In this document: positions 1-64,000 of the stretch, piece by piece
How positions within the stretch are numbered: position 1 is the first letter of the stretch
Layout of the letters: every line of letters starts with the position of its first letter
Assembly: GCA_943787375.1 (NCBI GenBank)
Contig: CALSME010000002.1
Coordinates: 434,001 to 498,000 of the forward strand
Reading direction: 5' to 3'
Length of the DNA stretch: 64,000 nucleotides
DNA from: an uncultured Polaribacter sp.
Lineage (GTDB): Bacteria; Bacteroidota; Bacteroidia; Flavobacteriales; Flavobacteriaceae
Made by a program: the position numbers and the translations under genes
The notes under the pieces: model-generated
Seen by the model: the letters and a program-made list of their open reading frames with translations, nothing else
What the model was told of the DNA's origin: nothing
Databases searched by the model: none

Positions 1-270
1 CCTGAAAGTATTTATGTTGCAACATTGGGATATGGAGGTATTTTTTCTTTGTTTTTTCTTTTATTATTTTTTATTAGTCTATTTTATTTATTATTTTATA
101 GTGGTAAGATGGGGAAAGTATTTTCTTTTTTCCTCTTAGGATTAATGGTAACAAATGCAACAGGTGCATCATTGTTTGCAGAGTTATTAATTTCTCAGTT
201 TGGTATAGTTTGCGCTTTATTAATTTATAAAGGAAAAGAATTAGATGAAAATAGTATTAAAAAAGTATAA
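1..270 (+). CDS. C-terminal end of a polysaccharide polymerase-like membrane protein (partial)
   Basis: The reading frame is open from the first base of the window, so this is the 3' end of a gene that begins upstream; the TTG at 25 is not a convincing start. About 89 codons remain, with two or three strongly hydrophobic segments and a short charged tail (KGKELDENSIKKV). An integral membrane protein ending just before a ligase/polymerase and glycosyltransferases fits the C-terminus of a Wzy-type O-antigen or exopolysaccharide polymerase. That is inference from context and composition, since no diagnostic motif remains. Its end overlaps the next gene by 26 bp, so the two are probably co-transcribed and translationally coupled. 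Confidence 0.55.
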   Translation, partial: PESIYVATLGYGGIFSLFFLLLFFISLFYLLFYSGKMGKVFSFFLLGLMVTNATGASLFAELLISQFGIVCALLIYKGKELDENSIKKV

Positions 271-1432
271 AGAGAACCTATTTCCTGCTTTACTAGTGCT
301 TATGATTTTTAGCACACTTTTATTTATTAGGTTGGCACCTTTATTTATTGCAGTACTAATCTTAGTCTGGTTTTTTAAGTTTAAAACATTTCAAAATTTC
401 TCTTTAAAACTGAAATGGATTTGGCCATTTTTATTTTATTTTTTTATCGTTGGATTTGCTTTCCTTTTTTCGGAAAACACAATCGAAGGATTAAAAATTT
501 TAGAAAGACATATTTCCTTTATTGTACTTCCATTTCTTATTTATTGTAAGAAGTGGTCTAAGTCAGAGTTAGATTTTTTTTGTAAGTTCTATGTACAAAT
601 AGTCTTCGTCATTTCCGTTTTGTCTTTAATTTGCTTACTATATTTTTATCTAACAAACATTGACTTTGTTCATAGAATGGATGACACTTATCTTCAATGG
701 AAATTACCGCATTTACTCGGGTTTCACCCAACTTACTTTGGGTTGAATATAGTTGTTGCCAATATAATATTATTAACATCTTCAAATATTAATACTCTAA
801 AAAAAAGTACACTTTATAGTGCCTTGTTTTTAAGCTTTTACTTAGTTTATTTGAGCCCTAGAACAGCTATATTGTGTCAATTTATAGTTTGGATTTGGTT
901 TGTTTATAATCGATTTTCAATTAAAGAAATCTTTAAGTACAACAAAACAATATTTGCTGTAATATCATTATCTATTATGATTTTTTTAGCCCTCACATCA
1001 GAATATTTTATTGTTAAATTAATGAATTCAATTTCAGATAAAAGATTTATGCTTTGGGAGCCGGCATATCATTTGATTAAAGAAAATTATTTTCTATTAG
1101 GAGAAGGTCTAGGGAATGGAGAAATTCAGATAACACAATATATCAATACGAACAACCTTACTCAATTTCAAGTTTCAGATTTACACAACCAATTTTTAAT
1201 GAATTACTTAGATCTAGGTTTCTTTGGATTTATTGCAATCTTACTTTTAGTCTTGAGACCTTTAATATATTTTAAAGATAAAGCTTTATATCTTTTTGCT
1301 CTAACATTTTCTATTTCTATATTTACGGAATCATTTTTGTTTGTCATTAAAGGAATCATTTTCTTTATAATTGTTTCATCTATATTCATACTTAGAGCTT
1401 CTTTACTTACTGTTAAAGAAAACCAAAAATAA
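245..1432 (+). CDS. O-antigen ligase/polymerase family membrane protein (Wzy_C-like)
   Basis: This 395-residue protein has about ten hydrophobic segments. The layout is that of the O-antigen ligase superfamily: a large periplasmic loop near residues 270-315 contains a tryptophan-containing stretch (RFMLWEPAYHLI), a glycine-rich motif (GEGLGNG, about residue 287) and a conserved histidine motif (DLHNQFLMNYLDLGF, about 311-325). Members either polymerise repeat units or attach finished glycan to lipid A or another acceptor at the outer face of the inner membrane. The gene lies among glycosyltransferases and overlaps the gene before it. Whether it is a ligase (WaaL) or polymerase (Wzy) cannot be settled from sequence alone; because the previous gene may be the polymerase, ligase is slightly favoured. 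Confidence 0.75.
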   Translation: MKIVLKKYKENLFPALLVLMIFSTLLFIRLAPLFIAVLILVWFFKFKTFQNFSLKLKWIWPFLFYFFIVGFAFLFSENTIEGLKILERHISFIVLPFLIYCKKWSKSELDFFCKFYVQIVFVISVLSLICLLYFYLTNIDFVHRMDDTYLQWKLPHLLGFHPTYFGLNIVVANIILLTSSNINTLKKSTLYSALFLSFYLVYLSPRTAILCQFIVWIWFVYNRFSIKEIFKYNKTIFAVISLSIMIFLALTSEYFIVKLMNSISDKRFMLWEPAYHLIKENYFLLGEGLGNGEIQITQYINTNNLTQFQVSDLHNQFLMNYLDLGFFGFIAILLLVLRPLIYFKDKALYLFALTFSISIFTESFLFVIKGIIFFIIVSSIFILRASLLTVKENQK

Positions 1433-1436
1433 ACTT

Positions 1437-2549
1437 ATGAAAGTAGCAATAGTTCATTACTGGTTTATGACAAGAAGAGGTGGAGAAAAAGTAGTAGAGT
1501 CTCTTTTAAAGCTGTATCCTAACGCAGACATTTACACGTTATTTTATGACGAAAAAAAATACGGTAATTCTCTGAAAAATCACAAAGTATATACTTCTAT
1601 TTTAAACACTCTTTTTTTAAGAAAATACTATCAAAAAATATACCCTTTATATCCAATAGGGATAAAATCATTAAAGTTAAAAGAGGATTACGATTTAGTT
1701 ATATCTTCAGAATCTGGTCCAGCCAAAGGTGTGAAAATTAATAATAGTATTCATGTTTGCTATATCCATAGTCCTATGCGGTACTGTTGGGGATTCACCT
1801 ATGAATATTTAAAATCTATGAAGCCAGTACTAAGGCCAGTAGCAGATTTCTTTTTCAAAAAATTAAAGAAATGGGATAGAACTACAATAGATAATGTAGA
1901 TTTATACATTGCAAATTCAAAAAATGTTGCAAATAGGGTAAAAAAATATTACAATAAAGAAGCAAAGGTTATTTATCCGCCAATTGAATCACATTTATTT
2001 AAAAAACCATTAAATTTAGAAATTAAAAATGAATATTTCCTAAGCTTTGGAGCTATTACACCTTATAAGAGAATCGACCTACTGGTAGATTGTTTTAATG
2101 AGAATGGAGAGAAACTAATTGTTATAGGCAGTGGATCTGAAAAAGAGAAATTGATGAAAAGGGCTAGAAATAATATTGAGTTTAAAGGGTTCATAAATGA
2201 TTTGGAAATAGAATCGTATATTCAGAAGTCTAAAGCATTAATTTTTCCTGGCGAGGAGGATTTTGGAATGATTCCTTTAGAAGTGATGTCATATGGAATT
2301 CCAGTTATTGCATTTAAAAAAGGAGGTGCCCTAGAGACAGTTGTAGAACAAAAACAAAATATTAAAAATTCATCAGGGATATTTTTTGAAGAACAAAATA
2401 GTAAATCGCTTCAGAATGCATTAGATTTTTTTAAAAAAAATAAAAAGTCTTTTGATCCAGAATGGATTCGGAACCACGCAAGAAAATTTGAAGAACACAA
2501 TTTTTTGAAACAATTTAAGGCCGAAGTAAAGAAAATATTTAAAAACTAA
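1437..2549 (+). CDS. Glycosyltransferase family 4 protein
   Basis: This is a retaining GT-B glycosyltransferase of about 370 residues. The start is taken at the ATG at 1437 (MKVAIVHYWFMTRRGGEK), because the frame upstream runs inside the preceding gene and the family normally begins at this first beta strand. The N-terminal acceptor domain carries the RRGGEKVVESLL signature of cytoplasmic GT4 enzymes. The C-terminal donor domain has the E-x7-E motif (EEDFGMIPLE, about residue 272) followed by VMSYGIPVIA. It probably adds a sugar from a nucleotide-sugar donor to the lipid-linked repeat unit. It starts 4 bp after the ligase-like gene and overlaps the next gene by 1 bp (TAATG). Donor and acceptor are unknown. 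Confidence 0.85.
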   Translation: MKVAIVHYWFMTRRGGEKVVESLLKLYPNADIYTLFYDEKKYGNSLKNHKVYTSILNTLFLRKYYQKIYPLYPIGIKSLKLKEDYDLVISSESGPAKGVKINNSIHVCYIHSPMRYCWGFTYEYLKSMKPVLRPVADFFFKKLKKWDRTTIDNVDLYIANSKNVANRVKKYYNKEAKVIYPPIESHLFKKPLNLEIKNEYFLSFGAITPYKRIDLLVDCFNENGEKLIVIGSGSEKEKLMKRARNNIEFKGFINDLEIESYIQKSKALIFPGEEDFGMIPLEVMSYGIPVIAFKKGGALETVVEQKQNIKNSSGIFFEEQNSKSLQNALDFFKKNKKSFDPEWIRNHARKFEEHNFLKQFKAEVKKIFKN

Positions 2550-3904
2550 TGAAAAAAAGATATTCTCATTTTATAAAACCAATTCAAATATTAATCGATT
2601 TATTATTAATAAATGCTGTTGTTTATGGTGTATCTGACACAGCGTTTTTGAATGTTTATTTTCTTACTTTTATTACTCTTTTCTGGCTTATTTCCTCTTA
2701 TTTAACAGGTTTTTATACGGTCTATCGATTTACCAAAAACTTAAGAATTTCAAGTTTATTGGCGAAGCAATTTTTTGTTTTTATTCTGGGGTATTTCGCC
2801 TATTTCGGTGCTTTTAAAGAAGGGGCAATCGTTAATAATCAATTTTTAATACTTGCTTCCATCCTCGGCGCAATTACTTTTTTCAAATTTACTGTCCAGT
2901 ATTTATTAAAAAAATACAGAGCAACAGGAAATAATTACCGAACAACTGTTGTACTGGGTGACGACACTACAACTAAAGATGTAATCCAAGTTTTTAAAAG
3001 CAAAGCCAATCTTGGCTATAAGTTTTTAGGATTCTTCTCAGAAAAACCCCATAATAATCTTCACTATTTAGGCGCTTTTTCGGGTATTTTTCAATACGTT
3101 GAAGAAAACCAGGTTGACGAAATTTATTGCTCATTAACTCAGTTAACCAACGAGCAAATAAAAAAGGTAAACAAATTTGCCAACGAAAAAGGAATTCTCC
3201 TAAAATTGATTCCAAATGCTAGAGAGCTCTACAGTAAAAATCAAAGTGTCGAATTTTATGATGATGCATTAATGGTTTTAAGTGTAAAGAGGTTGCCTTT
3301 TGAGTTTGCGGAGAATTTTTATATTAAAAGAATTTTTGATGTTGTCTTTTCTTTTTTTGTATGTTTATTTGTTTTGTCATGGCTATGGCCAATTCTTTTT
3401 ATTTTGGTGAAGTTAGAATCGAAAGGGCCATTACTTTTTAAACAAAAAAGAGAGGGGATAAATGGCTCGGAATTTACCTGTTATAAATTTAGATCCATGA
3501 AAATGAATAAGCAATCCGAGAAGTCTCACGTTACGAAGAACGACACGAGAGTAACCAAAATGGGGGCTTTTATGAGAAAAACTAGTATTGACGAACTCCC
3601 ACAGTTTTTAAACGTTTTGAAAGGTGAGATGAGTGTTGTGGGTCCAAGACCACACCTAGAAAGTCTATCAATAGAGTATCAGAGAAATGTAGAAAATTAT
3701 TTGAAAAGACATATTGTAAAACCAGGAATCACTGGTTTGGCTCAAGTTTCAGGGTATCGCGGTGAGATAAAGAAAAAGGCAGACATTAAGAACCGAATTC
3801 GTTTTGATATTTTTTACATTGAAAACTGGTCTTTTTTCCTCGATATCAAAATAATATTTAAGACAATACTAAACGTATTTCAAGGCGAAGAAAAAGCATA
3901 CTAA
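2549..3904 (+). CDS. Exopolysaccharide polyprenyl glycosylphosphotransferase (WcaJ/WbaP-like initiating sugar transferase)
   Basis: This 451-residue protein is an initiating transferase that moves a sugar-1-phosphate from a nucleotide sugar onto undecaprenyl phosphate. About four N-terminal membrane segments are followed by a CoA-binding-like Rossmann domain (about 125-235) and a C-terminal bacterial sugar transferase domain (about 255-451). Diagnostic motifs are present: the membrane re-entrant region (KRIFDVVFSFFVCLF), the basic CYKFRSM motif (about 313), DELPQFLNVLKGEMSVVGPR (about 348-367) and PGITGLAQVSGYRG. The full three-part architecture and length match the WcaJ/Cps2E/WbaP class. It overlaps both neighbours by one base, so the glycan genes form a tightly coupled operon. 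The identity of the first sugar is unknown. Confidence 0.9.
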   Translation: MKKRYSHFIKPIQILIDLLLINAVVYGVSDTAFLNVYFLTFITLFWLISSYLTGFYTVYRFTKNLRISSLLAKQFFVFILGYFAYFGAFKEGAIVNNQFLILASILGAITFFKFTVQYLLKKYRATGNNYRTTVVLGDDTTTKDVIQVFKSKANLGYKFLGFFSEKPHNNLHYLGAFSGIFQYVEENQVDEIYCSLTQLTNEQIKKVNKFANEKGILLKLIPNARELYSKNQSVEFYDDALMVLSVKRLPFEFAENFYIKRIFDVVFSFFVCLFVLSWLWPILFILVKLESKGPLLFKQKREGINGSEFTCYKFRSMKMNKQSEKSHVTKNDTRVTKMGAFMRKTSIDELPQFLNVLKGEMSVVGPRPHLESLSIEYQRNVENYLKRHIVKPGITGLAQVSGYRGEIKKKADIKNRIRFDIFYIENWSFFLDIKIIFKTILNVFQGEEKAY

Positions 3905-4659
3905 TGAGCTTTAAATATGAAATAACAGCCACGATTGTTTTGTATCACGAAGACCAGGAGATACTCAAAAGAACCATTGCCTCTTTTTTAAAAATACCCT
4001 TAAAGAAAAAATTGTTTTTAGTCGACAATTCTGCAACAAGAAGTTTTCAGAATTTTTTTATTCATGAAGAAATCGAATACCTCTTTCCAGGAAAAAACAT
4101 TGGGTTTGGCAAAGGGCATAATTTTGTACTAGATAAATTAAATTCTAAATATCACTTATTATTAAATCCGGATATTGAATTTACAGCTACTACAATACCC
4201 ATTTTAATTTCCCAGTTGGAAAAGGATAAAGATGTTGCCTTTGCAACGCCCAAAGTTGTGTATCCCAATCACGAAAAACAATATGTTTGCCGAAAACATC
4301 CTACTTTCTTCGATTTGATAAATCGAAGAGTAAAGATTTTTCCCAAAGCGATTTTAAAAAATGAATATAGAAATCAAGATCCAACAAAGTCTTTTTATCC
4401 CGATTTTATTCATGGATGTTTTATGCTTTTTAAAACAACTGTCTTTAAAGAATTAAAAGGATTTGATGAGCGTTATTTTCTTTATATGGAAGATGCCGAT
4501 ATCTGTAGAGAAATTGATGAGCTAGGAAAAAAGAAGCTTTATTTTCCTGAAGTAACGATTGTACATCATCATCAAAAAGAGAGTGCTAAAAGTTTGAAAT
4601 TATTTTGGTTACATACATCTTCCGCCCTAAAATATTTTTTTAAGTGGGGAGTTTCCTAA
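3904..4659 (+). CDS. Glycosyltransferase family 2 protein
   Basis: This is an inverting GT-A glycosyltransferase of 251 residues. The N-terminal nucleotide-binding fold starts with ITATIVLYHEDQEIL and contains VDNSAT and the metal-binding-type motif LNPDIEF (about residue 87). The acceptor side carries FIHGCFMLFKTTVF and a GFDERYFLYMEDADICREI motif typical of rhamnosyltransferase-like members. It is the last gene of the polysaccharide operon in this window. After it a 94-bp gap leads to purD, which has its own -7 box, so the locus ends here. The sugar transferred is not predictable. Confidence 0.85.
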   Translation: MSFKYEITATIVLYHEDQEILKRTIASFLKIPLKKKLFLVDNSATRSFQNFFIHEEIEYLFPGKNIGFGKGHNFVLDKLNSKYHLLLNPDIEFTATTIPILISQLEKDKDVAFATPKVVYPNHEKQYVCRKHPTFFDLINRRVKIFPKAILKNEYRNQDPTKSFYPDFIHGCFMLFKTTVFKELKGFDERYFLYMEDADICREIDELGKKKLYFPEVTIVHHHQKESAKSLKLFWLHTSSALKYFFKWGVS

Positions 4660-4722
4660 TAAAAAGGGATCTTAAATAAAAAATGTCCTTCCTGTCAAAG
4701 CCTTAATCACAAGAATTTAAAA

Positions 4723-4730
4723 TATATTTG
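4723..4730 (+). promoter_or_regulatory. Bacteroidota -7 promoter box of purD
   Basis: TATATTTG matches the Bacteroidota -7 consensus TAnnTTTG and lies 23 bp before the purD ATG. No clear -33 TTG is seen at the usual 19-21 bp spacing. It separates purD transcription from the polysaccharide operon. Confidence 0.55.
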
Positions 4731-4753
4731 CACCCAGAACAACACAATAAAAA

Positions 4754-6028
4754 ATGAATATTCTTATTTTAGGAGCAGGAGGTAGAGAGCATGCTTTTGC
4801 ATTAAAACTCTCGGAAAGCAAAAAAATTAAACAACTTTTTGTTGCGCCTGGGAATGCAGGTACCGGCAAAATTGCCATCAATGTAAACATCAATCCTACC
4901 GATTTTGAAGCCGTTAAAGAAACGGTCTTAAAAAACAACATTCAAATGGTTGTTGTTGGGCCAGAAGCTCCATTGGTAAATGGTGTGCACGATTTTTTTT
5001 TAGCAGATACCGATTTGAAATCGATTCCTGTAATTGGTCCCAAAAAAGATGGTGCATTGTTAGAAGGAAGTAAAGATTTTTCAAAACAATTCATGCAAAA
5101 ACATGGTATTCCAACAGCACGCTATCAATCCTTTACAAAGGAAAACTTAAAAGAGGGTTTTACATTCCTAGAGACCCTAACTCCTCCGTATGTTTTAAAA
5201 GCAGACGGATTGGCTGGTGGGAAAGGAGTTCTTATCTTAACTGATTTAGCAGAAGCAAAAGCAGAATTAGAAGAAATGGTTTCCAATGAAAAGTTTGGAA
5301 CCGCTTCAGCGACTGTGGTCATTGAAGAATTTTTAAAAGGAATTGAGTTGTCAGTTTTTGTGTTAACAGACGGGAATAGTTATAAAATTTTACCCTCAGC
5401 AAAAGATTATAAAAGAATAGGAGAAGGCGATGTTGGTTTAAATACAGGAGGTATGGGAGCGATATCCCCAGTGCCATTTGCAGACAACGCTTTTTTAGAT
5501 AAAGTAGAAAGTTTGGTTGTGAAACCTACCATTTCTGGTTTGAAAAAAGACGGAATTGATTATCGAGGCTTTATCTTCATCGGTTTGATGAACGATGCTG
5601 GAAACCCATCAGTCGTTGAGTACAACGTTCGAATGGGAGATCCAGAAACAGAAGCTGTTTTACCAAGAATTGAATCTGATTTATATGATTTATTTGAAGG
5701 CGTTGCCAAGCAAACCTTACATGAAAAATCATTTTCGGTAAACCCAAAAACAGCAACAACCGTCATGTTGGTTGCAGGAGGATATCCAGAAGCCTATCAA
5801 AAAGGGAAAGAAATTACAGGGTTTAAAAACACTGAAGACTCCGTTGTTTTTCATGCAGGGACAAAAATTGAGAACGATAAAGTGGTGTCAAACGGAGGCC
5901 GTGTAATGGCTGTAACTTCATTTGGAAATTCTATCGAAGAGGCATTGGCAAAAACCTATGCTACTATCGAAAAGATTCAGTTTGAGGATATGAATTACAG
6001 GAAAGATATTGGGTTCGATTTAGTTTAA
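4754..6028 (+). CDS. purD: Phosphoribosylamine--glycine ligase (GAR synthetase)
   Basis: PurD makes glycinamide ribonucleotide from phosphoribosylamine, glycine and ATP, the second step of purine synthesis. At 424 residues it has the normal family length. The N domain starts NILILGAGGREHAFALKL, the ATP-grasp region carries LKADGLAGGKGV (about 147), and the C-terminal half has NTGGMGAISP and the metal-binding NVRMGDPETEAV (about 290-301). It is monocistronic: its own promoter box lies upstream, and downstream is a convergent histidine kinase gene with only 7 bp between the stop codons. Identification is secure. Confidence 0.97.
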   Translation: MNILILGAGGREHAFALKLSESKKIKQLFVAPGNAGTGKIAINVNINPTDFEAVKETVLKNNIQMVVVGPEAPLVNGVHDFFLADTDLKSIPVIGPKKDGALLEGSKDFSKQFMQKHGIPTARYQSFTKENLKEGFTFLETLTPPYVLKADGLAGGKGVLILTDLAEAKAELEEMVSNEKFGTASATVVIEEFLKGIELSVFVLTDGNSYKILPSAKDYKRIGEGDVGLNTGGMGAISPVPFADNAFLDKVESLVVKPTISGLKKDGIDYRGFIFIGLMNDAGNPSVVEYNVRMGDPETEAVLPRIESDLYDLFEGVAKQTLHEKSFSVNPKTATTVMLVAGGYPEAYQKGKEITGFKNTEDSVVFHAGTKIENDKVVSNGGRVMAVTSFGNSIEEALAKTYATIEKIQFEDMNYRKDIGFDLV

Positions 6029-6035
6029 AATCAGT

Positions 6036-7076
6036 TTATGTTGCCTTTTCTAGTGTGAATGAAAATTCAGCGCCTTTCCCAAATTCACTTTTCATTAAAA
6101 TAATCTCGTTGTGCGCTTCTATAATATGTTTTACAATAGACAATCCTAAACCAGATCCTCCTTGTTCACGAGATCGACTCTGGTCTACTCGGTAAAAACG
6201 TTCAAACAAACGTGGTAGGTGTTCTTGTTGAATTCCTTCGCCATTATCCGTTACTTTTAATTGAAACTTTTGATCATTATAGGTGTCAATACTCACAATA
6301 GTGGTTCCGTTTGGTTTTCCGTATTTTATTGAATTTACAACGAGGTTGATAAGTACTTGTTCAATTTTTTCAACATCTCCTTTTACAAAGACTGGAACTT
6401 CATAAATTCGATCAAAGAGTAACGTGATGTTTCTCTTTTTTGCTTTCATTTCCAATAAATCAAATACATTTTGAATCAATTCTAGAATGTTGAAATTTTC
6501 AATATTTAACTGTAGACCATCCGTTTCTAACTTTGCAATCATGTCTAAATCTTTGATGACAGCAACCAGTCTTTCAACCCCTTTATTAGCCCTTTGAAGA
6601 TACTTTGTTCGAATCTCTTTGTCGTTAGCAGCACCTTCTATTAAAGTTAAAATATACCCCTGTACCGTAAAAAGAGGTGTCTTTAGTTCGTGTGCTAAAT
6701 TCCCTAAAAAATCACGTCTGAAAGAATCGATTTCTGTTAATGTCTGAATCTCTAGCTGTTTTCCTTCTACGAACTTTTGAACACTTTGAGAAAGAGATTC
6801 AATATCTGTAGTCACAGACTTTCGTTGAAACTCATCCGCATCGATATTTGAAAATTCTTTATAAATGTTTTTAATTTTTCTGTAGATAAAATATTCTGCT
6901 CTGTATTGAATGATAAAAAAGGACAATACAAAAAACAATAGTACAAAAATGAGAACTGCAAATTCGCCAAAAGATGGAGCTATAAAATAATAACTCAGTG
7001 CAGCAATTATAATAGCAAGTATTGTAGAATATAGCGAAGAAACCAACGCATAAGTGTATGTTTTTTTAAGTTTCAT
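6036..7076 (-). CDS. Sensor histidine kinase, PhoR-like
   Basis: This 346-residue membrane kinase has two N-terminal transmembrane segments (about 10-33 and 38-58) with only a few residues between them, so it has almost no periplasmic sensor. It then has a HisKA domain with the phospho-accepting histidine in FLGNLAHELKTPL (about residue 130). The HATPase domain shows the N box (INLVVNSIKYG), G1 (DNGEGI), F box (LFERFYRV) and G2 (GGSGLGLSIV). It lies 12 bp downstream of a PhoB/OmpR-type regulator and is its obvious partner. The lack of a sensor loop suggests that it reads a membrane or partner-protein signal, as PhoR does. The phosphate role is inference; no pst genes are in the window. Confidence 0.9.
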   Translation of the reverse strand: MKLKKTYTYALVSSLYSTILAIIIAALSYYFIAPSFGEFAVLIFVLLFFVLSFFIIQYRAEYFIYRKIKNIYKEFSNIDADEFQRKSVTTDIESLSQSVQKFVEGKQLEIQTLTEIDSFRRDFLGNLAHELKTPLFTVQGYILTLIEGAANDKEIRTKYLQRANKGVERLVAVIKDLDMIAKLETDGLQLNIENFNILELIQNVFDLLEMKAKKRNITLLFDRIYEVPVFVKGDVEKIEQVLINLVVNSIKYGKPNGTTIVSIDTYNDQKFQLKVTDNGEGIQQEHLPRLFERFYRVDQSRSREQGGSGLGLSIVKHIIEAHNEIILMKSEFGKGAEFSFTLEKAT

Positions 7077-7088
7077 TAAGCCAGTTTT

Positions 7089-7778
7089 TTAAAGATCTTC
7101 TTCTAAAACAAATTTATAGCCCACTCCTTTCACTGTTTTAAAATGATGATCGCCAATTTTTTCTCGTAGTTTCCGAATGTGAACATCGATTGTTCTGCCT
7201 CCAACTACAACTTCATTTCCCCAAACAGTATCAAGAATTACTTCTCTTTTAAACACCTTTCCTGGTCTTGAGGTCAATAAAGAAAATAATTCAAATTCTT
7301 TTCTAGGCAAAGAAATTCTTTTACCAGCTTTGTAAACAACATATTCATCTCGGTCAATCACAATGTCTCCGATTTTAAAAGAAGTTTCCGTTTCAGACTT
7401 TAATCTTCTTAACAAAGATTTTATTTTACTTACTAAAACTTTTGGTTTTATTGGTTTTGTAATATAGTCATCAGCACCCGCTTCAAAACCTGCAACTTGA
7501 GAGTAATCCTCTCCTCTAGCGGTTAAAAAAGAGATAATGACATTGTCTAAAGATTTGATCTTTCGTATTTTTTCACACGCCTCAATACCATCCATTTCTG
7601 GCATCATAATGTCTAACAAGATGAGTTGAGGAATGTTCTTTTTTGCTGATTTTACTGCTTCAATTCCATTCGTTGCAGTAAAGACTTGATATCCTTCATT
7701 TCTTAAGTTGTAACCAACGATTTCTAAAATATCCGGTTCATCATCAACAAGAAGAATTTTAATATCACTTTTATTCAT
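7089..7778 (-). CDS. Response regulator transcription factor, OmpR/PhoB family
   Basis: This is a two-domain DNA-binding response regulator of about 229 residues. The start is placed at the ATG at 7778 (MNKSDIKILLVDDEPD), which fits the family; an in-frame start 24 bp upstream would add an atypical leader and reach almost to the promoter box. The receiver has the acidic pair DDE, the phospho-acceptor aspartate in LILLDIMMPEMDG (about 52-58) and the conserved lysine in ITKPIKPK. The winged-helix output domain ends in GGRTIDVHIRKLREKIG and VKGVGYKF, the OmpR/PhoB recognition region. It is encoded directly upstream of the kinase and co-transcribed with it. Target genes are not evident. Confidence 0.93.
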   Translation of the reverse strand: MNKSDIKILLVDDEPDILEIVGYNLRNEGYQVFTATNGIEAVKSAKKNIPQLILLDIMMPEMDGIEACEKIRKIKSLDNVIISFLTARGEDYSQVAGFEAGADDYITKPIKPKVLVSKIKSLLRRLKSETETSFKIGDIVIDRDEYVVYKAGKRISLPRKEFELFSLLTSRPGKVFKREVILDTVWGNEVVVGGRTIDVHIRKLREKIGDHHFKTVKGVGYKFVLEEDL

Positions 7779-7799
7779 AAACTGATTTATATGTAGAAT

Positions 7800-7807
7800 C
7801 AAAAATA
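7800..7807 (-). promoter_or_regulatory. -7 promoter box of the two-component operon
   Basis: On the minus strand this reads TATTTTTG, an exact TAnnTTTG match, 21 bp before the chosen ATG at 7778. That leaves little leader for the alternative start at 7802 and supports the shorter gene model. Confidence 0.5.
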
Positions 7808-7994
7808 AGGATAATTAAATTACAATAAATCATACTTTACAATCATTTAACATTACCACATAATTTATTAATAATAACGAGCATTTCTATAAAAAAGAAC
7901 TCCATTATTTTACAACTAATTTAAAAACAAAATAATACATGACCCATACAGCCTCTAAATAACAGTTAAATGAAACTTTAAAGTTTTGTTTTTA

Positions 7995-8010
7995 GTTGTA
8001 TATTTACAAC
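7995..8010 (+). promoter_or_regulatory. Inverted repeat over a -7-like box before the lamin-tail protein gene
   Basis: GTTGTA and TACAAC flank TATT, giving a 6-4-6 inverted repeat. It covers a TATATTTA sequence that resembles the -7 box, 24 bp before the ATG at 8034. It could be an operator, or simply the promoter core. Confidence 0.35.
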
Positions 8011-8033
8011 CTATGTTAATAAAAAATCAAAGT

Positions 8034-8885
8034 ATGAAAAGAAAATATCTTTTTACAGTATTCCTAACTCTTTGTTTTGGATTGACTTCCATAGGGCAAG
8101 TCTTTATAACCGAGTTAGCAGATCCAAATGACAATGCAGCTGCACGTTATGTTGAGATCTACAATGGAGGTACTTCTGCTGTCGATTTAACAGGTTGGAC
8201 GCTTAGAAGATATACAAATGGGAATTCAGAGCCACAAACAACCGGAGAAGATTTATCACCAATTGGTTCTTTAGCACCTGGAGCGATTGCAATTATTGCT
8301 GCAAACGGAACCGCATTTGAAGCAGCTTTCGGAATGGTAGCAGATATTTCTGCTGGAACAGGCGGACCTGCAGATAGTAATGGAGATGATCAAATCTATA
8401 TTACAGATGCATCCGACACCATTGTAGACTTTTTTGGAGTTCCAGGAGAAGATGGTTCAGGAACAGATCATGAGTTTGAAGATGGAAGAGCAGAAAGAAA
8501 AGCTTCTGTTACTCAAGGAACAGCTACATGGGATGTGAATGAATGGAATATCGATAATGACGCAGGAGCTGGAGACGGAGCATTAAATGTTGATGGAGGT
8601 TTTGATCCAGGAGTATGGATTGGAGCTGAAACAGCAGGAGTTGAAGACGAAAGTTTCGTAACTCTAAATATGTATCCAAACCCTGCAAGTGATGTGTTAA
8701 ATATCTCAGCACAAAACACGATCAATACGGTAGAGATCTTCAATGTCCTAGGACAGAAAGTGATTACGATACAAGTAGAAGATACAAGTGCAGAAATTAA
8801 TGTTTCCAACTTAAACACTGGAATCTATTTAATTAAGTATGCAATACATAACAGTACAAGCACAAAGAAATTTGTAAGGGAATAA
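8034..8885 (+). CDS. Secreted lamin-tail-domain protein with type IX secretion sorting domain
   Basis: This is a secreted protein of about 283 residues. The ATG at 8034 gives a clean signal peptide (MKRKYLFTVFLTLCFG), cut near TSIGQVF. Residues of about 20-130 form a lamin-tail (LTD) fold: VFITELADPND, YVEIYNGGTSAVDLTGWTL, and SLAPGAIAIIAANG. The C-terminus from about 205 is a Por secretion tail (MYPNPASDVLNIS ... NTGIYLIKY ... KKFVRE), the signal for export across the outer membrane by the type IX system and attachment to the surface or release. LTD proteins of this kind are often surface adhesins or parts of secreted nucleases; no catalytic domain is present here. It is monocistronic, with a terminator hairpin downstream. 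Confidence 0.88.
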   Translation: MKRKYLFTVFLTLCFGLTSIGQVFITELADPNDNAAARYVEIYNGGTSAVDLTGWTLRRYTNGNSEPQTTGEDLSPIGSLAPGAIAIIAANGTAFEAAFGMVADISAGTGGPADSNGDDQIYITDASDTIVDFFGVPGEDGSGTDHEFEDGRAERKASVTQGTATWDVNEWNIDNDAGAGDGALNVDGGFDPGVWIGAETAGVEDESFVTLNMYPNPASDVLNISAQNTINTVEIFNVLGQKVITIQVEDTSAEINVSNLNTGIYLIKYAIHNSTSTKKFVRE

Positions 8886-8904
8886 GTTTATTTATGAAGA
8901 TAAA

Positions 8905-8931
8905 GAGGTGAATGAAAATTCATCTCTCTTT
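8905..8931 (+). terminator. Rho-independent terminator after the lamin-tail gene
   Basis: GAGGTGAAT (8905-8913) pairs with ATTCATCTC (8918-8926), nine pairs with one G-U, across a GAAA loop, followed by TCTTTT. It lies 19 bp after the stop codon. Confidence 0.6.
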
Positions 8932-8996
8932 TAATGAACTTTTATTTTAAAACTCCGATTTATCCAGAGTTATTTTTATATTTAAACAAAAAAGAA

Positions 8997-10766
8997 ATGA
9001 AATTTTTCTCCTCCTTAAATGAAATAGCTTCGAAAGGCAAAGCTGCATTCAAAAGATTTCCAATTGTATTATTATGGGCTATAATTGGAACATTATTTGC
9101 TTTATACTGTATTGAATCAAAATCACTGGATACGGAGTTTAACAAGAAAATCCTTCTTATTTTTTCATTAGGAATCAGTTGGTTAATATCCACAAGATTT
9201 TTTTTAGAGCAATTAAAGAAAGATAAAAAATGGATTTCAATTGGCACAATCATGTTTCTTGGTTTTTTCTATTGGAGTCTCCCAGCTGATAACTTTGCTA
9301 TAAATTTAATTTCCTGGATTCGATTTTGCATCTATATTTCTTTAGGACACATTTTTATTTTAGTAGCTCCTTTTGTTTTTGAGTGGAATAAAGAATCTTT
9401 TTTTAATCATGTTAAATCAGTTTCAATCGCGATTATCAGAAGTTTATTTTTTTCCTTTATTTTGTTTGGAGGCATCACCTTAGCTTTTTTAGCAATAGAA
9501 AACTTATTTGATGTAGATGTGAAAAGTGAAAGATACTTTCAGATATACGTTTTTTGTATGGGAATTATCAATACCTGGATCTATTTATCAGATTTTCCAA
9601 AAAATAGCTACAGGCAAACAACAGTGAATTATCCTAAAGCACTAGAGGTTTTAGTTAAATATATTTTGATTCCTTTAGCAACCTTATATTTAATTATTTT
9701 ATATGCTTATTCTTTAAAAATAATAATTAATTGGAGTTTGCCAAAAGGCTGGGTTTCCTATTTAGTCATTGCCTTATCTTTTTTAGGGTTTCTAATTCAA
9801 TTACTCATAAACCCAATTCAGAAAAATTCTAATTTTAAAACGATAAAGCTTTTCTATCCTTGGTTTTATTTTCTATTATTGCCATTAATAGCATTGCTTT
9901 ATGTTGCAATTTTTAGACGAGTTTCTGAATATGGATATACAGAAAATAGATATATTGTTTTGTTTCTTGCAATTTGGATTTTAGGGATGACGCTATATAT
10001 GTTGCTAAGTAAAAAGAAACAAATAAGATATTTTTCTTTATCAATAATAACCTTGTTTCTAATTACTTCATTTGGTTTTTGGGGAATTTTTAATGTTTCA
10101 TATAAAAGTCAACTCAAAAGATTTAAAAGAACTTATAATCAGATTAAATTAAAAAACTTCGAGGTTACAAGAGAAGAGAAAAATCAATTTAAAGACATTA
10201 TTGGTTACTTGTTTGAAAGAGATCAATTAGACAAAGTAGAACCTATTTTAGGATATAAACCTTCTGAAGTATTTAAAAAAGAAAAATGGAGTTGGATTAT
10301 GTCTTCAAAAATATCAGATTCATTAAATATTGTCGTCGTAGATAAAAAAGATGCTATTGAAGAAATAAGAAATAATTTCTATTCAAACCTTGAGAATGAA
10401 GTTTTCGATATTAGGGGCTATGATTTTTTTAAAAAAATAAATATTGGTTTTAACAATACTCCAAAAAACATAAAAGGATATGCGTTTTCTTTGGTAGAAA
10501 AATCAACTAAATTAAAAGTGACATCCAAAGATAAAACGGTTATACTTTTAATTGACTTAAAGCCTCTGATTTTAAATCTACAGCAAATAGACAATGGATT
10601 TCGAGGAATTGACAAACATAGAATGACAATTATAAAAGAGTTAAAAGACTTCAAAATAAAATTAATATTTAATAGAATCTCTATGTCAAAGTTAAATGAG
10701 ACAACACAAGATATCGAAATAAATAATACAGATTTATATGTTTTTATAAAACAAAAAGCACTATGA
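8997..10766 (+). CDS. DUF4153 domain-containing membrane protein
   Basis: This is a polytopic membrane protein of about 589 residues. An in-frame ATG at 8934 would add 21 residues, but it directly abuts the T tract of the preceding terminator. A -7-like box (TATATTTA, 8977-8984) lies between the two ATGs, so 8997 (MKFFSSLNEIASKGKAAFKRFP) is preferred. The first 380 residues or so contain about eleven hydrophobic segments matching the DUF4153 layout. The remaining 200 are soluble and charged, ending in LYVFIKQKAL, and probably lie in the periplasm or cytoplasm. The function of the family is not established. It overlaps the exonuclease gene by 4 bp (ATGA), so the two are translationally coupled. 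The soluble C-terminal part is not something I recognise. Confidence 0.75.
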   Translation: MKFFSSLNEIASKGKAAFKRFPIVLLWAIIGTLFALYCIESKSLDTEFNKKILLIFSLGISWLISTRFFLEQLKKDKKWISIGTIMFLGFFYWSLPADNFAINLISWIRFCIYISLGHIFILVAPFVFEWNKESFFNHVKSVSIAIIRSLFFSFILFGGITLAFLAIENLFDVDVKSERYFQIYVFCMGIINTWIYLSDFPKNSYRQTTVNYPKALEVLVKYILIPLATLYLIILYAYSLKIIINWSLPKGWVSYLVIALSFLGFLIQLLINPIQKNSNFKTIKLFYPWFYFLLLPLIALLYVAIFRRVSEYGYTENRYIVLFLAIWILGMTLYMLLSKKKQIRYFSLSIITLFLITSFGFWGIFNVSYKSQLKRFKRTYNQIKLKNFEVTREEKNQFKDIIGYLFERDQLDKVEPILGYKPSEVFKKEKWSWIMSSKISDSLNIVVVDKKDAIEEIRNNFYSNLENEVFDIRGYDFFKKINIGFNNTPKNIKGYAFSLVEKSTKLKVTSKDKTVILLIDLKPLILNLQQIDNGFRGIDKHRMTIIKELKDFKIKLIFNRISMSKLNETTQDIEINNTDLYVFIKQKAL

Positions 10767-11479
10767 ATTTGAAAACTAACCTTAAGAATATTTTATTCTT
10801 AGACATAGAAACAGTGCCTGAGTTTGAACACTGGTCGGAATTATCGGAAGAACAACAAGAACTGTTTGCAAAGAAAACCCAGTACCAAAGAAAAGAAGAA
10901 TTTACCCCAGCAGCCTTCTATGATCGTGCAGGAATTTGGGCAGAGTTTGGTAAAATTGTGTGTATTTCAGTAGGGTATTTTACAGAAGTATCTAAGGCGA
11001 AAAAATTAAGAATTACCTCCTTTTTTGGAGATGATGAAGTCAAAATACTTACCGATTTCAAAGAGTTATTAAACACCCATTTTAGTCAGCAATACAAAGT
11101 GTTGTGTGCGCACAATGGAAAGGAATTTGATTTTCCATTTATGGCAAGAAGAATGATAGTTCATAAAATAGAATTGCCTCAAAAACTAAATCTATTCGGG
11201 AAAAAACCCTGGGAAGTGCCGCATTTAGACACCTTAGAATTATGGAAATTTGGAGACTATAAACATTATACCTCCTTAAAACTATTAACCTCCATTTTAG
11301 GAATTCCATCTCCAAAAGACGATATCGATGGTAGTGAAGTGGCGCAGGTTTATTATCAAGAAAAAAACATGGATAGAATTGTAAAATATTGCGAAAAAGA
11401 CACCATTGCGGTTGCGCAGGTACTCTTAAGATTCAATAACGAAGCGTTATTGAATGAGGCAGATATTACGAGTGTTTAG
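10763..11479 (+). CDS. 3'-5' exonuclease of the DnaQ/PolB-exonuclease-like superfamily
   Basis: This 238-residue protein has the ribonuclease-H-like DEDD exonuclease fold. The first motif is ILFLDIETVPEF (D and E metal ligands, about residues 13-15), the second is in VLCAHNGKEFDFPFMARRM (about 113-131), and the last acidic motif is KYCEKDTIAVAQVLLRF (about 210-226). Such stand-alone exonucleases trim single-stranded or mismatched DNA 3' ends; the substrate here is not known. The start overlaps the DUF4153 gene by 4 bp. After the stop an A-run/T-run palindrome leads into the convergent ABC-F gene. Confidence 0.8.
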   Translation: MNLKTNLKNILFLDIETVPEFEHWSELSEEQQELFAKKTQYQRKEEFTPAAFYDRAGIWAEFGKIVCISVGYFTEVSKAKKLRITSFFGDDEVKILTDFKELLNTHFSQQYKVLCAHNGKEFDFPFMARRMIVHKIELPQKLNLFGKKPWEVPHLDTLELWKFGDYKHYTSLKLLTSILGIPSPKDDIDGSEVAQVYYQEKNMDRIVKYCEKDTIAVAQVLLRFNNEALLNEADITSV

Positions 11480-11483
11480 CTGA

Positions 11484-11506
11484 AAAAAAGAGACTCTTTT
11501 TTTAAT
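11484..11506. terminator. Weak bidirectional terminator between convergent genes
   Basis: AAAAAAAGA and TCTTTTTTT face each other across GAC, followed by a T run, between the exonuclease and ABC-F genes. The stem has few G-C pairs, so the efficiency is doubtful. It overlaps the ABC-F stop codon. Confidence 0.35.
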
Positions 11507-13361
11507 CCTCTAATTTCATAGAAAGTTCCAGCCACCGTTCCTCTTTTTGTTCTAATTTTTTGATAATTGCTTCCAATTCTTGAGACTTCGCTGCAATTTC
11601 ATCCGTAGGAATTTCAACATTTAAAAATTGATTTTCAATCGATGCTTTACTTTTCTGAAGTCTTCCAATTTCTGTTTCTAAACCTCCAAATTCTCTTTTT
11701 TCATCAAAGTTTAAGGTCACAGGTTTTTTCTTTTTTTCCACCACTTTTTCTGGTGTTTTTTTCTTTTCTACTTCTTTAGGAATAGAACCATCATAGGCCC
11801 TAAAATCTGAGTAGTTTCCTGGGAAATTCTCGACAACACCCTCGCCTCTGAAAACAAATAGTGCATCCACAATTTTGTCCATAAAATAGCGGTCATGAGA
11901 AACTACCAATAAATTTCCAGGGTAATCTAACAAGAAGTTTTCCAAGACGTTTAAAGTAACCACATCCAAATCATTGGTGGGCTCATCTAAGATTAAAAAG
12001 TTAGGATTTTGAATTAAAACAGCACACAAGTACAATCTCTTTTGTTCTCCTCCTGAAAGTCTTTCTACAAAATCGTATTGTTTTTTCTTGTCAAACAAAA
12101 AACGTTCTAACAGTTGCGAAGCAGATATTTTACGTCCTTTTGTTAGTGGAATAAATTCACCAAATTCTTTGATAACTTCAATCACCTTTTGTCCAGGTTT
12201 TACCTTAATTCCAGATTGTGTATAATACCCAAATTTTACTGTTTCACCCACGGTCACCTTTCCTCCGTCAAGCGGTGCAGTTTCTGTGATAATATTTAAA
12301 AAAGAAGATTTTCCAGTTCCGTTTTTACCAATAATTCCAACACGCTCTCCACGTTTAAAAATATAGTCAAATCCATCTAAAATCTTTTTATCGCCATACG
12401 ATTTTTTCAATTTGTGGAGCTCCAAAATTTTACTTCCCAAACGTTCCATGTTAATTTCTAACTGAACTTGATGATCTTGTCTTCTTTGGTGTGCTTTTTC
12501 TTTGATCTTATAAAAATCATCTGTTCTCGACTTCGATTTTGTCGTTCTTGCTTTTGGTTGCCTGCGCATCCAGTCCAATTCTTTTTTGAATAAACTTTTG
12601 GCTTTGCCCAAATTGGTAGCTTCCAAAGCTAAGCGTTCCTCTTTATTTTGAAGATAGTAGGAATAATTTCCTTTATATTTATAGATATTTCCTTCATCCA
12701 ATTCTATAATTTCATTACAAACACGTTCTAAGAAATAACGATCATGCGTTACCATGAATAGCGTTATTTTTTCTTTTGCAAAGAAAGCTTCTAGCCATTC
12801 AATCATTTCTAAATCTAAATGATTTGTGGGTTCATCTAAAATTAATAAATCGGGTTTGTTAATTAAAACAATGGCCAAAGAAAGCCGTTTTTTTTGCCCC
12901 CCAGAAAGTGCTCCTACTTTTAATGTTAGATCGTCTAATTTTAATTTTGATAAAATTTGGCGGTATTGCGTTTCAAAATCCCATGCATTGTATTGCTCCA
13001 TCAAATCAAAAGCCGTTTGAAATGCATCGGCATTTTCAGGATTTTCTAAAGCAGCTTCATATTGTTTTACAACATTCAACACCGTATTGTCAGTCGCAAA
13101 AATAGTTTCCTCAATCGTAAGTGCAGGATCTAAATCCATATTTTGAGCCAAATAAGCAATAGAAATTCCTTTTCTACTTACAACCTGACCTGAATCGGAA
13201 GTGTCTAGACCTGCAATGATATTCAAAATAGAAGTTTTTCCACTTCCGTTTTTAGCTACAAAAGCTATTTTTTGATCTTTGTTAATTCCGAAAGAAATGT
13301 CATCAAACAAAACACGTTCGCCGTAAGACTTAGAGATATTTTCTACTGTTAAGTAATTCAA
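11502..13361 (-). CDS. ABC-F family ATPase (Uup/ribosome-associated type)
   Basis: This 619-residue protein has two ABC ATPase domains and no membrane segments. Domain 1 has Walker A GSGKTSIL (about 40), signature LSGGQKKRLS and Walker B LLILDEPTNHLDLEMIEW. Domain 2 has GTGKSSFL (about 350), LSGGEQKRLYL and LILDEPTNDLD. Between them is the charged P-site-tRNA interaction motif region (RRQPKARTTKSKSR). At the C-terminus is a lysine-rich linker and a coiled coil (about 540-619), the arrangement of Uup-type ABC-F proteins. Such proteins act on ribosomes or, for Uup, on branched DNA intermediates. Its own gene unit faces the exonuclease gene. The exact subfamily is a family-level inference. Confidence 0.88.
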   Translation of the reverse strand: MNYLTVENISKSYGERVLFDDISFGINKDQKIAFVAKNGSGKTSILNIIAGLDTSDSGQVVSRKGISIAYLAQNMDLDPALTIEETIFATDNTVLNVVKQYEAALENPENADAFQTAFDLMEQYNAWDFETQYRQILSKLKLDDLTLKVGALSGGQKKRLSLAIVLINKPDLLILDEPTNHLDLEMIEWLEAFFAKEKITLFMVTHDRYFLERVCNEIIELDEGNIYKYKGNYSYYLQNKEERLALEATNLGKAKSLFKKELDWMRRQPKARTTKSKSRTDDFYKIKEKAHQRRQDHQVQLEINMERLGSKILELHKLKKSYGDKKILDGFDYIFKRGERVGIIGKNGTGKSSFLNIITETAPLDGGKVTVGETVKFGYYTQSGIKVKPGQKVIEVIKEFGEFIPLTKGRKISASQLLERFLFDKKKQYDFVERLSGGEQKRLYLCAVLIQNPNFLILDEPTNDLDVVTLNVLENFLLDYPGNLLVVSHDRYFMDKIVDALFVFRGEGVVENFPGNYSDFRAYDGSIPKEVEKKKTPEKVVEKKKKPVTLNFDEKREFGGLETEIGRLQKSKASIENQFLNVEIPTDEIAAKSQELEAIIKKLEQKEERWLELSMKLED

Positions 13362-13544
13362 AAGATTGATTTTTAGGAATTACAAAGAAACAAAAAACCC
13401 AAACGTTAACTGGATTTTTAAAGGGATTAATTAACTTATTTGTAGCCATTGTTCCTTTGGGTTTGTTTTCTTACAAAAAAGTTTCTGCTGCATCAGAAAA
13501 AGAGTACAATTAAAAGCTTATTTTTAATCTTTCAAAATCTATAA
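13362..13544. other. Divergent intergenic region between two ABC ATPase genes
   Basis: This 183-bp AT-rich gap separates the divergently transcribed ABC-F and oligopeptide-type ABC genes and must contain both promoters. I see no exact TAnnTTTG box and no strong hairpin in it. Confidence 0.4.
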
Positions 13545-15218
13545 ATGCTCACTATTAAGAACCTTTCAATTTCTTTTCTTCAAAATAAAAAATTTGAAGC
13601 AGCTGTTCATGACATTTCTTTTTCATTGTATCAAAATGAAATTTTAGGAATGGTAGGAGAATCGGGAAGTGGAAAATCGATTACTTCTTTAGCGCTTTTA
13701 GGGTTATTGCCAAAAGGAATTGCGAAAGTTGATGGCGCTATCTTCTACAATGAAGAAAATATAAATACCTATTCAGAAAAGGCATTTCAGAGAATAAGAG
13801 GCCGTAAAATTGCCATGATTTTTCAGGAACCGATGAGTTCTCTTAATCCAACTCTTACCTGCGGATATCAAGTTGCAGAAATTTTACAACAACATACACA
13901 GTTTTCTAAAAGTGAAATTTATGCTACTGTAATTTCTCTTTTCGAAAAAGTAAAATTACCCCGAGCATCTAGTATTTTTAAAGCGTATCCACATCAAATT
14001 AGTGGGGGACAAAAACAACGGGTAATGATTGCCATGGCGATCGCTTGCAAGCCGGAAATTTTGATTGCTGACGAGCCAACAACGGCTTTAGACGTTACCG
14101 TACAAAAGGAAATTATCTTGTTGTTAAAAGAATTGCAACAAGAATATGGAATGAGTATCCTTTTTATTACCCATGATTTAGCCTTGGTTTCGGAAATAGC
14201 AGATCGGGTAGTAGTCATGTATAAAGGAAGCATTGTTGAACAAGGAAGCACAAAAGAAGTTTTTTTAAACCCCCAAAAAAATTATACCAAAGCATTAATC
14301 AATTCGAAGCCAAATTTAGAGCTAAGGCTTCATACATTACCAACGGTTACAGATTTTATCGATGAAACTGTTGATAACACTGTATATACGAAAGCGGATA
14401 GAGCTCGTTTTCATGAAAAAATATATCAGAAAACACCCCTGTTAGAAATACGTAATTTAAAAAAAGAGTTTATTACCAAAGGAGCATGGTTTCAGAAAGA
14501 CGAAGTTGTAAAAGCCGTAAATAATATTTCATTTCAGATTTTTGAAGGAGAAACATTGGGTTTGGTCGGGGAGTCTGGTTGTGGTAAAACTACTTTGGGT
14601 AGAACTATTTTACATTTAGAAAAAGCAACTTCTGGACAGGTTCTTTTTGGAGGAAAAGACATTACACAGCTATCAAAAACAGGGTTGAAGCAACTTAGAA
14701 AAGACATTCAGATTATATTTCAAGATCCTTTTTCTTCACTAAATCCAAGAATTACGGTTGGGAATGCTATTTTAGAACCGATGAAGGTTCACGGTATTTT
14801 GTCAAATAAGAAGGAAAGAATAACGTATGTTTTAGACCTGTTAAAAAAAGTGGGTTTAGAAGAAGAACATTTTAATAGATATCCCCACGAATTTTCGGGT
14901 GGACAAAGACAGCGAATTGGTATTGCAAGAACAATCGCATTACAACCGAAGCTAATTATTTGCGATGAGTCGGTTTCGGCTTTAGATGTTTCTGTTCAAG
15001 CACAAGTTTTAAACTTATTGAATGCATTGAAAGCAACATTTAATTTCACATATATTTTTATTTCCCATGACCTTTCTGTTGTTAAATACATGTCAGACCA
15101 ATTGGTGGTCATGAATCAAGGAGAGATTGAGGAGATTGGTGATGCGGATGTTATTTACAAAGCACCAAAAACAACGTATACGAAAACACTAATTGCCGCA
15201 ATTCCTAAGGGGATCTAG
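13545..15218 (+). CDS. Dipeptide/oligopeptide ABC transporter, fused double ATP-binding protein
   Basis: This 557-residue protein fuses two ATPase domains of the DppD/DppF (OppD/OppF) type, as in YejF and GsiA. Domain 1 has GESGSGKS (about 40), Q-loop FQEPMSSLNPTLTCG and signature ISGGQKQR. Domain 2 has GESGCGKT (about 347), FQDPFSSLNPRITVG and FSGGQRQR, plus the C-terminal VDEV-like oligopeptide motif region. It energises import of short peptides or similar solutes through an inner-membrane permease. No permease or binding-protein gene is adjacent, so the membrane partners must be elsewhere. The start ATG (MLTIKNLSISF) is the usual family start. Confidence 0.92.
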   Translation: MLTIKNLSISFLQNKKFEAAVHDISFSLYQNEILGMVGESGSGKSITSLALLGLLPKGIAKVDGAIFYNEENINTYSEKAFQRIRGRKIAMIFQEPMSSLNPTLTCGYQVAEILQQHTQFSKSEIYATVISLFEKVKLPRASSIFKAYPHQISGGQKQRVMIAMAIACKPEILIADEPTTALDVTVQKEIILLLKELQQEYGMSILFITHDLALVSEIADRVVVMYKGSIVEQGSTKEVFLNPQKNYTKALINSKPNLELRLHTLPTVTDFIDETVDNTVYTKADRARFHEKIYQKTPLLEIRNLKKEFITKGAWFQKDEVVKAVNNISFQIFEGETLGLVGESGCGKTTLGRTILHLEKATSGQVLFGGKDITQLSKTGLKQLRKDIQIIFQDPFSSLNPRITVGNAILEPMKVHGILSNKKERITYVLDLLKKVGLEEEHFNRYPHEFSGGQRQRIGIARTIALQPKLIICDESVSALDVSVQAQVLNLLNALKATFNFTYIFISHDLSVVKYMSDQLVVMNQGEIEEIGDADVIYKAPKTTYTKTLIAAIPKGI

Positions 15219-15278
15219 CCTTTTTTTAATCTCTCAATAAGTGGTATATTGCACTCCGAAATTAGATAAGAATTCTTT

Positions 15279-16295
15279 ATGAAAATAATTGTACCAATGG
15301 CCGGAATTGGGTCACGTTTAAGACCTCATACGCTCACAATCCCTAAACCTTTAACCGTTATTGCAGGAAAACCAATCGTACAACGTTTGGTAGAAGATAT
15401 TACTGCAGTTGTAGCCCAAGAAATAGATGAAATAGCCTTTATAATTGGACCAGCAGCAAAAGGGTTTCCCGCAAACACGAAAGAGACCTTATTGAAAATT
15501 GCAACAGAATTAGGAACCAAAGGATCGGTATACATTCAAGAAGAAGCCTTAGGAACTGCACATGCACTATATTGCGCCAAAGAATCCTTGAGTGGTCCCT
15601 GTGTTGTTGCTTATGCTGATACATTATTCAAAGCAGATTTTAAATTAGACGCAAGTGCAGACGGTGCCATCTGGGTTAAACAAGTGGAAGACCCAAGTGC
15701 CTTTGGTGTCGTAAAAGTAGAAGACGGTTTTATTACCGACTTTATTGAAAAGCCAAAAGATTTTGTTTCAGATTTAGCGATTATCGGTATTTATTATTTT
15801 AAAGATGGAGATCGTGTAAGAAAGGAAGTTGAATATTTAGTTGACAATGATCTAAAAGAGAATAACGAATACCAATTGACCAATGTCTTAGAAACTTTAA
15901 AAAGAGAAGGCGCAAAATTTATTCCAGGAAAAGTAGATGCTTGGATGGATTGTGGTAAAAAAGATCCTACTGTAGATACGAATAAACAAGTGTTAGGTTT
16001 CGAGTATGAAGCAGGTAATAACCTTGTTTCTAAAAATGTTGTCTTAGATAATTCAGAAATTATTCAACCTTGTTTTATTGGTGAAAATGTGCTGTTAAAA
16101 AACACGAAAATAGGACCCTATGTTTCTATTGGAGCAAACAGTATTGTTACAGATTCAACCATTAAAAACTCGCTAATTCAATCAAATGTCTCTATAAAAA
16201 ATGCAGATTTAGATCAGGCAATGATTGGAAACCATGCCAAATACAACGGGAAGTACACCTCTGTAAGTATTGGTGATTATACCGAATTATTATAA
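15279..16295 (+). CDS. Sugar-phosphate nucleotidyltransferase with beta-helix tail
   Basis: This 338-residue protein has an N-terminal nucleotidyltransferase domain with the G-x-G-x-RL signature (MAGIGSRLRPHTLTIPKPL) and YADTLF as the metal-site region (about 111-116), then a hexapeptide left-handed beta-helix (about 250-335; repeats such as FIGENVLLKNTKIGPYVSIG). That architecture is shared by glucose-1-phosphate thymidylyl/uridylyl- and GlmU-like enzymes that make nucleotide sugars. It begins an operon with a TPR protein (start directly after this stop), a DUF4292 lipoprotein and an EnvC-like protein, an order I recognise as common in Flavobacteriaceae and suggestive of an envelope role. 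The sugar is not determined. Confidence 0.85.
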   Translation: MKIIVPMAGIGSRLRPHTLTIPKPLTVIAGKPIVQRLVEDITAVVAQEIDEIAFIIGPAAKGFPANTKETLLKIATELGTKGSVYIQEEALGTAHALYCAKESLSGPCVVAYADTLFKADFKLDASADGAIWVKQVEDPSAFGVVKVEDGFITDFIEKPKDFVSDLAIIGIYYFKDGDRVRKEVEYLVDNDLKENNEYQLTNVLETLKREGAKFIPGKVDAWMDCGKKDPTVDTNKQVLGFEYEAGNNLVSKNVVLDNSEIIQPCFIGENVLLKNTKIGPYVSIGANSIVTDSTIKNSLIQSNVSIKNADLDQAMIGNHAKYNGKYTSVSIGDYTELL

Positions 16296-17276
16296 ATGAA
16301 ATTTAGCGCAAAGAATAGCGAAAAAAAAGTTGTAAAGCGTTCCTTTAAAAGTGCGCTAGTTCTCTATTTTTTATTCTTTGTGCTCTTTTCGATGCCTTCA
16401 TATGCACAAGATAGTATTGCGTTGCCAAAAGATTTGAATGAAGAAAAGGAGTTAAAATTCCAACAATATTTTTTTAAAGCTTTGGCAGAGAAATCGATTC
16501 GTAACTTTCAGAAAGCGATCGAAAATTTAGAAAGTTGCAATCAAATAATTCCAAACGATGTTGCTGTTTTCTTTGAGTTTTCTAAGAATTATTTTGCGCT
16601 CCATCAAATAGAATTGGCCAAAGAATATATTGATAGAGCTTTGGTAAAAGACCCAGAAAACTTCTGGATGTTACAGCATTTAGTTGCTGTTTTACAGCGT
16701 AGCAACAGCTATGCTGAAGCAATTGAAATACAAATTGAATTGATAGCCCAGAAACCTAAAAATGGCCAACTAAAAGAAGGGTTGACAAAGCTTTACCTTA
16801 GGGATAATCAGCCAGAAAAAGCACTTGAGACTATAAATTTAATTACAGAACAAAATGGATCTACAGTGTATCTTCGAAACTTAAAAACGGCGTTAGAAAA
16901 AAGAAAATTAAGATTTAAAAAAGAAGAGGAACCGACGAAACTAGTTTCTTTTCAAGCGAAATATGATTTTGATAAAACCTACCTATCTCTAGAACGATTA
17001 TTGAAAAACTCTAAAAATGAAGTAGTTTTATTAAAGTATAGCAAACAAGGAATTCAGCGCTTTCCAGCCCAACCCTACGTATATTTGGTGCAAGGAAAAA
17101 TATTGAACCAACAGAAAGGGTACAAAAATGCGTTATCTATATTGAAAAGTGGGATTGACTTTGTCATTGAAGATGAAATGGAACAAGATTTTTATAGGGA
17201 AATTGCAAAATCATACAAAGGTTTGGGAAACCTAAAAGAAGAGAAAAAGTATTTAAAGAAATTAAATAAAGACTGA
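16296..17276 (+). CDS. Secreted tetratricopeptide-repeat protein
   Basis: This 326-residue protein has an N-terminal signal after a basic stretch (hydrophobic SALVLYFLFFVLFSMPSYAQ, about 19-38), so it is exported, probably to the periplasm. From about residue 50 it is alpha-helical with TPR motifs (FKALAEKSIRNFQKAIENLE, FEFSKNYFALHQIELAKEYI, AVLQRSNSYAEAIEIQIELI, GLTKLYLRDNQPEKALETIN), then a charged linker and further repeats to the end. TPRs bind partner proteins; its operon partners are envelope proteins. The ATG follows the nucleotidyltransferase stop with no gap (TAAATG), so translation is probably coupled. Confidence 0.78.
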   Translation: MKFSAKNSEKKVVKRSFKSALVLYFLFFVLFSMPSYAQDSIALPKDLNEEKELKFQQYFFKALAEKSIRNFQKAIENLESCNQIIPNDVAVFFEFSKNYFALHQIELAKEYIDRALVKDPENFWMLQHLVAVLQRSNSYAEAIEIQIELIAQKPKNGQLKEGLTKLYLRDNQPEKALETINLITEQNGSTVYLRNLKTALEKRKLRFKKEEEPTKLVSFQAKYDFDKTYLSLERLLKNSKNEVVLLKYSKQGIQRFPAQPYVYLVQGKILNQQKGYKNALSILKSGIDFVIEDEMEQDFYREIAKSYKGLGNLKEEKKYLKKLNKD

Positions 17277-17281
17277 AGCTG

Positions 17282-18052
17282 ATGAAATACATTTTTCGAA
17301 TATGCGTTCTTTTGCTGTTTTTTACATCTTGTGGCACTAATAAAAGAGTCATTGATGCCAATGCAATTGCAGAAAAAATGTCTGCGAGAAAAGTTGCAAG
17401 AAAACATGTTGCAGCTAATTTTGATAAAAAGACGCTTGCAGCAAAAGTAAAAGTGAAGTTTGACAACGGCAAAACAAAAGAAAGTGTTTCTGTCACCATG
17501 CGCATTGTAAAAGACGAAGTTATCTGGTTAAAAGTGACAAAATTTATTACTATTTTAAAAGTAAAAATAACCCCGACAAGCGTACAATATTATTCTCCTT
17601 TTTTCAAAAATTATTATGATGGCGACTTTTCAAGTTTGGAGGAACTATTAGGATTTGAAATTAATTTTGAACAATTGCAAAACGTACTTTTAGGGCAATC
17701 AATACAGAATGTGAAAAAGCAAAAACAACAACTTGAAATAAAAGACAATGCCTTTGTATTATCACCAAAAGTCCAGTCCGATTTGTTTAAAATCTTTTAT
17801 TCAGTAAGCCCATCACATTTTAAATTAGAGAAACAACAGATCATAAACCCAATAAAGGAACAACAATTAGATATTTCATATTCGAATTACAAGATAATTG
17901 AAGCCGAAATTTTTCCTACAAATATCACTATTAAAGCACAGCAAAAGAAGAAATATACTCATATAGATGCAACGTTTAAATCCGTTAAATTGAAAACAAA
18001 AGTAAATACTTCTTTTAGGATTCCAGCAAATTATAAACGCCTTAATTTATAA
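17282..18052 (+). CDS. DUF4292 lipoprotein
   Basis: This 256-residue protein has a lipoprotein signal (MKYIFRICVLLLFFTSCGTN) with the acylated cysteine at residue 17. The body is mostly beta-strand, consistent with a LolA/LppX-like half-barrel fold: alternating hydrophobic strands such as KVKVKFDNGKTKESVSVTMR and VKFIT-like repeats. DUF4292 is a Bacteroidota family without established function; the fold and lipid anchor suggest lipid or lipoprotein handling in the periplasm. It lies 5 bp after the TPR gene and overlaps the EnvC-like gene by one base, so all are one operon. Confidence 0.8.
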   Translation: MKYIFRICVLLLFFTSCGTNKRVIDANAIAEKMSARKVARKHVAANFDKKTLAAKVKVKFDNGKTKESVSVTMRIVKDEVIWLKVTKFITILKVKITPTSVQYYSPFFKNYYDGDFSSLEELLGFEINFEQLQNVLLGQSIQNVKKQKQQLEIKDNAFVLSPKVQSDLFKIFYSVSPSHFKLEKQQIINPIKEQQLDISYSNYKIIEAEIFPTNITIKAQQKKKYTHIDATFKSVKLKTKVNTSFRIPANYKRLNL

Positions 18053-19275
18053 TGATCAGACAACGGTTTTACATTCCATTCCTCATTTTCTTATTAAGTA
18101 CAGTTTGCATTTCTGGGCAAACTCGAAAGCAGTTAGAAACACAACGAAAGAAATTAAACCTCAAGATTAAAAAGGTAAATAAGTTACTTTTTGAAGCTAA
18201 AAACGATCAAAAAAATGCTTTAGTAGATTTAAGTGCCCTCAATCAAAAAATTAGTGTTCGCGAGAAATTGATTGAAACAATTCATTTAGAAGTCAAACTC
18301 TTATCCGCTGAAATTGTTGCTAATGAAAACAAAATCGCGAAACTCAATACACGCCTATCTGCCTTGAAAGAAGATTATGCATCGATGATTTTTAAGTCGT
18401 ATAAGAGTAAGTCTCAGCAAAGTAGAACCATGTTTTTATTGTCTTCTCGTAATTTTAGACAAGCCTATAAACGTTTGGAGTACATGAAGCAGTATGCTTC
18501 TTTTCGGAAAAAACAAGGAGAAGAAATAATGATACAAACTGACCTTATAAAGCAATTTGTTGTTTCTTTAAATTTACAAAAACAAGAAAAAGACACATTA
18601 ATTTTATCAGAAAACGAACAAAAAAATAAGATCGAACAGGATAAAAAAAATCAAGAAAAACTTGTTTCAGAAATTAAAAAGAAAGAAAAAAAATACAAGA
18701 GCGAACTTCGAAAATCGATTCGAGAAGAAAAAAGGATTGCACAAAAAATAGACAAACTAATTAGAGCAGCCATTGCGCGAGCAAACAGAAAAACAAAAGT
18801 ACGTTCAAACAAAACCAAGAAAAACGAATTTATTTTAAGCCCAGAAGCAAAAGCTTTAGCAGCAAGATTTGAATTGAATAAAGGAAAGCTACCCTGGCCT
18901 TTAAGAGAAAGTTTGGTTATTAGACGTTTTGGAAAACAGCCGCATCCTACATTTAGTGGAATTACAATTAACAGTTCTGGCTTGCATTTGGCAACCAAAA
19001 AAGGTGCGTATGCATCTGCCATTTTCGGAGGAACTGTTCTAGCAATTCAATTGACTACTGAAAGAAAAAAGAATGTTCTAGTACAGCATGGTAATTATAT
19101 AACGGCTTATAACAACTTAGAAAACTCTTTGGTTAAGATGGGTGATACAGTAACAATTGGCCAAGAATTAGGAAAAGTATATACCGATAAAGTAACAGGT
19201 AAAACCACCCTAATTTTTTTATTGTTTAAAAATACTACGCGTTTAAATCCAGCGTCTTGGATGCTCAAACGATAA
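18052..19275 (+). CDS. EnvC-like murein hydrolase activator (degenerate M23/LytM domain)
   Basis: This 407-residue exported protein has a signal peptide (FYIPFLIFLLSTVCISGQ), a long coiled coil (about 22-260; heptads rich in K, E and L) and a C-terminal LytM-like domain (about 280-407). The usual zinc ligands of active M23 peptidases are missing: the HxGxD region reads NSSGLHLATKKG and the LHF ending reads TTLIFLLF. That is the state of EnvC/NlpD proteins, which activate amidases at the division septum instead of cutting peptidoglycan. It ends the operon of nucleotidyltransferase, TPR protein and DUF4292 lipoprotein. Its last 11 bp overlap the convergent oxidoreductase gene. Confidence 0.85.
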   Translation: MIRQRFYIPFLIFLLSTVCISGQTRKQLETQRKKLNLKIKKVNKLLFEAKNDQKNALVDLSALNQKISVREKLIETIHLEVKLLSAEIVANENKIAKLNTRLSALKEDYASMIFKSYKSKSQQSRTMFLLSSRNFRQAYKRLEYMKQYASFRKKQGEEIMIQTDLIKQFVVSLNLQKQEKDTLILSENEQKNKIEQDKKNQEKLVSEIKKKEKKYKSELRKSIREEKRIAQKIDKLIRAAIARANRKTKVRSNKTKKNEFILSPEAKALAARFELNKGKLPWPLRESLVIRRFGKQPHPTFSGITINSSGLHLATKKGAYASAIFGGTVLAIQLTTERKKNVLVQHGNYITAYNNLENSLVKMGDTVTIGQELGKVYTDKVTGKTTLIFLLFKNTTRLNPASWMLKR

Positions 19276-20866
19276 GCGAACGTTGCATTACTTTTTTAAT
19301 AATATTCTTTCTTGTGATTGCGGCTGTCGTAATTACACCAGAAAATAATGCTGCTGCTACTCCCGCTGTAACGATGTCCTGACCGGTTAAATAAAAGTTC
19401 TTAACAGGGGTTCTTGGCATAAGGAAACGCTGTCTGAAACGTTTTGGAGTATGGTCCAATCCATAAATTTCTCCTTCCTGATAATTGATGAAATGCTTTG
19501 TTGTTAAAGGGGTAGAAAGTTCATAATGTTCAATCTTTCCTTCTAGGTGCGGGAGTTGTTTGTATAATTCATCCAGTAAGCGTTGGGCAATTTTTTCTTT
19601 CATTGCAACATAGTCTTCGTCTCGTTTCATCCAAGTTGAATTTTTCCACTTGTCAAAAGGTTCGTAGGGTAATAATGTGATGATATCTATGGTGCTTTTT
19701 CCTGGATACCGATTGGACCAATCTGGATCTTTTGCAGATGGAAAAGAAATATATACCACTGGAAAATCGGACTCTAAATCTTTTACATAATTATCGACTG
19801 CAGTATCATGGTCTATTTTATCTGGATAAATCCAATAGTTTGTTTTTGGTAATTTTAGTGCTTCAGGAGAACCTTTTAATCCGATATATAAACAGGCATG
19901 AGAAACAGCGCGCTTTACTGTTTTTAGTTGTTCTTTTAATTGATGTTTTTCTACAATTTGCTTTGGAAGTAATTTGTCATAGGTTGTCATAATCCCAGCG
20001 CCAGAAATAATATTTTTAGCAGAAAATATTTTACCATCCTTCATTTTTACCCCAGTAGCCCTGTTTTTATTAATTATAACCTCATCTACTTCTGCACTAA
20101 TTAAAATAGTCCCTCCTGCATTTTCGACTACTTTATCAACGGTTGCTGCAATTTTAGAAGACCCTCCAATAGGAAAGCTTCCTCCAGAAAAATAATGACG
20201 GGCAACGGCAGCATGCATTACAAAACTACTTTGTTTAGGTGGCAAACCATAATCACCATACTGAGCAGAAAGCACCTTTATTAATGTTTCGTTTTTGGTG
20301 ATAGATCTTAGCACCTCATCCGTTGTTTTGTCAGAAAATGCATAAAACTTTTTTCGCAGTTTACTCCCAATTAAAGTACTTAGAATGGGTGACAGTGCCT
20401 TGTCCATATAAAAGCCTTTACTCGTGTTTACCGCAGCAAAAACCAAGTCAACATAGGCTGTAATCGCTTCTTTCTCGTCTGGAAAATAGCTACATAATTT
20501 ATCTTTAAAATTCTGTACCCCTTTCACAAAATCATATGATTTGTTTCCAATAATAATTTTATCATACACCGCTCCCATGTCTGCCCATTTGAGCTGATCG
20601 TCAGAAATGTAGTCGAATAATCTTTTTATGATTGCGTTTTCTCTTTGCACCTCGCCGATATAATGGATCCCAACATCCCATTCAAATCCTTTTCTCTTAA
20701 ATACATGTGTAAATCCTCCAGCAATATAATGACGTTCTAAAACCAACACTTTCTGACCTTCTTTTGCAAGAATTGCTGCGGAGGTTAAACTCCCCATTCC
20801 AGAACCAATAATGATGGTATCGTACTGTTCTGCTAAGACCGGTTTTTTCTTGTAAGATTGAATCAT
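19265..20866 (-). CDS. FAD-dependent oxidoreductase of the phytoene desaturase/retinol saturase family
   Basis: This 533-residue protein opens with the dinucleotide-binding motif IIIGSGMGSLTSAAILAKEG and the flavin-site sequence VLERHYIAGGFTHVFKRKGF, then DVGIHYIGEV, which is characteristic of CrtI/CrtH and retinol saturase relatives. The C-terminus has the FAD-contact motif FYLTGQDIVTAGVAAALFSG. It probably isomerises, reduces or desaturates a polyene or another lipid; carotenoids are plausible in this group, but no crt genes are nearby. It is the first minus-strand gene past the convergent EnvC-like gene, and lies 56 bp downstream of the MscS-like gene. Confidence 0.85.
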   Translation of the reverse strand: MIQSYKKKPVLAEQYDTIIIGSGMGSLTSAAILAKEGQKVLVLERHYIAGGFTHVFKRKGFEWDVGIHYIGEVQRENAIIKRLFDYISDDQLKWADMGAVYDKIIIGNKSYDFVKGVQNFKDKLCSYFPDEKEAITAYVDLVFAAVNTSKGFYMDKALSPILSTLIGSKLRKKFYAFSDKTTDEVLRSITKNETLIKVLSAQYGDYGLPPKQSSFVMHAAVARHYFSGGSFPIGGSSKIAATVDKVVENAGGTILISAEVDEVIINKNRATGVKMKDGKIFSAKNIISGAGIMTTYDKLLPKQIVEKHQLKEQLKTVKRAVSHACLYIGLKGSPEALKLPKTNYWIYPDKIDHDTAVDNYVKDLESDFPVVYISFPSAKDPDWSNRYPGKSTIDIITLLPYEPFDKWKNSTWMKRDEDYVAMKEKIAQRLLDELYKQLPHLEGKIEHYELSTPLTTKHFINYQEGEIYGLDHTPKRFRQRFLMPRTPVKNFYLTGQDIVTAGVAAALFSGVITTAAITRKNIIKKVMQRSLIV

Positions 20867-20922
20867 TTTTTAAAATTGAGGTGTCTTAGGCTAAGATACA
20901 ATCTTAAAATTTAGAAGGAATT

Positions 20923-21417
20923 TTAATTGGCTTCGTACTTAATTGTCTTTTCTAAAATGACAGAATTTGGAACCGTAATTAATTCTTTATCTTCTGTAAT
21001 TAGGGTGATGAAAAAAGCACTAATATCTTTGATTTCCCCTTTGATATCATTGTCTTTTTCTAGGATTGTAATGGTGTCACCAATTTTTACTGGATAATTT
21101 ATAAAAATAATAATTCCCGCAGTAATGTTCGATAAAATAGACCATTGTGCAAAAAAAGCAATTCCAAGAACCGTTAAAAAAGAGGAAATAAACAGTAATA
21201 ATTCATTTTTGTTAACACCCCAAATAAAAGAAATGATGACAATCATTGATGAATAAATTAATATAGATGCAATTTTATTGATCACAATAATTCTCGCTTT
21301 TTGAAAGCCAAACTTTATTTGAATTTTCTTTAGAGACAGCGCAATTAAATAGCGAATAAATAGTGCAATTAAAAGAATCGTTATCGACTCAATTATTTTG
21401 AAATTATTTAAGACCAT
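20923..21417 (-). CDS. Small mechanosensitive ion channel protein (MscS family)
   Basis: This 164-residue protein carries three hydrophobic segments (about 7-27, 45-66, 70-95) followed by the MscS beta domain. The pore helix region reads LTVLGIAFFAQWSILSNITAG and is followed by YPVKIGDTITI, the conserved beta-domain entry, and VPNSVILEKTIKYE. It lacks the long C-terminal alpha/beta domain of E. coli MscS, so it is a minimal channel. Such channels open under membrane tension in hypo-osmotic shock. The gene lies 12 bp downstream of the thioesterase gene on the same strand. Confidence 0.85.
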   Translation of the reverse strand: MVLNNFKIIESITILLIALFIRYLIALSLKKIQIKFGFQKARIIVINKIASILIYSSMIVIISFIWGVNKNELLLFISSFLTVLGIAFFAQWSILSNITAGIIIFINYPVKIGDTITILEKDNDIKGEIKDISAFFITLITEDKELITVPNSVILEKTIKYEAN

Positions 21418-21429
21418 AATGTTAATGTA

Positions 21430-21939
21430 TTAAATAAATAAAGCTTTTAATTCTGTAGCATCTGCTGGGTTTAGTTTTCCAGCCAGAATTAAACTCAATT
21501 GTTTTCTTCTTAAAGCGCCTTCAAAACGTTCTTTTTCCAAATCCGTTTCTGGAGTAATTTGTTCAATTTCTACAGGTTTTCCAGTCTCGTCAACAGCCAC
21601 AAAGGTATAAATACCTTCGTTTACCTTTGTTTTTTCTCCAGATTGTCTGTCTTCTATCCAAACATCTGCAAAAATTTCCATAGAAGATTTAAAAGCACGC
21701 GATACTTTTGCTTCTACAGTTACCACACTTCCAACGGGTACAGATTTGTTAAAGGCAACATGATTGACAGATGCAGTTACCACAATTCTTCTGGAATGAC
21801 GCCTTGCTGCAATACTACAAGCACGGTCCATTCGGGCTAATAATTCGCCACCAAAAAGATTGTCTAAATAATTGGTTTCTCCAGGTAAAACCAAATCGGT
21901 TAATATTGTTAACGACGCTGAAGGTGTTTTTGAATTCAT
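21430..21939 (-). CDS. Acyl-CoA thioesterase, hot-dog fold (YciA/BACH type)
   Basis: This 169-residue protein is of the BACH/YciA acyl-CoA hydrolase group. The signatures are LVLPGETNYLDNLFGGELL (catalytic N/D and helix region, about 17-35), the ARMDRACSIAARRHS helix, VNHVAFNKSVPVGSVVTVEA and the strand VDEGIYTF-like region near 115. The enzyme hydrolyses acyl-CoA to free acid and CoA in the cytoplasm. The C-terminal 35 residues (LEKERFEGALRRKQLSLILA) form a helical tail that also occurs in flavobacterial members. It leads a minus-strand gene pair with the MscS-like gene. Substrate chain length is unknown. Confidence 0.85.
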   Translation of the reverse strand: MNSKTPSASLTILTDLVLPGETNYLDNLFGGELLARMDRACSIAARRHSRRIVVTASVNHVAFNKSVPVGSVVTVEAKVSRAFKSSMEIFADVWIEDRQSGEKTKVNEGIYTFVAVDETGKPVEIEQITPETDLEKERFEGALRRKQLSLILAGKLNPADATELKALFI

Positions 21940-22013
21940 AAAAATATTTTTTATAAAGGTAAGAATCGTTCTCGAACGAAGGAGGGTATTGAAAGAAAAG
22001 GGGTTTCGAATTT

Positions 22014-22895
22014 TTAGAATTTTTTAGCTAAAATCCAGGCGTCTTTAGAAACCTCTTTTTTTATTGTTGTTAGCGTTGCAAGCGCTTCTTTGCGCGAGTA
22101 AAAACTATCGAAAGCAACTTGAGTGAGCCCCCATTTATTCAATCCTAAAATAGTAGCATTATAACCTTTCTTTTTTAGTTGTTTTAACTTCTTTTCTGCA
22201 TTTTCTGGGAATTGAAAAGAACCAGCGACTACATGAAAAGATTTTGGAGATTCCTTGGTTACTTGTAAAGAAATTGTTGGTAATGGATTTGAAATAACAA
22301 ATGTAGCTGCTTGTATTTTCTTGTCGATTGCTTCTTTTTGAGATGCATACATTTGTTCTTGCTGTCTTTCTTGATATCCGTTGCGAACAATAAACCCTAG
22401 AGATAATAAAACAACAGCTGTTGCTGCATATTTAGCAAACAAAGGAATGACAGATTTGCTTGTGCTTGCAAGAACTGCATGTTTTATCGCTGGCGATGAA
22501 ACCGTTGATAAACCAAAAGAATTTGTTAAGAAATTATGTTCTTTTTGAGGTTCGAAAATCAACTGTTTTTCTTCATTGAAAGCAAGTGTTCCAATATTTT
22601 CAAAAACAACAGCATCGTTTTTTAAAGATTCGTTCCAAGAAGTAACACTTGCACTGATTTTCGCAAGCGCTTTTTCAAAAGAAATATTTTCTACAGCGGC
22701 AATATAGTTGACCATCAAGCCATCATTTTGCTTCAAATGCGCATTGAATGTTATTTGCTTTGTAGGTGGATGAAAAGTATGTGTAAAGGAATTGACTTTT
22801 GCGCCAATCTTGTTCGTAATAAAACCACCAAAATTGGGAACAATTACACAATCATACCTATATAATAAATCGTTGATGTACTTTTCTACTGCCAT
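22014..22895 (-). CDS. HU-CCDC81 and SPOR domain protein
   Basis: This 293-residue protein has an N-terminal HU/CCDC81-like domain (about 1-110; YDCVIVPNFGGFITNKIGAK), a short linker with one membrane segment (about 155-172; YAATAVVLLSLGFIVRNG) and a C-terminal SPOR domain (about 213-293; SFHVVAGSFQFPENAEKKL). SPOR domains bind denuded glycan strands at septa, so this single-pass protein probably links a cytoplasmic DNA- or protein-binding head to septal peptidoglycan. The fusion is typical of Bacteroidota. A -7 box ends only 5 bp before the ATG, so the mRNA is likely leaderless. Confidence 0.85.
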   Translation of the reverse strand: MAVEKYINDLLYRYDCVIVPNFGGFITNKIGAKVNSFTHTFHPPTKQITFNAHLKQNDGLMVNYIAAVENISFEKALAKISASVTSWNESLKNDAVVFENIGTLAFNEEKQLIFEPQKEHNFLTNSFGLSTVSSPAIKHAVLASTSKSVIPLFAKYAATAVVLLSLGFIVRNGYQERQQEQMYASQKEAIDKKIQAATFVISNPLPTISLQVTKESPKSFHVVAGSFQFPENAEKKLKQLKKKGYNATILGLNKWGLTQVAFDSFYSRKEALATLTTIKKEVSKDAWILAKKF

Positions 22896-22900
22896 GTATA

Positions 22901-22908
22901 CAAATATA
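22901..22908 (-). promoter_or_regulatory. -7 box of the SPOR gene, leaderless arrangement
   Basis: The minus strand reads TATATTTG, an exact consensus match, with TATAC and then the ATG at 22895. With transcription starting a few bases past the box, the mRNA would begin at or next to the start codon. Confidence 0.6.
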
Positions 22909-22990
22909 GGGAATTTGTAAACCTGTAAACGCTGTTGGTCTAAAAATTATTAACAATTTTTTTATATCTTGGTAATCAAATTGTTGCCTT

Positions 22991-24091
22991 TTGGAAGAAG
23001 AAAAATTATTGGCAATCTTACGGTTGCAAAGAAGCAAAGCTATTGGTGATATTTTGGCCAAAAAACTTATTGTACACGTGGGAGATGTTGCGCAAATCTT
23101 TAAAGAAAAAAAGACCACTCTAGCAAAAATTAACGGTATTGGAGACCATGTTTTAAAACATTTGTTTGATACAAGCAATGTTTTAAAAGCAAAACAAGAA
23201 TTAGACTACATTCAAGAAAATAACATTCAATACTCCTATTTTTTAGAGGATGAATATCCTACCAATTTACTCAACTGTGTTGATGCGCCCATCCTCATTT
23301 TTAAAGATGGGCGCATCGATGTTACGAATGATAAAATCATATCGATTGTTGGAACAAGAAATATGAGTTCTTATGGACGAGATTTTTGCAATCAACTTAT
23401 CAAAGAGTTATCAATTTATAATCCTATAATTGTAAGCGGTTTTGCATACGGAGTTGATATTTGTGCCCACAAAGCTGCTATTAAAAATAACTTACAAACG
23501 ATTGCGGTTTTAGCACATGGTTTCGAACATACATATCCAAAAGTGCATAAAAAATACATCCATCAAGTCAATGAAAAAGGAGGGTTTATCACCGAATTTT
23601 GGCATGATGACCCGCCGCAACGTGAGAATTTCTTAAAAAGAAACCGGATTGTTGCAGGCATTTCAAAAGCAACAATTATTATAGAATCTGCAGAAAAAGG
23701 AGGTTCCTTGGTAACGGCAGACATTGCCAATTCATACGATCGAGATGTTTTTGCCCTGCCGGGAAGAGCTTCAGATATGTTTAGCAAAGGTTGTAATGAT
23801 TTGATAAAAAACAACAAAGCTGCTGTGGTAACTGCTGCCTCAGATATTGTGAAAATGCTGAATTGGGATTTGCAAGAAAAACCAGTACCAATCCAACAAC
23901 AATTGTTTCATGAATTGAATGAAAAGGAACAAAAAATATATGACTTTTTACATTGTAAAGGCCAACAGGATCTCGATATTATTTCTTTAGCATGTAATAT
24001 TCCGGTATTTCAACTTTCACCGATTTTGTTGCAGTTGGAAATGAAAGGTGTTTTAAAACCTTTGCCAGGGAAGTTGTTTGAACTGATTTAA
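22991..24091 (+). CDS. dprA: DNA-processing protein DprA
   Basis: DprA binds incoming single-stranded DNA and loads RecA during natural transformation. This copy has 366 residues: an N-terminal helix-hairpin-helix/SAM-like domain (about 1-80), a Rossmann fold (about 95-300) with IVGTRNMSSYGRDF, VSGFAYGVDICAHK, LAHGFEHTYPKVHK, the KRNRIVAGIS motif and EKGGSLVTADIA, and a C-terminal winged helix. The start is a TTG: a stop codon lies in frame 18 bp upstream (22973) with no ATG or GTG between, and LEEEKLLAILRLQ is the normal first helix. It is divergent from the SPOR gene. Presence of dprA suggests competence but does not prove it. Confidence 0.93.
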   Translation: MEEEKLLAILRLQRSKAIGDILAKKLIVHVGDVAQIFKEKKTTLAKINGIGDHVLKHLFDTSNVLKAKQELDYIQENNIQYSYFLEDEYPTNLLNCVDAPILIFKDGRIDVTNDKIISIVGTRNMSSYGRDFCNQLIKELSIYNPIIVSGFAYGVDICAHKAAIKNNLQTIAVLAHGFEHTYPKVHKKYIHQVNEKGGFITEFWHDDPPQRENFLKRNRIVAGISKATIIIESAEKGGSLVTADIANSYDRDVFALPGRASDMFSKGCNDLIKNNKAAVVTAASDIVKMLNWDLQEKPVPIQQQLFHELNEKEQKIYDFLHCKGQQDLDIISLACNIPVFQLSPILLQLEMKGVLKPLPGKLFELI

Positions 24092-24103
24092 TTATTCTTA
24101 TTT

Positions 24104-25192
24104 TTGAGCAAAATCAATAGAAAAATGGCGGTAGAGAAAAAATTGATGTCTAAGAAAAAGCCAACATTTCCTATAAACGAAATGTTAGGAAAGTATTTAT
24201 TGAAATACAATAGAACCATAAAGATCCCTATTTTTTATGATGATTTATTGCGTTTTCAAGGCTCCATTACGGTGTATGATAAAAGAGATGATGACACTCT
24301 TTGGATTCGAACCTACTATTCAGAATTTGACCGACAAGAAATTGATAAGAGTTTAAAAAAAATATACACAATGTTGCATTCTGATGGAAATGATGCAACC
24401 ATTCCTTTTTTAAATGTAGATGCTATTGATTACTGTACGTTTGGGAATTCAAAGCCCTTTCGTATAAAAATCAGAAATATTCTAAATGATAATTACACGT
24501 ATTTTTATGTAAAAAAAGCAGATGCATCCCGGGTTTATGGTTTAGAGTTAGAACATATTTTGTCTCCCCATAACCTGAATTTTCTGGTGTATAAAGACAC
24601 TTTAATCGAAGAACATATTGCCGGAATTCCTGGAGACGATTTTATAAATGATTTCTTGCCAAAATGTACAGAAGCAGAAAAATCTCAAATTGCAAAAGAA
24701 TTTGTAAAGTTTAAAGAACGGTGTTTGGTTCGTTTATTGGGAGATATGCGTTCGTATAACTATGTGATTATTCCCACACATGACTTTGATCAAATCATTT
24801 ATAAGATTAGAGCCATCGATTTTGACCAACAATCTTTTGAAGGAAATTTAAAAGTCTATAACCTTCAATTTATGAAAGAAAACTTTAAGATCGTAGAAAT
24901 GGTGAGTAAAAAATTAGACAATAATTCCATCCTACAATATAAAGTTGAAGAGCGTTCTTTTATGGCAAAAAGAATGATTGCTGCACCAAGAAGAGCGGCT
25001 CGTTTGATAAAATGTATGAAGCAAGACACTATTTCTTTTCCAGACAATATTCAGTTATTGAAAAAGCATTTGATAAAATATGTTGGAGATGTGAAATTTA
25101 AAGATTGTGAAAATATGGGAGAAGTTCTAGAAACTATTCTCGATTTTGTAAAACGAAACTATCTAGATATTAGTAATAAAGAATTGTTTTAA
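24104..25192 (+). CDS. Conserved protein with kinase-like catalytic signatures
   Basis: This 362-residue soluble protein is not one I can name. The frame starts at TTG 24104; ATG 24125 is an equally good start. Its order of motifs resembles the protein-kinase/aminoglycoside-phosphotransferase fold. There is a strand with lysine (YFYVKKADAS, K137/K138), a helix with glutamate (GLELEHIL, E148/E150) and a hinge-like EEHIAGIPGDDFINDFL. A catalytic-loop-like LLGDMRSYNYVI follows, with D214 and N219 at the canonical five-residue spacing, and then RAIDFDQQSFEG (D239, D241) in the metal-binding position. The first 110 residues and the last 100 or so show no motif I know. It follows dprA by 12 bp and is probably co-transcribed. 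The kinase reading is inference. Confidence 0.6.
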   Translation: MSKINRKMAVEKKLMSKKKPTFPINEMLGKYLLKYNRTIKIPIFYDDLLRFQGSITVYDKRDDDTLWIRTYYSEFDRQEIDKSLKKIYTMLHSDGNDATIPFLNVDAIDYCTFGNSKPFRIKIRNILNDNYTYFYVKKADASRVYGLELEHILSPHNLNFLVYKDTLIEEHIAGIPGDDFINDFLPKCTEAEKSQIAKEFVKFKERCLVRLLGDMRSYNYVIIPTHDFDQIIYKIRAIDFDQQSFEGNLKVYNLQFMKENFKIVEMVSKKLDNNSILQYKVEERSFMAKRMIAAPRRAARLIKCMKQDTISFPDNIQLLKKHLIKYVGDVKFKDCENMGEVLETILDFVKRNYLDISNKELF

Positions 25193-25199
25193 GCAAGGA

Positions 25200-26057
25200 T
25201 TATTTTTTACTCCGTACACTTTCAATAGCAACCGTTATTAAAATCAATCCACCTCCAAGATAGGTATTTGAGTTTGGAATTTCATTTAAAAAAAACACCG
25301 CCAAGCCAATCCCGAAAATGGGTTGCAAACTACTAATAATGGTGGTTGTGGTTGCCGAAAAAAACTTTAAAGAATGTAACATGAGGCTATGACCAACGGC
25401 AGTGGTTAAAAGCGCCAATAAGAGAAGGAAAGGAAACTGACTTTGCAGTCCACTAAGATCCATAAAAAACAATGTTGGCAATAGCAAGACGGTAATAATA
25501 ACCGTTTGATAAAACATGAGCATGGTTCCGTTATAATTGGCAACATGTTTTTTTAAGATCAGGATTCGAATGGCATAACAAAGTGCAGAAAACACGCCAA
25601 ATAAAATTCCTTTTACTTGTGTGCTTTCCAAATTAAATTCAGGTACTAAAAAAGAAACTCCCCCTAAAATAAGAAGCCCTAATGCAATGTAGACCGGGTC
25701 AAACTTCATCTTAAAAAAGAACGGTTCTAACAATGCCGTTATAATGGGAAATGTATAGAGAGACAAAATACCTAAAGCAACATTAGCAAGTTTTAAGGCA
25801 TAAAAATAAGTTACCCAATGCGCTGCCATAAAAACCCCACTCATAAAAAAAGGAAGGTATTCTTTTTTTGAGTGGATCCGTAAATCGATTTTTTTGGAGG
25901 TACAGTAAACATATAAAAATACCATTGCTAAAGAAGCTCGAAACCAAATAATGACTTCAGTAGGGAGTGCAATGTACTTGCCTAAGACCCCAGAAGTACT
26001 TATAAATAGGGTTGCTAATAATAAATTAGAAAATTTTTTAAGATTTGAATTTTGCAA
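25200..26057 (-). CDS. EamA/DMT-family transporter
   Basis: This 285-residue protein has ten predicted membrane segments in two homologous halves of five, the EamA (DUF6) layout. Features include STSGVLGKYIALPTEVIIWF at the first helix pair, an Ala/Gly-rich fourth helix (LANVALGILSLYTFPIITAL) and FLNEIPNSNTYLGGGLILITV near the end. Drug/metabolite transporters of this family export or import small metabolites; the substrate cannot be inferred. The gene starts 3 bp after the mfd stop codon, so it may be read through from mfd. Confidence 0.88.
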   Translation of the reverse strand: MQNSNLKKFSNLLLATLFISTSGVLGKYIALPTEVIIWFRASLAMVFLYVYCTSKKIDLRIHSKKEYLPFFMSGVFMAAHWVTYFYALKLANVALGILSLYTFPIITALLEPFFFKMKFDPVYIALGLLILGGVSFLVPEFNLESTQVKGILFGVFSALCYAIRILILKKHVANYNGTMLMFYQTVIITVLLLPTLFFMDLSGLQSQFPFLLLLALLTTAVGHSLMLHSLKFFSATTTTIISSLQPIFGIGLAVFFLNEIPNSNTYLGGGLILITVAIESVRSKK

Positions 26058-26060
26058 AAT

Positions 26061-28487
26061 TTATATTTTTTGTAAAATAGCCAAAGCTGTTTTTACGGAG
26101 TCAATTCTGATAAAAGTGATCAGCAGACGCAACCCATTCTTAGTTTCTTTTTCTTTCATGACACAACTTTTTCCATTTTTTTGCACGTATTTTATTATTT
26201 TCGTGAAGGCTTCCGTTTGGTAAAAATCACTCTGTTGATTCGCTACAAAATAGCCAAGCATTCTTTTCTGTTTTAAAATAATTTTCTCCAAACCTAAAGC
26301 CTTTGCCAACCACTTTATTCGAACAGAATCTAAAAGATCACTGACTTCGTCAGGTATTTTTCCAAAGCGATCTACTATTTCTGTTTCAAAAATGGTCAAT
26401 GCTTCTTCAGTTTCAAGCGTTCCTAGTTTGTTGTACAAACTCAATCTTTCTGTGATTGAATTTACATAATCATCCGGAAATAAAATTTCAAAATCGGTAT
26501 CAATTTGCACCTCTTTTACAAATTCTTTTGGTATGGAAAGATCTTTTGGGTACAACTCTTTAAACTCGTTTTCTTTCAGCTCATCAATGGCTTCTTTTAG
26601 AATTTTTTGATAAGTATCAAATCCAATATCATTGATAAAACCACTCTGTTCTCCACCTAATAAGTCTCCAGCACCTCGAATTTCTAGATCTTTCATTGCA
26701 ATGTTAATACCGCTTCCTAAATCAGAAAATAAGACCAAGGCTTCAATTCGTTTTCTTGCATCATCTGTCATCATGTGATAGGGAGGAGTAATGAAATAAC
26801 AGAAAGCTTTCTTGTTGGAACGACCAACTCTCCCCCGCATTTGGTGCAAGTCTGATAGTCCGAAATTATTGGCATTATTAATAAAAATAGTATTGGCATT
26901 TGGCACATCCAAACCGCTTTCTACAATGGTAGTTGAAACCAATACGTCAAATTCATTGTTCATGAACCCGAGCATTAATTCTTCTAACTTTTTGCCTTCC
27001 ATCTGTCCATGACCGACTCTAATTTTTGCCGAAGGAACCAAGCGCTGTAGGAGTCCGGCAACCTCTTTGATATTTTCTATTCTATTATGAATAAAGAACA
27101 CTTGTCCCCCTCGAGAGATTTCATAAGAAATAGCATCGCGTATGGTTTCTTCGCTAAAGCGAATTACATTAGTATCTATAGGATGTCTGTTTGGTGGAGG
27201 TGTTTTTATCACTGACAAATCTCTTGCCGCCATTAAACTAAATTGCAAGGTTCTTGGGATGGGTGTTGCAGTCAATGTCAAGGTATCTACACTTTCTTTT
27301 AACGTTTTTAGTTTGTCTTTAACTGCAACGCCAAATTTTTGTTCTTCATCGATAATTAATAAGCCTAAATCTTTAAACGCGATTCGTTTGTTTGTTAATT
27401 GATGTGTACCAATAATGATATCAACCTCGCCACTATTAACACCTTCTATTGCCGCTGTTTTTTGCTTTGCAGTCCGAAAACGATTTAAGTAATCAATCTT
27501 TATTGGAAAGCCTTTTAAACGTTCAGAAAAGGTTTTAAAATGTTGAAAAGCCAAAATAGTCGTAGGGACTAAAATAGCTACTTGTTTTCCGTTATCTACC
27601 GCTTTAAAGGCAGCTCTAACAGCTACTTCTGTTTTTCCAAAACCAACATCACCACAAATCAATCGATCCATGGGTTGTTCTCTTTCCATGTCGTTTTTTA
27701 TGTCTTGTGTTGCTGAAAATTGATCGGGGGTGTCTTCGTACATAAAACTTCCTTCCAATTCATGTTGCATATGCGTATCTGGACCAAAAGCAATTCCTTT
27801 TTGTAGCTTTCTTTTCGCGTATAACTGAATTAAGTTGAAGGCGATGTGTTTGACTCTTGCTTTTGTTTTTTGCTTGATTTTTTTCCAAGCTCCAGAACCT
27901 AATTTATAAATTTTGGGTGGTTTTCCGTCTTTGCCATTAAATTTAGAAATTTTATGCAGTGAGTGAATACTTACATATAAAATATCTCTATCTCCATATA
28001 CGAGTTTTATGGCTTCTTGTTTTTTGCCTTCTACATCAATTTTTTGTAAGCCTCCAAATTTTCCAATTCCATGGTCCATATGGGTCACATAATCTCCGAT
28101 TTCTAATTTATTTAATTCTTGAAGTGTAATGGCTTGCTTTTTTGCATATCCATTTTTTAATTTAAATTTATGATAACGCTCAAAAATTTGATGATCTGTA
28201 TAACAAACTAATTTTGTGTGAACGTCAACAAAACCTTGGTATAATGGGAAAACAATAGTTTCGAAATGAACTTCAGCTTCGGCATCGTCAAAAATGTCAT
28301 GAAATCGATTTGCTTGTTGCTCGTTGGCACAAAAAATATAATTGGTAAAACCTGCCTTATGATACTCGTTTAAGTTTTCTATTAATAAGTGAAACTGTTT
28401 GTTAAACGAAGGTTGTGGAAGCGTGTTGAATGCTACTTCCTTCTTGTTGTCTATGATGAAATTCTTCAAGGTTTTTCTCGTTCCCAA
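26061..28487 (-). CDS. mfd: Mfd C-terminal part (RNA polymerase-interacting and translocase domains)
   Basis: These codons encode the RID domain (LEIGDYVTHMDHGIGKFGGL), the superfamily 2 translocase motor and the TRCF domain. Motifs visible are Walker A GDVGFGKTEVAVRAA, DEEQKFGV (Walker B-type), LTLTATPIPRTL, STTIVESGLDVPNANT, MRGRVGRSNKKAFCY and GGEQSGFINDIGFDTYQ. The apparent start at 28487 is a TTG inside the gene and not a real initiation site. If the frameshift is genuine, this part would be made only by internal initiation, which is unlikely. Confidence 0.8.
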   Translation of the reverse strand: MGTRKTLKNFIIDNKKEVAFNTLPQPSFNKQFHLLIENLNEYHKAGFTNYIFCANEQQANRFHDIFDDAEAEVHFETIVFPLYQGFVDVHTKLVCYTDHQIFERYHKFKLKNGYAKKQAITLQELNKLEIGDYVTHMDHGIGKFGGLQKIDVEGKKQEAIKLVYGDRDILYVSIHSLHKISKFNGKDGKPPKIYKLGSGAWKKIKQKTKARVKHIAFNLIQLYAKRKLQKGIAFGPDTHMQHELEGSFMYEDTPDQFSATQDIKNDMEREQPMDRLICGDVGFGKTEVAVRAAFKAVDNGKQVAILVPTTILAFQHFKTFSERLKGFPIKIDYLNRFRTAKQKTAAIEGVNSGEVDIIIGTHQLTNKRIAFKDLGLLIIDEEQKFGVAVKDKLKTLKESVDTLTLTATPIPRTLQFSLMAARDLSVIKTPPPNRHPIDTNVIRFSEETIRDAISYEISRGGQVFFIHNRIENIKEVAGLLQRLVPSAKIRVGHGQMEGKKLEELMLGFMNNEFDVLVSTTIVESGLDVPNANTIFINNANNFGLSDLHQMRGRVGRSNKKAFCYFITPPYHMMTDDARKRIEALVLFSDLGSGINIAMKDLEIRGAGDLLGGEQSGFINDIGFDTYQKILKEAIDELKENEFKELYPKDLSIPKEFVKEVQIDTDFEILFPDDYVNSITERLSLYNKLGTLETEEALTIFETEIVDRFGKIPDEVSDLLDSVRIKWLAKALGLEKIILKQKRMLGYFVANQQSDFYQTEAFTKIIKYVQKNGKSCVMKEKETKNGLRLLITFIRIDSVKTALAILQKI

Positions 28488-29413
28488 AATTCACCAAAGA
28501 AAAATCGTAGTAATTGCTTTTTTATAAAGGCCCCATCACAAAATAAATCGACGGGTTTGGCGTGTTTTGTTTCTTTGGGTAGGTTGTCAAAAGCTTCTTC
28601 CGCTTTTTTGAAAAACAAATCTAAACTGCCGGTAAGGAGGTCGTTGTTTTTTGAAAAAACAAGGGTTTTGTCAGAAATGTATTTTAAAAAACTTTCTCGA
28701 CTTTCTTTTAGTGTTTTGTTTTCAATATTTGGTATGATCGCTATTTTTTTTAGCTTTTCTTTAGACAACTGTGTAGCAACGTCAAAAGTTCGAATACTGT
28801 CTATCTCGTCTCCAAAAAACTCAATTCGATAGGGTTCATCGTTTGAAAAAGAAAATACATCAATAATTCCTCCTCTCACAGAGAAATCTCCCGGTTCAGT
28901 GACAAAATCGACACGCTTAAATTTGTATTCAAATAAAATTTCATTTACAAAGTCTAATGATAAGTTTTCGCCAACAGTAACTTTTAAAGTATTCTTTTCT
29001 AATTCCTTCTTCGTTACTACTTTTTCAAACAATGCGGTTGGATAGGTAATAATTACCGCCGGTTTTTTTCTAGAATTAATTCTATTTAAAACCTCAGAAC
29101 GCAACAAAACATTTGCATTGTCGGTTTCTTCAATTTGGTAAGGTCTTCGATACGAACTTGGATAAAAAAGCACATTCTTAGCTCCTAAAAGTTGTTCCAA
29201 ATCATTTAAATAATAGGCAGCTTCTTCCTTATTGTCAAAAATTAAAAGATAGGGTCTGTCTGTTTTTTTAAAAGTTTCAGCGATTACAAAAGACAACGAA
29301 GAGCCCACTAAATCCTTCAGTTGAAGAGAAGTCTTGTCTTGTTGAAGCGCTTTAATGATCTGCGAAATATTTTCAGATTTTTGATACTGATCTACAATGC
29401 TCTGTTTGCTCAA
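28466..29413 (-). CDS. mfd: Mfd N-terminal part (UvrB-homology and RNA polymerase-approach region)
   Basis: These 315 codons encode the UvrB-homology region of Mfd: SLSFVIAETFKKTDRPYLLI, the YPSSYRRPYQIEETDNANVL region and the well-conserved FVTEPGDFSVRGGIIDVFSF (about 167-186), followed by EPYRIEFFGDEIDSIRTFD. The frame ends at a TGA just after the frameshift, with only a few non-native residues (KP). In the intact protein this region contacts UvrA. A TACATTTG box precedes the start. Confidence 0.8.
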   Translation of the reverse strand: MSKQSIVDQYQKSENISQIIKALQQDKTSLQLKDLVGSSLSFVIAETFKKTDRPYLLIFDNKEEAAYYLNDLEQLLGAKNVLFYPSSYRRPYQIEETDNANVLLRSEVLNRINSRKKPAVIITYPTALFEKVVTKKELEKNTLKVTVGENLSLDFVNEILFEYKFKRVDFVTEPGDFSVRGGIIDVFSFSNDEPYRIEFFGDEIDSIRTFDVATQLSKEKLKKIAIIPNIENKTLKESRESFLKYISDKTLVFSKNNDLLTGSLDLFFKKAEEAFDNLPKETKHAKPVDLFCDGAFIKKQLLRFFFGEFWEREKP

Positions 29414-29430
29414 CGAACTAAATTTTTATA

Positions 29431-29438
29431 CAAATGTA
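29431..29438 (-). promoter_or_regulatory. -7 box of mfd
   Basis: The minus strand reads TACATTTG, an exact TAnnTTTG match, 17 bp before the mfd ATG at 29413. There is no -33 TTG at normal spacing. Confidence 0.5.
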
Positions 29439-29552
29439 AGCTCTATAATGATAAAAAACCATTTTCAATTTTATTTTCTATTCAAATAGAATATATTTAC
29501 AAAATTTACCTTAAGTCCCTTAAGAAAAACGAGACTTCAATACCCCAATTCA

Positions 29553-30113
29553 ATGATATTAAATAAAAACTTTTTACTTACAATATTTGTATTAATTTTT
29601 ACAATTCCTTTCTTGGCTCAAAGTAAAGAAAGTAAATGGACTGCAGGAGTTAGTTATGCACTCGCAAAATATACTCCAGAACAATCAAAACTTATGGGAT
29701 ATCAATTTGTACACCAATTTCCGAGACTCGATGTTTCTCGACATTTGGTAGGCGGATTCTCATTGAATGCTGCTGTAGCAGCAGGTCAAATTATAGACCC
29801 ACAGTTAAACAAATACCTAACCCTAGATGCTACGGTTCGATATGATTTTAATCGATCAGATGATAACGCAGTGCCTTATTTGTTATTAGGAGTAAGTTCT
29901 ATTAATGCATTAATATCCTCATCGACCCTAAATTTTGGTGCAGGAAATACGCTCTGGTTTTCACAACAGTATGGGGTTAATTTTCAAGCCATGCTGAGGT
30001 ATTCATCGGACAAAACCTATTTGCAAAAATCCCATAAATATTTTTCTGTGGGAATCGTCTATAGTTTTATTCCAAGAGCTTTGGTTCCAAGAATCTGGGG
30101 GCGAAATAATTAG
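29553..30113 (+). CDS. Small outer-membrane beta-barrel protein
   Basis: This is a 186-residue exported protein: signal peptide (FLLTIFVLIFTIPFLAQ), then amphipathic beta-strands ending in an aromatic terminal strand (YFSVGIVYSF). The segment PYLLLGVSS followed by GAGNTLWFSQQYGVNFQAML parallels the barrels encoded at 30330, 37224 and 37914, so the four are one family; this is the most divergent member. Such 8-strand barrels resemble the OmpA N-domain and sit in the outer membrane. No OmpA-like C-domain is present. A TATATTTA box and an imperfect CTTAAG-TCC-CTTAAG repeat lie in the leader. Function unknown. Confidence 0.75.
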   Translation: MILNKNFLLTIFVLIFTIPFLAQSKESKWTAGVSYALAKYTPEQSKLMGYQFVHQFPRLDVSRHLVGGFSLNAAVAAGQIIDPQLNKYLTLDATVRYDFNRSDDNAVPYLLLGVSSINALISSSTLNFGAGNTLWFSQQYGVNFQAMLRYSSDKTYLQKSHKYFSVGIVYSFIPRALVPRIWGRNN

Positions 30114-30329
30114 TATTTAATAAGGCTTTTATTTTAGAAATAGATCGTTCTGATTTTTTTTAAATATACCAATAATAAGTTTTATTTTGGAATACAAACC
30201 TGTTTTTCTTTATTTAATATAAACACTTATTCCTGTATATTCCCACTTATTACGATATTAGCCCACTTGTTTATTGGCTTTAGTTTTTTAGCATTAAAAT
30301 GTATTTCTTTATACCAAAAAGAAGAATAA
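30114..30329. other. Intergenic region carrying a phased direct-repeat regulatory element
   Basis: This 216-bp AT-rich spacer between two barrel genes holds the three-copy repeat at 30222-30277 and a poor -7-like sequence (TTTCTTTA, 30304-30311) 18 bp before the ATG at 30330. I see no terminator for the preceding gene. Confidence 0.45.
30222..30277 (+). repeat. Three direct repeats with a 20-bp period upstream of a barrel gene
   Basis: The core ACTTATT/ACTTGTT starts at 30225, 30245 and 30265, exactly 20 bp apart, preceded by CC in the last two copies and followed by TTTATTGG. A closely similar block stands at 46847-46902 before another exported-protein gene. Regular two-turn spacing upstream of a promoter suggests binding by a multimeric activator; the regulator is unknown. 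Confidence 0.6.
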
Positions 30330-30956
30330 ATGAACTACTTAATTTATAGAAGAGGATTAATTTTAGCATTAATCATTAGTGTAACAATTGCAAACGCACA
30401 ATATAAAAGAAGCAATTTGTCTTTTGAAATTGGGATAAACACCGTCGATGTTAGAGTATATACACAAGATGTAAAAACACTATTAGCAGATTATTTTGGA
30501 TCCACAGAGTGGATGGGGAACACTGCTTTTTACCCGTCTAGATTTGCTGTTCAAAAATATTTAGGGAACAAAATAACCTTACAGTTAGCAGCTTCAATAA
30601 ATACAATTAAAACAAATGTAAGCATAAAGGATTCTGATTTTCGGTATTATTCTTTAGACTTGATTGTAAAAAAAGACTTAACTCGGTTTTTTTCAGATAA
30701 AAAATGGTTTGATCCCTATTTGCTTGGAGGAATCGGTACGCAAACAATAGACACTGCTTCAGATGCTGTTTTTATAGGTGGTTTTGGGTTTAATATTTGG
30801 GTAGGGGAACAGTATGGGGTCAATTTTCAAACAAGTTATAAACACGGTTTTAATACCTATGGGAGAGATGTTTTTCAGCACTCTATTAGCTTTGTTTACG
30901 ATTTTTCTTTCTTTTCTCAAGACCGAAGAAAGCGTGTTTGGAACGCTTGTTTTTAG
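30330..30956 (+). CDS. Outer-membrane beta-barrel protein
   Basis: This 208-residue exported protein has a signal peptide (GLILALIISVTIANAQ) and about eight beta-strands. FDPYLLGGIGTQTIDT, FIGGFGFNIWVGEQYGVNFQ and SYKHGFNTYGRDVFQHSI closely match the barrel of the OmpA-fused protein at 37914, including the histidine and FQHSISFVYDF final strand. It lacks the calcium-binding repeats and peptidoglycan-binding domain of that protein. It should insert in the outer membrane as a small barrel. Upstream lies a three-copy 20-bp-phased repeat, suggesting specific control. Function unknown. Confidence 0.78.
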   Translation: MNYLIYRRGLILALIISVTIANAQYKRSNLSFEIGINTVDVRVYTQDVKTLLADYFGSTEWMGNTAFYPSRFAVQKYLGNKITLQLAASINTIKTNVSIKDSDFRYYSLDLIVKKDLTRFFSDKKWFDPYLLGGIGTQTIDTASDAVFIGGFGFNIWVGEQYGVNFQTSYKHGFNTYGRDVFQHSISFVYDFSFFSQDRRKRVWNACF

Positions 30957-30995
30957 GGTTGTCTAAAAATTATTTTTTATAATCATAAATTTTAT

Positions 30996-31003
30996 TACTT
31001 TTG
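30996..31003 (+). promoter_or_regulatory. -7 box of the DtxR-type gene, leaderless arrangement
   Basis: TACTTTTG is an exact consensus match and ends 4 bp before the GTG start at 31008. The transcript would start at or very near the start codon. Confidence 0.55.
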
Positions 31004-31007
31004 TAGT

Positions 31008-31523
31008 GTGTTTACGCAATCAGAAGAAAATTATTTAAAAGCCATTTTTCATTTAAGCGAAATTTCATCTACAGGAATTTCTACAAATGCCATTGCCAAA
31101 AAATTAGCGACTAAACCTTCTTCAGTAACCGACATGGTTCAGAGGCTTTCTGAAAAAAAAGTGATCCACTATAAAAAGTACCAAGGAGTTTTATTGACTT
31201 CTTTCGGAAGAAAAACAGCTGCGAATATTGTAAGAAAACATCGATTGTGGGAAGTTTTTTTAGTAGAAAAACTAAACTTTTCTTGGGACGAAGTACATGA
31301 GGTTGCAGAGCAGTTAGAACACATTAAATCTCCGAAATTAACCAATGAGTTAGATGCACTCTTGGGGTTTCCAAAGCAAGATCCACATGGTGATCCGATA
31401 CCTGATAAAGAAGGAAACTACTACCCTTTAGAAAAAAAATTATTAGCAACTTTAGGCCTTGGTAAAAAAGGAATATGTGTTGGTGTGAAACGACCTCTTC
31501 ATCGGAATTTTTACAATTTTTAG
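31008..31523 (+). CDS. DtxR-type repressor, N-terminal DNA-binding and metal-binding part
   Basis: About 160 native residues are followed by a dozen frameshifted ones (HRNFYNF end). It contains the complete winged-helix domain and the dimerisation/metal-binding helices with the E-H-x-x-E-type ligands (HEVAEQLEHIKSP). The truncated product might still bind DNA, because the SH3-like domain of DtxR proteins mainly modulates activity. That is family knowledge, not something shown here. Confidence 0.75.
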   Translation: MFTQSEENYLKAIFHLSEISSTGISTNAIAKKLATKPSSVTDMVQRLSEKKVIHYKKYQGVLLTSFGRKTAANIVRKHRLWEVFLVEKLNFSWDEVHEVAEQLEHIKSPKLTNELDALLGFPKQDPHGDPIPDKEGNYYPLEKKLLATLGLGKKGICVGVKRPLHRNFYNF

Positions 31524-31666
31524 ACAAACAAAAAATTGCATTGGGCAATGAAATAAAAGTCTTAGGGAAAGAGCCTTTTGACGATTCTATTCAGATTCAA
31601 ATTGCCAATAGAGAACTTTCAATTTCAAATAAGATAGCAAATAATTTATACATTAAAATCCTTTAA
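31475..31666 (+). CDS. DtxR-type repressor, C-terminal FeoA/SH3-like part in the second frame
   Basis: This is the frame that continues the protein after the frameshift (SSSEFLQFLDKQKIALG, EIKVLGKEPFDDSIQIQI, SNKIANNLYI). It has the features of a FeoA/SH3-like domain. The ATG at 31475 lies upstream of the junction in a different frame and is not a genuine start. Confidence 0.7.
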   Translation: MCWCETTSSSEFLQFLDKQKIALGNEIKVLGKEPFDDSIQIQIANRELSISNKIANNLYIKIL

Positions 31667-31694
31667 GGGTCTCAAATAAAATAAACAAAAGAGT

Positions 31695-32531
31695 ATGAGT
31701 ACATTCGATCAAATAGTTGCATTTGCAAAAGAACATCCTATTTTAGCGGCATTATATGCCTCTCTTTTTACCTGGGGATTAACTGCCTTAGGTGCTGCTT
31801 TGGTATTCTTTTTCAAAAAAATGAACAGAGCCGTTTTAGACGGGATGCTAGGTTTTACAGGAGGTGTGATGGTGGCTGCAAGTTTTTGGAGTCTATTGGC
31901 GCCAGCAATAGAGAATAGCCCAGGAGAAGGTTTTGTAAAGGTGTTGCCATCTGCAATCGGTTTTGGACTGGGTGCATTGGCCTTGTTTGGAATGGATAAA
32001 ATATTACCACACTTACATATAAATTTTAAAGAAAACGAAGCCGAAGGAGTAAAAACAGAATGGCACAAAACCACGTTGTTGGTTTTAGCAATCACCTTAC
32101 ACAATATTCCAGAAGGATTAGCGGTTGGTGTTTTATTTGGAGCCGCATCTACCTTGGTGGGTGTTGAGCAAACAGAAATGATCATTGCAGCAATTTCTTT
32201 AGCAATTGGTATTGGAATCCAAAATTTCCCAGAAGGATTTGCAGTTGCAATGCCCTTAAGAAGGCAAGGAGTAAGTCGATTTAAAAGTTTTTGGTATGGA
32301 CAGTTGTCCGCAGTGGTAGAGCCTATAGCTGCAGTTTTAGGAGCGTTGGCGGTCTCTTTCTTTACCCCAATTTTGCCATATGCATTGGCATTTGCAGCTG
32401 GTGCAATGATTTTTGTAGTGGTAGAAGAAGTGATTCCAGAAACACAACGAGATAAATATACAGACATTGCAACACTTGGATTTATTGGTGGTTTTATTGT
32501 GATGATGTGTTTGGATGTTGGTTTGGGTTAG
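31695..32531 (+). CDS. ZIP family divalent metal transporter
   Basis: This 278-residue protein has eight membrane segments of the ZIP fold. The metal-transport helices carry the signatures ITLHNIPEGLAVGVLFGAA (helix 4, with H, N, P, E, G, about 131-149) and GIQNFPEGFAVAMPL (helix 5, about 176-190). The short loop between helices 3 and 4 contains one histidine pair (LPHLHINFK). It most likely imports zinc, iron or manganese. It follows the DtxR-type repressor gene by 28 bp in the same direction, which suggests iron- or manganese-responsive control of this transporter. A long hairpin terminator follows. Confidence 0.9.
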   Translation: MSTFDQIVAFAKEHPILAALYASLFTWGLTALGAALVFFFKKMNRAVLDGMLGFTGGVMVAASFWSLLAPAIENSPGEGFVKVLPSAIGFGLGALALFGMDKILPHLHINFKENEAEGVKTEWHKTTLLVLAITLHNIPEGLAVGVLFGAASTLVGVEQTEMIIAAISLAIGIGIQNFPEGFAVAMPLRRQGVSRFKSFWYGQLSAVVEPIAAVLGALAVSFFTPILPYALAFAAGAMIFVVVEEVIPETQRDKYTDIATLGFIGGFIVMMCLDVGLG

Positions 32532-32564
32532 AAAGGAATTCTTAATTTTCAAATTTGACACTAT

Positions 32565-32580
32565 TCCTATAAGTATAGGA
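32565..32580. other. Small perfect hairpin downstream of the ZIP gene
   Basis: TCCTAT (32565-32570) and ATAGGA (32575-32580) flank AAGT. It lies just before the longer terminator and may be a 3' processing or stability structure; there is no T tract. Confidence 0.35.
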
Positions 32581-32586
32581 GGGCTT

Positions 32587-32637
32587 CATCGTTTTTAAGC
32601 ACAAAATTATTTTGTTGCCTAAAAGCGATGTTTTTTT
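32587..32637 (+). terminator. Long hairpin terminator of the repressor/ZIP unit
   Basis: CATCG (32587-32591) pairs with CGATG (32626-32630); inside, TTTTA pairs with TAAAA and ACAAAA with TTTTGT, giving an extended stem. It is followed directly by TTTTTTT. Confidence 0.72.
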
Positions 32638-32730
32638 GGTCGCTATTTGATCTACTTATTTTGAGTTTAGATTCGTAAAATGATGATAAATTTTACTTAA
32701 ATTCGTACAATTCATCTCTAATAATAAATT

Positions 32731-33549
32731 GTGCACCAACCTTCAACGTTTCAAGTTTATAACGCCTCTGCTGGAAGCGGAAAAACATATACGCTCGTCA
32801 AAGAATATTTAAAAGTCTTATTAAATTCAAAGGATCTTTTTCGATTTCAAAAAGTATTGGCAATAACTTTTACAAACAAAGCTGCTGCTGAAATGAAAGC
32901 GCGTGTTTTGTCTAATTTGGAAGCTTTTTCTGAAGGTGAAGAAAATGATTTATTTTCCGATATTCAAAAAGAAACCTCCATTGATAAAGCTACAATACAA
33001 GATAGAAGCAAGAGAATTCTAGCGATAATTCTTCAAAATTATGCGGCTTTTTCAATCACAACAATTGACAGTTTTACGCATAAAATTATTAAAAACTTTG
33101 CATTTGATTTAGGATTATCTTTAAATTTTGAGGTAGAAATGGATGCAGTTTCTTTATTGAATGAATCCGTAGATGTCCTTATTTCTAAGATTGGAACCGA
33201 TCAAGAAGTAACTAAATTGTTAATTGATTATACTTTAGAGAAAACAGATGATGATAAATCATGGGATATTTCTAGGGATTTAAATGAATTTTCTAAAATT
33301 TTATTAAACGAAGATGATACCATTCATTTTAGAAGATTAGCAGACAAAACGATTACAGATTTCACAGCACTTAAAAAGAAGCTAAACAAACAGCAAATAG
33401 AACTAAAAAAACAGGTTTCTCAAGTAGGGGAGCGTCTTCTTTCTGTGCTTTCAAATGTAGGCCTAGAAACAAAAGATTTTACACGCGGTACGGTTCCGAA
33501 ATTTTTTGCCGATGTTGCTGCAAAAAGAGTTCAATTTCGAGTTTATTAA
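32731..33549 (+). CDS. AddA/RecB-like helicase, N-terminal ATPase part
   Basis: These 272 codons encode Walker A (ASAGSGKTYTLVKEYLKVLL), motif Ia (ITFTNKAAAEMKARVLSNLE) and the TTIDSFTHKIIKNFAFDLGL region of the 1A-1B domains of AddA/RecB-type helicases. The final residues after KFFADVAAK are out of frame. The start codon is GTG. Confidence 0.78.
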   Translation: MHQPSTFQVYNASAGSGKTYTLVKEYLKVLLNSKDLFRFQKVLAITFTNKAAAEMKARVLSNLEAFSEGEENDLFSDIQKETSIDKATIQDRSKRILAIILQNYAAFSITTIDSFTHKIIKNFAFDLGLSLNFEVEMDAVSLLNESVDVLISKIGTDQEVTKLLIDYTLEKTDDDKSWDISRDLNEFSKILLNEDDTIHFRRLADKTITDFTALKKKLNKQQIELKKQVSQVGERLLSVLSNVGLETKDFTRGTVPKFFADVAAKRVQFRVY

Positions 33550-35881
33550 AAGAAGTGAAGCCATTGAAAAAGCCATTGATAACGATCAATATTATACCAA
33601 AAAAACAACCCAAGAGAAAATAGCATTGATTGAGGGTGTTGTTCCTCAGATTGTAACTAGTTTTCAGAAAACGAAAGAACTCTTTAAACAGTTTTTGTTG
33701 AATAAACTGGCGCTGAAAAGTCTGACTCCACTCGCGGTTCTAAATCATATTAATTTAGAGCTAACCCATATTAAAGAGGAAAACAACATTCGCTTAAATG
33801 CAGAGTTTAATCAGTTAATTTCAGATCATATAAAAGAGCAACCAGCGCCTTTTATTTATGAGAGAATTGGGCAAAAATACCTACACTATTTTATTGACGA
33901 AATGCAAGATACCTCTGTATTACAATGGCAAAACTTAATTCCATTAATTGCGAATGCTTTGGCGCAAGAGAATAGTAATTTGTTGTTGGTTGGCGATGGG
34001 AAGCAGGCAATTTACAGATGGCGAGGAGGGAAAGCAGAACAGTTTATTGATCTCGGTACGTCGGGGGATGCATCGGAAAACCCATTTCAGGCACCGAAAG
34101 AAATTAAAGAGTTAACAACCAATTACAGAAGTTATTCTGAAGTAATCGATTTTAACAACTTATTCTTTCAGCATACGACTCATTTTCTTCAAAATGAAGA
34201 CTATAAAAAACTGTTTATTGATGGGAATAAACAATTGACAACCACTAAAAAAGGGGGGTATGTAGCGCTTTCTTTTCTTGAAAAAGAAGAGGAGAAAGAG
34301 TTAGATGCATTAAAGTATCCAAAGAAAGTTTTAGAGATCATTCAACAATTAGACCCAGAATTTTCTTTGAGCGATGTATGTGTTTTGGTAAGAAAAAAGG
34401 ATCATGGAGTTGCGGTTGCGAACTATCTGTCAGAAAATGGCATTGCCATTGTTTCGTCAGAAACCTTGTTATTGTCCTCGAGTTCAAAAGTTAATTTTAT
34501 GATCAACTTTTTGCAGATAATTCAGCATCCAAAAGACAAAGAAGCTCTTTTAGATTGTTTGTATTTTTTACATTCTCATTTAAAAATTCAACAAGAAAAG
34601 CATCAATTCATAAGTGATTTCATCCGTTTGGAGCAACAGCAGTTTTTTAGTGAATTAAATTCGCATGGACTCTTTTTTGAGCTTTCTAAATTCCATCAAA
34701 AACCATTTTACGAAAAAGTAGAAGAAATTATCCGAAGCTTCCAATTAATTCATGCCTCAGATGCCTATGTTCAGTTCTTTTTAGATGTTGTTTTGGAGCA
34801 ACAAAGAAAAGGGACGAGTATTCAGGAGTTTTTAGATTTCTGGGAAGATAAAAAAGAAAAACTGAGTATTGTTGCTCCAGACGCCAAGCACGCAGTGCAG
34901 GTAATGACCATTCATAAATCCAAAGGACTAGAGTTTCCAGTAGTTATTTTTCCATACGATTTGAATATTTATAAACAAATAAACCCCAAGGCTTGGTTGG
35001 ATGAATTGCCAGAGATTTTTCATGGGTTTCCTGAACTCTTGGTAGATTATAGCAAGTCGCTATGTTATATAAATGACAGAGGATTGCACATCTTTAATGC
35101 TCTTAGAGAAGCGCAGGAATTAGATAATTTTAATTTGTTATATGTTGCTTTAACCAGGTCTGTAGAACAATTGTATATTATAACAGCACATAATGTTAAA
35201 AGCGATGGTGTAGAAAATACTAATTTTTATTCAGGGGTTTTTATACATTATTTAAAAGCGAATAATCTTTGGCAAGAAGGTGTTTTAGAATATAGTTTTG
35301 GAGAAAAAAAGAAGATGAGTTCCAGCCAAGAGAAGCGGCAAGAAACGGAAATTCAACAAGAATTTGTCTCCACTTCTTTAGATGAACACAATATTTTGAT
35401 GTTGGCAAACTCCTCGAAGCTTTGGGATACAGCACAAGGAAAAGCAATCGATTTTGGGAATTTAATTCACGAAATGATGTCCAAGGTCATCACAGAAAAT
35501 GATATTGAAAAGGTTGTAAAACAGTACATTCAACAAGGATTTATTTCTAAAGTTGAAGCAGTGGAAATTGAAAAAGTAATTTCTAAAATAGTAATGCACA
35601 AAACGTTAGTTTCTTTTTTTCGGGAGGATGTAACTGTTTTTAATGAACGAGAAATTGTGGACGTTGACAATCAAATTATAATTCCAGACAGGCTGGTGCT
35701 TACTACAAAAAATGAAGTAACCATAATTGATTATAAGACAGGTAAGCCTTCAAAAAGAGATCATCAACAATTATTAAAGTACGAGCAAATTTTAATAAAA
35801 ATGCATTTTAAAGTGCGACAAAAACTTTTGGTATACATTAATGAAGAAATAGATATTGTTGAGGTATCTTCAAAAAAATAA
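33506..35881 (+). CDS. AddA/RecB-like helicase, motor and nuclease part in the second frame
   Basis: This frame carries the motor: YFIDEMQDTSVLQWQNLIPL (Walker B), LLVGDGKQAIYRWRGG (motif III), LTTNYRSYSEVIDFNN (motif IV), VMTIHKSKGLEFPVVIFP (motif V) and LLYVALTRSVEQLYI (motif VI). The C-terminus is a RecB-family nuclease domain: FGNLIHEMMS, EREIVDVDNQIIIPDRLVL, IIDYKTGKPSKRDHQQL and KYEQIL. The apparent TTG start at 33506 is internal and not a real initiation site. Confidence 0.8.
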   Translation: MPMLLQKEFNFEFIKRSEAIEKAIDNDQYYTKKTTQEKIALIEGVVPQIVTSFQKTKELFKQFLLNKLALKSLTPLAVLNHINLELTHIKEENNIRLNAEFNQLISDHIKEQPAPFIYERIGQKYLHYFIDEMQDTSVLQWQNLIPLIANALAQENSNLLLVGDGKQAIYRWRGGKAEQFIDLGTSGDASENPFQAPKEIKELTTNYRSYSEVIDFNNLFFQHTTHFLQNEDYKKLFIDGNKQLTTTKKGGYVALSFLEKEEEKELDALKYPKKVLEIIQQLDPEFSLSDVCVLVRKKDHGVAVANYLSENGIAIVSSETLLLSSSSKVNFMINFLQIIQHPKDKEALLDCLYFLHSHLKIQQEKHQFISDFIRLEQQQFFSELNSHGLFFELSKFHQKPFYEKVEEIIRSFQLIHASDAYVQFFLDVVLEQQRKGTSIQEFLDFWEDKKEKLSIVAPDAKHAVQVMTIHKSKGLEFPVVIFPYDLNIYKQINPKAWLDELPEIFHGFPELLVDYSKSLCYINDRGLHIFNALREAQELDNFNLLYVALTRSVEQLYIITAHNVKSDGVENTNFYSGVFIHYLKANNLWQEGVLEYSFGEKKKMSSSQEKRQETEIQQEFVSTSLDEHNILMLANSSKLWDTAQGKAIDFGNLIHEMMSKVITENDIEKVVKQYIQQGFISKVEAVEIEKVISKIVMHKTLVSFFREDVTVFNEREIVDVDNQIIIPDRLVLTTKNEVTIIDYKTGKPSKRDHQQLLKYEQILIKMHFKVRQKLLVYINEEIDIVEVSSKK

Positions 35882-35887
35882 ACTTTG

Positions 35888-35895
35888 TAACTTTG
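35888..35895 (+). promoter_or_regulatory. -7 box of kbl
   Basis: TAACTTTG is an exact consensus match, 21 bp before the kbl ATG at 35917 and just past the helicase stop codon. No -33 TTG is at proper distance. Confidence 0.5.
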
Positions 35896-35916
35896 CATTT
35901 CTCAAATTGATAATAA

Positions 35917-37110
35917 ATGTACAATAAAATTAAGGATACTTTAAAAAAAGAGCTTCAGGAAATCAAAGATGATGGATTGTATAAATCAGAAAGGATTATT
36001 ACTTCTTCACAAGATGCCCTAATTCAAATAACCACGGGAGAAGAAGTGCTTAATTTTTGTGCCAATAATTATTTGGGTTTGTCAAACCACCCAGAAGTCA
36101 TTCAGGCAGCAAAAAACGCTATGGATACTCATGGATTTGGAATGTCATCGGTGCGTTTTATTTGTGGAACACAAGATCTTCACAAACAGTTAGAGGCAAA
36201 AATTGCTGAATTTTATACCACAGAAGACACTATTTTATATGCCGCAGCTTTTGATGCAAACGGAGGGGTGTTTGAACCTTTATTGACAAAAGAAGACGCT
36301 ATTATTTCTGACAGTTTAAACCATGCTTCTATTATCGATGGGGTTCGTTTATGTAAAGCAGCTCGTTATCGTTACGATAATAACAACATGGAGTCCTTAG
36401 AAACACAACTAATTGCCGCAAACAAAGAAGAACATCGTTTTAAGATTATTGTTACTGACGGTGTTTTTTCTATGGACGGAATTGTCGCTAAATTGGATGA
36501 AATTTGTGATTTGGCAGACAAGTATGATGCGATGGTCATGGTAGATGAATGTCATGCTACTGGTTTTATTGGGGAAACAGGTCGTGGAACTGTAGAGTTA
36601 AAAAACGTAATGGATCGAGTAGATATTGTTACGGGTACTTTAGGGAAAGCCCTAGGAGGTGCAATGGGTGGTTATACTACTGGGAAAAAAGAAATTATTG
36701 AAATATTACGTCAACGTTCAAGACCTTATTTGTTCTCAAATTCACTTGCACCGGCATTAGTTGGAGGCGCTTTGAAAGTATTTGATATGATTTTTGATGA
36801 CACGACATTGCGAGATCAATTGGAATGGAATACCAATTATTTTAGAACAAAAATGGAAAAAGCAGGATTTGATCTTGTTGGGGCAGATGCCGCCATAGTT
36901 CCCGTAATGTTGTACGACGCCAAATTGGCTCAAAAAATGGCAAACAGATTGCTCGAAGAAGGAATTTATGTTATTGGCTTCTTCTTTCCCGTTGTACCAA
37001 AGGATAAGGCAAGGATTCGAGTACAATTATCTGCTGCCCATACCCAAGCACATTTAGACAAAGCAATTGCCGCTTTTATCAAAGTTGGAAAAGAATTTAA
37101 GGTTATTTAG
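35917..37110 (+). CDS. kbl: Glycine C-acetyltransferase (2-amino-3-ketobutyrate CoA ligase)
   Basis: This 397-residue PLP enzyme splits 2-amino-3-ketobutyrate with CoA into glycine and acetyl-CoA in threonine breakdown. It belongs to the alpha-oxoamine synthase family: the PLP lysine is in [15 protein letters not shown] (about 240-254), with [25 protein letters not shown] and [12 protein letters not shown] as the cofactor-contact motifs, and [11 protein letters not shown] toward the end. Length and these motifs fit Kbl rather than BioF or HemA. No threonine dehydrogenase gene is adjacent. It is monocistronic, with a -7 box directly upstream. Confidence 0.93.
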
Positions 37111-37223
37111 GAGGTTGAAAAATAGCGTACTATCAAAAATTTTTCTTCTTTTTCTTTGTAGATAAAATATATCCGCTTATTTTAGGACTATTAAAAACTA
37201 ACCTTTAACTTAAAAATTTTAGA

Positions 37224-37781
37224 ATGAAATTATTAAAACTAGCTGTAATAGTTTTGTTTACATTAGGAATCGTAAGTAATGCAAATGCGCAAGATGAGAA
37301 TAACCCTAGTGCAGTAGGCTTTGGAGTCAATGTTATTGATTTAAGTGATTATCCAGGATCTACTCAAAACTGGAACTTTTTAGGGTCTTTATCTAGAGTG
37401 TCCTATGACAAATACCTAGAGAAAGGTTTTACCTTACAATCAGCGATTACGGTAAACAATCTCACAAAAGATGGTGTTGATGGAGATTCAATGGAAAAAG
37501 CTTTATACTGGTCAGCAGACTTGAGTGTAAAATATGATTTAAATAACTTAGTAGGAGAAACAACCCAATGGCTTGATCCTTATGTATTTATAGGGGGAAG
37601 TTATGTAAATGTTGGAGATGCTTCAGAAGGAATGCTTAACCTAGGAACAGGTTTCAATACATGGTTTACTGAAAACATTGGTCTTAATACGCAGTTAAGC
37701 TACAGAAAAGGATTTTCTGATGAGGTTGCAGAGCACTGGCAACCTTCTTTAGGATTGGTCTACAGATTTGGAGGAAAATAA
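37224..37781 (+). CDS. Outer-membrane beta-barrel protein, tandem paralogue of the OmpA-family protein
   Basis: This 185-residue protein has a signal peptide (MKLLKLAVIVLFTLGIVSNA, cut near NANAQDEN) and a single beta-barrel ending in SLGLVYRFGGK. It is nearly the same, residue by residue, as the N-terminal 185 residues or so of the protein encoded 132 bp downstream: FDPY/LDPYV...GGSYVNVGDASEGMLN, GFNTWFTENIGLN and RKGFSDEVAEHWQPSLG. It lacks TSP3 repeats and an OmpA domain. A tandem duplication is clear, and the leader sequences are also related. It probably forms an 8-strand outer-membrane barrel without a peptidoglycan anchor. Confidence 0.82.
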   Translation: MKLLKLAVIVLFTLGIVSNANAQDENNPSAVGFGVNVIDLSDYPGSTQNWNFLGSLSRVSYDKYLEKGFTLQSAITVNNLTKDGVDGDSMEKALYWSADLSVKYDLNNLVGETTQWLDPYVFIGGSYVNVGDASEGMLNLGTGFNTWFTENIGLNTQLSYRKGFSDEVAEHWQPSLGLVYRFGGK

Positions 37782-37841
37782 AGCAATTAAAAGCACTTAA
37801 GGGCACTAGAAACAGGCGTTCATCTCAAATTTTGTCAGATT

Positions 37842-37849
37842 TATCTTTG
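37842..37849 (+). promoter_or_regulatory. -7 box of the OmpA-family gene
   Basis: TATCTTTG is an exact consensus match, 64 bp before the ATG at 37914. The tandem paralogue has a near copy of this leader with TTTCTTTG at about 37151-37158. Confidence 0.55.
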
Positions 37850-37864
37850 TAAATAAAATTTATC

Positions 37865-37884
37865 CACTTACTTTTGTGGATTAT
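37865..37884 (+). promoter_or_regulatory. Leader hairpin upstream of the OmpA-family gene
   Basis: ATCCAC and GTGGAT face each other across TTACTTTT, a perfect six-base stem in the transcribed leader. The paralogue has a related, weaker version (ATCC ... GGA, at about 37171-37187). It could affect mRNA stability or translation of these abundant-type proteins. Confidence 0.4.
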
Positions 37885-37913
37885 AAAATGAAATTTAATT
37901 TAAAAACTTGATA

Positions 37914-39254
37914 ATGAAATTATTAAAATTAGCTGTGATAGCTTTGTTTACGTTAGGAACTGTTAGCAACGTAAGCGCACAAGATGAAAACAATCCATAC
38001 GTTGTAGGATTTGGAGTAAACGTTGTAGACTTTAGCGACTATCCAGTAAACAACACTAGTTGGAATTTTTTACCTTCTGTATCTAGAATTTCTGGAGAAT
38101 CTTATTTAGAGAAAGGTTTCTCTTTACAATTATCTGGAACGATTAATAAAATTGATGTTGTTGGTAATGACAATATACCTGTTGATGGGGACTTGTTTTG
38201 GTCTGCAGACTTGAATGTAAAGTATGATCTTAATAACTTAGTTGGAGAAACTTCTCAATGGTTTGATCCTTATGTATATTTAGGTGGTGGTTATGTAAAT
38301 GTTGGAGACTTTTCTGAAGGAATGTTAAATACGGGTGCTGGTTTTAATTCTTGGATTACTGAAAACTTAGGGGTGAATTTCCAAACAGGTTACAGAAAAG
38401 GTTTTTCTGATGAAATAGCAGAGCACTGGCAATCTTCAGTTGGTCTAGTTTTTAGATTTGGAGGTAAAGATACAGACGGAGACGGTATTTATGACAAAAA
38501 AGATGCTTGTCCAGAAGAAGCTGGATTAGTAGCATTTAACGGTTGTCCAGACGCAGATAATGATGGAATCAAAGATTCTGACGATGCATGTCCAAATGTT
38601 GCAGGTTCTGCAGCAATGAATGGATGTCCTGATACAGACGGAGATGGTATTGCTGATAAAGACGACATGTGTGTAAACGCAAAAGGAACAAAAGCAAACA
38701 AAGGATGTCCTGATACTGATGGAGATTCTGTTTTAGATAAAGATGACAAATGTGCGACTACAGCTGGACCTGCTGCAAACGGTGGTTGTCCTTGGCCAGA
38801 TACAGACGGAGACGGTGTATTAGACAAAGATGATAACTGTAACAATGAAGTAGGACCTGCATCTAACAATGGATGTCCATTGGCAATTATCACTGAAGAG
38901 GCTGAGGCTGCTATTAACATGAGTGCTAAAACAATCTTATTTGAATTTGACAATGCTTCTTTTCAATCAGGAGTTGCAGATCAATTAGATGCAATTGTTG
39001 CCATCATGAATAAATATCCTAAAGCAACTTTTTTAATTGCTGGACATACAGATAGCATTGGTACTGTAAAAGTAAACCAAAAAATATCTGATAAGAGAGC
39101 AGCAACTGTTAAAGCTTATTTTGTCGAAAAAGGAATTGATGCAACTCGTTTAGAGACTAAAGGATTTGGTGAATCAAGCCCAATCGCAGACAACATGTAT
39201 AAAGATGGAAGAAGCTTAAACAGAAGAGTAGAGATTAAAACTACTAATAAATAA
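37914..39254 (+). CDS. OmpA-family outer-membrane protein with TSP3 calcium-binding repeats
   Basis: This protein has about 446 residues. The start is the ATG at 37914 (MKLLKLAVIALFTLGTVSN); a TTG two codons earlier is not needed. A signal peptide is followed by an N-terminal beta-barrel (about 23-185), then at least five thrombospondin type 3 repeats (DTDGDGIYDKKDACP and similar, about 187-325), and a C-terminal OmpA peptidoglycan-binding domain (ILFEFDNASF ... LIAGHTDSIG ... RLETKGFGESSPI ... NRRVEIKT). It anchors the outer membrane to peptidoglycan and binds calcium through the Asp-rich repeats. Expected to be abundant. A strong terminator follows. It is the only one of the four related barrels with the anchoring domain. 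Confidence 0.93.
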   Translation: MKLLKLAVIALFTLGTVSNVSAQDENNPYVVGFGVNVVDFSDYPVNNTSWNFLPSVSRISGESYLEKGFSLQLSGTINKIDVVGNDNIPVDGDLFWSADLNVKYDLNNLVGETSQWFDPYVYLGGGYVNVGDFSEGMLNTGAGFNSWITENLGVNFQTGYRKGFSDEIAEHWQSSVGLVFRFGGKDTDGDGIYDKKDACPEEAGLVAFNGCPDADNDGIKDSDDACPNVAGSAAMNGCPDTDGDGIADKDDMCVNAKGTKANKGCPDTDGDSVLDKDDKCATTAGPAANGGCPWPDTDGDGVLDKDDNCNNEVGPASNNGCPLAIITEEAEAAINMSAKTILFEFDNASFQSGVADQLDAIVAIMNKYPKATFLIAGHTDSIGTVKVNQKISDKRAATVKAYFVEKGIDATRLETKGFGESSPIADNMYKDGRSLNRRVEIKTTNK

Positions 39255-39275
39255 GCTTCCCTTTATTTAAATTAC

Positions 39276-39308
39276 AAAACCTCATCAATTTTTTGATGAG
39301 GTTTTTTT
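39276..39308 (+). terminator. Rho-independent terminator of the OmpA-family gene
   Basis: AAAACCTCATCAA (39276-39288) pairs perfectly with TTGATGAGGTTTT (39293-39305) across TTTT and runs into a T tract. It can also work on the other strand. Confidence 0.9.
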
Positions 39309-39365
39309 ACGTCCTAAAGTTAAATTTATTCGCGTAAAATTCTTTCGAATTTCATGGAAATAAAT

Positions 39366-39373
39366 TACCTTTG
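39366..39373 (+). promoter_or_regulatory. -7 box of atpD
   Basis: TACCTTTG, an exact consensus match, lies 59 bp before the atpD ATG. No -33 TTG is seen at the usual spacing. Confidence 0.5.
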
Positions 39374-39420
39374 CACCCTAAAAGTAAAGTTATTTAACTT
39401 TAAAGATTTAATTCATTTAA

Positions 39421-40944
<1,524 letters not shown>

Positions 40945-40953
40945 TAATTGCTG

Positions 40954-40978
40954 AAAGCCCAAAGCTTAAAGCCCAAAG
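40954..40978 (+). repeat. Short direct repeat in the atpD-atpC spacer
   Basis: AAAGCCCAAAG occurs at 40954-40964 and 40968-40978, separated by CTT. No function is evident. Confidence 0.4.
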
Positions 40979-40986
40979 ACTAAAAT

Positions 40987-41280
40987 ATGTTTTTAGAAAT
41001 TGTAACACCAGAAGCAATCTTATTTTCATCCGAAGTAGATTCGATATTTGTTCCTGGGATTCATGGAGAATTTCAAATGCTGAACAATCATGCCCCTGTT
41101 GTTTCTATTCTTAAAGAAGGGACAATTAAGGTTCATGTGCATTCGCAAGAGCAAATAGCATCCACTGAATTAAAAGGAAAAATGCAAGTACATCAAGATG
41201 ATGAAAAAGTACTTACCTTATCAATCAGTTCAGGAACCCTTGAATTTAATGACAATAAAGCAATTATATTAGCCGATTAA
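40987..41280 (+). CDS. atpC: F1F0 ATP synthase subunit epsilon
   Basis: This 97-residue protein corresponds to the N-terminal beta-sandwich domain of subunit epsilon (LEIVTPEAILFSSEVDSIFV, GIHGEFQMLNNHAPVVSIL, SISSGTLEFNDNKAIILAD). It lacks the C-terminal helical hairpin of the E. coli subunit, which inhibits ATP hydrolysis, so regulation here must differ. Short epsilon proteins of this kind are usual in Bacteroidota. It follows atpD by 42 bp; the spacer holds a short direct repeat (AAAGCCCAAAG twice). A terminator lies 25 bp downstream. Confidence 0.93.
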   Translation: MFLEIVTPEAILFSSEVDSIFVPGIHGEFQMLNNHAPVVSILKEGTIKVHVHSQEQIASTELKGKMQVHQDDEKVLTLSISSGTLEFNDNKAIILAD

Positions 41281-41305
41281 GTTCGCTATTATATTTTAAT
41301 ACAAG

Positions 41306-41337
41306 CCTCAAAGCATAGTTGTTTTGAGGTTTTTTTT
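41306..41337 (+). terminator. Rho-independent terminator of atpDC
   Basis: CCTCAAA (41306-41312) pairs with TTTGAGG (41323-41329), followed by eight T. It lies before the convergent DUF5689 gene. Confidence 0.85.
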
Positions 41338-41366
41338 GTTCCAACAACAACAGGTAGTCCATCCTT

Positions 41367-42821
41367 CTAATTTGCCGAAATGATGATGTTATCCAACTCA
41401 TAAGTACCATCTTCATTTGCATTCCCACTCCCTGTATATCGAAAGGCAAAATAGGTGGTGCCTTCTCCACAAGAGAGATCCACAAGACCCGAATCATACC
41501 AATTCGAGAATGCGTCTGTATTTTGAGTGATATAGGCCCTAGGAACAATTCCCCAAGTAGCGGCATCGATTCCAGATGTAGTTCCATCCCAATCATTAGA
41601 AAAAAGAAGCGCAAGGCTACTATCATCTGCATAACTGTTTGAAGTTTGAAACTGAAGTGTTACTCCTGTATTGCTGTTTAAATCGATCTCCGGTGTAATT
41701 AACCACGAAACACTACTATTATCGTTGGAGTTATAAGCACCAATACGCGCAGAAACTCCTTGGGATGGATTGCTTCCTGTTGCTGTGTAGGCCTCCCAAC
41801 CTTCCGATCCTGCTGCTATAAAGTGCGTCCATCCATTTCCGCTAATAAAAGAGGAACTCAATTGATTTTCAAAATCTTCAAAAAAAAGTATTGTAGCTCC
41901 TTCTGAAGCAGCCAACCCACAATCCAATACGATGGGATCGCACCTTTCGGGATTAGTAAAAACAAGATTTGCGGGTGTATTTGCAATGGCGACTAAAAAT
42001 TCTGAGGTATAATCTTTCGAAAGCACTAAAGTTGCTGTTCCTTTTCCTGTTGGAACCACATTCGACTTAAAACTTGCAAATGTACTCGTCTGTAGCTTCA
42101 TAATTTTATCGGATTCACATTCTAAGAGTTTTCTAAAACCATCAAATTGATCGTTTGCTTCTCCTGCAAATGTTTTCCCCAAATCGGCCTTTATGAACTG
42201 AGCAGCAGACAATTGAATCTGTGTATTAATATGTGCTTCAGTAATTGCTGACAGTGTAATAATTTCAGGAACAATTTCTTTTACCGTTCCGGTTCTTATA
42301 AGATGCTCTTCAACTGCAGTTGACGGAATGTTACTCACGCGTTGCCCGTCCAAACTACCTAAAATATATTTCCCTATAATTGCATTTGTTGGATCTGCAT
42401 CAAACGCACCATCATCATAAGAAACTGACAATCCGTCTAGTAAAATATATATTTTTCTTCCTAGGTCATAAGTTTCACTCAATGAGGTCTTATTTAGGAG
42501 AATTTCGATCCCAGCGGTTGGATTTTCTGGTAGATCTTGAAGGATTATTTTTTTATAAAAATTCCCAGCAGCATCGCTAGAAACAACATAGCCTTCTATA
42601 TATAAGGCATTTCCTTCACTAAATGTGTAGATTAAATTATTGTTAGCGACAAACTCTTGCTTCAACGCTGATTTTACTGCAGAAATACTAGAATTTGCAA
42701 TAATGTTTGGTTCTATCGTGATGCTATTAGGTAAAGAGAATGCATCATCTTCTATGCAAGAAGTGATTGCGAAAAACGTCATTATAAAGAATACAATGCG
42801 ATGCCTTTTAGTTGTTTTCAT
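41367..42821 (-). CDS. DUF5689 lipoprotein with choice-of-anchor-J domain
   Basis: This 484-residue protein has a lipoprotein signal (HRIVFFIMTFFAITSCIED) with the acyl cysteine near residue 22. The middle (about 35-290) is a DUF5689 domain with an OB-like core (FSEGNALYIEGYVVSSDAAG, GRKIYILLDGLSVSYDDG). The C-terminus (about 310-484) is a choice-of-anchor-J / MAM-like sandwich (FFEDFENQLSSSF, SWLITPEIDLNSNTGVTL, FRYTGSGNANEDGTYELDNI). It lies 35 bp downstream of a TonB-dependent receptor and is presumably its surface lipoprotein partner, analogous to a SusD partner. Ligand unknown; the divergent nuclease suggests nucleic acids or phosphate. Confidence 0.85.
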   Translation of the reverse strand: MKTTKRHRIVFFIMTFFAITSCIEDDAFSLPNSITIEPNIIANSSISAVKSALKQEFVANNNLIYTFSEGNALYIEGYVVSSDAAGNFYKKIILQDLPENPTAGIEILLNKTSLSETYDLGRKIYILLDGLSVSYDDGAFDADPTNAIIGKYILGSLDGQRVSNIPSTAVEEHLIRTGTVKEIVPEIITLSAITEAHINTQIQLSAAQFIKADLGKTFAGEANDQFDGFRKLLECESDKIMKLQTSTFASFKSNVVPTGKGTATLVLSKDYTSEFLVAIANTPANLVFTNPERCDPIVLDCGLAASEGATILFFEDFENQLSSSFISGNGWTHFIAAGSEGWEAYTATGSNPSQGVSARIGAYNSNDNSSVSWLITPEIDLNSNTGVTLQFQTSNSYADDSSLALLFSNDWDGTTSGIDAATWGIVPRAYITQNTDAFSNWYDSGLVDLSCGEGTTYFAFRYTGSGNANEDGTYELDNIIISAN

Positions 42822-42856
42822 AAGGAACTATTTTATTCTAGTTGCGTATTTATTTT

Positions 42857-45664
42857 TTAAAACTGGTAGTTGAGGTTCAAGAAATAGGTAGTTCCTCTTC
42901 CAAACCAATATTTATTTCCAAACACAGGAGTTTCTAACGCTTTGTCTTCTTTTAGTTGCCGGTAATTTGCATTCCGTCCTTGTTCAAAACCACCAGAGGT
43001 GTATTTTGTATTGAATACATTGGCAACACTTCCAAAGAAACTAATATATTGTGCGTCGATCTTCCAAGATTTTCCACCAATAAGATTTACCACCAAATAG
43101 CTGTCAAACTGTTCTTGTTGTAATAATTGTCGGGCAATATCTTCATCATAATTATTAAAGGGAATGCCACCATCATCTGTAAAATTGGCGGTTCTTGTTA
43201 GTGGTGCAATGTCGATATAGGTGTTGTCAAAAAAGTTTGCAGTTGCTCCAAAAAACCAATACTCCGGATCACGATAATCAAAACCAACAGCGTATGCCGA
43301 TTGAGGTCCTGACGCTAATTTATACCCCTTTAAATTTGCCGCACCAAAGTCTTTGCGCCCATTGATGAATCCTGCTGCAATTGAGCGATTGTTATTTTCT
43401 GTTGTTAAATACAAATATGGATTATTGTCGTAGGTATATTGTCCAACGCTTGCAGCACCTCTTAATGTTATTGTTGCTGTTATTGCTGCTTCGAGACCCA
43501 ACTCTACCCCAAAATGTTTTGTGTCAATTCCTGTTAAAATTTCTTGCACAAAAGCGGTATGATCACCTCCAATTCCATCCGCAAAGAAAAAGGATATTTC
43601 AGTGGCGTTTTGAAGTTTTGTGAAGTGTCCTGTAATTTTCGATTTTATGCCCGCGCTTCTATAAAGGTAACTTACATCTGAGGTTAAAATTCGTTCACTA
43701 ACGAGCTTGTCCACAACGGCATCATTTTCTCTTGCATTTGAAAAGGTGTTTCTTAGCTGCGGTGCTTTTGTTATGTATCCTGCATTGAGATTTAATAAAT
43801 GCCGGCCAGAAAATTTATAAGTGCCTCCTAATTTTGTTCCAAAATTTGTGAAACGTTGTTTTGGGGTTGTTGTTAGGGAAGTGTTTGGAAAACCTCCATT
43901 TTTAAAGAAACCTTCCCTTTGATGTGTTGTTTCCGATCCGCTCAACGCCACATAAAAATCGATTTTATTGAACTCAAATTGTGCTTGTATAAAAGCATCG
44001 AAAATACTGCTTTTTAGATTAAAATTGTATTTAAAAGTATCTCCAACGCCAACAATACGTAAAGGATTTAATAAATCGTTTTGTTTTTCATCGAATGTAT
44101 CCGCATAAGAATCTACATCTAGGTAACCGTCTGCTCCCAAAAGATCCAACACGTTTGCAAAGTTTTTCGAATTCAATTTTCGATATTGTAATTTCCCATT
44201 TAGGGTACTATTTTCATTAATTTGTTTATCTAAAATAGTATTGACACTAAATTGAGTATCCTCATTCCGATCTTCGTACAAAATATAGGAAGCATTCCCA
44301 TTGTTTTCAACATTGCTGTTCGCTAGATACAACTGATGCCAATTCAATTGTCCGTCTTTTAAAAAATGCTGCTGGATTGCATACACATTGGAAAATCCTT
44401 GCCTCAGAGCATAACTTGGCAGGTTTTGATAATAGGTAGGGTCTGGATTTGAAGTTCCCAATCCCACAATATATGGGTTTGTGGTCCCGTCGGTTGTTCC
44501 TTCTAAAACTTGACTTCCATTGTTGTCTATTCTGCTATTCCCGATGTGTCCAAATTGATATCCTACGTTTGTATTCAGCGTCGTTTTAGGAGTTGTTTTC
44601 CAATCGTGATTGACGATAAAAAAGGGTTCGAAAATAGTTCGAATTCTAGAATTTCGAATGTTTCCATTCTGAAATCCCCAATACGAATTGTAACGAATTC
44701 CTTTCAAATCGAAGACTTCTTGTGTTTGAGGGGCCGCTTTTCCTCGCTTATTTTCGGCTGCAATCGCTGTAAAACTTATTTGATGCTGCTCGTTGAATTT
44801 TTTTTGTAAAGCAGCAAAAAGAGAAGTTGCGTTGTATTTTGTTCCTTCAGAGAAACCCTCTTCGGCAGTTCTTTTACTCAAGGAAAAGGCATATGCCCAG
44901 CCGTTTTCCGACATTCCAGAGGAATGTGTTCCCATAAACCGATGGGCATAACTTCGGTTTGATGAAGCATACGAAATACGGGTTCCTTTTCTTTGGTTGG
45001 CTGCTCTTACATTGATGTTTGTTGCTCCTAAGGCTCCGCCAAAAGTGTATGGAGAAGCTGCCAAGCCAAAACGAAACTCCTGATTTCTAAGCGCATCATT
45101 CAAGCCTCCCCAATTGCCCCATTGTGGACGGCCATGATACATTTTGTTCATTTCAATTCCGTTGATCATTAATTTTGCGTTGTCAGAATTCAACCCTCTC
45201 AATCTAAAAAAGGAAGCACTAAACTCAAAAGCGGCCGTTCTTAAAAACACATCTTTTGACGATTGGAGCAAGCCTGCGATATTGTCGGCTGTTCGCACAT
45301 CGGCATTCAATTCGTCATCCGTAAGCGTAATGATACTTGGATCAATTGACACCGAAAGGACTGCATAGAGCGCTATCAATCCTAAATCTAAAGCACTTCC
45401 AGTAAATTCTATAGGAAAGTTCTGTGTTTCATATCCTTTCATTTGAATGACCAGAAGGTAGCTGCCATTGGGGATGTTTTGAAGTAAAAATTGACCTGCT
45501 GTATTAGACGTTGTGCTAAATGGCGTGTTTTTTATACGAACTGTAACCCCCTGTAATTTTTTTTCAGAGTTGCTGTCAACAAGGATTCCTTTAACTAGGT
45601 TCTGTGTTTGCACTGAGTAACAAAGGAAAAAGAATAGGAATATGAACCAACTATTTTTCTGCAT
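42857..45664 (-). CDS. TonB-dependent receptor with carboxypeptidase-like N-terminal domain
   Basis: This outer-membrane active transporter has about 935 residues. The start is taken at the ATG at 45664 (MQKNSWFIFLFFFLCYSVQT), which gives a signal peptide; the frame continues upstream only as non-coding sequence. After the signal comes a carboxypeptidase-regulatory-like domain (LVKGILVDSNSEKKLQGVTV, about 25-105), then the plug (about 115-230, with FRLRGLNSDNAKLMINGIEM) and a 22-strand barrel ending in the aromatic TTYFLNLNYQF. It is followed by the DUF5689 lipoprotein gene and is divergent from a secreted endonuclease-family gene. Likely substrate: nucleic-acid breakdown products, by context only. 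Confidence 0.9.
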   Translation of the reverse strand: MQKNSWFIFLFFFLCYSVQTQNLVKGILVDSNSEKKLQGVTVRIKNTPFSTTSNTAGQFLLQNIPNGSYLLVIQMKGYETQNFPIEFTGSALDLGLIALYAVLSVSIDPSIITLTDDELNADVRTADNIAGLLQSSKDVFLRTAAFEFSASFFRLRGLNSDNAKLMINGIEMNKMYHGRPQWGNWGGLNDALRNQEFRFGLAASPYTFGGALGATNINVRAANQRKGTRISYASSNRSYAHRFMGTHSSGMSENGWAYAFSLSKRTAEEGFSEGTKYNATSLFAALQKKFNEQHQISFTAIAAENKRGKAAPQTQEVFDLKGIRYNSYWGFQNGNIRNSRIRTIFEPFFIVNHDWKTTPKTTLNTNVGYQFGHIGNSRIDNNGSQVLEGTTDGTTNPYIVGLGTSNPDPTYYQNLPSYALRQGFSNVYAIQQHFLKDGQLNWHQLYLANSNVENNGNASYILYEDRNEDTQFSVNTILDKQINENSTLNGKLQYRKLNSKNFANVLDLLGADGYLDVDSYADTFDEKQNDLLNPLRIVGVGDTFKYNFNLKSSIFDAFIQAQFEFNKIDFYVALSGSETTHQREGFFKNGGFPNTSLTTTPKQRFTNFGTKLGGTYKFSGRHLLNLNAGYITKAPQLRNTFSNARENDAVVDKLVSERILTSDVSYLYRSAGIKSKITGHFTKLQNATEISFFFADGIGGDHTAFVQEILTGIDTKHFGVELGLEAAITATITLRGAASVGQYTYDNNPYLYLTTENNNRSIAAGFINGRKDFGAANLKGYKLASGPQSAYAVGFDYRDPEYWFFGATANFFDNTYIDIAPLTRTANFTDDGGIPFNNYDEDIARQLLQQEQFDSYLVVNLIGGKSWKIDAQYISFFGSVANVFNTKYTSGGFEQGRNANYRQLKEDKALETPVFGNKYWFGRGTTYFLNLNYQF

Positions 45665-45758
45665 AAACAATTTTGTACTATTTTTTTGAATAAAAATAGT
45701 ACAATTATTAACATAAGTTATTAAAAAATAGTAATATTTGCAGTAAACTATTGTAACG

Positions 45759-46820
45759 ATGCCTAAAAAAGGACTATTTCTATTCATCCTATTGATTTTT
45801 ATGGCTACTGTAAAAGCACAAAATGTACCTGCTAAAAAATATGCGATTCGCACCATTGCATTTTATAATTTAGAGAATCTTTTCGATACCATTAACGATC
45901 TTACAAAGCATGATGAAGCAAGTCCGATGATGGAGTTGAAAGGGAATCGGTCGAAGGTATATTGGGACAAAATAGACAAATTGGCAAGTACCATCGCACA
46001 AATTGGCAAAGAAAAAGCCAATACCAGTCCTGCCATTATTGGAGTGTGTGAAGTAGAAAACAGTGCTGTGTTAGAAGACTTGATTGCCAATAAGCATTTA
46101 AAAAAACAGCGGTATGGATTTGTTCATTACGAATCTCCAGACAAACGAGGTATTGATGTGGCTCTTTTGTATCAGCATCGGTATTTTAAACCCATTTTTC
46201 ATCAGGCTTTCAATCCCAATATTTACCGAAACAACCGAAAAGTATTCACCCGCGACCAATTGTTGGTTTCGGGGTATTTGGATGATGAGCTGCTGCACAT
46301 CATTGTAAACCATTGGCCTTCTCGCAGTGGTGGCGAAGCAAAAAGCAGACCTTTACGAGAAAAAGCAGCCTACCAAAACACCAAAATTATCGCTCAAATT
46401 CGATTGAAAGATCCAAAGGCAAAAATTCTCATTATGGGCGATTTTAATGATGACCCAATAAATAGTAGTTTTAAGAAGGTTTTAAAAACAAAAGCAAAAA
46501 AAGAAAATGTAACAGTGACGGATATTTTTAACCCTTATGAAGGGTTGTTCCAGAGAGGGTTTCACACGTTGGGCTATCGAGACAATCTCAATTTATTTGA
46601 TCAAATTCTCATTTCAAAACCCCTACTAGACACTGGCCAGAAAGAGTTCTCGACCTATAAAATGTTTAAAGCGAAGGTGTTTAACAAACGTTTTCTAACC
46701 ACCCGAAAAGGCAAGTACAAAGGCTATCCTTTTCGGAGTTTCTCCTTTGGAAATTATCGTGGTGGCTATAGCGATCATTACCCAGTATACCTGTATTTGA
46801 TTAAAGCACAACCCGATTAA
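45759..46820 (+). CDS. Secreted endonuclease/exonuclease/phosphatase family protein
   Basis: This 353-residue protein has a signal peptide (GLFLFILLIFMATVKAQ). The EEP fold is clear: AFYNLENLFDTINDL (metal-site N and E region), IGVCEVENSAVLEDL (catalytic Glu), GIDVALLYQHRYF, VNHWPSRSGGEAKSRPLRE (His and nucleotide-site region), LIMGDFNDDPINSSF (Asp and Asn) and SDHYPVYLYL (final Asp-His pair). It is a phosphodiesterase of the DNase I-like superfamily acting outside the cytoplasm, without a type IX tail. It is divergent from a TonB receptor/DUF5689 pair, so a shared role in extracellular nucleic acid or phosphate use is likely. Part of its coding sequence (46586-46608) recurs exactly at 50971. 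Confidence 0.88.
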   Translation: MPKKGLFLFILLIFMATVKAQNVPAKKYAIRTIAFYNLENLFDTINDLTKHDEASPMMELKGNRSKVYWDKIDKLASTIAQIGKEKANTSPAIIGVCEVENSAVLEDLIANKHLKKQRYGFVHYESPDKRGIDVALLYQHRYFKPIFHQAFNPNIYRNNRKVFTRDQLLVSGYLDDELLHIIVNHWPSRSGGEAKSRPLREKAAYQNTKIIAQIRLKDPKAKILIMGDFNDDPINSSFKKVLKTKAKKENVTVTDIFNPYEGLFQRGFHTLGYRDNLNLFDQILISKPLLDTGQKEFSTYKMFKAKVFNKRFLTTRKGKYKGYPFRSFSFGNYRGGYSDHYPVYLYLIKAQPD

Positions 46821-46846
46821 TTGCTATTTTCTCTTTTTCAAAACAT

Positions 46847-46902
46847 CCAGTTATTCTTATATAACCCCACTTATTCCCAAAATATACCCATTTGTTTATT
46901 GG
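46847..46902 (+). repeat. Second copy of the phased direct-repeat element
   Basis: The repeat cores begin at 46849 (AGTTATT), 46869 (ACTTATT) and 46890 (ATTTGTT), 20 and 21 bp apart, preceded by CC or CCC, and the block ends in TTTATTGG as at 30222-30277. In both places a -7-like box lies 27 bp after the TTG. The match between two loci about 16.6 kb apart points to shared regulation. Confidence 0.62.
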
Positions 46903-46928
46903 TATAAAAATTAATTGCATAATAAACA

Positions 46929-46936
46929 TATATTTA
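46929..46936 (+). promoter_or_regulatory. -7-like box downstream of the phased repeats
   Basis: TATATTTA differs from the consensus only at its last base. It lies 27 bp after the TTG that ends the repeat element, the same distance as at the 30.2-kb locus, and well upstream of the small protein gene at 47163. Confidence 0.4.
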
Positions 46937-47033
46937 CAAAAAATCAACATTTAATCTTAATATGTATTTAAAAAAGGCATCGGCAATAGAACAAGATAAC
47001 TAATGGGTAGTCTTGTATATCGAAATTGAGCCA

Positions 47034-47064
47034 TTTAAAGACCCGCTGACTAGGGGTCTTTAAA
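47034..47064. other. Perfect 11-bp hairpin upstream of the small secreted protein gene
   Basis: TTTAAAGACCC (47034-47044) and GGGTCTTTAAA (47054-47064) flank the nine-base loop GCTGACTAG. It is followed by A residues, not T, on either strand, so it is not a standard terminator. It could be a leader structure of the mRNA starting near 46942, or the trace of a mobile element. Confidence 0.55.
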
Positions 47065-47162
47065 AAAATGACCACCAAAAGTCTAAAAGCAGATAAACTG
47101 TGTACTGAATTACAAAGACTATAAAAATGAAAATTCAGCATTTAATTTTTAAATATAAAACA

Positions 47163-47444
47163 ATGAAAAAAGTATTTTTTATTCTAGTATTTATGCTAAT
47201 GGGTTCAGTGACCTTTGCAAACAATTCAATAATTGAAGGCAAAGAAAAAAATGAAGTAATCGAAAAGGTAAATTTAGATTACAAAGAAGTTGTAAAGATT
47301 TTTCAGAATGGACTTTTTTGTATAGAAACTCATTATGTTTATTTTGATGGAGAATTAATTGGAGAATTTGAAATTGAAACTTATGGAGTTTATGGCGATT
47401 GTGGTTTTACAATGCATTTTGATTATTCTGAGAATTACAAGTAA
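47163..47444 (+). CDS. Small secreted protein with two cysteines
   Basis: I do not recognise the family. The ATG at 47163 (MKKVFFILVFMLMGSVTFA) gives a good signal peptide cut near TFANNS; an ATG at 47127 would add an unusual 12-residue leader. The mature protein is about 74 residues, acidic, with many E, V and Y, and two cysteines (GLFCIETHY and YGDCGFTMHF) about 28 residues apart that could form a disulfide in the periplasm. It leads the island and is followed by a hairpin terminator before the GLPGLI gene, which suggests higher expression than its neighbours. Whether it is a peptide ligand, a structural protein or a bacteriocin precursor is open. Confidence 0.6.
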   Translation: MKKVFFILVFMLMGSVTFANNSIIEGKEKNEVIEKVNLDYKEVVKIFQNGLFCIETHYVYFDGELIGEFEIETYGVYGDCGFTMHFDYSENYK

Positions 47445-47464
47445 TAATTATTTTCAACTTTTAG

Positions 47465-47497
47465 ATCCCTTAACAATCTGTAATGTTAGGGGATTTT
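47465..47497 (+). terminator. Hairpin terminator or attenuator between the small protein and GLPGLI genes
   Basis: ATCCCTTAACA (47465-47475) pairs with TGTTAGGGGAT (47484-47494), eleven pairs with one G-U, across ATCTGTAA, followed by TTT. Partial read-through would give far more transcript of the small protein than of the downstream membrane genes. Confidence 0.5.
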
Positions 47498-47512
47498 AAA
47501 TCCAATGATATT

Positions 47513-48289
47513 ATGATAAAAACAATCCTATTGATAATCGTTCTATTTTCATTGAATATTTTTTCTCAACAAATTATTCAAATGAAAGTAACTTATCGAG
47601 AAGAATTAAATCTTGGCATTCCTGTAAAAAAACATACTGAATTATTTTTTAATGATAGTGAATCATTTTATGTAGAAAAAGAAAATGATGAAATTTTTCA
47701 AAATAAAAATAATACAAAAATAAAAAGATATGGTACTTACAGCCCTTTCAACAAAACAGTAAATATTAATTTAAAAAAAGATTCCATTTATACAAAAACT
47801 TCTTTAAACAAAAAGATTTTATTAATACACGAGAAAGTAAAAAATATCTCTTGGAAAATTCATAATAACACTACAGATAAAATTTTAGGTTTTAGTGTTG
47901 CTAAAGCAACTGGTTATTTTAGAGGACGTATATATACTGTTTGGTTTACAGATGAAATACCCGTTAAATTTGGCCCTTGGAAACTACAAGGACTTCCTGG
48001 TCTAATATTGGAAGCAAAAGACAATTTAAATCAAGTGTTTTTTATAGCTGAAAAAATAGAATATCTAAAAGAGAACGATTTGGATGATAAATTGTCCTTA
48101 AAAAACAATAATTACGAGACCATTAGTTTAAGGAATTATAATGAGAAATTAAACACATTGAAAGAACTTAAAGTTCAACAAATCATTTCTAGGTTACCTA
48201 AAGGAAGTAAAGTCATTAGTAGAAAATTCATAAAAAATTCAGGAATTGAAACTAAATTCGAATGGGAGGAGAAGACAAAACAAGATTAG
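47513..48289 (+). CDS. GLPGLI family protein
   Basis: This 258-residue exported protein has a signal peptide (MIKTILLIIVLFSLNIFSQQ). The start is the ATG at 47513; an upstream ATG at 47483 would put ten polar residues before the signal. The conserved family motif is WKLQGLPGLILEAKDN (about 160-175), preceded by the usual YTVWFTDEIPVKFGPWKL. GLPGLI proteins are Bacteroidota-specific periplasmic or surface proteins with beta-rich bodies and no established biochemistry. Its stop overlaps the start of the large barrel gene by 28 bp, so the two are coupled and the products presumably act together. Confidence 0.85.
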   Translation: MIKTILLIIVLFSLNIFSQQIIQMKVTYREELNLGIPVKKHTELFFNDSESFYVEKENDEIFQNKNNTKIKRYGTYSPFNKTVNINLKKDSIYTKTSLNKKILLIHEKVKNISWKIHNNTTDKILGFSVAKATGYFRGRIYTVWFTDEIPVKFGPWKLQGLPGLILEAKDNLNQVFFIAEKIEYLKENDLDDKLSLKNNNYETISLRNYNEKLNTLKELKVQQIISRLPKGSKVISRKFIKNSGIETKFEWEEKTKQD

Positions 48290-50943
48290 ATCTTTGTTTT
48301 TCAATTATAATTTTTTTAGTGGCTCAAAATTTTACTTTTTCACAAACTGAAATTTATGGCACTGTTAAAGATGGTACAAATAATTTGTATTCAGTAAGTA
48401 TTATATTAAAAGATTCTCTTACCAAATCGATTATAGCCTTTACCCATTCAGACGATAAAGGAAAATACAAACTAAGTACAAATAAGTATGGAAAATTCAA
48501 TTTGGTATTTAATTCTCTTGGTTATGAAATTAAGACGGTGCCTTTAAAAATAGATATGGGTAGTAGGCTTATTGAGTTGGATGTTTTATTAAAAGATAAG
48601 CCGATAGATTTAGAGGAAGTAATCCTTAGAACAGAAAAACCCATAGTTGTAAAAAAAGATACAATCAACTTTAAAACAATATTTTTTACGAAGGGAACGG
48701 AACAAACAGTAGAAGAATTATTAAAGACCATTCCCGGTTTAAATATAGAAACAGATGGCACTATAAAAGTTGGTAATCAAGAAATTGAAAAATTAATGGT
48801 AGATGGTGATGACCTTTTTGAAAAAGGTTACAAGATTTTGTCTAAAAATATGCCTGCATTTCCTATCGAAGAAGTCGAATTGCTAAAAAACTACGCTAAC
48901 AATCATTTATTAAAAGGTATTGAAGAAACAGATAAAGTCGCTTTAAACTTAAAACTTGACGAAAAATCCAAGCGTATTTGGTTTGGAAATACGGAAGCAA
49001 GTATTGGAAACGACAACTTTTATCAGTTAAAAGCCAATTTGATGAACTTTGGGAAGAAAAACAAATACTACTTCTTGACCAGTCTCAACTCAATTGGCTA
49101 TGATGCCACAGGCGATATTGAAAATTTAATTCGTCCATTTCGTATGAACGAACCAGCAAGTATTGGAGACAATCAAAGTGTAAATTCATTATTAAATTTA
49201 TTGTCAAGTAACCTCAATTTCAAAGAAAGTAGAACCAACTTTAATAAAGCAGAGTTAGTGTCACTAAATGCTATTTTCAATCCCACAGAAAAATTAAAAA
49301 TTAAAATGCTCGGTTTTTTTAATTGGGACGAAACGGACTTTTTTAGAAATTCTAAGAATATTGTAGATGTTAATGGCACAAACTTCACCAATACAGAAGA
49401 TTATCAATTACAAAACAATAAACGTATTACTTTTGGTAAATTAGATGTTATATATAACATCTCAAAAACAAAAATGCTAGAAGCCACAACCAAATATAAT
49501 AATGGCGATTTTAACGACAATTCCAACTTACTATTTAACGGTAATTCTACCATTGAGAACTTACAACATCAAAATACACTTTTTGACCAAAAAATAAGCT
49601 ACACCAACAAATTTAAAGACAAAAAAGTATTTTTGCTAACAAGTCGTTTTATAGACGAAAAAACACCTCAAAATTATAATATAAATCAATTTTTTTATCA
49701 AGATTTATTTCCTGCAATTACAAATGCTAATGCTATAAATCAACAAAGCACTAATCAAATGCAATTTGCAGGAGTAAACGCACATCTATTAGACCGCAAG
49801 GACAATGGACACCTATTGGAATTACAATTAGGTAACGAGTTTAGAAAAGATAAATTACAATCTACATTTTCACTTTTAGAGAACAATACGGTTTTAGAAC
49901 AGCCAAACGGATATCAAAACGAAACCATTTCTCAAGTCAACAATTTGTACCTTAAAAGCAAGTACAGATTAAAAATTAAAGATTTTGGCATTGTTGGTAA
50001 ACTAGATGTACATCAGCTTTTTAACCGTTTAGAAAACAATAATACAACTAGTAATCAAAATCCGTTCTTCATCAATCCAAGTTTGGGTTTTGATTGGAAA
50101 ATAAATGATAAAAATAAAATTACATCTTCTTACTCATACAACACTACAAACGCAAAAGTTTTAGATGTATTTAGTGATTTTGTTTTAACTGGTTTTCGTT
50201 CCTTCTCAAAAGGAATAGGCAGTTTTAATCAGTTAGACGCTTCGAGTGTGGTTTTTAATTATCAATTAGGTAATTGGAGTGATCGTTTTTTTGCCAATAC
50301 ATTTATCCTTTACAGTAAAAATCACGATTTCTTTTCAACAAATATAGCAATAGAACAAAACTTTACCCAAGCGGAAAAAATATTGATTAAAGACCGTGAG
50401 TTTATAAGTATAAATTCAAAATTAGATTATTACTTCAAGTTTATTTCGTCAAACTTAAAAGTAGATTTAGGCTATACAAAAAGCGAATTCAAGAATATTG
50501 TAAATAATTCTAATTTAAGACTGGTAACCTCAAATAACTATAATTATGGTTTAGAACTTCGTTCTGGTTTTAAAGGTATTTTTAATTACCATATTGGCAC
50601 AAAATGGACAACAATGGAAATAGAAACTACCATAAATAATTCATTTACAGATAATGTAAGTTTCTTAGATTTATCGTTTATTTTTAACAAAAATCTTGAT
50701 TTTCAATTACAGTTTGAACGCTACTATTTTGGAAATCTACAAACCGATAATATCTATTACTTTTTGGACTTTGATGCAAGATATAAACTCATTAAAAATA
50801 AATTAACTCTAGGGATTACGGGTAAAAACCTTTTCAATACGGAAAGATTTAGGAATTTTTCAATTAGTGATATTGGAACATCAACAACCGAGTATAGATT
50901 GCTTGAAAGATATGTGCTTTTAAAATTGGAATACAGGTTTTGA
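48262..50943 (+). CDS. Plug-and-barrel outer-membrane protein (TonB-receptor-like) paired with GLPGLI
   Basis: This 893-residue outer-membrane protein has a signal anchored by LCFSIIIFLVAQNFTFSQ (about 11-28), a carboxypeptidase-regulatory-like domain (EIYGTVKDGTNNLYSVSIIL, about 30-115), a plug-like region (about 125-230, TVEELLKTIPGLNIETDG, KLMVDGDDLFEKGY) and a large barrel ending in RYVLLKLEYRF. The first ATG overlaps the previous gene by 28 bp and is the only plausible start in frame. The plug lacks an obvious strong TonB box. The pair with GLPGLI recurs in this phylum, and the function is not established. The operon seems to end at the hairpin at 51101-51132. Confidence 0.82.
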   Translation: MGGEDKTRLDLCFSIIIFLVAQNFTFSQTEIYGTVKDGTNNLYSVSIILKDSLTKSIIAFTHSDDKGKYKLSTNKYGKFNLVFNSLGYEIKTVPLKIDMGSRLIELDVLLKDKPIDLEEVILRTEKPIVVKKDTINFKTIFFTKGTEQTVEELLKTIPGLNIETDGTIKVGNQEIEKLMVDGDDLFEKGYKILSKNMPAFPIEEVELLKNYANNHLLKGIEETDKVALNLKLDEKSKRIWFGNTEASIGNDNFYQLKANLMNFGKKNKYYFLTSLNSIGYDATGDIENLIRPFRMNEPASIGDNQSVNSLLNLLSSNLNFKESRTNFNKAELVSLNAIFNPTEKLKIKMLGFFNWDETDFFRNSKNIVDVNGTNFTNTEDYQLQNNKRITFGKLDVIYNISKTKMLEATTKYNNGDFNDNSNLLFNGNSTIENLQHQNTLFDQKISYTNKFKDKKVFLLTSRFIDEKTPQNYNINQFFYQDLFPAITNANAINQQSTNQMQFAGVNAHLLDRKDNGHLLELQLGNEFRKDKLQSTFSLLENNTVLEQPNGYQNETISQVNNLYLKSKYRLKIKDFGIVGKLDVHQLFNRLENNNTTSNQNPFFINPSLGFDWKINDKNKITSSYSYNTTNAKVLDVFSDFVLTGFRSFSKGIGSFNQLDASSVVFNYQLGNWSDRFFANTFILYSKNHDFFSTNIAIEQNFTQAEKILIKDREFISINSKLDYYFKFISSNLKVDLGYTKSEFKNIVNNSNLRLVTSNNYNYGLELRSGFKGIFNYHIGTKWTTMEIETTINNSFTDNVSFLDLSFIFNKNLDFQLQFERYYFGNLQTDNIYYFLDFDARYKLIKNKLTLGITGKNLFNTERFRNFSISDIGTSTTEYRLLERYVLLKLEYRF

Positions 50944-50970
50944 TAATATGGGATACCTTGCTAGCGCCAG

Positions 50971-50993
50971 TCTCAATTTATTTGATCAAATTC
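50971..50993 (+). repeat. Exact 23-base copy of part of the endonuclease-family gene
   Basis: The 23 bases from 50971 are identical to those at 46586-46608, which encode part of LNLFDQILI in the secreted endonuclease-family gene. The flanks differ. The two copies face the same way and bracket the stretch that carries the small protein, GLPGLI and barrel genes. Confidence 0.6.
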
Positions 50994-51001
50994 CCCGATA
51001 G

Positions 51002-51083
51002 CGCGAGCATCTTGCTCGTGACCTCAAGCGTAAGAAGATAACAAAGTTGTAGGAAATAGCACTTTCATACCGAAACAGCAACC
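51002..51083 (+). repeat. REP-like hairpin plus conserved 25-base block, copy A
   Basis: CGAGCA and TGCTCG flank TCT (51004-51018), with a wobble extension to 51002-51020. An AG-rich linker follows, then a 25-base block (51059-51083) ending in CATACCGAAACAGCAACC. Copy B at 51753-51843 has the same order and direction and 24 of the 25 block bases. Confidence 0.6.
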
Positions 51084-51100
51084 CGCTCCGAAAAGGCCCC

Positions 51101-51137
51101 TGTAGACTTCCCCTTTTTTAGGGAAGCCTACATTTTT
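51101..51137 (+). terminator. Rho-independent terminator of the GLPGLI/barrel operon
   Basis: TGTAG (51101-51105) and CTTCCC (51107-51112) pair with GGGAAG (51121-51126) and CTACA (51128-51132), with one internal mismatch, followed by TTTTT. Confidence 0.62.
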
Positions 51138-51181
51138 AGGGAAACCTAAAGGAATAATACAAGTACGAGTATGAATGGAAA

Positions 51182-51213
51182 TTGTAATGGTTCAAAAAAT
51201 TAACTTATTTTTG
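51182..51213 (+). promoter_or_regulatory. Promoter of the DUF4160-DUF2442 pair
   Basis: TTG at 51182-51184, a 21-bp spacer and TATTTTTG at 51206-51213 form a complete Bacteroidota promoter. The box ends 4 bp before the ATG at 51218, so the transcript should be leaderless or nearly so. Confidence 0.65.
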
Positions 51214-51217
51214 TCTT

Positions 51218-51454
51218 ATGCCAACAATATTAAGAATTAATGGATTTCGCTTTTTCTTTTATAGTAATGAACATTTACCTATTCATATTCACGTTGAAAA
51301 AGACAATAAGACGGCTAAATTTACTTTAGAAGAAATTGAACTTGTTAAATCAAGAGGCTTTAATGCTTCCGAATTAAAAGAAATGCGTAAATTAGTAAGT
51401 GAGAATGTAGAACTTTTTAAAAACAAATGGAATGAGTATTTTAACAATCAATAA
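51218..51454 (+). CDS. DUF4160 domain-containing protein
   Basis: This 78-residue soluble protein spans the whole DUF4160 family. The core is MPTILRINGFRFFFYSNEH, PIHIHVEKDNKTAKFTLE and SRGFNASELKEMRKLVSE. The histidines in HLPIHIHVE are the conserved polar cluster of the family. It is usually encoded next to DUF2442 and the pair is often proposed to be a toxin-antitoxin-like module, but I know of no proof of function. The start overlaps nothing upstream and follows a strong promoter box by 4 bp. Its last 23 bp overlap the DUF2442 gene. Confidence 0.88.
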   Translation: MPTILRINGFRFFFYSNEHLPIHIHVEKDNKTAKFTLEEIELVKSRGFNASELKEMRKLVSENVELFKNKWNEYFNNQ

Positions 51455-51668
51455 ATCAAAATTTGCTACAGACTTGTCTTTTACAGATACAAAAATGATT
51501 ATTCAATTTGAAGATGGACGAGAATTATCGGTCCCATTAGAATGGTTTCGTAAATTACGGAATGCATCAAAAGAACAATTAACAAAGTGGCGTTTCATAG
51601 GTAAAGGAGAAGGAATTCATTGGGAGGAATTAGACGAAGATATTTCTATTGAAAATTTATTGGAATAA
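51432..51668 (+). CDS. DUF2442 domain-containing protein
   Basis: This 78-residue protein matches DUF2442 along its length: ATDLSFTDTKMIIQFEDGRE, LSVPLEWFRKLRNASKEQLT and KWRFIGKGEGIHWEELDEDI, ending SIENLLE. The family has a compact alpha/beta fold related to NE0471-type domains and is commonly adjacent to DUF4160 or similar small genes. The ATG at 51432 lies inside the DUF4160 gene, in a different frame, so translation is coupled. Together they are bracketed by two copies of a REP-like repeat. Function unknown; a toxin-antitoxin role is a hypothesis. Confidence 0.88.
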   Translation: MSILTINKSKFATDLSFTDTKMIIQFEDGRELSVPLEWFRKLRNASKEQLTKWRFIGKGEGIHWEELDEDISIENLLE

Positions 51669-51752
51669 CTTTTACAAACAAGACTGATTTAAAAACTAAC
51701 ACTTTTATCCTAGGTTTCAAATTTTTGTTTACACTTCTTTTCTGCTTACCCC

Positions 51753-51843
51753 CGCGAGCGTCTCGCTCGTGAAGGTAAGAGTACGTAAAAAGGAATAAAA
51801 TAGAAAAGATAGAACGCAGCACTTACATACCGAAACAGCAACC
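51753..51843 (+). repeat. REP-like hairpin plus conserved 25-base block, copy B
   Basis: CGAGCG and CGCTCG flank TCT (51755-51769). The 25-base block is at 51819-51843 and ends 4 bp from the recJ stop codon on the other strand. Compared with copy A the block has one difference and the linker is 9 bp longer. Confidence 0.6.
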
Positions 51844-51847
51844 TCTT

Positions 51848-53533
51848 TTACTTCAAATCTTTTAGTAGTAATTGAATGGATTTAACCCCATTCCATTCAT
51901 TTTCATCCAAGGCATAGACAATATCAAACTCATTTTGAATCTCCGTTATTTTAGAGCCCAAATTAAAGCCAATGGCATTGTAGGTTTTAGAGTCAGCCCC
52001 AGCAACGATGTTTAACTTTAAATGAGTTTTGTCTGCACCCACTTGCTTGCCATAGCCATTGTCTCTTACCGCAGATGTCTTAAAAGTAGGCTTCATATTT
52101 TGCGGACCAAAAGGCGCCATTTGCTGTACAATTCGAAAGAACTTGGGCGTAATTTCCGAGAGATCAATTTCCGCATCAATCAAAATTTCAGGTGTCAACA
52201 ATTCTTTTGGAATGGTTGTGCGCACCACTTCTTCAAATTTGGCTTTAAATTTTTCGTAGTTTTCGGGCAATAACGTTAACCCGGCCGCATACTTATGACC
52301 TCCAAATTGTTCGATGAATTCTTCACAAGCTTGCAAGGCATTGTACACATCAAAGCCTTTTACAGAACGAGCAGAAGCCGCAAGTTTGTCGCCACTTTTA
52401 GTAAAAACCAGCGTTGGGCGGTAGTGCTTTTCAATCAATCGAGAAGCAACAATCCCAATGACGCCTTTGTGCCAATCTTCTTTGTAAACCACCGAAGTAA
52501 ACCGATCTTCTTCGGCATTATCTATGATTTGCATTAGGGCTTCGTTGGTAATTTTTTTATCCAAATCTTTCCGGTCCGCATTAAAAATTTCAATGGCAGC
52601 TGCAAATTCCACTGCCGAATCAAAATCCATTTCTGTCAATAATTCTACTGCATAATTTCCGTGTTTCATTCTTCCTGCAGCATTAATTCTGGGTGCTATA
52701 ATAAACACGACATCGGTAATGGTCAGTACTTCTTTTTTGGTTTGATGAATGATCGCTTTGATGCCGTTTCTTGGGTTGGAATTAATTACTTGTAGCCCAA
52801 AATAAGCAAGCGTTCTGTTTTCTCCATTCATTGGGACAATGTCTGCCGCAATTGCCGTTGCCACCAAATCCAAATAAGGCACAAAATGAGCAATGCTTTG
52901 TTGCCTATTTTTTCCAAGCGCTTGAATCAATTTAAAACCCACTCCACAACCACACAATTCATCAAACGGATAGTAGCAATCGGCTCTTTTTGGGTTTAAA
53001 ATGGCCACTGCTTTTGGCAATTCCGGACCTGGTTTGTGATGATCACAAATAATAAAGTCAATCTTTTTTTCAGAAGCATAAGTCACTTTATCAAGGGCTT
53101 TTGTACCACAGTCTAAAGCAATAATTAAGGAGAAATTATTGTCTTCTGCAAAGTCTATTCCTTTAAAAGAAACTCCATAACCTTCTTCATATCGGTCTGG
53201 GATATAAGTAGAAATATTGGGATAAATTGTTTTTAAATAGGAGGCAACCAATGAAACTGCTGAGGTTCCGTCTACGTCATAATCGCCAAAAACTAAAATA
53301 TTCTCATGATTGCGAATTGCAGTTTCAATACGCTCCACCGCTTTGTCCATGTCTTTCATTAAAAAAGGATCATGGAGATCGTCTAGGCTGGGTCTAAAGA
53401 ATTTTTTAGCCTCCTCAAAAGTGGAGATGTTTCGCTGCAGTAAAATTTCAGCAATGGTCATATCCACAGACAAATCTTTTGCAAGTTTTGCTATTTTTTC
53501 TTTCTCAATTTTTGGTTTTGAACTCCAGCGCAT
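51848..53533 (-). CDS. recJ: Single-stranded-DNA-specific exonuclease RecJ
   Basis: This 561-residue protein is a 5'-3' single-strand exonuclease used in recombination and mismatch repair. DHH motifs are LVFGDYDVDGTSAVSLVASY (about 79-98), ALDCGTKA, ICDHHKPGPELP (about 159-170) and AARINAAGRM-type PRINAAGRMKHG. The DHHA1 domain has VVYKEDWHKGVIGIVASRLI and EQFGGHKYAAGLTL. A C-terminal OB-like domain finishes the protein. All catalytic aspartates and histidines appear present. It is downstream of (and separated by 28 bp from) the OsmC-type gene, and its 3' end abuts repeat copy B. Confidence 0.95.
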   Translation of the reverse strand: MRWSSKPKIEKEKIAKLAKDLSVDMTIAEILLQRNISTFEEAKKFFRPSLDDLHDPFLMKDMDKAVERIETAIRNHENILVFGDYDVDGTSAVSLVASYLKTIYPNISTYIPDRYEEGYGVSFKGIDFAEDNNFSLIIALDCGTKALDKVTYASEKKIDFIICDHHKPGPELPKAVAILNPKRADCYYPFDELCGCGVGFKLIQALGKNRQQSIAHFVPYLDLVATAIAADIVPMNGENRTLAYFGLQVINSNPRNGIKAIIHQTKKEVLTITDVVFIIAPRINAAGRMKHGNYAVELLTEMDFDSAVEFAAAIEIFNADRKDLDKKITNEALMQIIDNAEEDRFTSVVYKEDWHKGVIGIVASRLIEKHYRPTLVFTKSGDKLAASARSVKGFDVYNALQACEEFIEQFGGHKYAAGLTLLPENYEKFKAKFEEVVRTTIPKELLTPEILIDAEIDLSEITPKFFRIVQQMAPFGPQNMKPTFKTSAVRDNGYGKQVGADKTHLKLNIVAGADSKTYNAIGFNLGSKITEIQNEFDIVYALDENEWNGVKSIQLLLKDLK

Positions 53534-53561
53534 TGCAATTTTTTTTAAACTTTAGGGCACT

Positions 53562-53984
53562 CTATGGGTGCAGGTGAATGCCGATCGTTATCGTCGCAAA
53601 CTGTCGAAACATTTCCATGACACCACAATATTTTTCAACCGATAAATCGACAGCTTTGTTTATTTTGTCCTCAGGCAATTCGCTTCCATAAAAGTGATAA
53701 TCTACCAACACTTTGTTGTAAAATTTTGGATGTTCTTCCGTCAATTCACCAGTAACAACAATTTTAAAATCAGCAAGGCTTACTCTCATTTTTGCTAAAA
53801 GAGATACTACGTCCAGTCCAGAACAACCTGCTAAAGAAGAAAGCATCAGTGCCTTTGGTCTATAGCCAGCGTCATTTCCGCCATGTTCTTCCGAAGTGTC
53901 AATTAAAAGATTGTGTCCTCCAGGATTGTCAGATTCAAAGAGCATATTTTCTTTCCAGGTAGTTGTAACGATGTTTGTGTTCAT
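53562..53984 (-). CDS. OsmC family peroxiredoxin-like protein
   Basis: This 140-residue protein has the OsmC/YhfA fold. One conserved cysteine is in LSSLAGCSGLDVVSLLAKMR (about residue 54) and the other is in VEKYCGVMEMFRQFATI (about residue 121), matching the two active-site cysteines of the family. OsmC-type proteins reduce organic hydroperoxides; the YhfA branch is less well characterised. It is upstream of recJ in the same direction, 28 bp away, and divergent from the AhpD-like gene, another thiol protein, so oxidative stress may connect the two. Confidence 0.87.
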   Translation of the reverse strand: MNTNIVTTTWKENMLFESDNPGGHNLLIDTSEEHGGNDAGYRPKALMLSSLAGCSGLDVVSLLAKMRVSLADFKIVVTGELTEEHPKFYNKVLVDYHFYGSELPEDKINKAVDLSVEKYCGVMEMFRQFATITIGIHLHP

Positions 53985-54129
53985 AAGCGTTTTTTTTGCA
54001 AATAATTTTTAAAAAGTAATAATTGCTAAAGGTAAAAAATAAAACCTTTTTTCACCTACTTTAATTGCGACACTATTTTTCTGAATAAAAAACTATCTTT
54101 AGCTACTGAAACAAAAACACTTAAAAATA

Positions 54130-54720
54130 ATGCCATTAGTTACTCCTTTATCCGCAGAACACGATTTAGAAACCAAAGAATTAGCCGAATTTTTTAATGA
54201 AACGCTTGGGTTTTGCCCAAATTCTGTGTTAACCATGCAACGCAGACCGTCGATTTCCAAAGCCTTTATCAATTTAAATAAGGCTGTAATGGCCAATGAA
54301 GGACGCGTTACTTCTGCATTGAAAAGACTTATTGCCTGGGTTTCTAGCAATGCCACTGGATGTCGCTATTGTCAAGCGCACGCCATTCGAGCTGCAGAAC
54401 GCTATGGAGCCGAACAAGCACAGTTAGACAATGTTTGGGAATATAGAACACATCCTGCATTTTCAGCCGCGGAGAGAGCTGCTTTGGACTTTTCCTTGGC
54501 AGCATCCATGGTGCCGAATGCTGTGGACGCTAACATTAAAACAGCGTTGTATGCGCATTGGAACGAGGGTGAAATTGTAGAAATGTTGGGCGTTATTTCA
54601 TTGTTTGGATATTTAAATCGCTGGAACGACTCTATGGGAACAATTCTAGAGGAGGGTGCGATTGAAAGCGGTGATCAGTATTTAGGCAAACACGGTTTTG
54701 AAGTTGGAAAACATGTATGA
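54130..54720 (+). CDS. Carboxymuconolactone decarboxylase family / AhpD-like peroxidase-related protein
   Basis: This 196-residue all-helical protein has the CMD/AhpD active-site motif C-x-x-C-x-x-H, here SNATGCRYCQAHAIRAAER (about 75-93). Flanking helices match uncharacterised peroxidase-related proteins: RLIAWVSSNATG, HPAFSAAERAALDFSLAAS and ISLFGYLNRWNDSMG. Members act as alkylhydroperoxidases or thiol-disulfide enzymes. The gene is divergent from the OsmC gene and ends in a strong bidirectional terminator shared with groL. Confidence 0.85.
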   Translation: MPLVTPLSAEHDLETKELAEFFNETLGFCPNSVLTMQRRPSISKAFINLNKAVMANEGRVTSALKRLIAWVSSNATGCRYCQAHAIRAAERYGAEQAQLDNVWEYRTHPAFSAAERAALDFSLAASMVPNAVDANIKTALYAHWNEGEIVEMLGVISLFGYLNRWNDSMGTILEEGAIESGDQYLGKHGFEVGKHV

Positions 54721-54737
54721 ATGAAATGAATTTTCAC

Positions 54738-54777
54738 AAAAAAATCCGTTGGAAATTATTTCCAACGGATTTTTTTA
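54738..54777. terminator. Bidirectional terminator between the AhpD-like gene and groL
   Basis: AAATCCGTTGGAAA (54742-54755) and TTTCCAACGGATTT (54759-54772) form a 14-bp stem around TTA, with A and T tracts on either side. It ends both convergent units. Confidence 0.9.
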
Positions 54778-54829
54778 TGAACGACATCACAATGCTAAGC
54801 CTAAAATAATAGCTTGACATTGTTATTGG

Positions 54830-56622
<1,793 letters not shown>

Positions 56623-56898
56623 TTAAATGATTGCTAAAATATCTGCTTCACGCATCATTAAGTAATCTTTTCCTTCCAGCTTTAAATCTGTTCCGCCATA
56701 TTTACCATAGAGTACAGTATCGCCTACTTTTACGGTCAATGGTTCGTCAACTTTACCATTACCAACGGCAACAACAGTTCCTTTTTGTGGTTTTTCTTTT
56801 GCGTTGTCTGGAATGATTAATCCAGAAGCTGTTTTTGTTTCTGCAGGTGCAGGTTCTACAAGAACTCTGTCTGCTAAAGGTTTAATGTTTAATCCCAT
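56623..56898 (-). CDS. groS: 10-kDa co-chaperonin GroES
   Basis: This 91-residue lid protein of GroEL shows the family pattern: [20 protein letters not shown], the mobile loop region [43 protein letters not shown] and the final [13 protein letters not shown]. It precedes groL and probably shares its promoter at 56944-56975. Confidence 0.98.
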
Positions 56899-56943
56899 GT
56901 GTATTTTTTTAAATTGGTTTTTATTTTATACTTACCATGTAGT

Positions 56944-56975
56944 CAGAAATAATGCCATTTAATGAAAACTGACAA
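56944..56975 (-). promoter_or_regulatory. Likely groSL promoter
   Basis: On the minus strand: TTG at 56975-56973, a 21-bp spacer, then TATTTCTG at 56951-56944, one base from TAnnTTTG. It is 46 bp before the groS ATG. Confidence 0.5.
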
Positions 56976-57014
56976 GATTACTAATTTCACTTTCTAGTTT
57001 TTTAAATATACTAT

Positions 57015-57050
57015 AAAAAAAATGCCAACGTGTCATTTACGTTGGCATTT
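57015..57050 (-). terminator. Rho-independent terminator after secG
   Basis: AAATGCCAACG (57020-57030) and CGTTGGCATTT (57040-57050) form an 11-bp stem. On the minus strand it is followed by a T tract. It separates the secG operon from groSL. Confidence 0.9.
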
Positions 57051-57075
57051 CTATAGATTCTCAATAGTGTAATGA

Positions 57076-57408
57076 TTATTGTTCGCTTTCTTGTGTTGTA
57101 TCAGGAGCAACCGGTGCTGGCGTTGTAGCTTCAATACCGTTTAACGTTTCTTTTAAGATCGGGCCTTTGTCTCCACCTCTGTCAATAGAAAAGTTTGATA
57201 ATAAAATCAATGCAAACATTGAAATTGCCAACGTCCAAGTTGTTTTGTCTAAGAAGTTGTTCGTGTTTTGCACGCCTCCTAAAGATTGTGCACCTCCACC
57301 ACCAAATGAAGAAGACAATCCTCCTCCTTTAGGGTTTTGTACCATAACAATTAAAATTAAGATCACAGCTACCAATAATATGATCCCTAAAAATAAGTTA
57401 TAACTCAT
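57076..57408 (-). CDS. secG: Preprotein translocase subunit SecG
   Basis: This 110-residue protein has two membrane helices (about 5-23 and 56-76) joined by the conserved cytoplasmic loop VQNPKGGGLSSSFGGGGAQS. It supports SecYEG-mediated export. The C-terminal tail (about 85-110) is polar and low-complexity (TTPAPVAPDTTQESEQ), as in other flavobacterial copies. The start overlaps the TPR-like gene by 4 bp (ATGA). It is the last gene of the unit miaB, sigma-54 activator, lptE-like, TPR-like, secG, ending at the terminator at 57015-57050. Confidence 0.93.
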   Translation of the reverse strand: MSYNLFLGIILLVAVILILIVMVQNPKGGGLSSSFGGGGAQSLGGVQNTNNFLDKTTWTLAISMFALILLSNFSIDRGGDKGPILKETLNGIEATTPAPVAPDTTQESEQ

Positions 57409-58118
57409 GATTTATTTTTTTGTAAAATTTGAATTCTTTTAATTTGGTCTGCAAAGAAACCACTTTTTTCTGGATATTTCAAACTTAAAATTTTATAAGC
57501 TTGAATTGCATTTTCATATTTTTTTTGTGCTAAATACACTTTGGCCAATGTTTCTGTCATTAAAGAGTTTGATGTTTCGTTTTTGGAAACTAAAACATTG
57601 ATACTTTTCTCTTTGATAACAGGTTTTATTTTTGGGTTTTTCTCAATAAAACGATCAATAATTGAAGTTCTAGAGATGGATTTTTCTTTTTTTGGAGCTG
57701 CTCTAACTATCGGTGTTGCCTTTGATAATTGCAACCATTCCCCAAAAGAGTGTTTTTCTGTTGTTGAAAAAGAAAGCGGCGCATGCATACCGAAGTCGCT
57801 TGGAGCAATTTCTGATACTGGTTTTTCATTCAATGAAACTGTTTCCGTTTTCTGTTGCACATCGGGTTTTGGAAGCACATTAAAACTGGATGCTGTTATA
57901 AAATCGAATAAGATGGCTCTGTCTGTGGTATACGCAGCAGTTACTTTGAGCTCATTATTGTATTTAAAACTGTTTTGCATTTTCAAGCCTTTTAAATACA
58001 AACTCCTTGCAGGTTGAAAATACGGATATTCCTCAATGAGGTTTTTCAACGCTTGCGTTTCTTCTTGCTGTAAGATTGCAGGATTTTTTAGGATCGATAT
58101 GAATTTCTCGGTTACCAA
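57405..58118 (-). CDS. Conserved TPR-like protein, function unknown
   Basis: This 237-residue protein has no signal or membrane segment. The N-terminal part (about 15-75) is helical with ILQQEETQALKNLIEEYPYF and PARSLYLKGLKMQNSFKYN, a repeat-type pattern. A disordered, charged middle (about 80-180) follows, and one clear TPR-like helix pair ends it (AKVYLAQKKYENAIQAYKIL). I recognise it as a common neighbour of lptE- and secG-like genes in Flavobacteriaceae but know no function. It overlaps the LptE-like gene by 7 bp and secG by 4 bp, so the three are coupled. Confidence 0.7.
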   Translation of the reverse strand: MVTEKFISILKNPAILQQEETQALKNLIEEYPYFQPARSLYLKGLKMQNSFKYNNELKVTAAYTTDRAILFDFITASSFNVLPKPDVQQKTETVSLNEKPVSEIAPSDFGMHAPLSFSTTEKHSFGEWLQLSKATPIVRAAPKKEKSISRTSIIDRFIEKNPKIKPVIKEKSINVLVSKNETSNSLMTETLAKVYLAQKKYENAIQAYKILSLKYPEKSGFFADQIKRIQILQKNKS

Positions 58119-58618
58119 TCTCCTAGTGCTGCGTTAAAAATATCTTGATGAATGCGCTCTAAAATTTCGTCCAATGCACCTTCTAATACTCCGCCAACTA
58201 ATTGTTGGCTAGAATTAAAGTCTGAGTAAAATGAAAAACTTTTTTCAAAGTCTTTTTCTTCATCCAATGCATTGTAGAAGCGAACATTTATAGTTACTGT
58301 TAGCCTGTTTTGGGCCGCCGTTTGTTGTGCTGTTGCACTCATCGGGTTTATTCGATAGCCCGTAATTTCTCCTTCTAAACGCAAATCTGCATTGGGATTG
58401 TTTACCAATGTCAAGTTGGTTTGTCGTAAAAACAGCTCTTGTAATTCGGGTGTAAATCGCTGACTTAATGTAGGTTCAACTAAGGTTGCTTCATTTCTAA
58501 AAAAGGCAATCTGAATGGTATCTGCATTGGTCGTTGCTCCGGTAAAAGAATAGGCGCCGCAAGCAGTTATCAATAAAGTACTGATTGCAAAAAAAGAGAT
58601 GTAAAGGAGTTTTTTCAT
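58112..58618 (-). CDS. LptE-family LPS-assembly lipoprotein
   Basis: This 168-residue lipoprotein has the signal LYISFFAISTLLITACGAYS with the acylated cysteine at about residue 20. The body is an alpha/beta LptE-like fold: AYSFTGATTNADTIQIAFFR, FTPELQELFLRQTNLTL, LRLEGEITGYRINPMSA, RLTVTINVRFYNAL and the final IFNAALGDW. LptE plugs the LptD barrel for lipopolysaccharide insertion into the outer membrane. It starts 3 bp after the sigma-54 activator gene. The family assignment is firm; the function here is from homology. Confidence 0.85.
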   Translation of the reverse strand: MKKLLYISFFAISTLLITACGAYSFTGATTNADTIQIAFFRNEATLVEPTLSQRFTPELQELFLRQTNLTLVNNPNADLRLEGEITGYRINPMSATAQQTAAQNRLTVTINVRFYNALDEEKDFEKSFSFYSDFNSSQQLVGGVLEGALDEILERIHQDIFNAALGDW

Positions 58619-58621
58619 TAC

Positions 58622-59845
58622 TTATAAATCGTATTGTTTAATTTTTCGATACAAAGTACGTTCAGAAATACCGAGTTCTTTGGCGGCTAATTTACGCTTA
58701 TTGTTGTTTTTTTCTAATGACTTTTTAATCATTTCTACTTCTTTGTCTTGTAAAGATAAAGATTCGTCTTCTTCAATGGTCTCAATAAAGTCATAATTTT
58801 TCTCAGGAGATGCATTTTGTGGAATCTTCAAAACTTCAATGGCATGCTTTTTTTCTTCTTGATCTGCGTATATTTTTTCAATTAATTGATGATTTTTTTC
58901 TTCTACTTTTTCAATATCGCCAGTTTTCATTAAGTCTAAGGTCAACTTTTTTAAATCGTTGATGTCACTTCGCATATCAAACAAAATCTTATACATAATG
59001 TCTCTTTCTGTAGAAAAATCGTTTTTAGAGCTTCCACCAATTACGGCAGGTAAATTATTGTTGTAGTTTGGAAGATATTGTACAATATTTTGTGCTGTAA
59101 TCAATCGGTCTTCTTCCACGACAGAAATTTGTTCTGCAATGTTTCTTAACTGACGGATGTTTCCAGGGAAACGGTAATTCGTTAATAATTTAATGGCATT
59201 TTCATCCAATCGAACTGTGGGCATTCGGTATTTCTGAGCAAATTCTGACGCAAACTTTCGAAACAATAGATGAATGTCTTCGTTTCGATCGCGAAGTGGA
59301 GGCAACGGAATTTCAATGGTGCTCAATCGGTAATACAAATCTTCTCTAAATTTTTCTTTTGCAATGGCTTCTTGCATGTTCAGGTTTGTGGCAGCAACAA
59401 TTCGAACATTTGTTTTTTGTACTTCTGAGGATCCTACTTTTATGAACTCACCATTTTCTAAAACGCGTAATAAACGTACTTGGGTGGTTAGAGGCAATTC
59501 GCCAACTTCATCTAAGAAAATAGTTCCACCGTCTGTTACTTCAAAATATCCTTTTCTTGTTGAAGTAGCCCCTGTAAAAGCACCTTTTTCGTGACCAAAA
59601 AGTTCACTGTCTATGGTTCCTTCTGGGATGGCTCCGCAGTTTACTGCAATGTATTTTGCGTGTTTTCTGTGTGATAAAGAGTGTATTATTTTCGGAATAC
59701 TCTCTTTACCAACACCGCTTTCACCCGTTACCAAAACAGAAATATCTGTAGGTGCAACACGCACTGCTTTTTCCAATGCGCGGTTTAAATGCACATCGTT
59801 ACCGATAATGCCAAAACGTTGTTTTGTTGTTTGTAAGCTTTCCAT
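58622..59845 (-). CDS. Sigma-54-dependent transcriptional activator without a receiver domain
   Basis: This AAA+ enhancer-binding protein of about 407 residues starts almost directly at the AAA+ domain. The start is the ATG at 59845 (MESLQTTKQRFGIIGNDVHL); an ATG three codons upstream is equally possible. Motifs are Walker A GESGVGKES, the sigma-54-contact GAFTGA (GHEKGAFTGATSTRKGYF), Walker B GGTIFLDEVGELP and the arginine-finger region. A C-terminal Fis-type helix-turn-helix (RKLAAKELGISERTLYRKIK) is present. With no regulatory domain it may be constitutively active or controlled by a partner. It lies 64 bp downstream of miaB, with lptE-like, TPR-like and secG genes after it. Targets unknown. 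Confidence 0.88.
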   Translation of the reverse strand: MESLQTTKQRFGIIGNDVHLNRALEKAVRVAPTDISVLVTGESGVGKESIPKIIHSLSHRKHAKYIAVNCGAIPEGTIDSELFGHEKGAFTGATSTRKGYFEVTDGGTIFLDEVGELPLTTQVRLLRVLENGEFIKVGSSEVQKTNVRIVAATNLNMQEAIAKEKFREDLYYRLSTIEIPLPPLRDRNEDIHLLFRKFASEFAQKYRMPTVRLDENAIKLLTNYRFPGNIRQLRNIAEQISVVEEDRLITAQNIVQYLPNYNNNLPAVIGGSSKNDFSTERDIMYKILFDMRSDINDLKKLTLDLMKTGDIEKVEEKNHQLIEKIYADQEEKKHAIEVLKIPQNASPEKNYDFIETIEEDESLSLQDKEVEMIKKSLEKNNNKRKLAAKELGISERTLYRKIKQYDL

Positions 59846-59909
59846 TATAATCATTTAAATGTTCCGAGTTGAAAAGTGATACTTTCAACTTTTAACTTGA
59901 TGATTCCTT

Positions 59910-61364
59910 TTAATTGTTATCAGAATATCCAACGACAGTTCCTTTTAAGGTTGCCGAGGTGCAGTCTTCTACTTTTACCATCACAAAATCTCCTAATTTA
60001 TAGTTGCCTTTATCAAAAACGGCGACGGTATTTTGTGTGTTTCTCCCTTTCCATTCATTCGGGTTTTTCTTAGAGGTCCCTTCAATTAAAAATTCTTCTG
60101 TTTTCCCTAAATGTTGTTGTGTTCTAAAGAGTGCGTGTTCTTGTTGTAAATCTATAATTTCTTGTAACCTCCGTTTTTTAACGGCAAAGGGAACGTCATC
60201 TTCCATTTTATTTCCTGCAAGCGTTCCGGGTCTTTCAGAGTATGAAAACATAAATCCAAAATCATATTTTACATATTTCATTAACTCCAAGGTGTCTTGA
60301 TGGTCTTCTTCTGTTTCTCCACAAAAACCAACAATCATATCTTGTGATAAAGACATTTCTGGAACAATTTTAAAAATATTGTCCACCAATTCCATGTATT
60401 CTTCACGGGTGTGCTGTCTGTTCATTGCTTTTAACATGGCGTTACTTCCACTTTGTACTGGTAAATGAAGGTATTTGCAAATATTTTTATGCTTTGCCAT
60501 AATATGAATTACATCCAAGCTCATGTCTTGAGGGTTTGATGTTGAAAAACGAAAACGCGTTTTTGGAAACTTGGTTGCACACATGTCTAACAACTCTGCA
60601 AAACCAACGGCAGTTGCTTGTGCCATTTCTGATGCTTTTTTAAAATCTTTTTTCAATCCGCCACCAAACCATAAAAAGCTATCGACATTCTGACCTAACA
60701 GGGTAATTTCTTTATAGTTTTTGTCGACCATCGATTGCACTTCTTCTAAAATACTTTTCGGATCTCTACTTCTTTCTCTCCCTCTTGTAAAAGGAACTAC
60801 ACAAAATGTACACATATTATCGCAACCTCGTGTAATGGAAACAAAAGCAGTAACTCCGTTCGAATTTAAACGTACGGGAGAAACATCTCCGTAAGTTTCA
60901 TCTTTAGAGAGGATTACGTTTACAGCATCTCTTCCAGACTCAACTTCTTGTAATAAATTTGGAATGTCTCTATAGGCATCTGGGCCTACGACCAAATCAA
61001 CAATTTTTTCTTCTTCTAAAAATTTTTCTTTGAGTCGTTCTGCCATACAACCTAAAACGCCTACTTTCATTTTTTTGTTGACTTGCTTTACTGCGTTGTA
61101 TTTCTGTAATCTTTTGCGAACTGTCGTTTCTGCTTTTTCTCTGATAGAACAGGTATTTACAAGTACTAAATCTGCTTCTTCTAAAATTTGTGTGGTGTTG
61201 TAACCTTCTTTGTCTAAGATTGCTGCAACAATTTCACTATCATTCATATTCATTTGACAGCCATAACTTTCAATGAATAGTTTTTTAGTGTTTTCTTCTT
61301 TATTTTCGGTAACAAGGGCTTTCCCTTGCACTCTTTCATCAATGGTTTTTTCTACTTGCTCCAT
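59910..61364 (-). CDS. miaB: tRNA-2-methylthio-N6-dimethylallyladenosine synthase MiaB
   Basis: This 484-residue radical-SAM enzyme adds a methylthio group to i6A37 in tRNA. The UPF0004 domain (ESYGCQMNMNDSEIVAAI, about 32-49, with further Fe-S cysteines in NTCSIREKA and VGVLGCMAERL) precedes the radical-SAM C-x3-C-x2-C motif RGCDNMCTFCVVPFTRGRER (about 179-198). A TRAM domain follows (GDFMMVKVEDCTSATLKGTV region near 455-475). The N-terminal 25 residues are extra but normal in this group. It is divergent from topA and begins the long minus-strand unit. Confidence 0.95.
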   Translation of the reverse strand: MEQVEKTIDERVQGKALVTENKEENTKKLFIESYGCQMNMNDSEIVAAILDKEGYNTTQILEEADLVLVNTCSIREKAETTVRKRLQKYNAVKQVNKKMKVGVLGCMAERLKEKFLEEEKIVDLVVGPDAYRDIPNLLQEVESGRDAVNVILSKDETYGDVSPVRLNSNGVTAFVSITRGCDNMCTFCVVPFTRGRERSRDPKSILEEVQSMVDKNYKEITLLGQNVDSFLWFGGGLKKDFKKASEMAQATAVGFAELLDMCATKFPKTRFRFSTSNPQDMSLDVIHIMAKHKNICKYLHLPVQSGSNAMLKAMNRQHTREEYMELVDNIFKIVPEMSLSQDMIVGFCGETEEDHQDTLELMKYVKYDFGFMFSYSERPGTLAGNKMEDDVPFAVKKRRLQEIIDLQQEHALFRTQQHLGKTEEFLIEGTSKKNPNEWKGRNTQNTVAVFDKGNYKLGDFVMVKVEDCTSATLKGTVVGYSDNN

Positions 61365-61390
61365 GTGTCAATTTTCATTTGAATGATGAG

Positions 61391-61425
61391 CAAAGATACA
61401 ACCAAAAACCAAAATTTATGACAAA
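61391..61425 (-). promoter_or_regulatory. Promoter of miaB
   Basis: On the minus strand TTTG (61425-61422), a 23-bp spacer and TATCTTTG (61398-61391) fit the Bacteroidota -33/-7 pattern, 26 bp before the ATG at 61364. Confidence 0.6.
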
Positions 61426-61505
61426 TTGGCAGAAAAATACAATTGATTTTGTGTTAAAAATGGGGTAAAAACAGCACTTAAAATAATTTATAAAAAAAAA
61501 CTACA

Positions 61506-61513
61506 TACTTTTG
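61506..61513 (+). promoter_or_regulatory. -7 box of topA
   Basis: TACTTTTG is an exact consensus match, 53 bp before the ATG at 61567. No -33 TTG is visible at normal spacing. Confidence 0.5.
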
Positions 61514-61525
61514 TAGTCTCAAATC

Positions 61526-61552
61526 TCGCAATTACGATTGCGATAATTGCGA
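61526..61552 (+). promoter_or_regulatory. Two mutually exclusive hairpins in the topA leader
   Basis: TCGCAATTA (61526-61534) can pair with TAATTGCGA (61544-61552), nine pairs. TCGCAAT (61526-61532) can instead pair with ATTGCGA (61537-61543), seven pairs around TACG. Both stems use the same 5' arm, so only one can form at a time. It lies 15 bp before the ATG and may influence translation. Confidence 0.45.
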
Positions 61553-61566
61553 CAAAAAAAAGATAC

Positions 61567-64000
61567 ATGGCAAAGAATTTAGTAATAGTAGAGTCACCCG
61601 CAAAGGCAAAAACAATCGAGAAGTTTCTTGGAAAAGATTTTCAAGTTGAGTCTAGTTATGGTCATATTGCCGATTTACCTTCGAAAGAATTGGGGATTGA
61701 TGTTGACGGAGATTTTAGTCCAAAGTACATTGTATCAGACGATAAAAAAGCGGTTGTAAAAAAACTAAAATCTTTAGCAAAGAAAGCTGATATGGTTTGG
61801 TTGGCAAGTGATGAGGATCGAGAGGGAGAGGCAATTGCATGGCATTTAAAAGAACAATTGGAGTTGAAGGAAGAACGTACAAAACGTATTGTTTTTCACG
61901 AAATCACCAAAAAGGCTATTTTAAAAGCAGTTGAAAACCCAAGAGATATTGATTATCACATGGTGAATGCCCAACAAGCACGTCGTGTTTTAGATCGTTT
62001 GGTTGGGTATGAGTTATCACCAGTTTTGTGGCGTAAAGTAAAAGGAGGCTTGTCTGCAGGAAGGGTTCAATCTGTAGCGGTTCGTTTAATTGTAGAAAGA
62101 GAAAGAAGTATTCAGGAGTTTACTGCTGAAACACATTATAAGGTTGTTGCAGAATTTTCGAATTTGGAGGGAAAGAAATTTAAAGCAACCATTCCAAAGA
62201 ATTTTGAGTCTAAAACAGCAGCATCAGATTTTTTAAAGTCCTGTTCAAATGCTGATTTTTCGATTGCTGAATTGACAAAAAAACCAGCAAAGAAATCGCC
62301 AGCAGCGCCGTTTACAACATCAACATTACAGCAAGAAGCTTCTCGAAAATTAGGGTATCCTGTTGCCAAAACAATGCAGGTTGCCCAACGTTTGTATGAA
62401 GCGGGTTTAATTACCTATATGAGAACAGATAGTGTGAACTTGTCTGTAGATGCAAGAGATGCCGCTGAAGAAGAAATTACCAATTATTACGGAAAAGAAT
62501 ACAGCAAACAACGAGTTTTTAAGTCGAAGGCAAAAGGTGCTCAAGAAGCCCATGAAGCCATTCGACCTACGAACATGAAAATGCATACGATAGCTACAGA
62601 ATATGATCAAACCAGATTGTATGATTTAATATGGAAACGAACATTGGCATCCCAAATGAGTGATGCACAATTGGAGCGCACTAATGTGAAAATTGAAAAT
62701 TCAGAAAACGAAAAAATCTTCACTGCTAATGGAGAGATGATTAAATTTGAAGGGTTCTTAAAAGTATATTTAGAAGGAAACGACAACGAAGAGGAAGAAC
62801 AGGCAGGCATGTTGCCTAACTTAAAAGTGAATGAATCATTAGCATACAATTTCATCAATGCAACACAGCGCTTTACGAGTCCTCCATACCGATTTACAGA
62901 AGCTTCCTTGGTAAAACAATTGGAAGAATTGGGGATTGGCCGTCCGTCAACCTATGCGCCAACGATTTCTACGGTGCAAAGAAGAGGCTATATAGAAAAG
63001 GGACAAAATGAAGGCTTGGAACGAAGTTATGAGCAATTGATTTTAGCTAATGGAGCTGTAAAAAATCAAACATTAACAGAAAAAACGGGGTCAGATAAAA
63101 ACAAATTAATTCCAACAGATATTGGAAATATTGTCAATGATTTCTTAGTGGCTAATTTTTCTAATATTTTAGATTTTGGATTTACCGCTAAAGTAGAGTC
63201 TTCTTTTGATGATATTTCTGAAGGGGATGCAAATTGGATCGAAATGATTAAAGGTTTCTATGGTGCCTTTCATGAAACCGTAGAAGATGTAAAAGAAAAT
63301 GCAGAAAGAGAAAGTGGTGAACGCATTTTAGGAAAACATCCAGTTTCTGGAAAAACGGTTTTAGTCCGTTTGGGGAAATTTGGACCGATTGCACAGATTG
63401 GTGCGCCAGAAGATGAAGAGAAATTATTTGCAAGTTTAAATCCAACACAAAACCTAGGAACGATTACTTTAGACGAGGCTTTGGAGTTGTTTTTATTACC
63501 TAAAAAATTGGGGATTTTCCAGGGAGAAGAGGTCATTGTTTCCAATGGGCGTTTTGGACCTTACATTCGTTTTGGAAGCCTATTTGTTTCTTTAGAGAAG
63601 GGTGAAAATCCAATGGAGGTTGATTTGCCAAGGGCGGAAGCGTTAATTGTTGCCAAACAAAAAGCAGATGCACCGGTAGCACACTATGAAGAATTGCCCG
63701 TTCAAAAAGGCGTTGGCCGTTTTGGTCCTTTCATTAAATGGAATTCAATTTTCATCAATGTGAGTAAAAAGTATGATTTTGACACCCTTACTTATGACGA
63801 GATTGTTGAACTCATTGAAGTGAAAAAGCAAAAAGAAATTGACAAGGTGCTTCATAATTGGGAAGATGTTGAGATTCGTGTAGAAAAGGCAAGATGGGGA
63901 AGGTTTCATGTTTTAAAAGGAAAAATTAAGATCGAACTTCCAAAAACGACCGATATCGAGAAACTGACCAAAGAGGAAGCTGTTAAAATGATTGCTGCAA
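61567..64000 (+). CDS. topA: DNA topoisomerase I (3' end outside the window)
   Basis: The frame is open from ATG 61567 (MAKNLVIVESPAKAKTIEKF) to the last base, about 811 codons. The enzyme relaxes negative supercoils by single-strand passage. The Toprim acidic residues are in VESPAKAKTIEKFLG and ASDEDREGEAIAWHL. The catalytic tyrosine is Tyr284 in ITYMRTDSVNLS. RFTSPPYRFTEASLVKQLEE and GIGRPSTYAPTISTVQRRGY are typical. The C-terminal part (from about 580) has repeated HPVSGKTVLVRLGKFGPI and GRFGPYIRFG units and shows no four-cysteine zinc finger up to the window end, as in many Bacteroidota. The stop codon lies beyond 64000. Confidence 0.97.
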   Translation, partial: MAKNLVIVESPAKAKTIEKFLGKDFQVESSYGHIADLPSKELGIDVDGDFSPKYIVSDDKKAVVKKLKSLAKKADMVWLASDEDREGEAIAWHLKEQLELKEERTKRIVFHEITKKAILKAVENPRDIDYHMVNAQQARRVLDRLVGYELSPVLWRKVKGGLSAGRVQSVAVRLIVERERSIQEFTAETHYKVVAEFSNLEGKKFKATIPKNFESKTAASDFLKSCSNADFSIAELTKKPAKKSPAAPFTTSTLQQEASRKLGYPVAKTMQVAQRLYEAGLITYMRTDSVNLSVDARDAAEEEITNYYGKEYSKQRVFKSKAKGAQEAHEAIRPTNMKMHTIATEYDQTRLYDLIWKRTLASQMSDAQLERTNVKIENSENEKIFTANGEMIKFEGFLKVYLEGNDNEEEEQAGMLPNLKVNESLAYNFINATQRFTSPPYRFTEASLVKQLEELGIGRPSTYAPTISTVQRRGYIEKGQNEGLERSYEQLILANGAVKNQTLTEKTGSDKNKLIPTDIGNIVNDFLVANFSNILDFGFTAKVESSFDDISEGDANWIEMIKGFYGAFHETVEDVKENAERESGERILGKHPVSGKTVLVRLGKFGPIAQIGAPEDEEKLFASLNPTQNLGTITLDEALELFLLPKKLGIFQGEEVIVSNGRFGPYIRFGSLFVSLEKGENPMEVDLPRAEALIVAKQKADAPVAHYEELPVQKGVGRFGPFIKWNSIFINVSKKYDFDTLTYDEIVELIEVKKQKEIDKVLHNWEDVEIRVEKARWGRFHVLKGKIKIELPKTTDIEKLTKEEAVKMIAA

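Follow-up and report, generated by a model that had tools for sequence, protein, structure and literature searches.

Export of a protein through a TonB-dependent transporter of the outer membrane is known from Myxococcus xanthus, where Oar is required for export of PopC and is energised by TonB (PMC6434023). According to the accessible part of that report, Oar consists of a carboxypeptidase-regulatory N-terminal domain followed by plug and barrel, and PopC crosses the outer membrane from the periplasm. In the three-gene unit examined here, the putative plug/barrel protein is like Oar in its N-terminal domain and apparent layout, and the route that we propose is like that of PopC export. A second likeness is to the bacteroidetocins, peptide toxins of Bacteroidales (PMC6671954). 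Like the small protein of our unit, they are small, exported, made by Bacteroidota and furnished with two or more cysteines.

The window is a stretch of 64,000 nucleotides from an uncultured Polaribacter sp. The original prediction had placed a small secreted protein, a GLPGLI protein and a plug/barrel protein in a row, and all three genes lie where they had been placed. The small protein is called the cargo below.

47163..47444, + strand: cargo gene, small exported protein of 93 amino acids with two cysteines in the mature part (ORF list and relatives)
47163..47222, + strand: leader (signal peptide) coding region (near-constant DNA in relatives, mature part unrelated)
47463..47496, + strand: hairpin of 13 pairs, terminator or attenuator candidate (folding against shuffles; recurrence)
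47513..48289, + strand: GLPGLI gene, whose product bears a signal peptide, is predicted to fold as a LolA-like half-barrel and is the cargo's variable partner (TIGR01200, fold model, covariation)
47990..48007, + strand: GLPGLI motif, within the protein's best conserved stretch (alignment of relatives)
48262..50943, + strand: outer-membrane plug/barrel protein of 893 amino acids with Oar-like layout, the shared constant part (Pfam, relatives)
48352..48624, + strand: N-terminal CarbopepD_reg_2 domain, less conserved than the core (Pfam, identity comparison)
48703..50940, + strand: core of the barrel protein with plug and barrel (residues 148-893), conserved even between loci whose cargos are unrelated (identity comparison)

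Many flavobacteria share this unit, in which cargo and partner are exchanged jointly and the outer-membrane gate stays constant, which suggests an undescribed export system.

The three proteins and their linkage

Relatives of the window cargo start at 47163, and this start was therefore preferred over the ATG at 47127. By eye and by our script rule the cargo carries a Sec-type signal, and no lipobox is seen by eye. Its closest relative, at a locus of Polaribacter marinus, is 57% identical. Membership in a known family was dropped as an idea, since none of 11 cargos (that of the window and ten others) matches Pfam or NCBIfam above cut-off; the predicted fold is weak (pLDDT 59). Because the cargo diverges so fast, sequence searches with it are almost useless: at E 0.01 it matches 19 of 397 family genomes, its own included, and only 4 of the 19 places outside its own genome (in G010, G014, G049 and G273 contig 25) adjoin a barrel homologue. 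No cargo relative lies in any of 17 candidate viral stretches.

The 107 distinct small proteins fall into 41 clusters, often with a near-identical signal peptide. We picked 38 locus pairs in which the leaders are similar but the cargos unrelated; at the DNA level their median identity is 93% in the leader, 47% in the mature part and 57% in the upstream 120 nt. Fewer than two cysteines occur in only 3 of 73 small exported ORFs directly 5′ of a GLPGLI gene. Under a rule of at least two cysteines their number is even in 62/70 and 34/37, a modest signal because two is the commonest number and explains most even counts; ORFs with three or more divide into 21 even and 11 odd.

The GLPGLI protein of the window meets TIGR01200 with 139.1 bits (cut-off 50), and its structure model has a pLDDT of 89.5. 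In fold comparison the N-terminal domain of PNGF-II (PF22252), similar in sequence as well as fold, reaches Z 16, and LolA chains stand among the upper matches with Z 10.0-11.3 over 134-143 residues; a sequence profile search did not list LolA. The protein is thus predicted to be a LolA-like half-barrel, i.e. a carrier fold. A fold in common with LolA does not prove function, and the closest fold, that of PNGF-II, is an enzyme domain. GLPGLI proteins reach up to 25 matches per genome in some Flavobacteriia-like families, and a search of freely accessible journal papers found no role for them.

The barrel gene starts 28 nt before the end of the GLPGLI gene, the two overlapping by that length. 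Its product has an Oar-type N-terminal region with CarbopepD_reg_2 (PF13715) at 39.8 bits (cut-off 32.2). Pfam did not list Plug (PF07715) or PF00593, and OMP_b-brl_3 scored 25.7 bits, just below the cut-off of 27. Against solved structures, the barrel profile found no transporter except that the N-terminal part of one SusC homologue matched weakly (E 0.01).

Co-occurrence of small cysteine-bearing secreted ORFs with GLPGLI/barrel pairs, as had been predicted, is borne out. In a named set of the window and 80 loci found through the barrel (81 loci), 70 of 105 GLPGLI genes have directly 5′ of them a small ORF for an exported protein with two cysteines or more, versus 2 of 299 other genes. Such an ORF precedes 34 of 60 GLPGLI genes versus 0 of 164 control genes in a whole-genome family set that overlaps the named set in species and so is not independent of it. 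From the match list with up to 25 matches per genome, 60 regions were taken; omitted are places already included, single matches in G430, G464, G482 (C31) and G408 (C1:1537055) and two in G427. Signal-peptide rule and gene caller were crude scripts of our own, which missed some cargos (L065 and L226 through their predicted starts), and the counts are therefore probably too low. Throughout the phylum set the small ORF is present for 13 of 81 GLPGLI genes. GLPGLI-barrel pairs without it are common outside the cargo-bearing subfamily; therefore the pair has another or older use. In 60 of the 81 loci there is a single cargo-GLPGLI unit. Three loci (L085, L086, L100) have two different small ORFs before one GLPGLI gene, and for 17 GLPGLI genes the preceding gene is not a cargo gene but a further GLPGLI gene.

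A hairpin had also been proposed between the small gene and the GLPGLI-barrel pair, and we find one there (z -3.09; an equally good fold in 1 of 200 shuffles). Its U tract is short, and it is absent from the output of a terminator scan. Counting the window, 45 relatives are complete, and in 36 of them cargo and GLPGLI genes are separated by a hairpin with T after it; when each gap was shuffled 10 times in dimer blocks, the expectation was 2.7. Such hairpins occur in 47 of 70 cargo-GLPGLI gaps (25-120 nt), whereas gaps between GLPGLI and barrel genes or between two GLPGLI genes have them in 1 of 15 cases and the remaining same-strand gaps in 10 of 65. By its recurrence the cargo-GLPGLI hairpin exceeds chance; as a terminator or attenuator it is a candidate only.

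Covariation and exchange of cargo and GLPGLI protein

With identity thresholds that, as for the 82-pair test below, were set after the pair list had been seen, GLPGLI proteins are at least 50% identical in 16 locus pairs, 15 of which also have related small proteins; permutation gave a maximum of 5, and 0 of 10,000 permutations reached 15. The test was also repeated at other cut-offs, with L228, a near-duplicate of L223, removed from this repeat. Taken by rank, the top 16 GLPGLI pairs share 14 with the cargo and 4 each with the N-terminal domain and the core of the barrel protein. Nearest neighbours by GLPGLI agree with those by cargo in 28 of 44 loci, by N-terminal domain in 6 and by barrel core in 8. 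Since most cargos are mutually unrelated, the signal sits in few related pairs and the rank correlation over the whole set is weak (partial r 0.21, reached by 0 of 2000 permutations).

Plug and barrel are 80-90% identical across loci whose small proteins are unrelated. Among 82 pairs with a core identity of at least 80%, GLPGLI identity is below 40% in 72 and the cargo is unrelated (score <0.2) in 74; in these 74 the most diverged 25-residue core window still has a median identity of 56% and a minimum of 40%. Pairs outside the cargo-bearing subfamily lack this contrast, with core/GLPGLI identities of 89/89, 77/69 and 66/69. GLPGLI identity is also low in three loci of that subfamily with no adjacent small ORF (L064, L073, L077), and variability thus does not strictly need an adjacent cargo gene.

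Judged by covariation, small protein and GLPGLI protein form an exchangeable matched module. The N-terminal domain of the barrel protein was dropped as a further part of it, as it tracks neither cargo nor GLPGLI closely. Neighbouring genes can swap together without acting together, yet the N-terminal domain, encoded just as near to GLPGLI, is not exchanged along with it.

Arrays with one barrel and one leader occur in the window's own genome (L105, with decayed GLPGLI pieces) and on plasmid NZ_CP092371. The chromosomal slot of the unit is variable; in another genome of the genus a restriction-modification system occupies it. Arrays, plasmid copy and variable slot mark the unit as accessory. 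Cargo presence changes at least 18 times on the barrel tree (parsimony, no shuffled control). In two distant loci, a GG-type peptide gene beside a Peptidase_C39, VKOR and thioredoxin gene takes the cargo's place, and the cargo position thus holds secreted, oxidised peptides there too. By eye, GG-type relatives are in cargo position in L097 and L098 only; the one of L098, which was compared with family models, resembles a RiPP family and a bacteriocin family weakly and below threshold. L140 and L175 have GG-type ORFs near GLPGLI but not before it.

A possible export route and its alternatives

We give an even chance to the reading that this is a modular small-protein export unit, in which the cargo would be handed to a dedicated periplasmic carrier and leave through a shared Oar-type barrel. 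Sec would move the small protein into the periplasm, where its disulfide would form. There the dedicated GLPGLI protein, as a LolA-like half-barrel, would bind it as a cargo-specific carrier and dock on the constant plug/barrel via constant strands and the GLPGLI motif. The barrel, TonB-energised as the accessible part of the report has it for Myxococcus Oar (PMC6434023), would release the cargo outward, and the hairpin may keep cargo in excess over GLPGLI and barrel. More tentatively, the unit could stand for an undescribed Bacteroidota secretion route that leads hypervariable disulfide mini-proteins via matched LolA-fold GLPGLI carriers to a constant outward TonB-dependent barrel; the cargo-carrier cartridge would be swapped by recombination between conserved leader and plug/barrel, with the GLPGLI motif as docking face. 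That the units are so diverse, are gained and lost, and occur in arrays and on plasmids suggests that they serve in conflict between strains or in strain recognition.

If the cargo were a bacteriocin-like mini-protein, GLPGLI the periplasmic protein that confers immunity to it and the barrel an exporter or the entry gate into competitors, the observed linkage of a variable cargo to a co-varying partner would be equally expected. Cargo-less GLPGLI genes and decayed array pieces resemble orphan immunity genes, the GLPGLI genes that follow another GLPGLI gene fit immunity too, and the restriction-modification system in the slot, the GG-type cargo beside the C39/VKOR/thioredoxin gene and the weak matches of L098 are in keeping with it. 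This remains an unlikely explanation, as GLPGLI-barrel pairs are widespread without a cargo gene, the cargos tested match no family above cut-off and the LolA-like fold points to carrying.

An assembly resembling chaperone-usher systems, in which cargos would build a coat or fibre on the cell surface with GLPGLI as chaperone and the barrel as usher, would accommodate the loci with two small ORFs before one GLPGLI gene, the cysteines of the cargos and a hairpin that would raise cargo dose; the extreme diversity of cargo and matched GLPGLI and the predominance of single units make it improbable. A missing chaperone family among the GLPGLI fold matches is no argument against such a family. TonB-dependent proteins mostly import, and this usual direction, like the placement of cargo and barrel in one unit, would suit a cargo that acts as a secreted signal and is imported or perceived through the barrel, a reading that we regard as very improbable because the core stays 80-90% identical, without a strongly diverged window, despite unrelated cargos. 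Of the original prediction of a receptor or exporter as membrane partner, the exporter thus fits better and the receptor is disfavoured.

Pairing with small variable cargos suggests a first task for GLPGLI proteins, one that can be tested. Should the barrel prove to be an exporter, Oar would no longer stand alone but belong to a wide group, and environmental bacteria would offer a large and diverse supply of small proteins with cysteines.

Comparison with known systems

Five window proteins were compared with the PADLOC models at E 0.01 and none matched, leaving anti-phage defence unsupported. Our literature search for a flavobacterial bacteriocin with immunity and TonB, or for small secreted hypervariable cassettes, returned only unrelated work. 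Unlike the cargo, PopC is a protease without signal peptide, and the accessible part of its report describes neither a partner of the GLPGLI type nor a small cargo with a Sec signal nor an exchange of cassettes (PMC6434023). Bacteroidetocins differ in having a GG leader, a peptidase-containing ABC transporter, a thiol oxidoreductase and a membrane protein; in the accessible part of their description an immunity protein was not found and neither GLPGLI nor barrel is described (PMC6671954). The window cargo has its Sec-type signal, no GG leader and no match to a bacteriocin family, and a Pfam scan of the proteins of 42857-53984 found no peptidase-containing ABC transporter. The N-terminal domain of PNGF-II is part of a 544-residue enzyme, whereas GLPGLI is a free exported protein. 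The LolA and LolB carriers, which bind acylated lipoproteins, have the half-barrel fold of the predicted GLPGLI model; the window cargo lacks a visible lipobox. Effector-specific adaptors of type III and type VI secretion are likewise carriers encoded next to variable cargos, and both serve one constant machine; we claim no homology to them, and our unit differs in its signal peptide and its outer-membrane barrel.

The three-gene unit and its genomic slot

The layout put forward in the original prediction, a small exported protein with two cysteines (hereafter the cargo) followed by a GLPGLI protein and a plug/barrel protein, was found in the window with all genes in place.

47034-47064: inverted repeat (11 bp, 9-nt loop, then an A run; found by eye) in the gap that separates the cargo gene from its upstream neighbour, perhaps a terminator for the opposite strand
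47163-47444: cargo gene (93 aa, exported, two cysteines)
47463-47496: hairpin of 13 pairs between the cargo and GLPGLI genes
47513-48289: GLPGLI gene
48262-50943: plug/barrel gene, overlapping the GLPGLI gene by 28 nt
51218-51454: DUF4160 gene, just downstream of the unit
51432-51668: DUF2442 gene, overlapping the DUF4160 gene

The hairpin between the small ORF and GLPGLI, also predicted, is absent from the terminator-scan listing for the window. Hairpins of unrelated sequence recur at this position in 36 of 45 complete loci (2.7 expected), and they occupy 47 of 70 cargo-GLPGLI gaps, the corresponding figures for two classes of control gap being 1 of 15 and 10 of 65. Such an arrangement would fit a higher level of cargo transcript than of partner transcript. 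No Plug domain was called in a Pfam search of the window barrel protein.

The unit is flanked by an endonuclease/phosphatase-family gene and recJ, and it is accessory in nature. In two loci of the same genus (L283 and L284) this slot is variable, being filled by restriction-modification genes (ResIII/HSDR_N_2; N6_Mtase with Methylase_S) in one genome and by other genes in the second, and GLPGLI and barrel profiles matched neither slot. The genome with the restriction-modification genes contains a broken barrel piece, 85% identical, elsewhere. The DUF4160 and DUF2442 genes are possibly a toxin-antitoxin pair; the DhiT-toxin match of the former reached 19.9 of 100 bits, far below the cut-off.

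Small cysteine proteins ahead of GLPGLI genes

Barrel homologues (E 1e-60 or better) were present in 38 of 397 Flavobacteriaceae genomes searched, including the window's own; their surroundings and two more GLPGLI clusters from that genome constitute the family set. For the phylum set, 99 Bacteroidota genomes were scanned; 24 had matches and supplied 60 GLPGLI regions. Genes in all 107 stretches were called by a single script. A scan of named genomes with the barrel gave 121 loci, of which the best 80 form the named set (Winogradskyella, Bizionia, Polaribacter, Psychroflexus, Tenacibaculum, Mesonia, Flavobacterium and others).

The anticipated co-occurrence of a small secreted cysteine ORF with GLPGLI/barrel pairs elsewhere was borne out. 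An exported small ORF with at least two cysteines lay immediately 5′ of GLPGLI in 34/60 cases in the family set (other genes, 0/164), in 13/81 in the phylum set (4/276), and, in the named set plus window, in 70 of the 105 GLPGLI genes with an upstream gene, four at contig edges being left out (control genes, 2/299). These counts indicate that the small ORF belongs to the barrel-selected subfamily; many other GLPGLI-barrel pairs have none. Seven loci (L139, L143, L145, L146, L149, L151 and L153) from two sister-family genomes rich in GLPGLI (25 and 11 matches) have small exported cysteine ORFs before GLPGLI with the barrel mostly not adjacent. At L085, L086 and L100, one GLPGLI gene is preceded by two different small cysteine ORFs of recurring types, which would suit a cargo made of two subunits. 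Locus L104 of the window's own genome (contig 7, about 84-7394) has a GLPGLI-GLPGLI-barrel order after a 116-aa exported ORF without cysteine, and Pfam assigns a histidine kinase and response regulator beside it; neighbours of other cargo-less pairs look similar, judged by size only. One study places several Riemerella GLPGLI genes under direct PhoP regulation (PMC9603813).

The 107 distinct small proteins form 41 clusters, with 30 singletons. In the named set, 73 small exported ORFs stand immediately before GLPGLI, and all but 3 contain two or more cysteines. With two set as the minimum, an even count is seen in 62 of 70 small proteins and in 34 of another 37, mostly because two is the commonest value; with at least three cysteines, 21 are even and 11 odd. 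From these counts, disulfides are likely.

Leaders (signal peptides) are in some cases near-identical across genera. For 38 pairs selected for a similar leader and unrelated cargo, median DNA identity was 93% in the leader, 47% in the mature part and 57% in the upstream 120 nt. On contig 1 of the window's own genome, an array of small ORF and GLPGLI units, interspersed with decayed GLPGLI pieces, precedes one barrel, and three small ORFs with differing mature parts have one leader in common. A Flavobacterium plasmid carries a single barrel (36% identical), two GLPGLI genes and four small ORFs whose leaders are almost the same, with transposase genes on either side.

Covariation of cargo and GLPGLI

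Between loci, the core of the barrel protein (plug and barrel part, residues 148-893) is conserved while GLPGLI and cargo diverge. Comparison of the window with L196 from Nonlabens gave 87% identity for the core, 55% for the N-terminal domain (CarbopepD_reg_2), 33% for GLPGLI and a cargo score of 0.10. In 990 pairs from 45 complete loci, the core was at least 80% identical in 82, and GLPGLI was below 40% in 72 of these. GLPGLI was at least 50% identical in 16 pairs, 15 of which had related cargos; permutation gave a maximum of 5, and 0 of 10,000 permutations reached 15. As the N-terminal domain starts at the GLPGLI end, simple linkage should carry it along too, whereas nearest neighbours by GLPGLI agreed with those of the cargo in 28 of 44 loci, of the N-terminal domain in 6 and of the core in 8. 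The window fits this matched pattern: its nearest cargo and nearest GLPGLI are both in L260 (Polaribacter marinus), the latter at 58% identity and the next nearest at 39%. Outside the cargo-bearing subfamily, GLPGLI tracks the core (core/GLPGLI 89/89, 77/69, 66/69; loosest figure near these pairs, 71/45). L064, L073 and L077, within the subfamily and with no adjacent small ORF, resemble cargo-bearing loci in this respect.

The best account, held with moderate confidence, is that a dedicated carrier and a shared barrel together export a matched cargo. A toxin with its immunity protein is the main rival; most data are compatible with it, and we consider it possible though distinctly less probable. 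That the cargos are surface subunits is improbable. The proposed role of the barrel as receptor of a secreted ligand fared worst, as a receptor for such dissimilar ligands should vary alongside them, yet across 74 pairs with unrelated cargos even the most diverged 25-aa core window remained 56% identical (median; 40% in the worst case).

GLPGLI fold and relation to known systems

The whole unit was placed in none of the families tested, and no description of it was found in the open-access papers searched. In a structure comparison, the GLPGLI model (pLDDT 89.5) aligned with PNGF-II (its N-terminal domain) and a related PNGase at Z about 16, next with an uncharacterised Thermus protein (Z 11.5), and then with the half-barrels of LolA, VioE, EPDR1, RseB and MucB (Z 8.8-11.3), in concordance with the Foldseek ranking. 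When the window was compared with 11 loci whose barrels are similar and whose cargos differ, residues 141-180, including the GLPGLI motif, showed 40-68% identity per ten residues and the remainder 1-40%. The constant stretch may thus face the constant barrel, with the variable remainder on the cargo side.

In a side branch (L097, 2182-4082, and L098; barrels 27% identical), a four-cysteine ORF, GG-type by eye, precedes GLPGLI and a distant barrel relative. It adjoins a gene with Peptidase_C39, VKOR and Thioredoxin_4 domains, all over cut-off, a second line of sequence evidence that links the GLPGLI-barrel pair with secreted, oxidised peptides.
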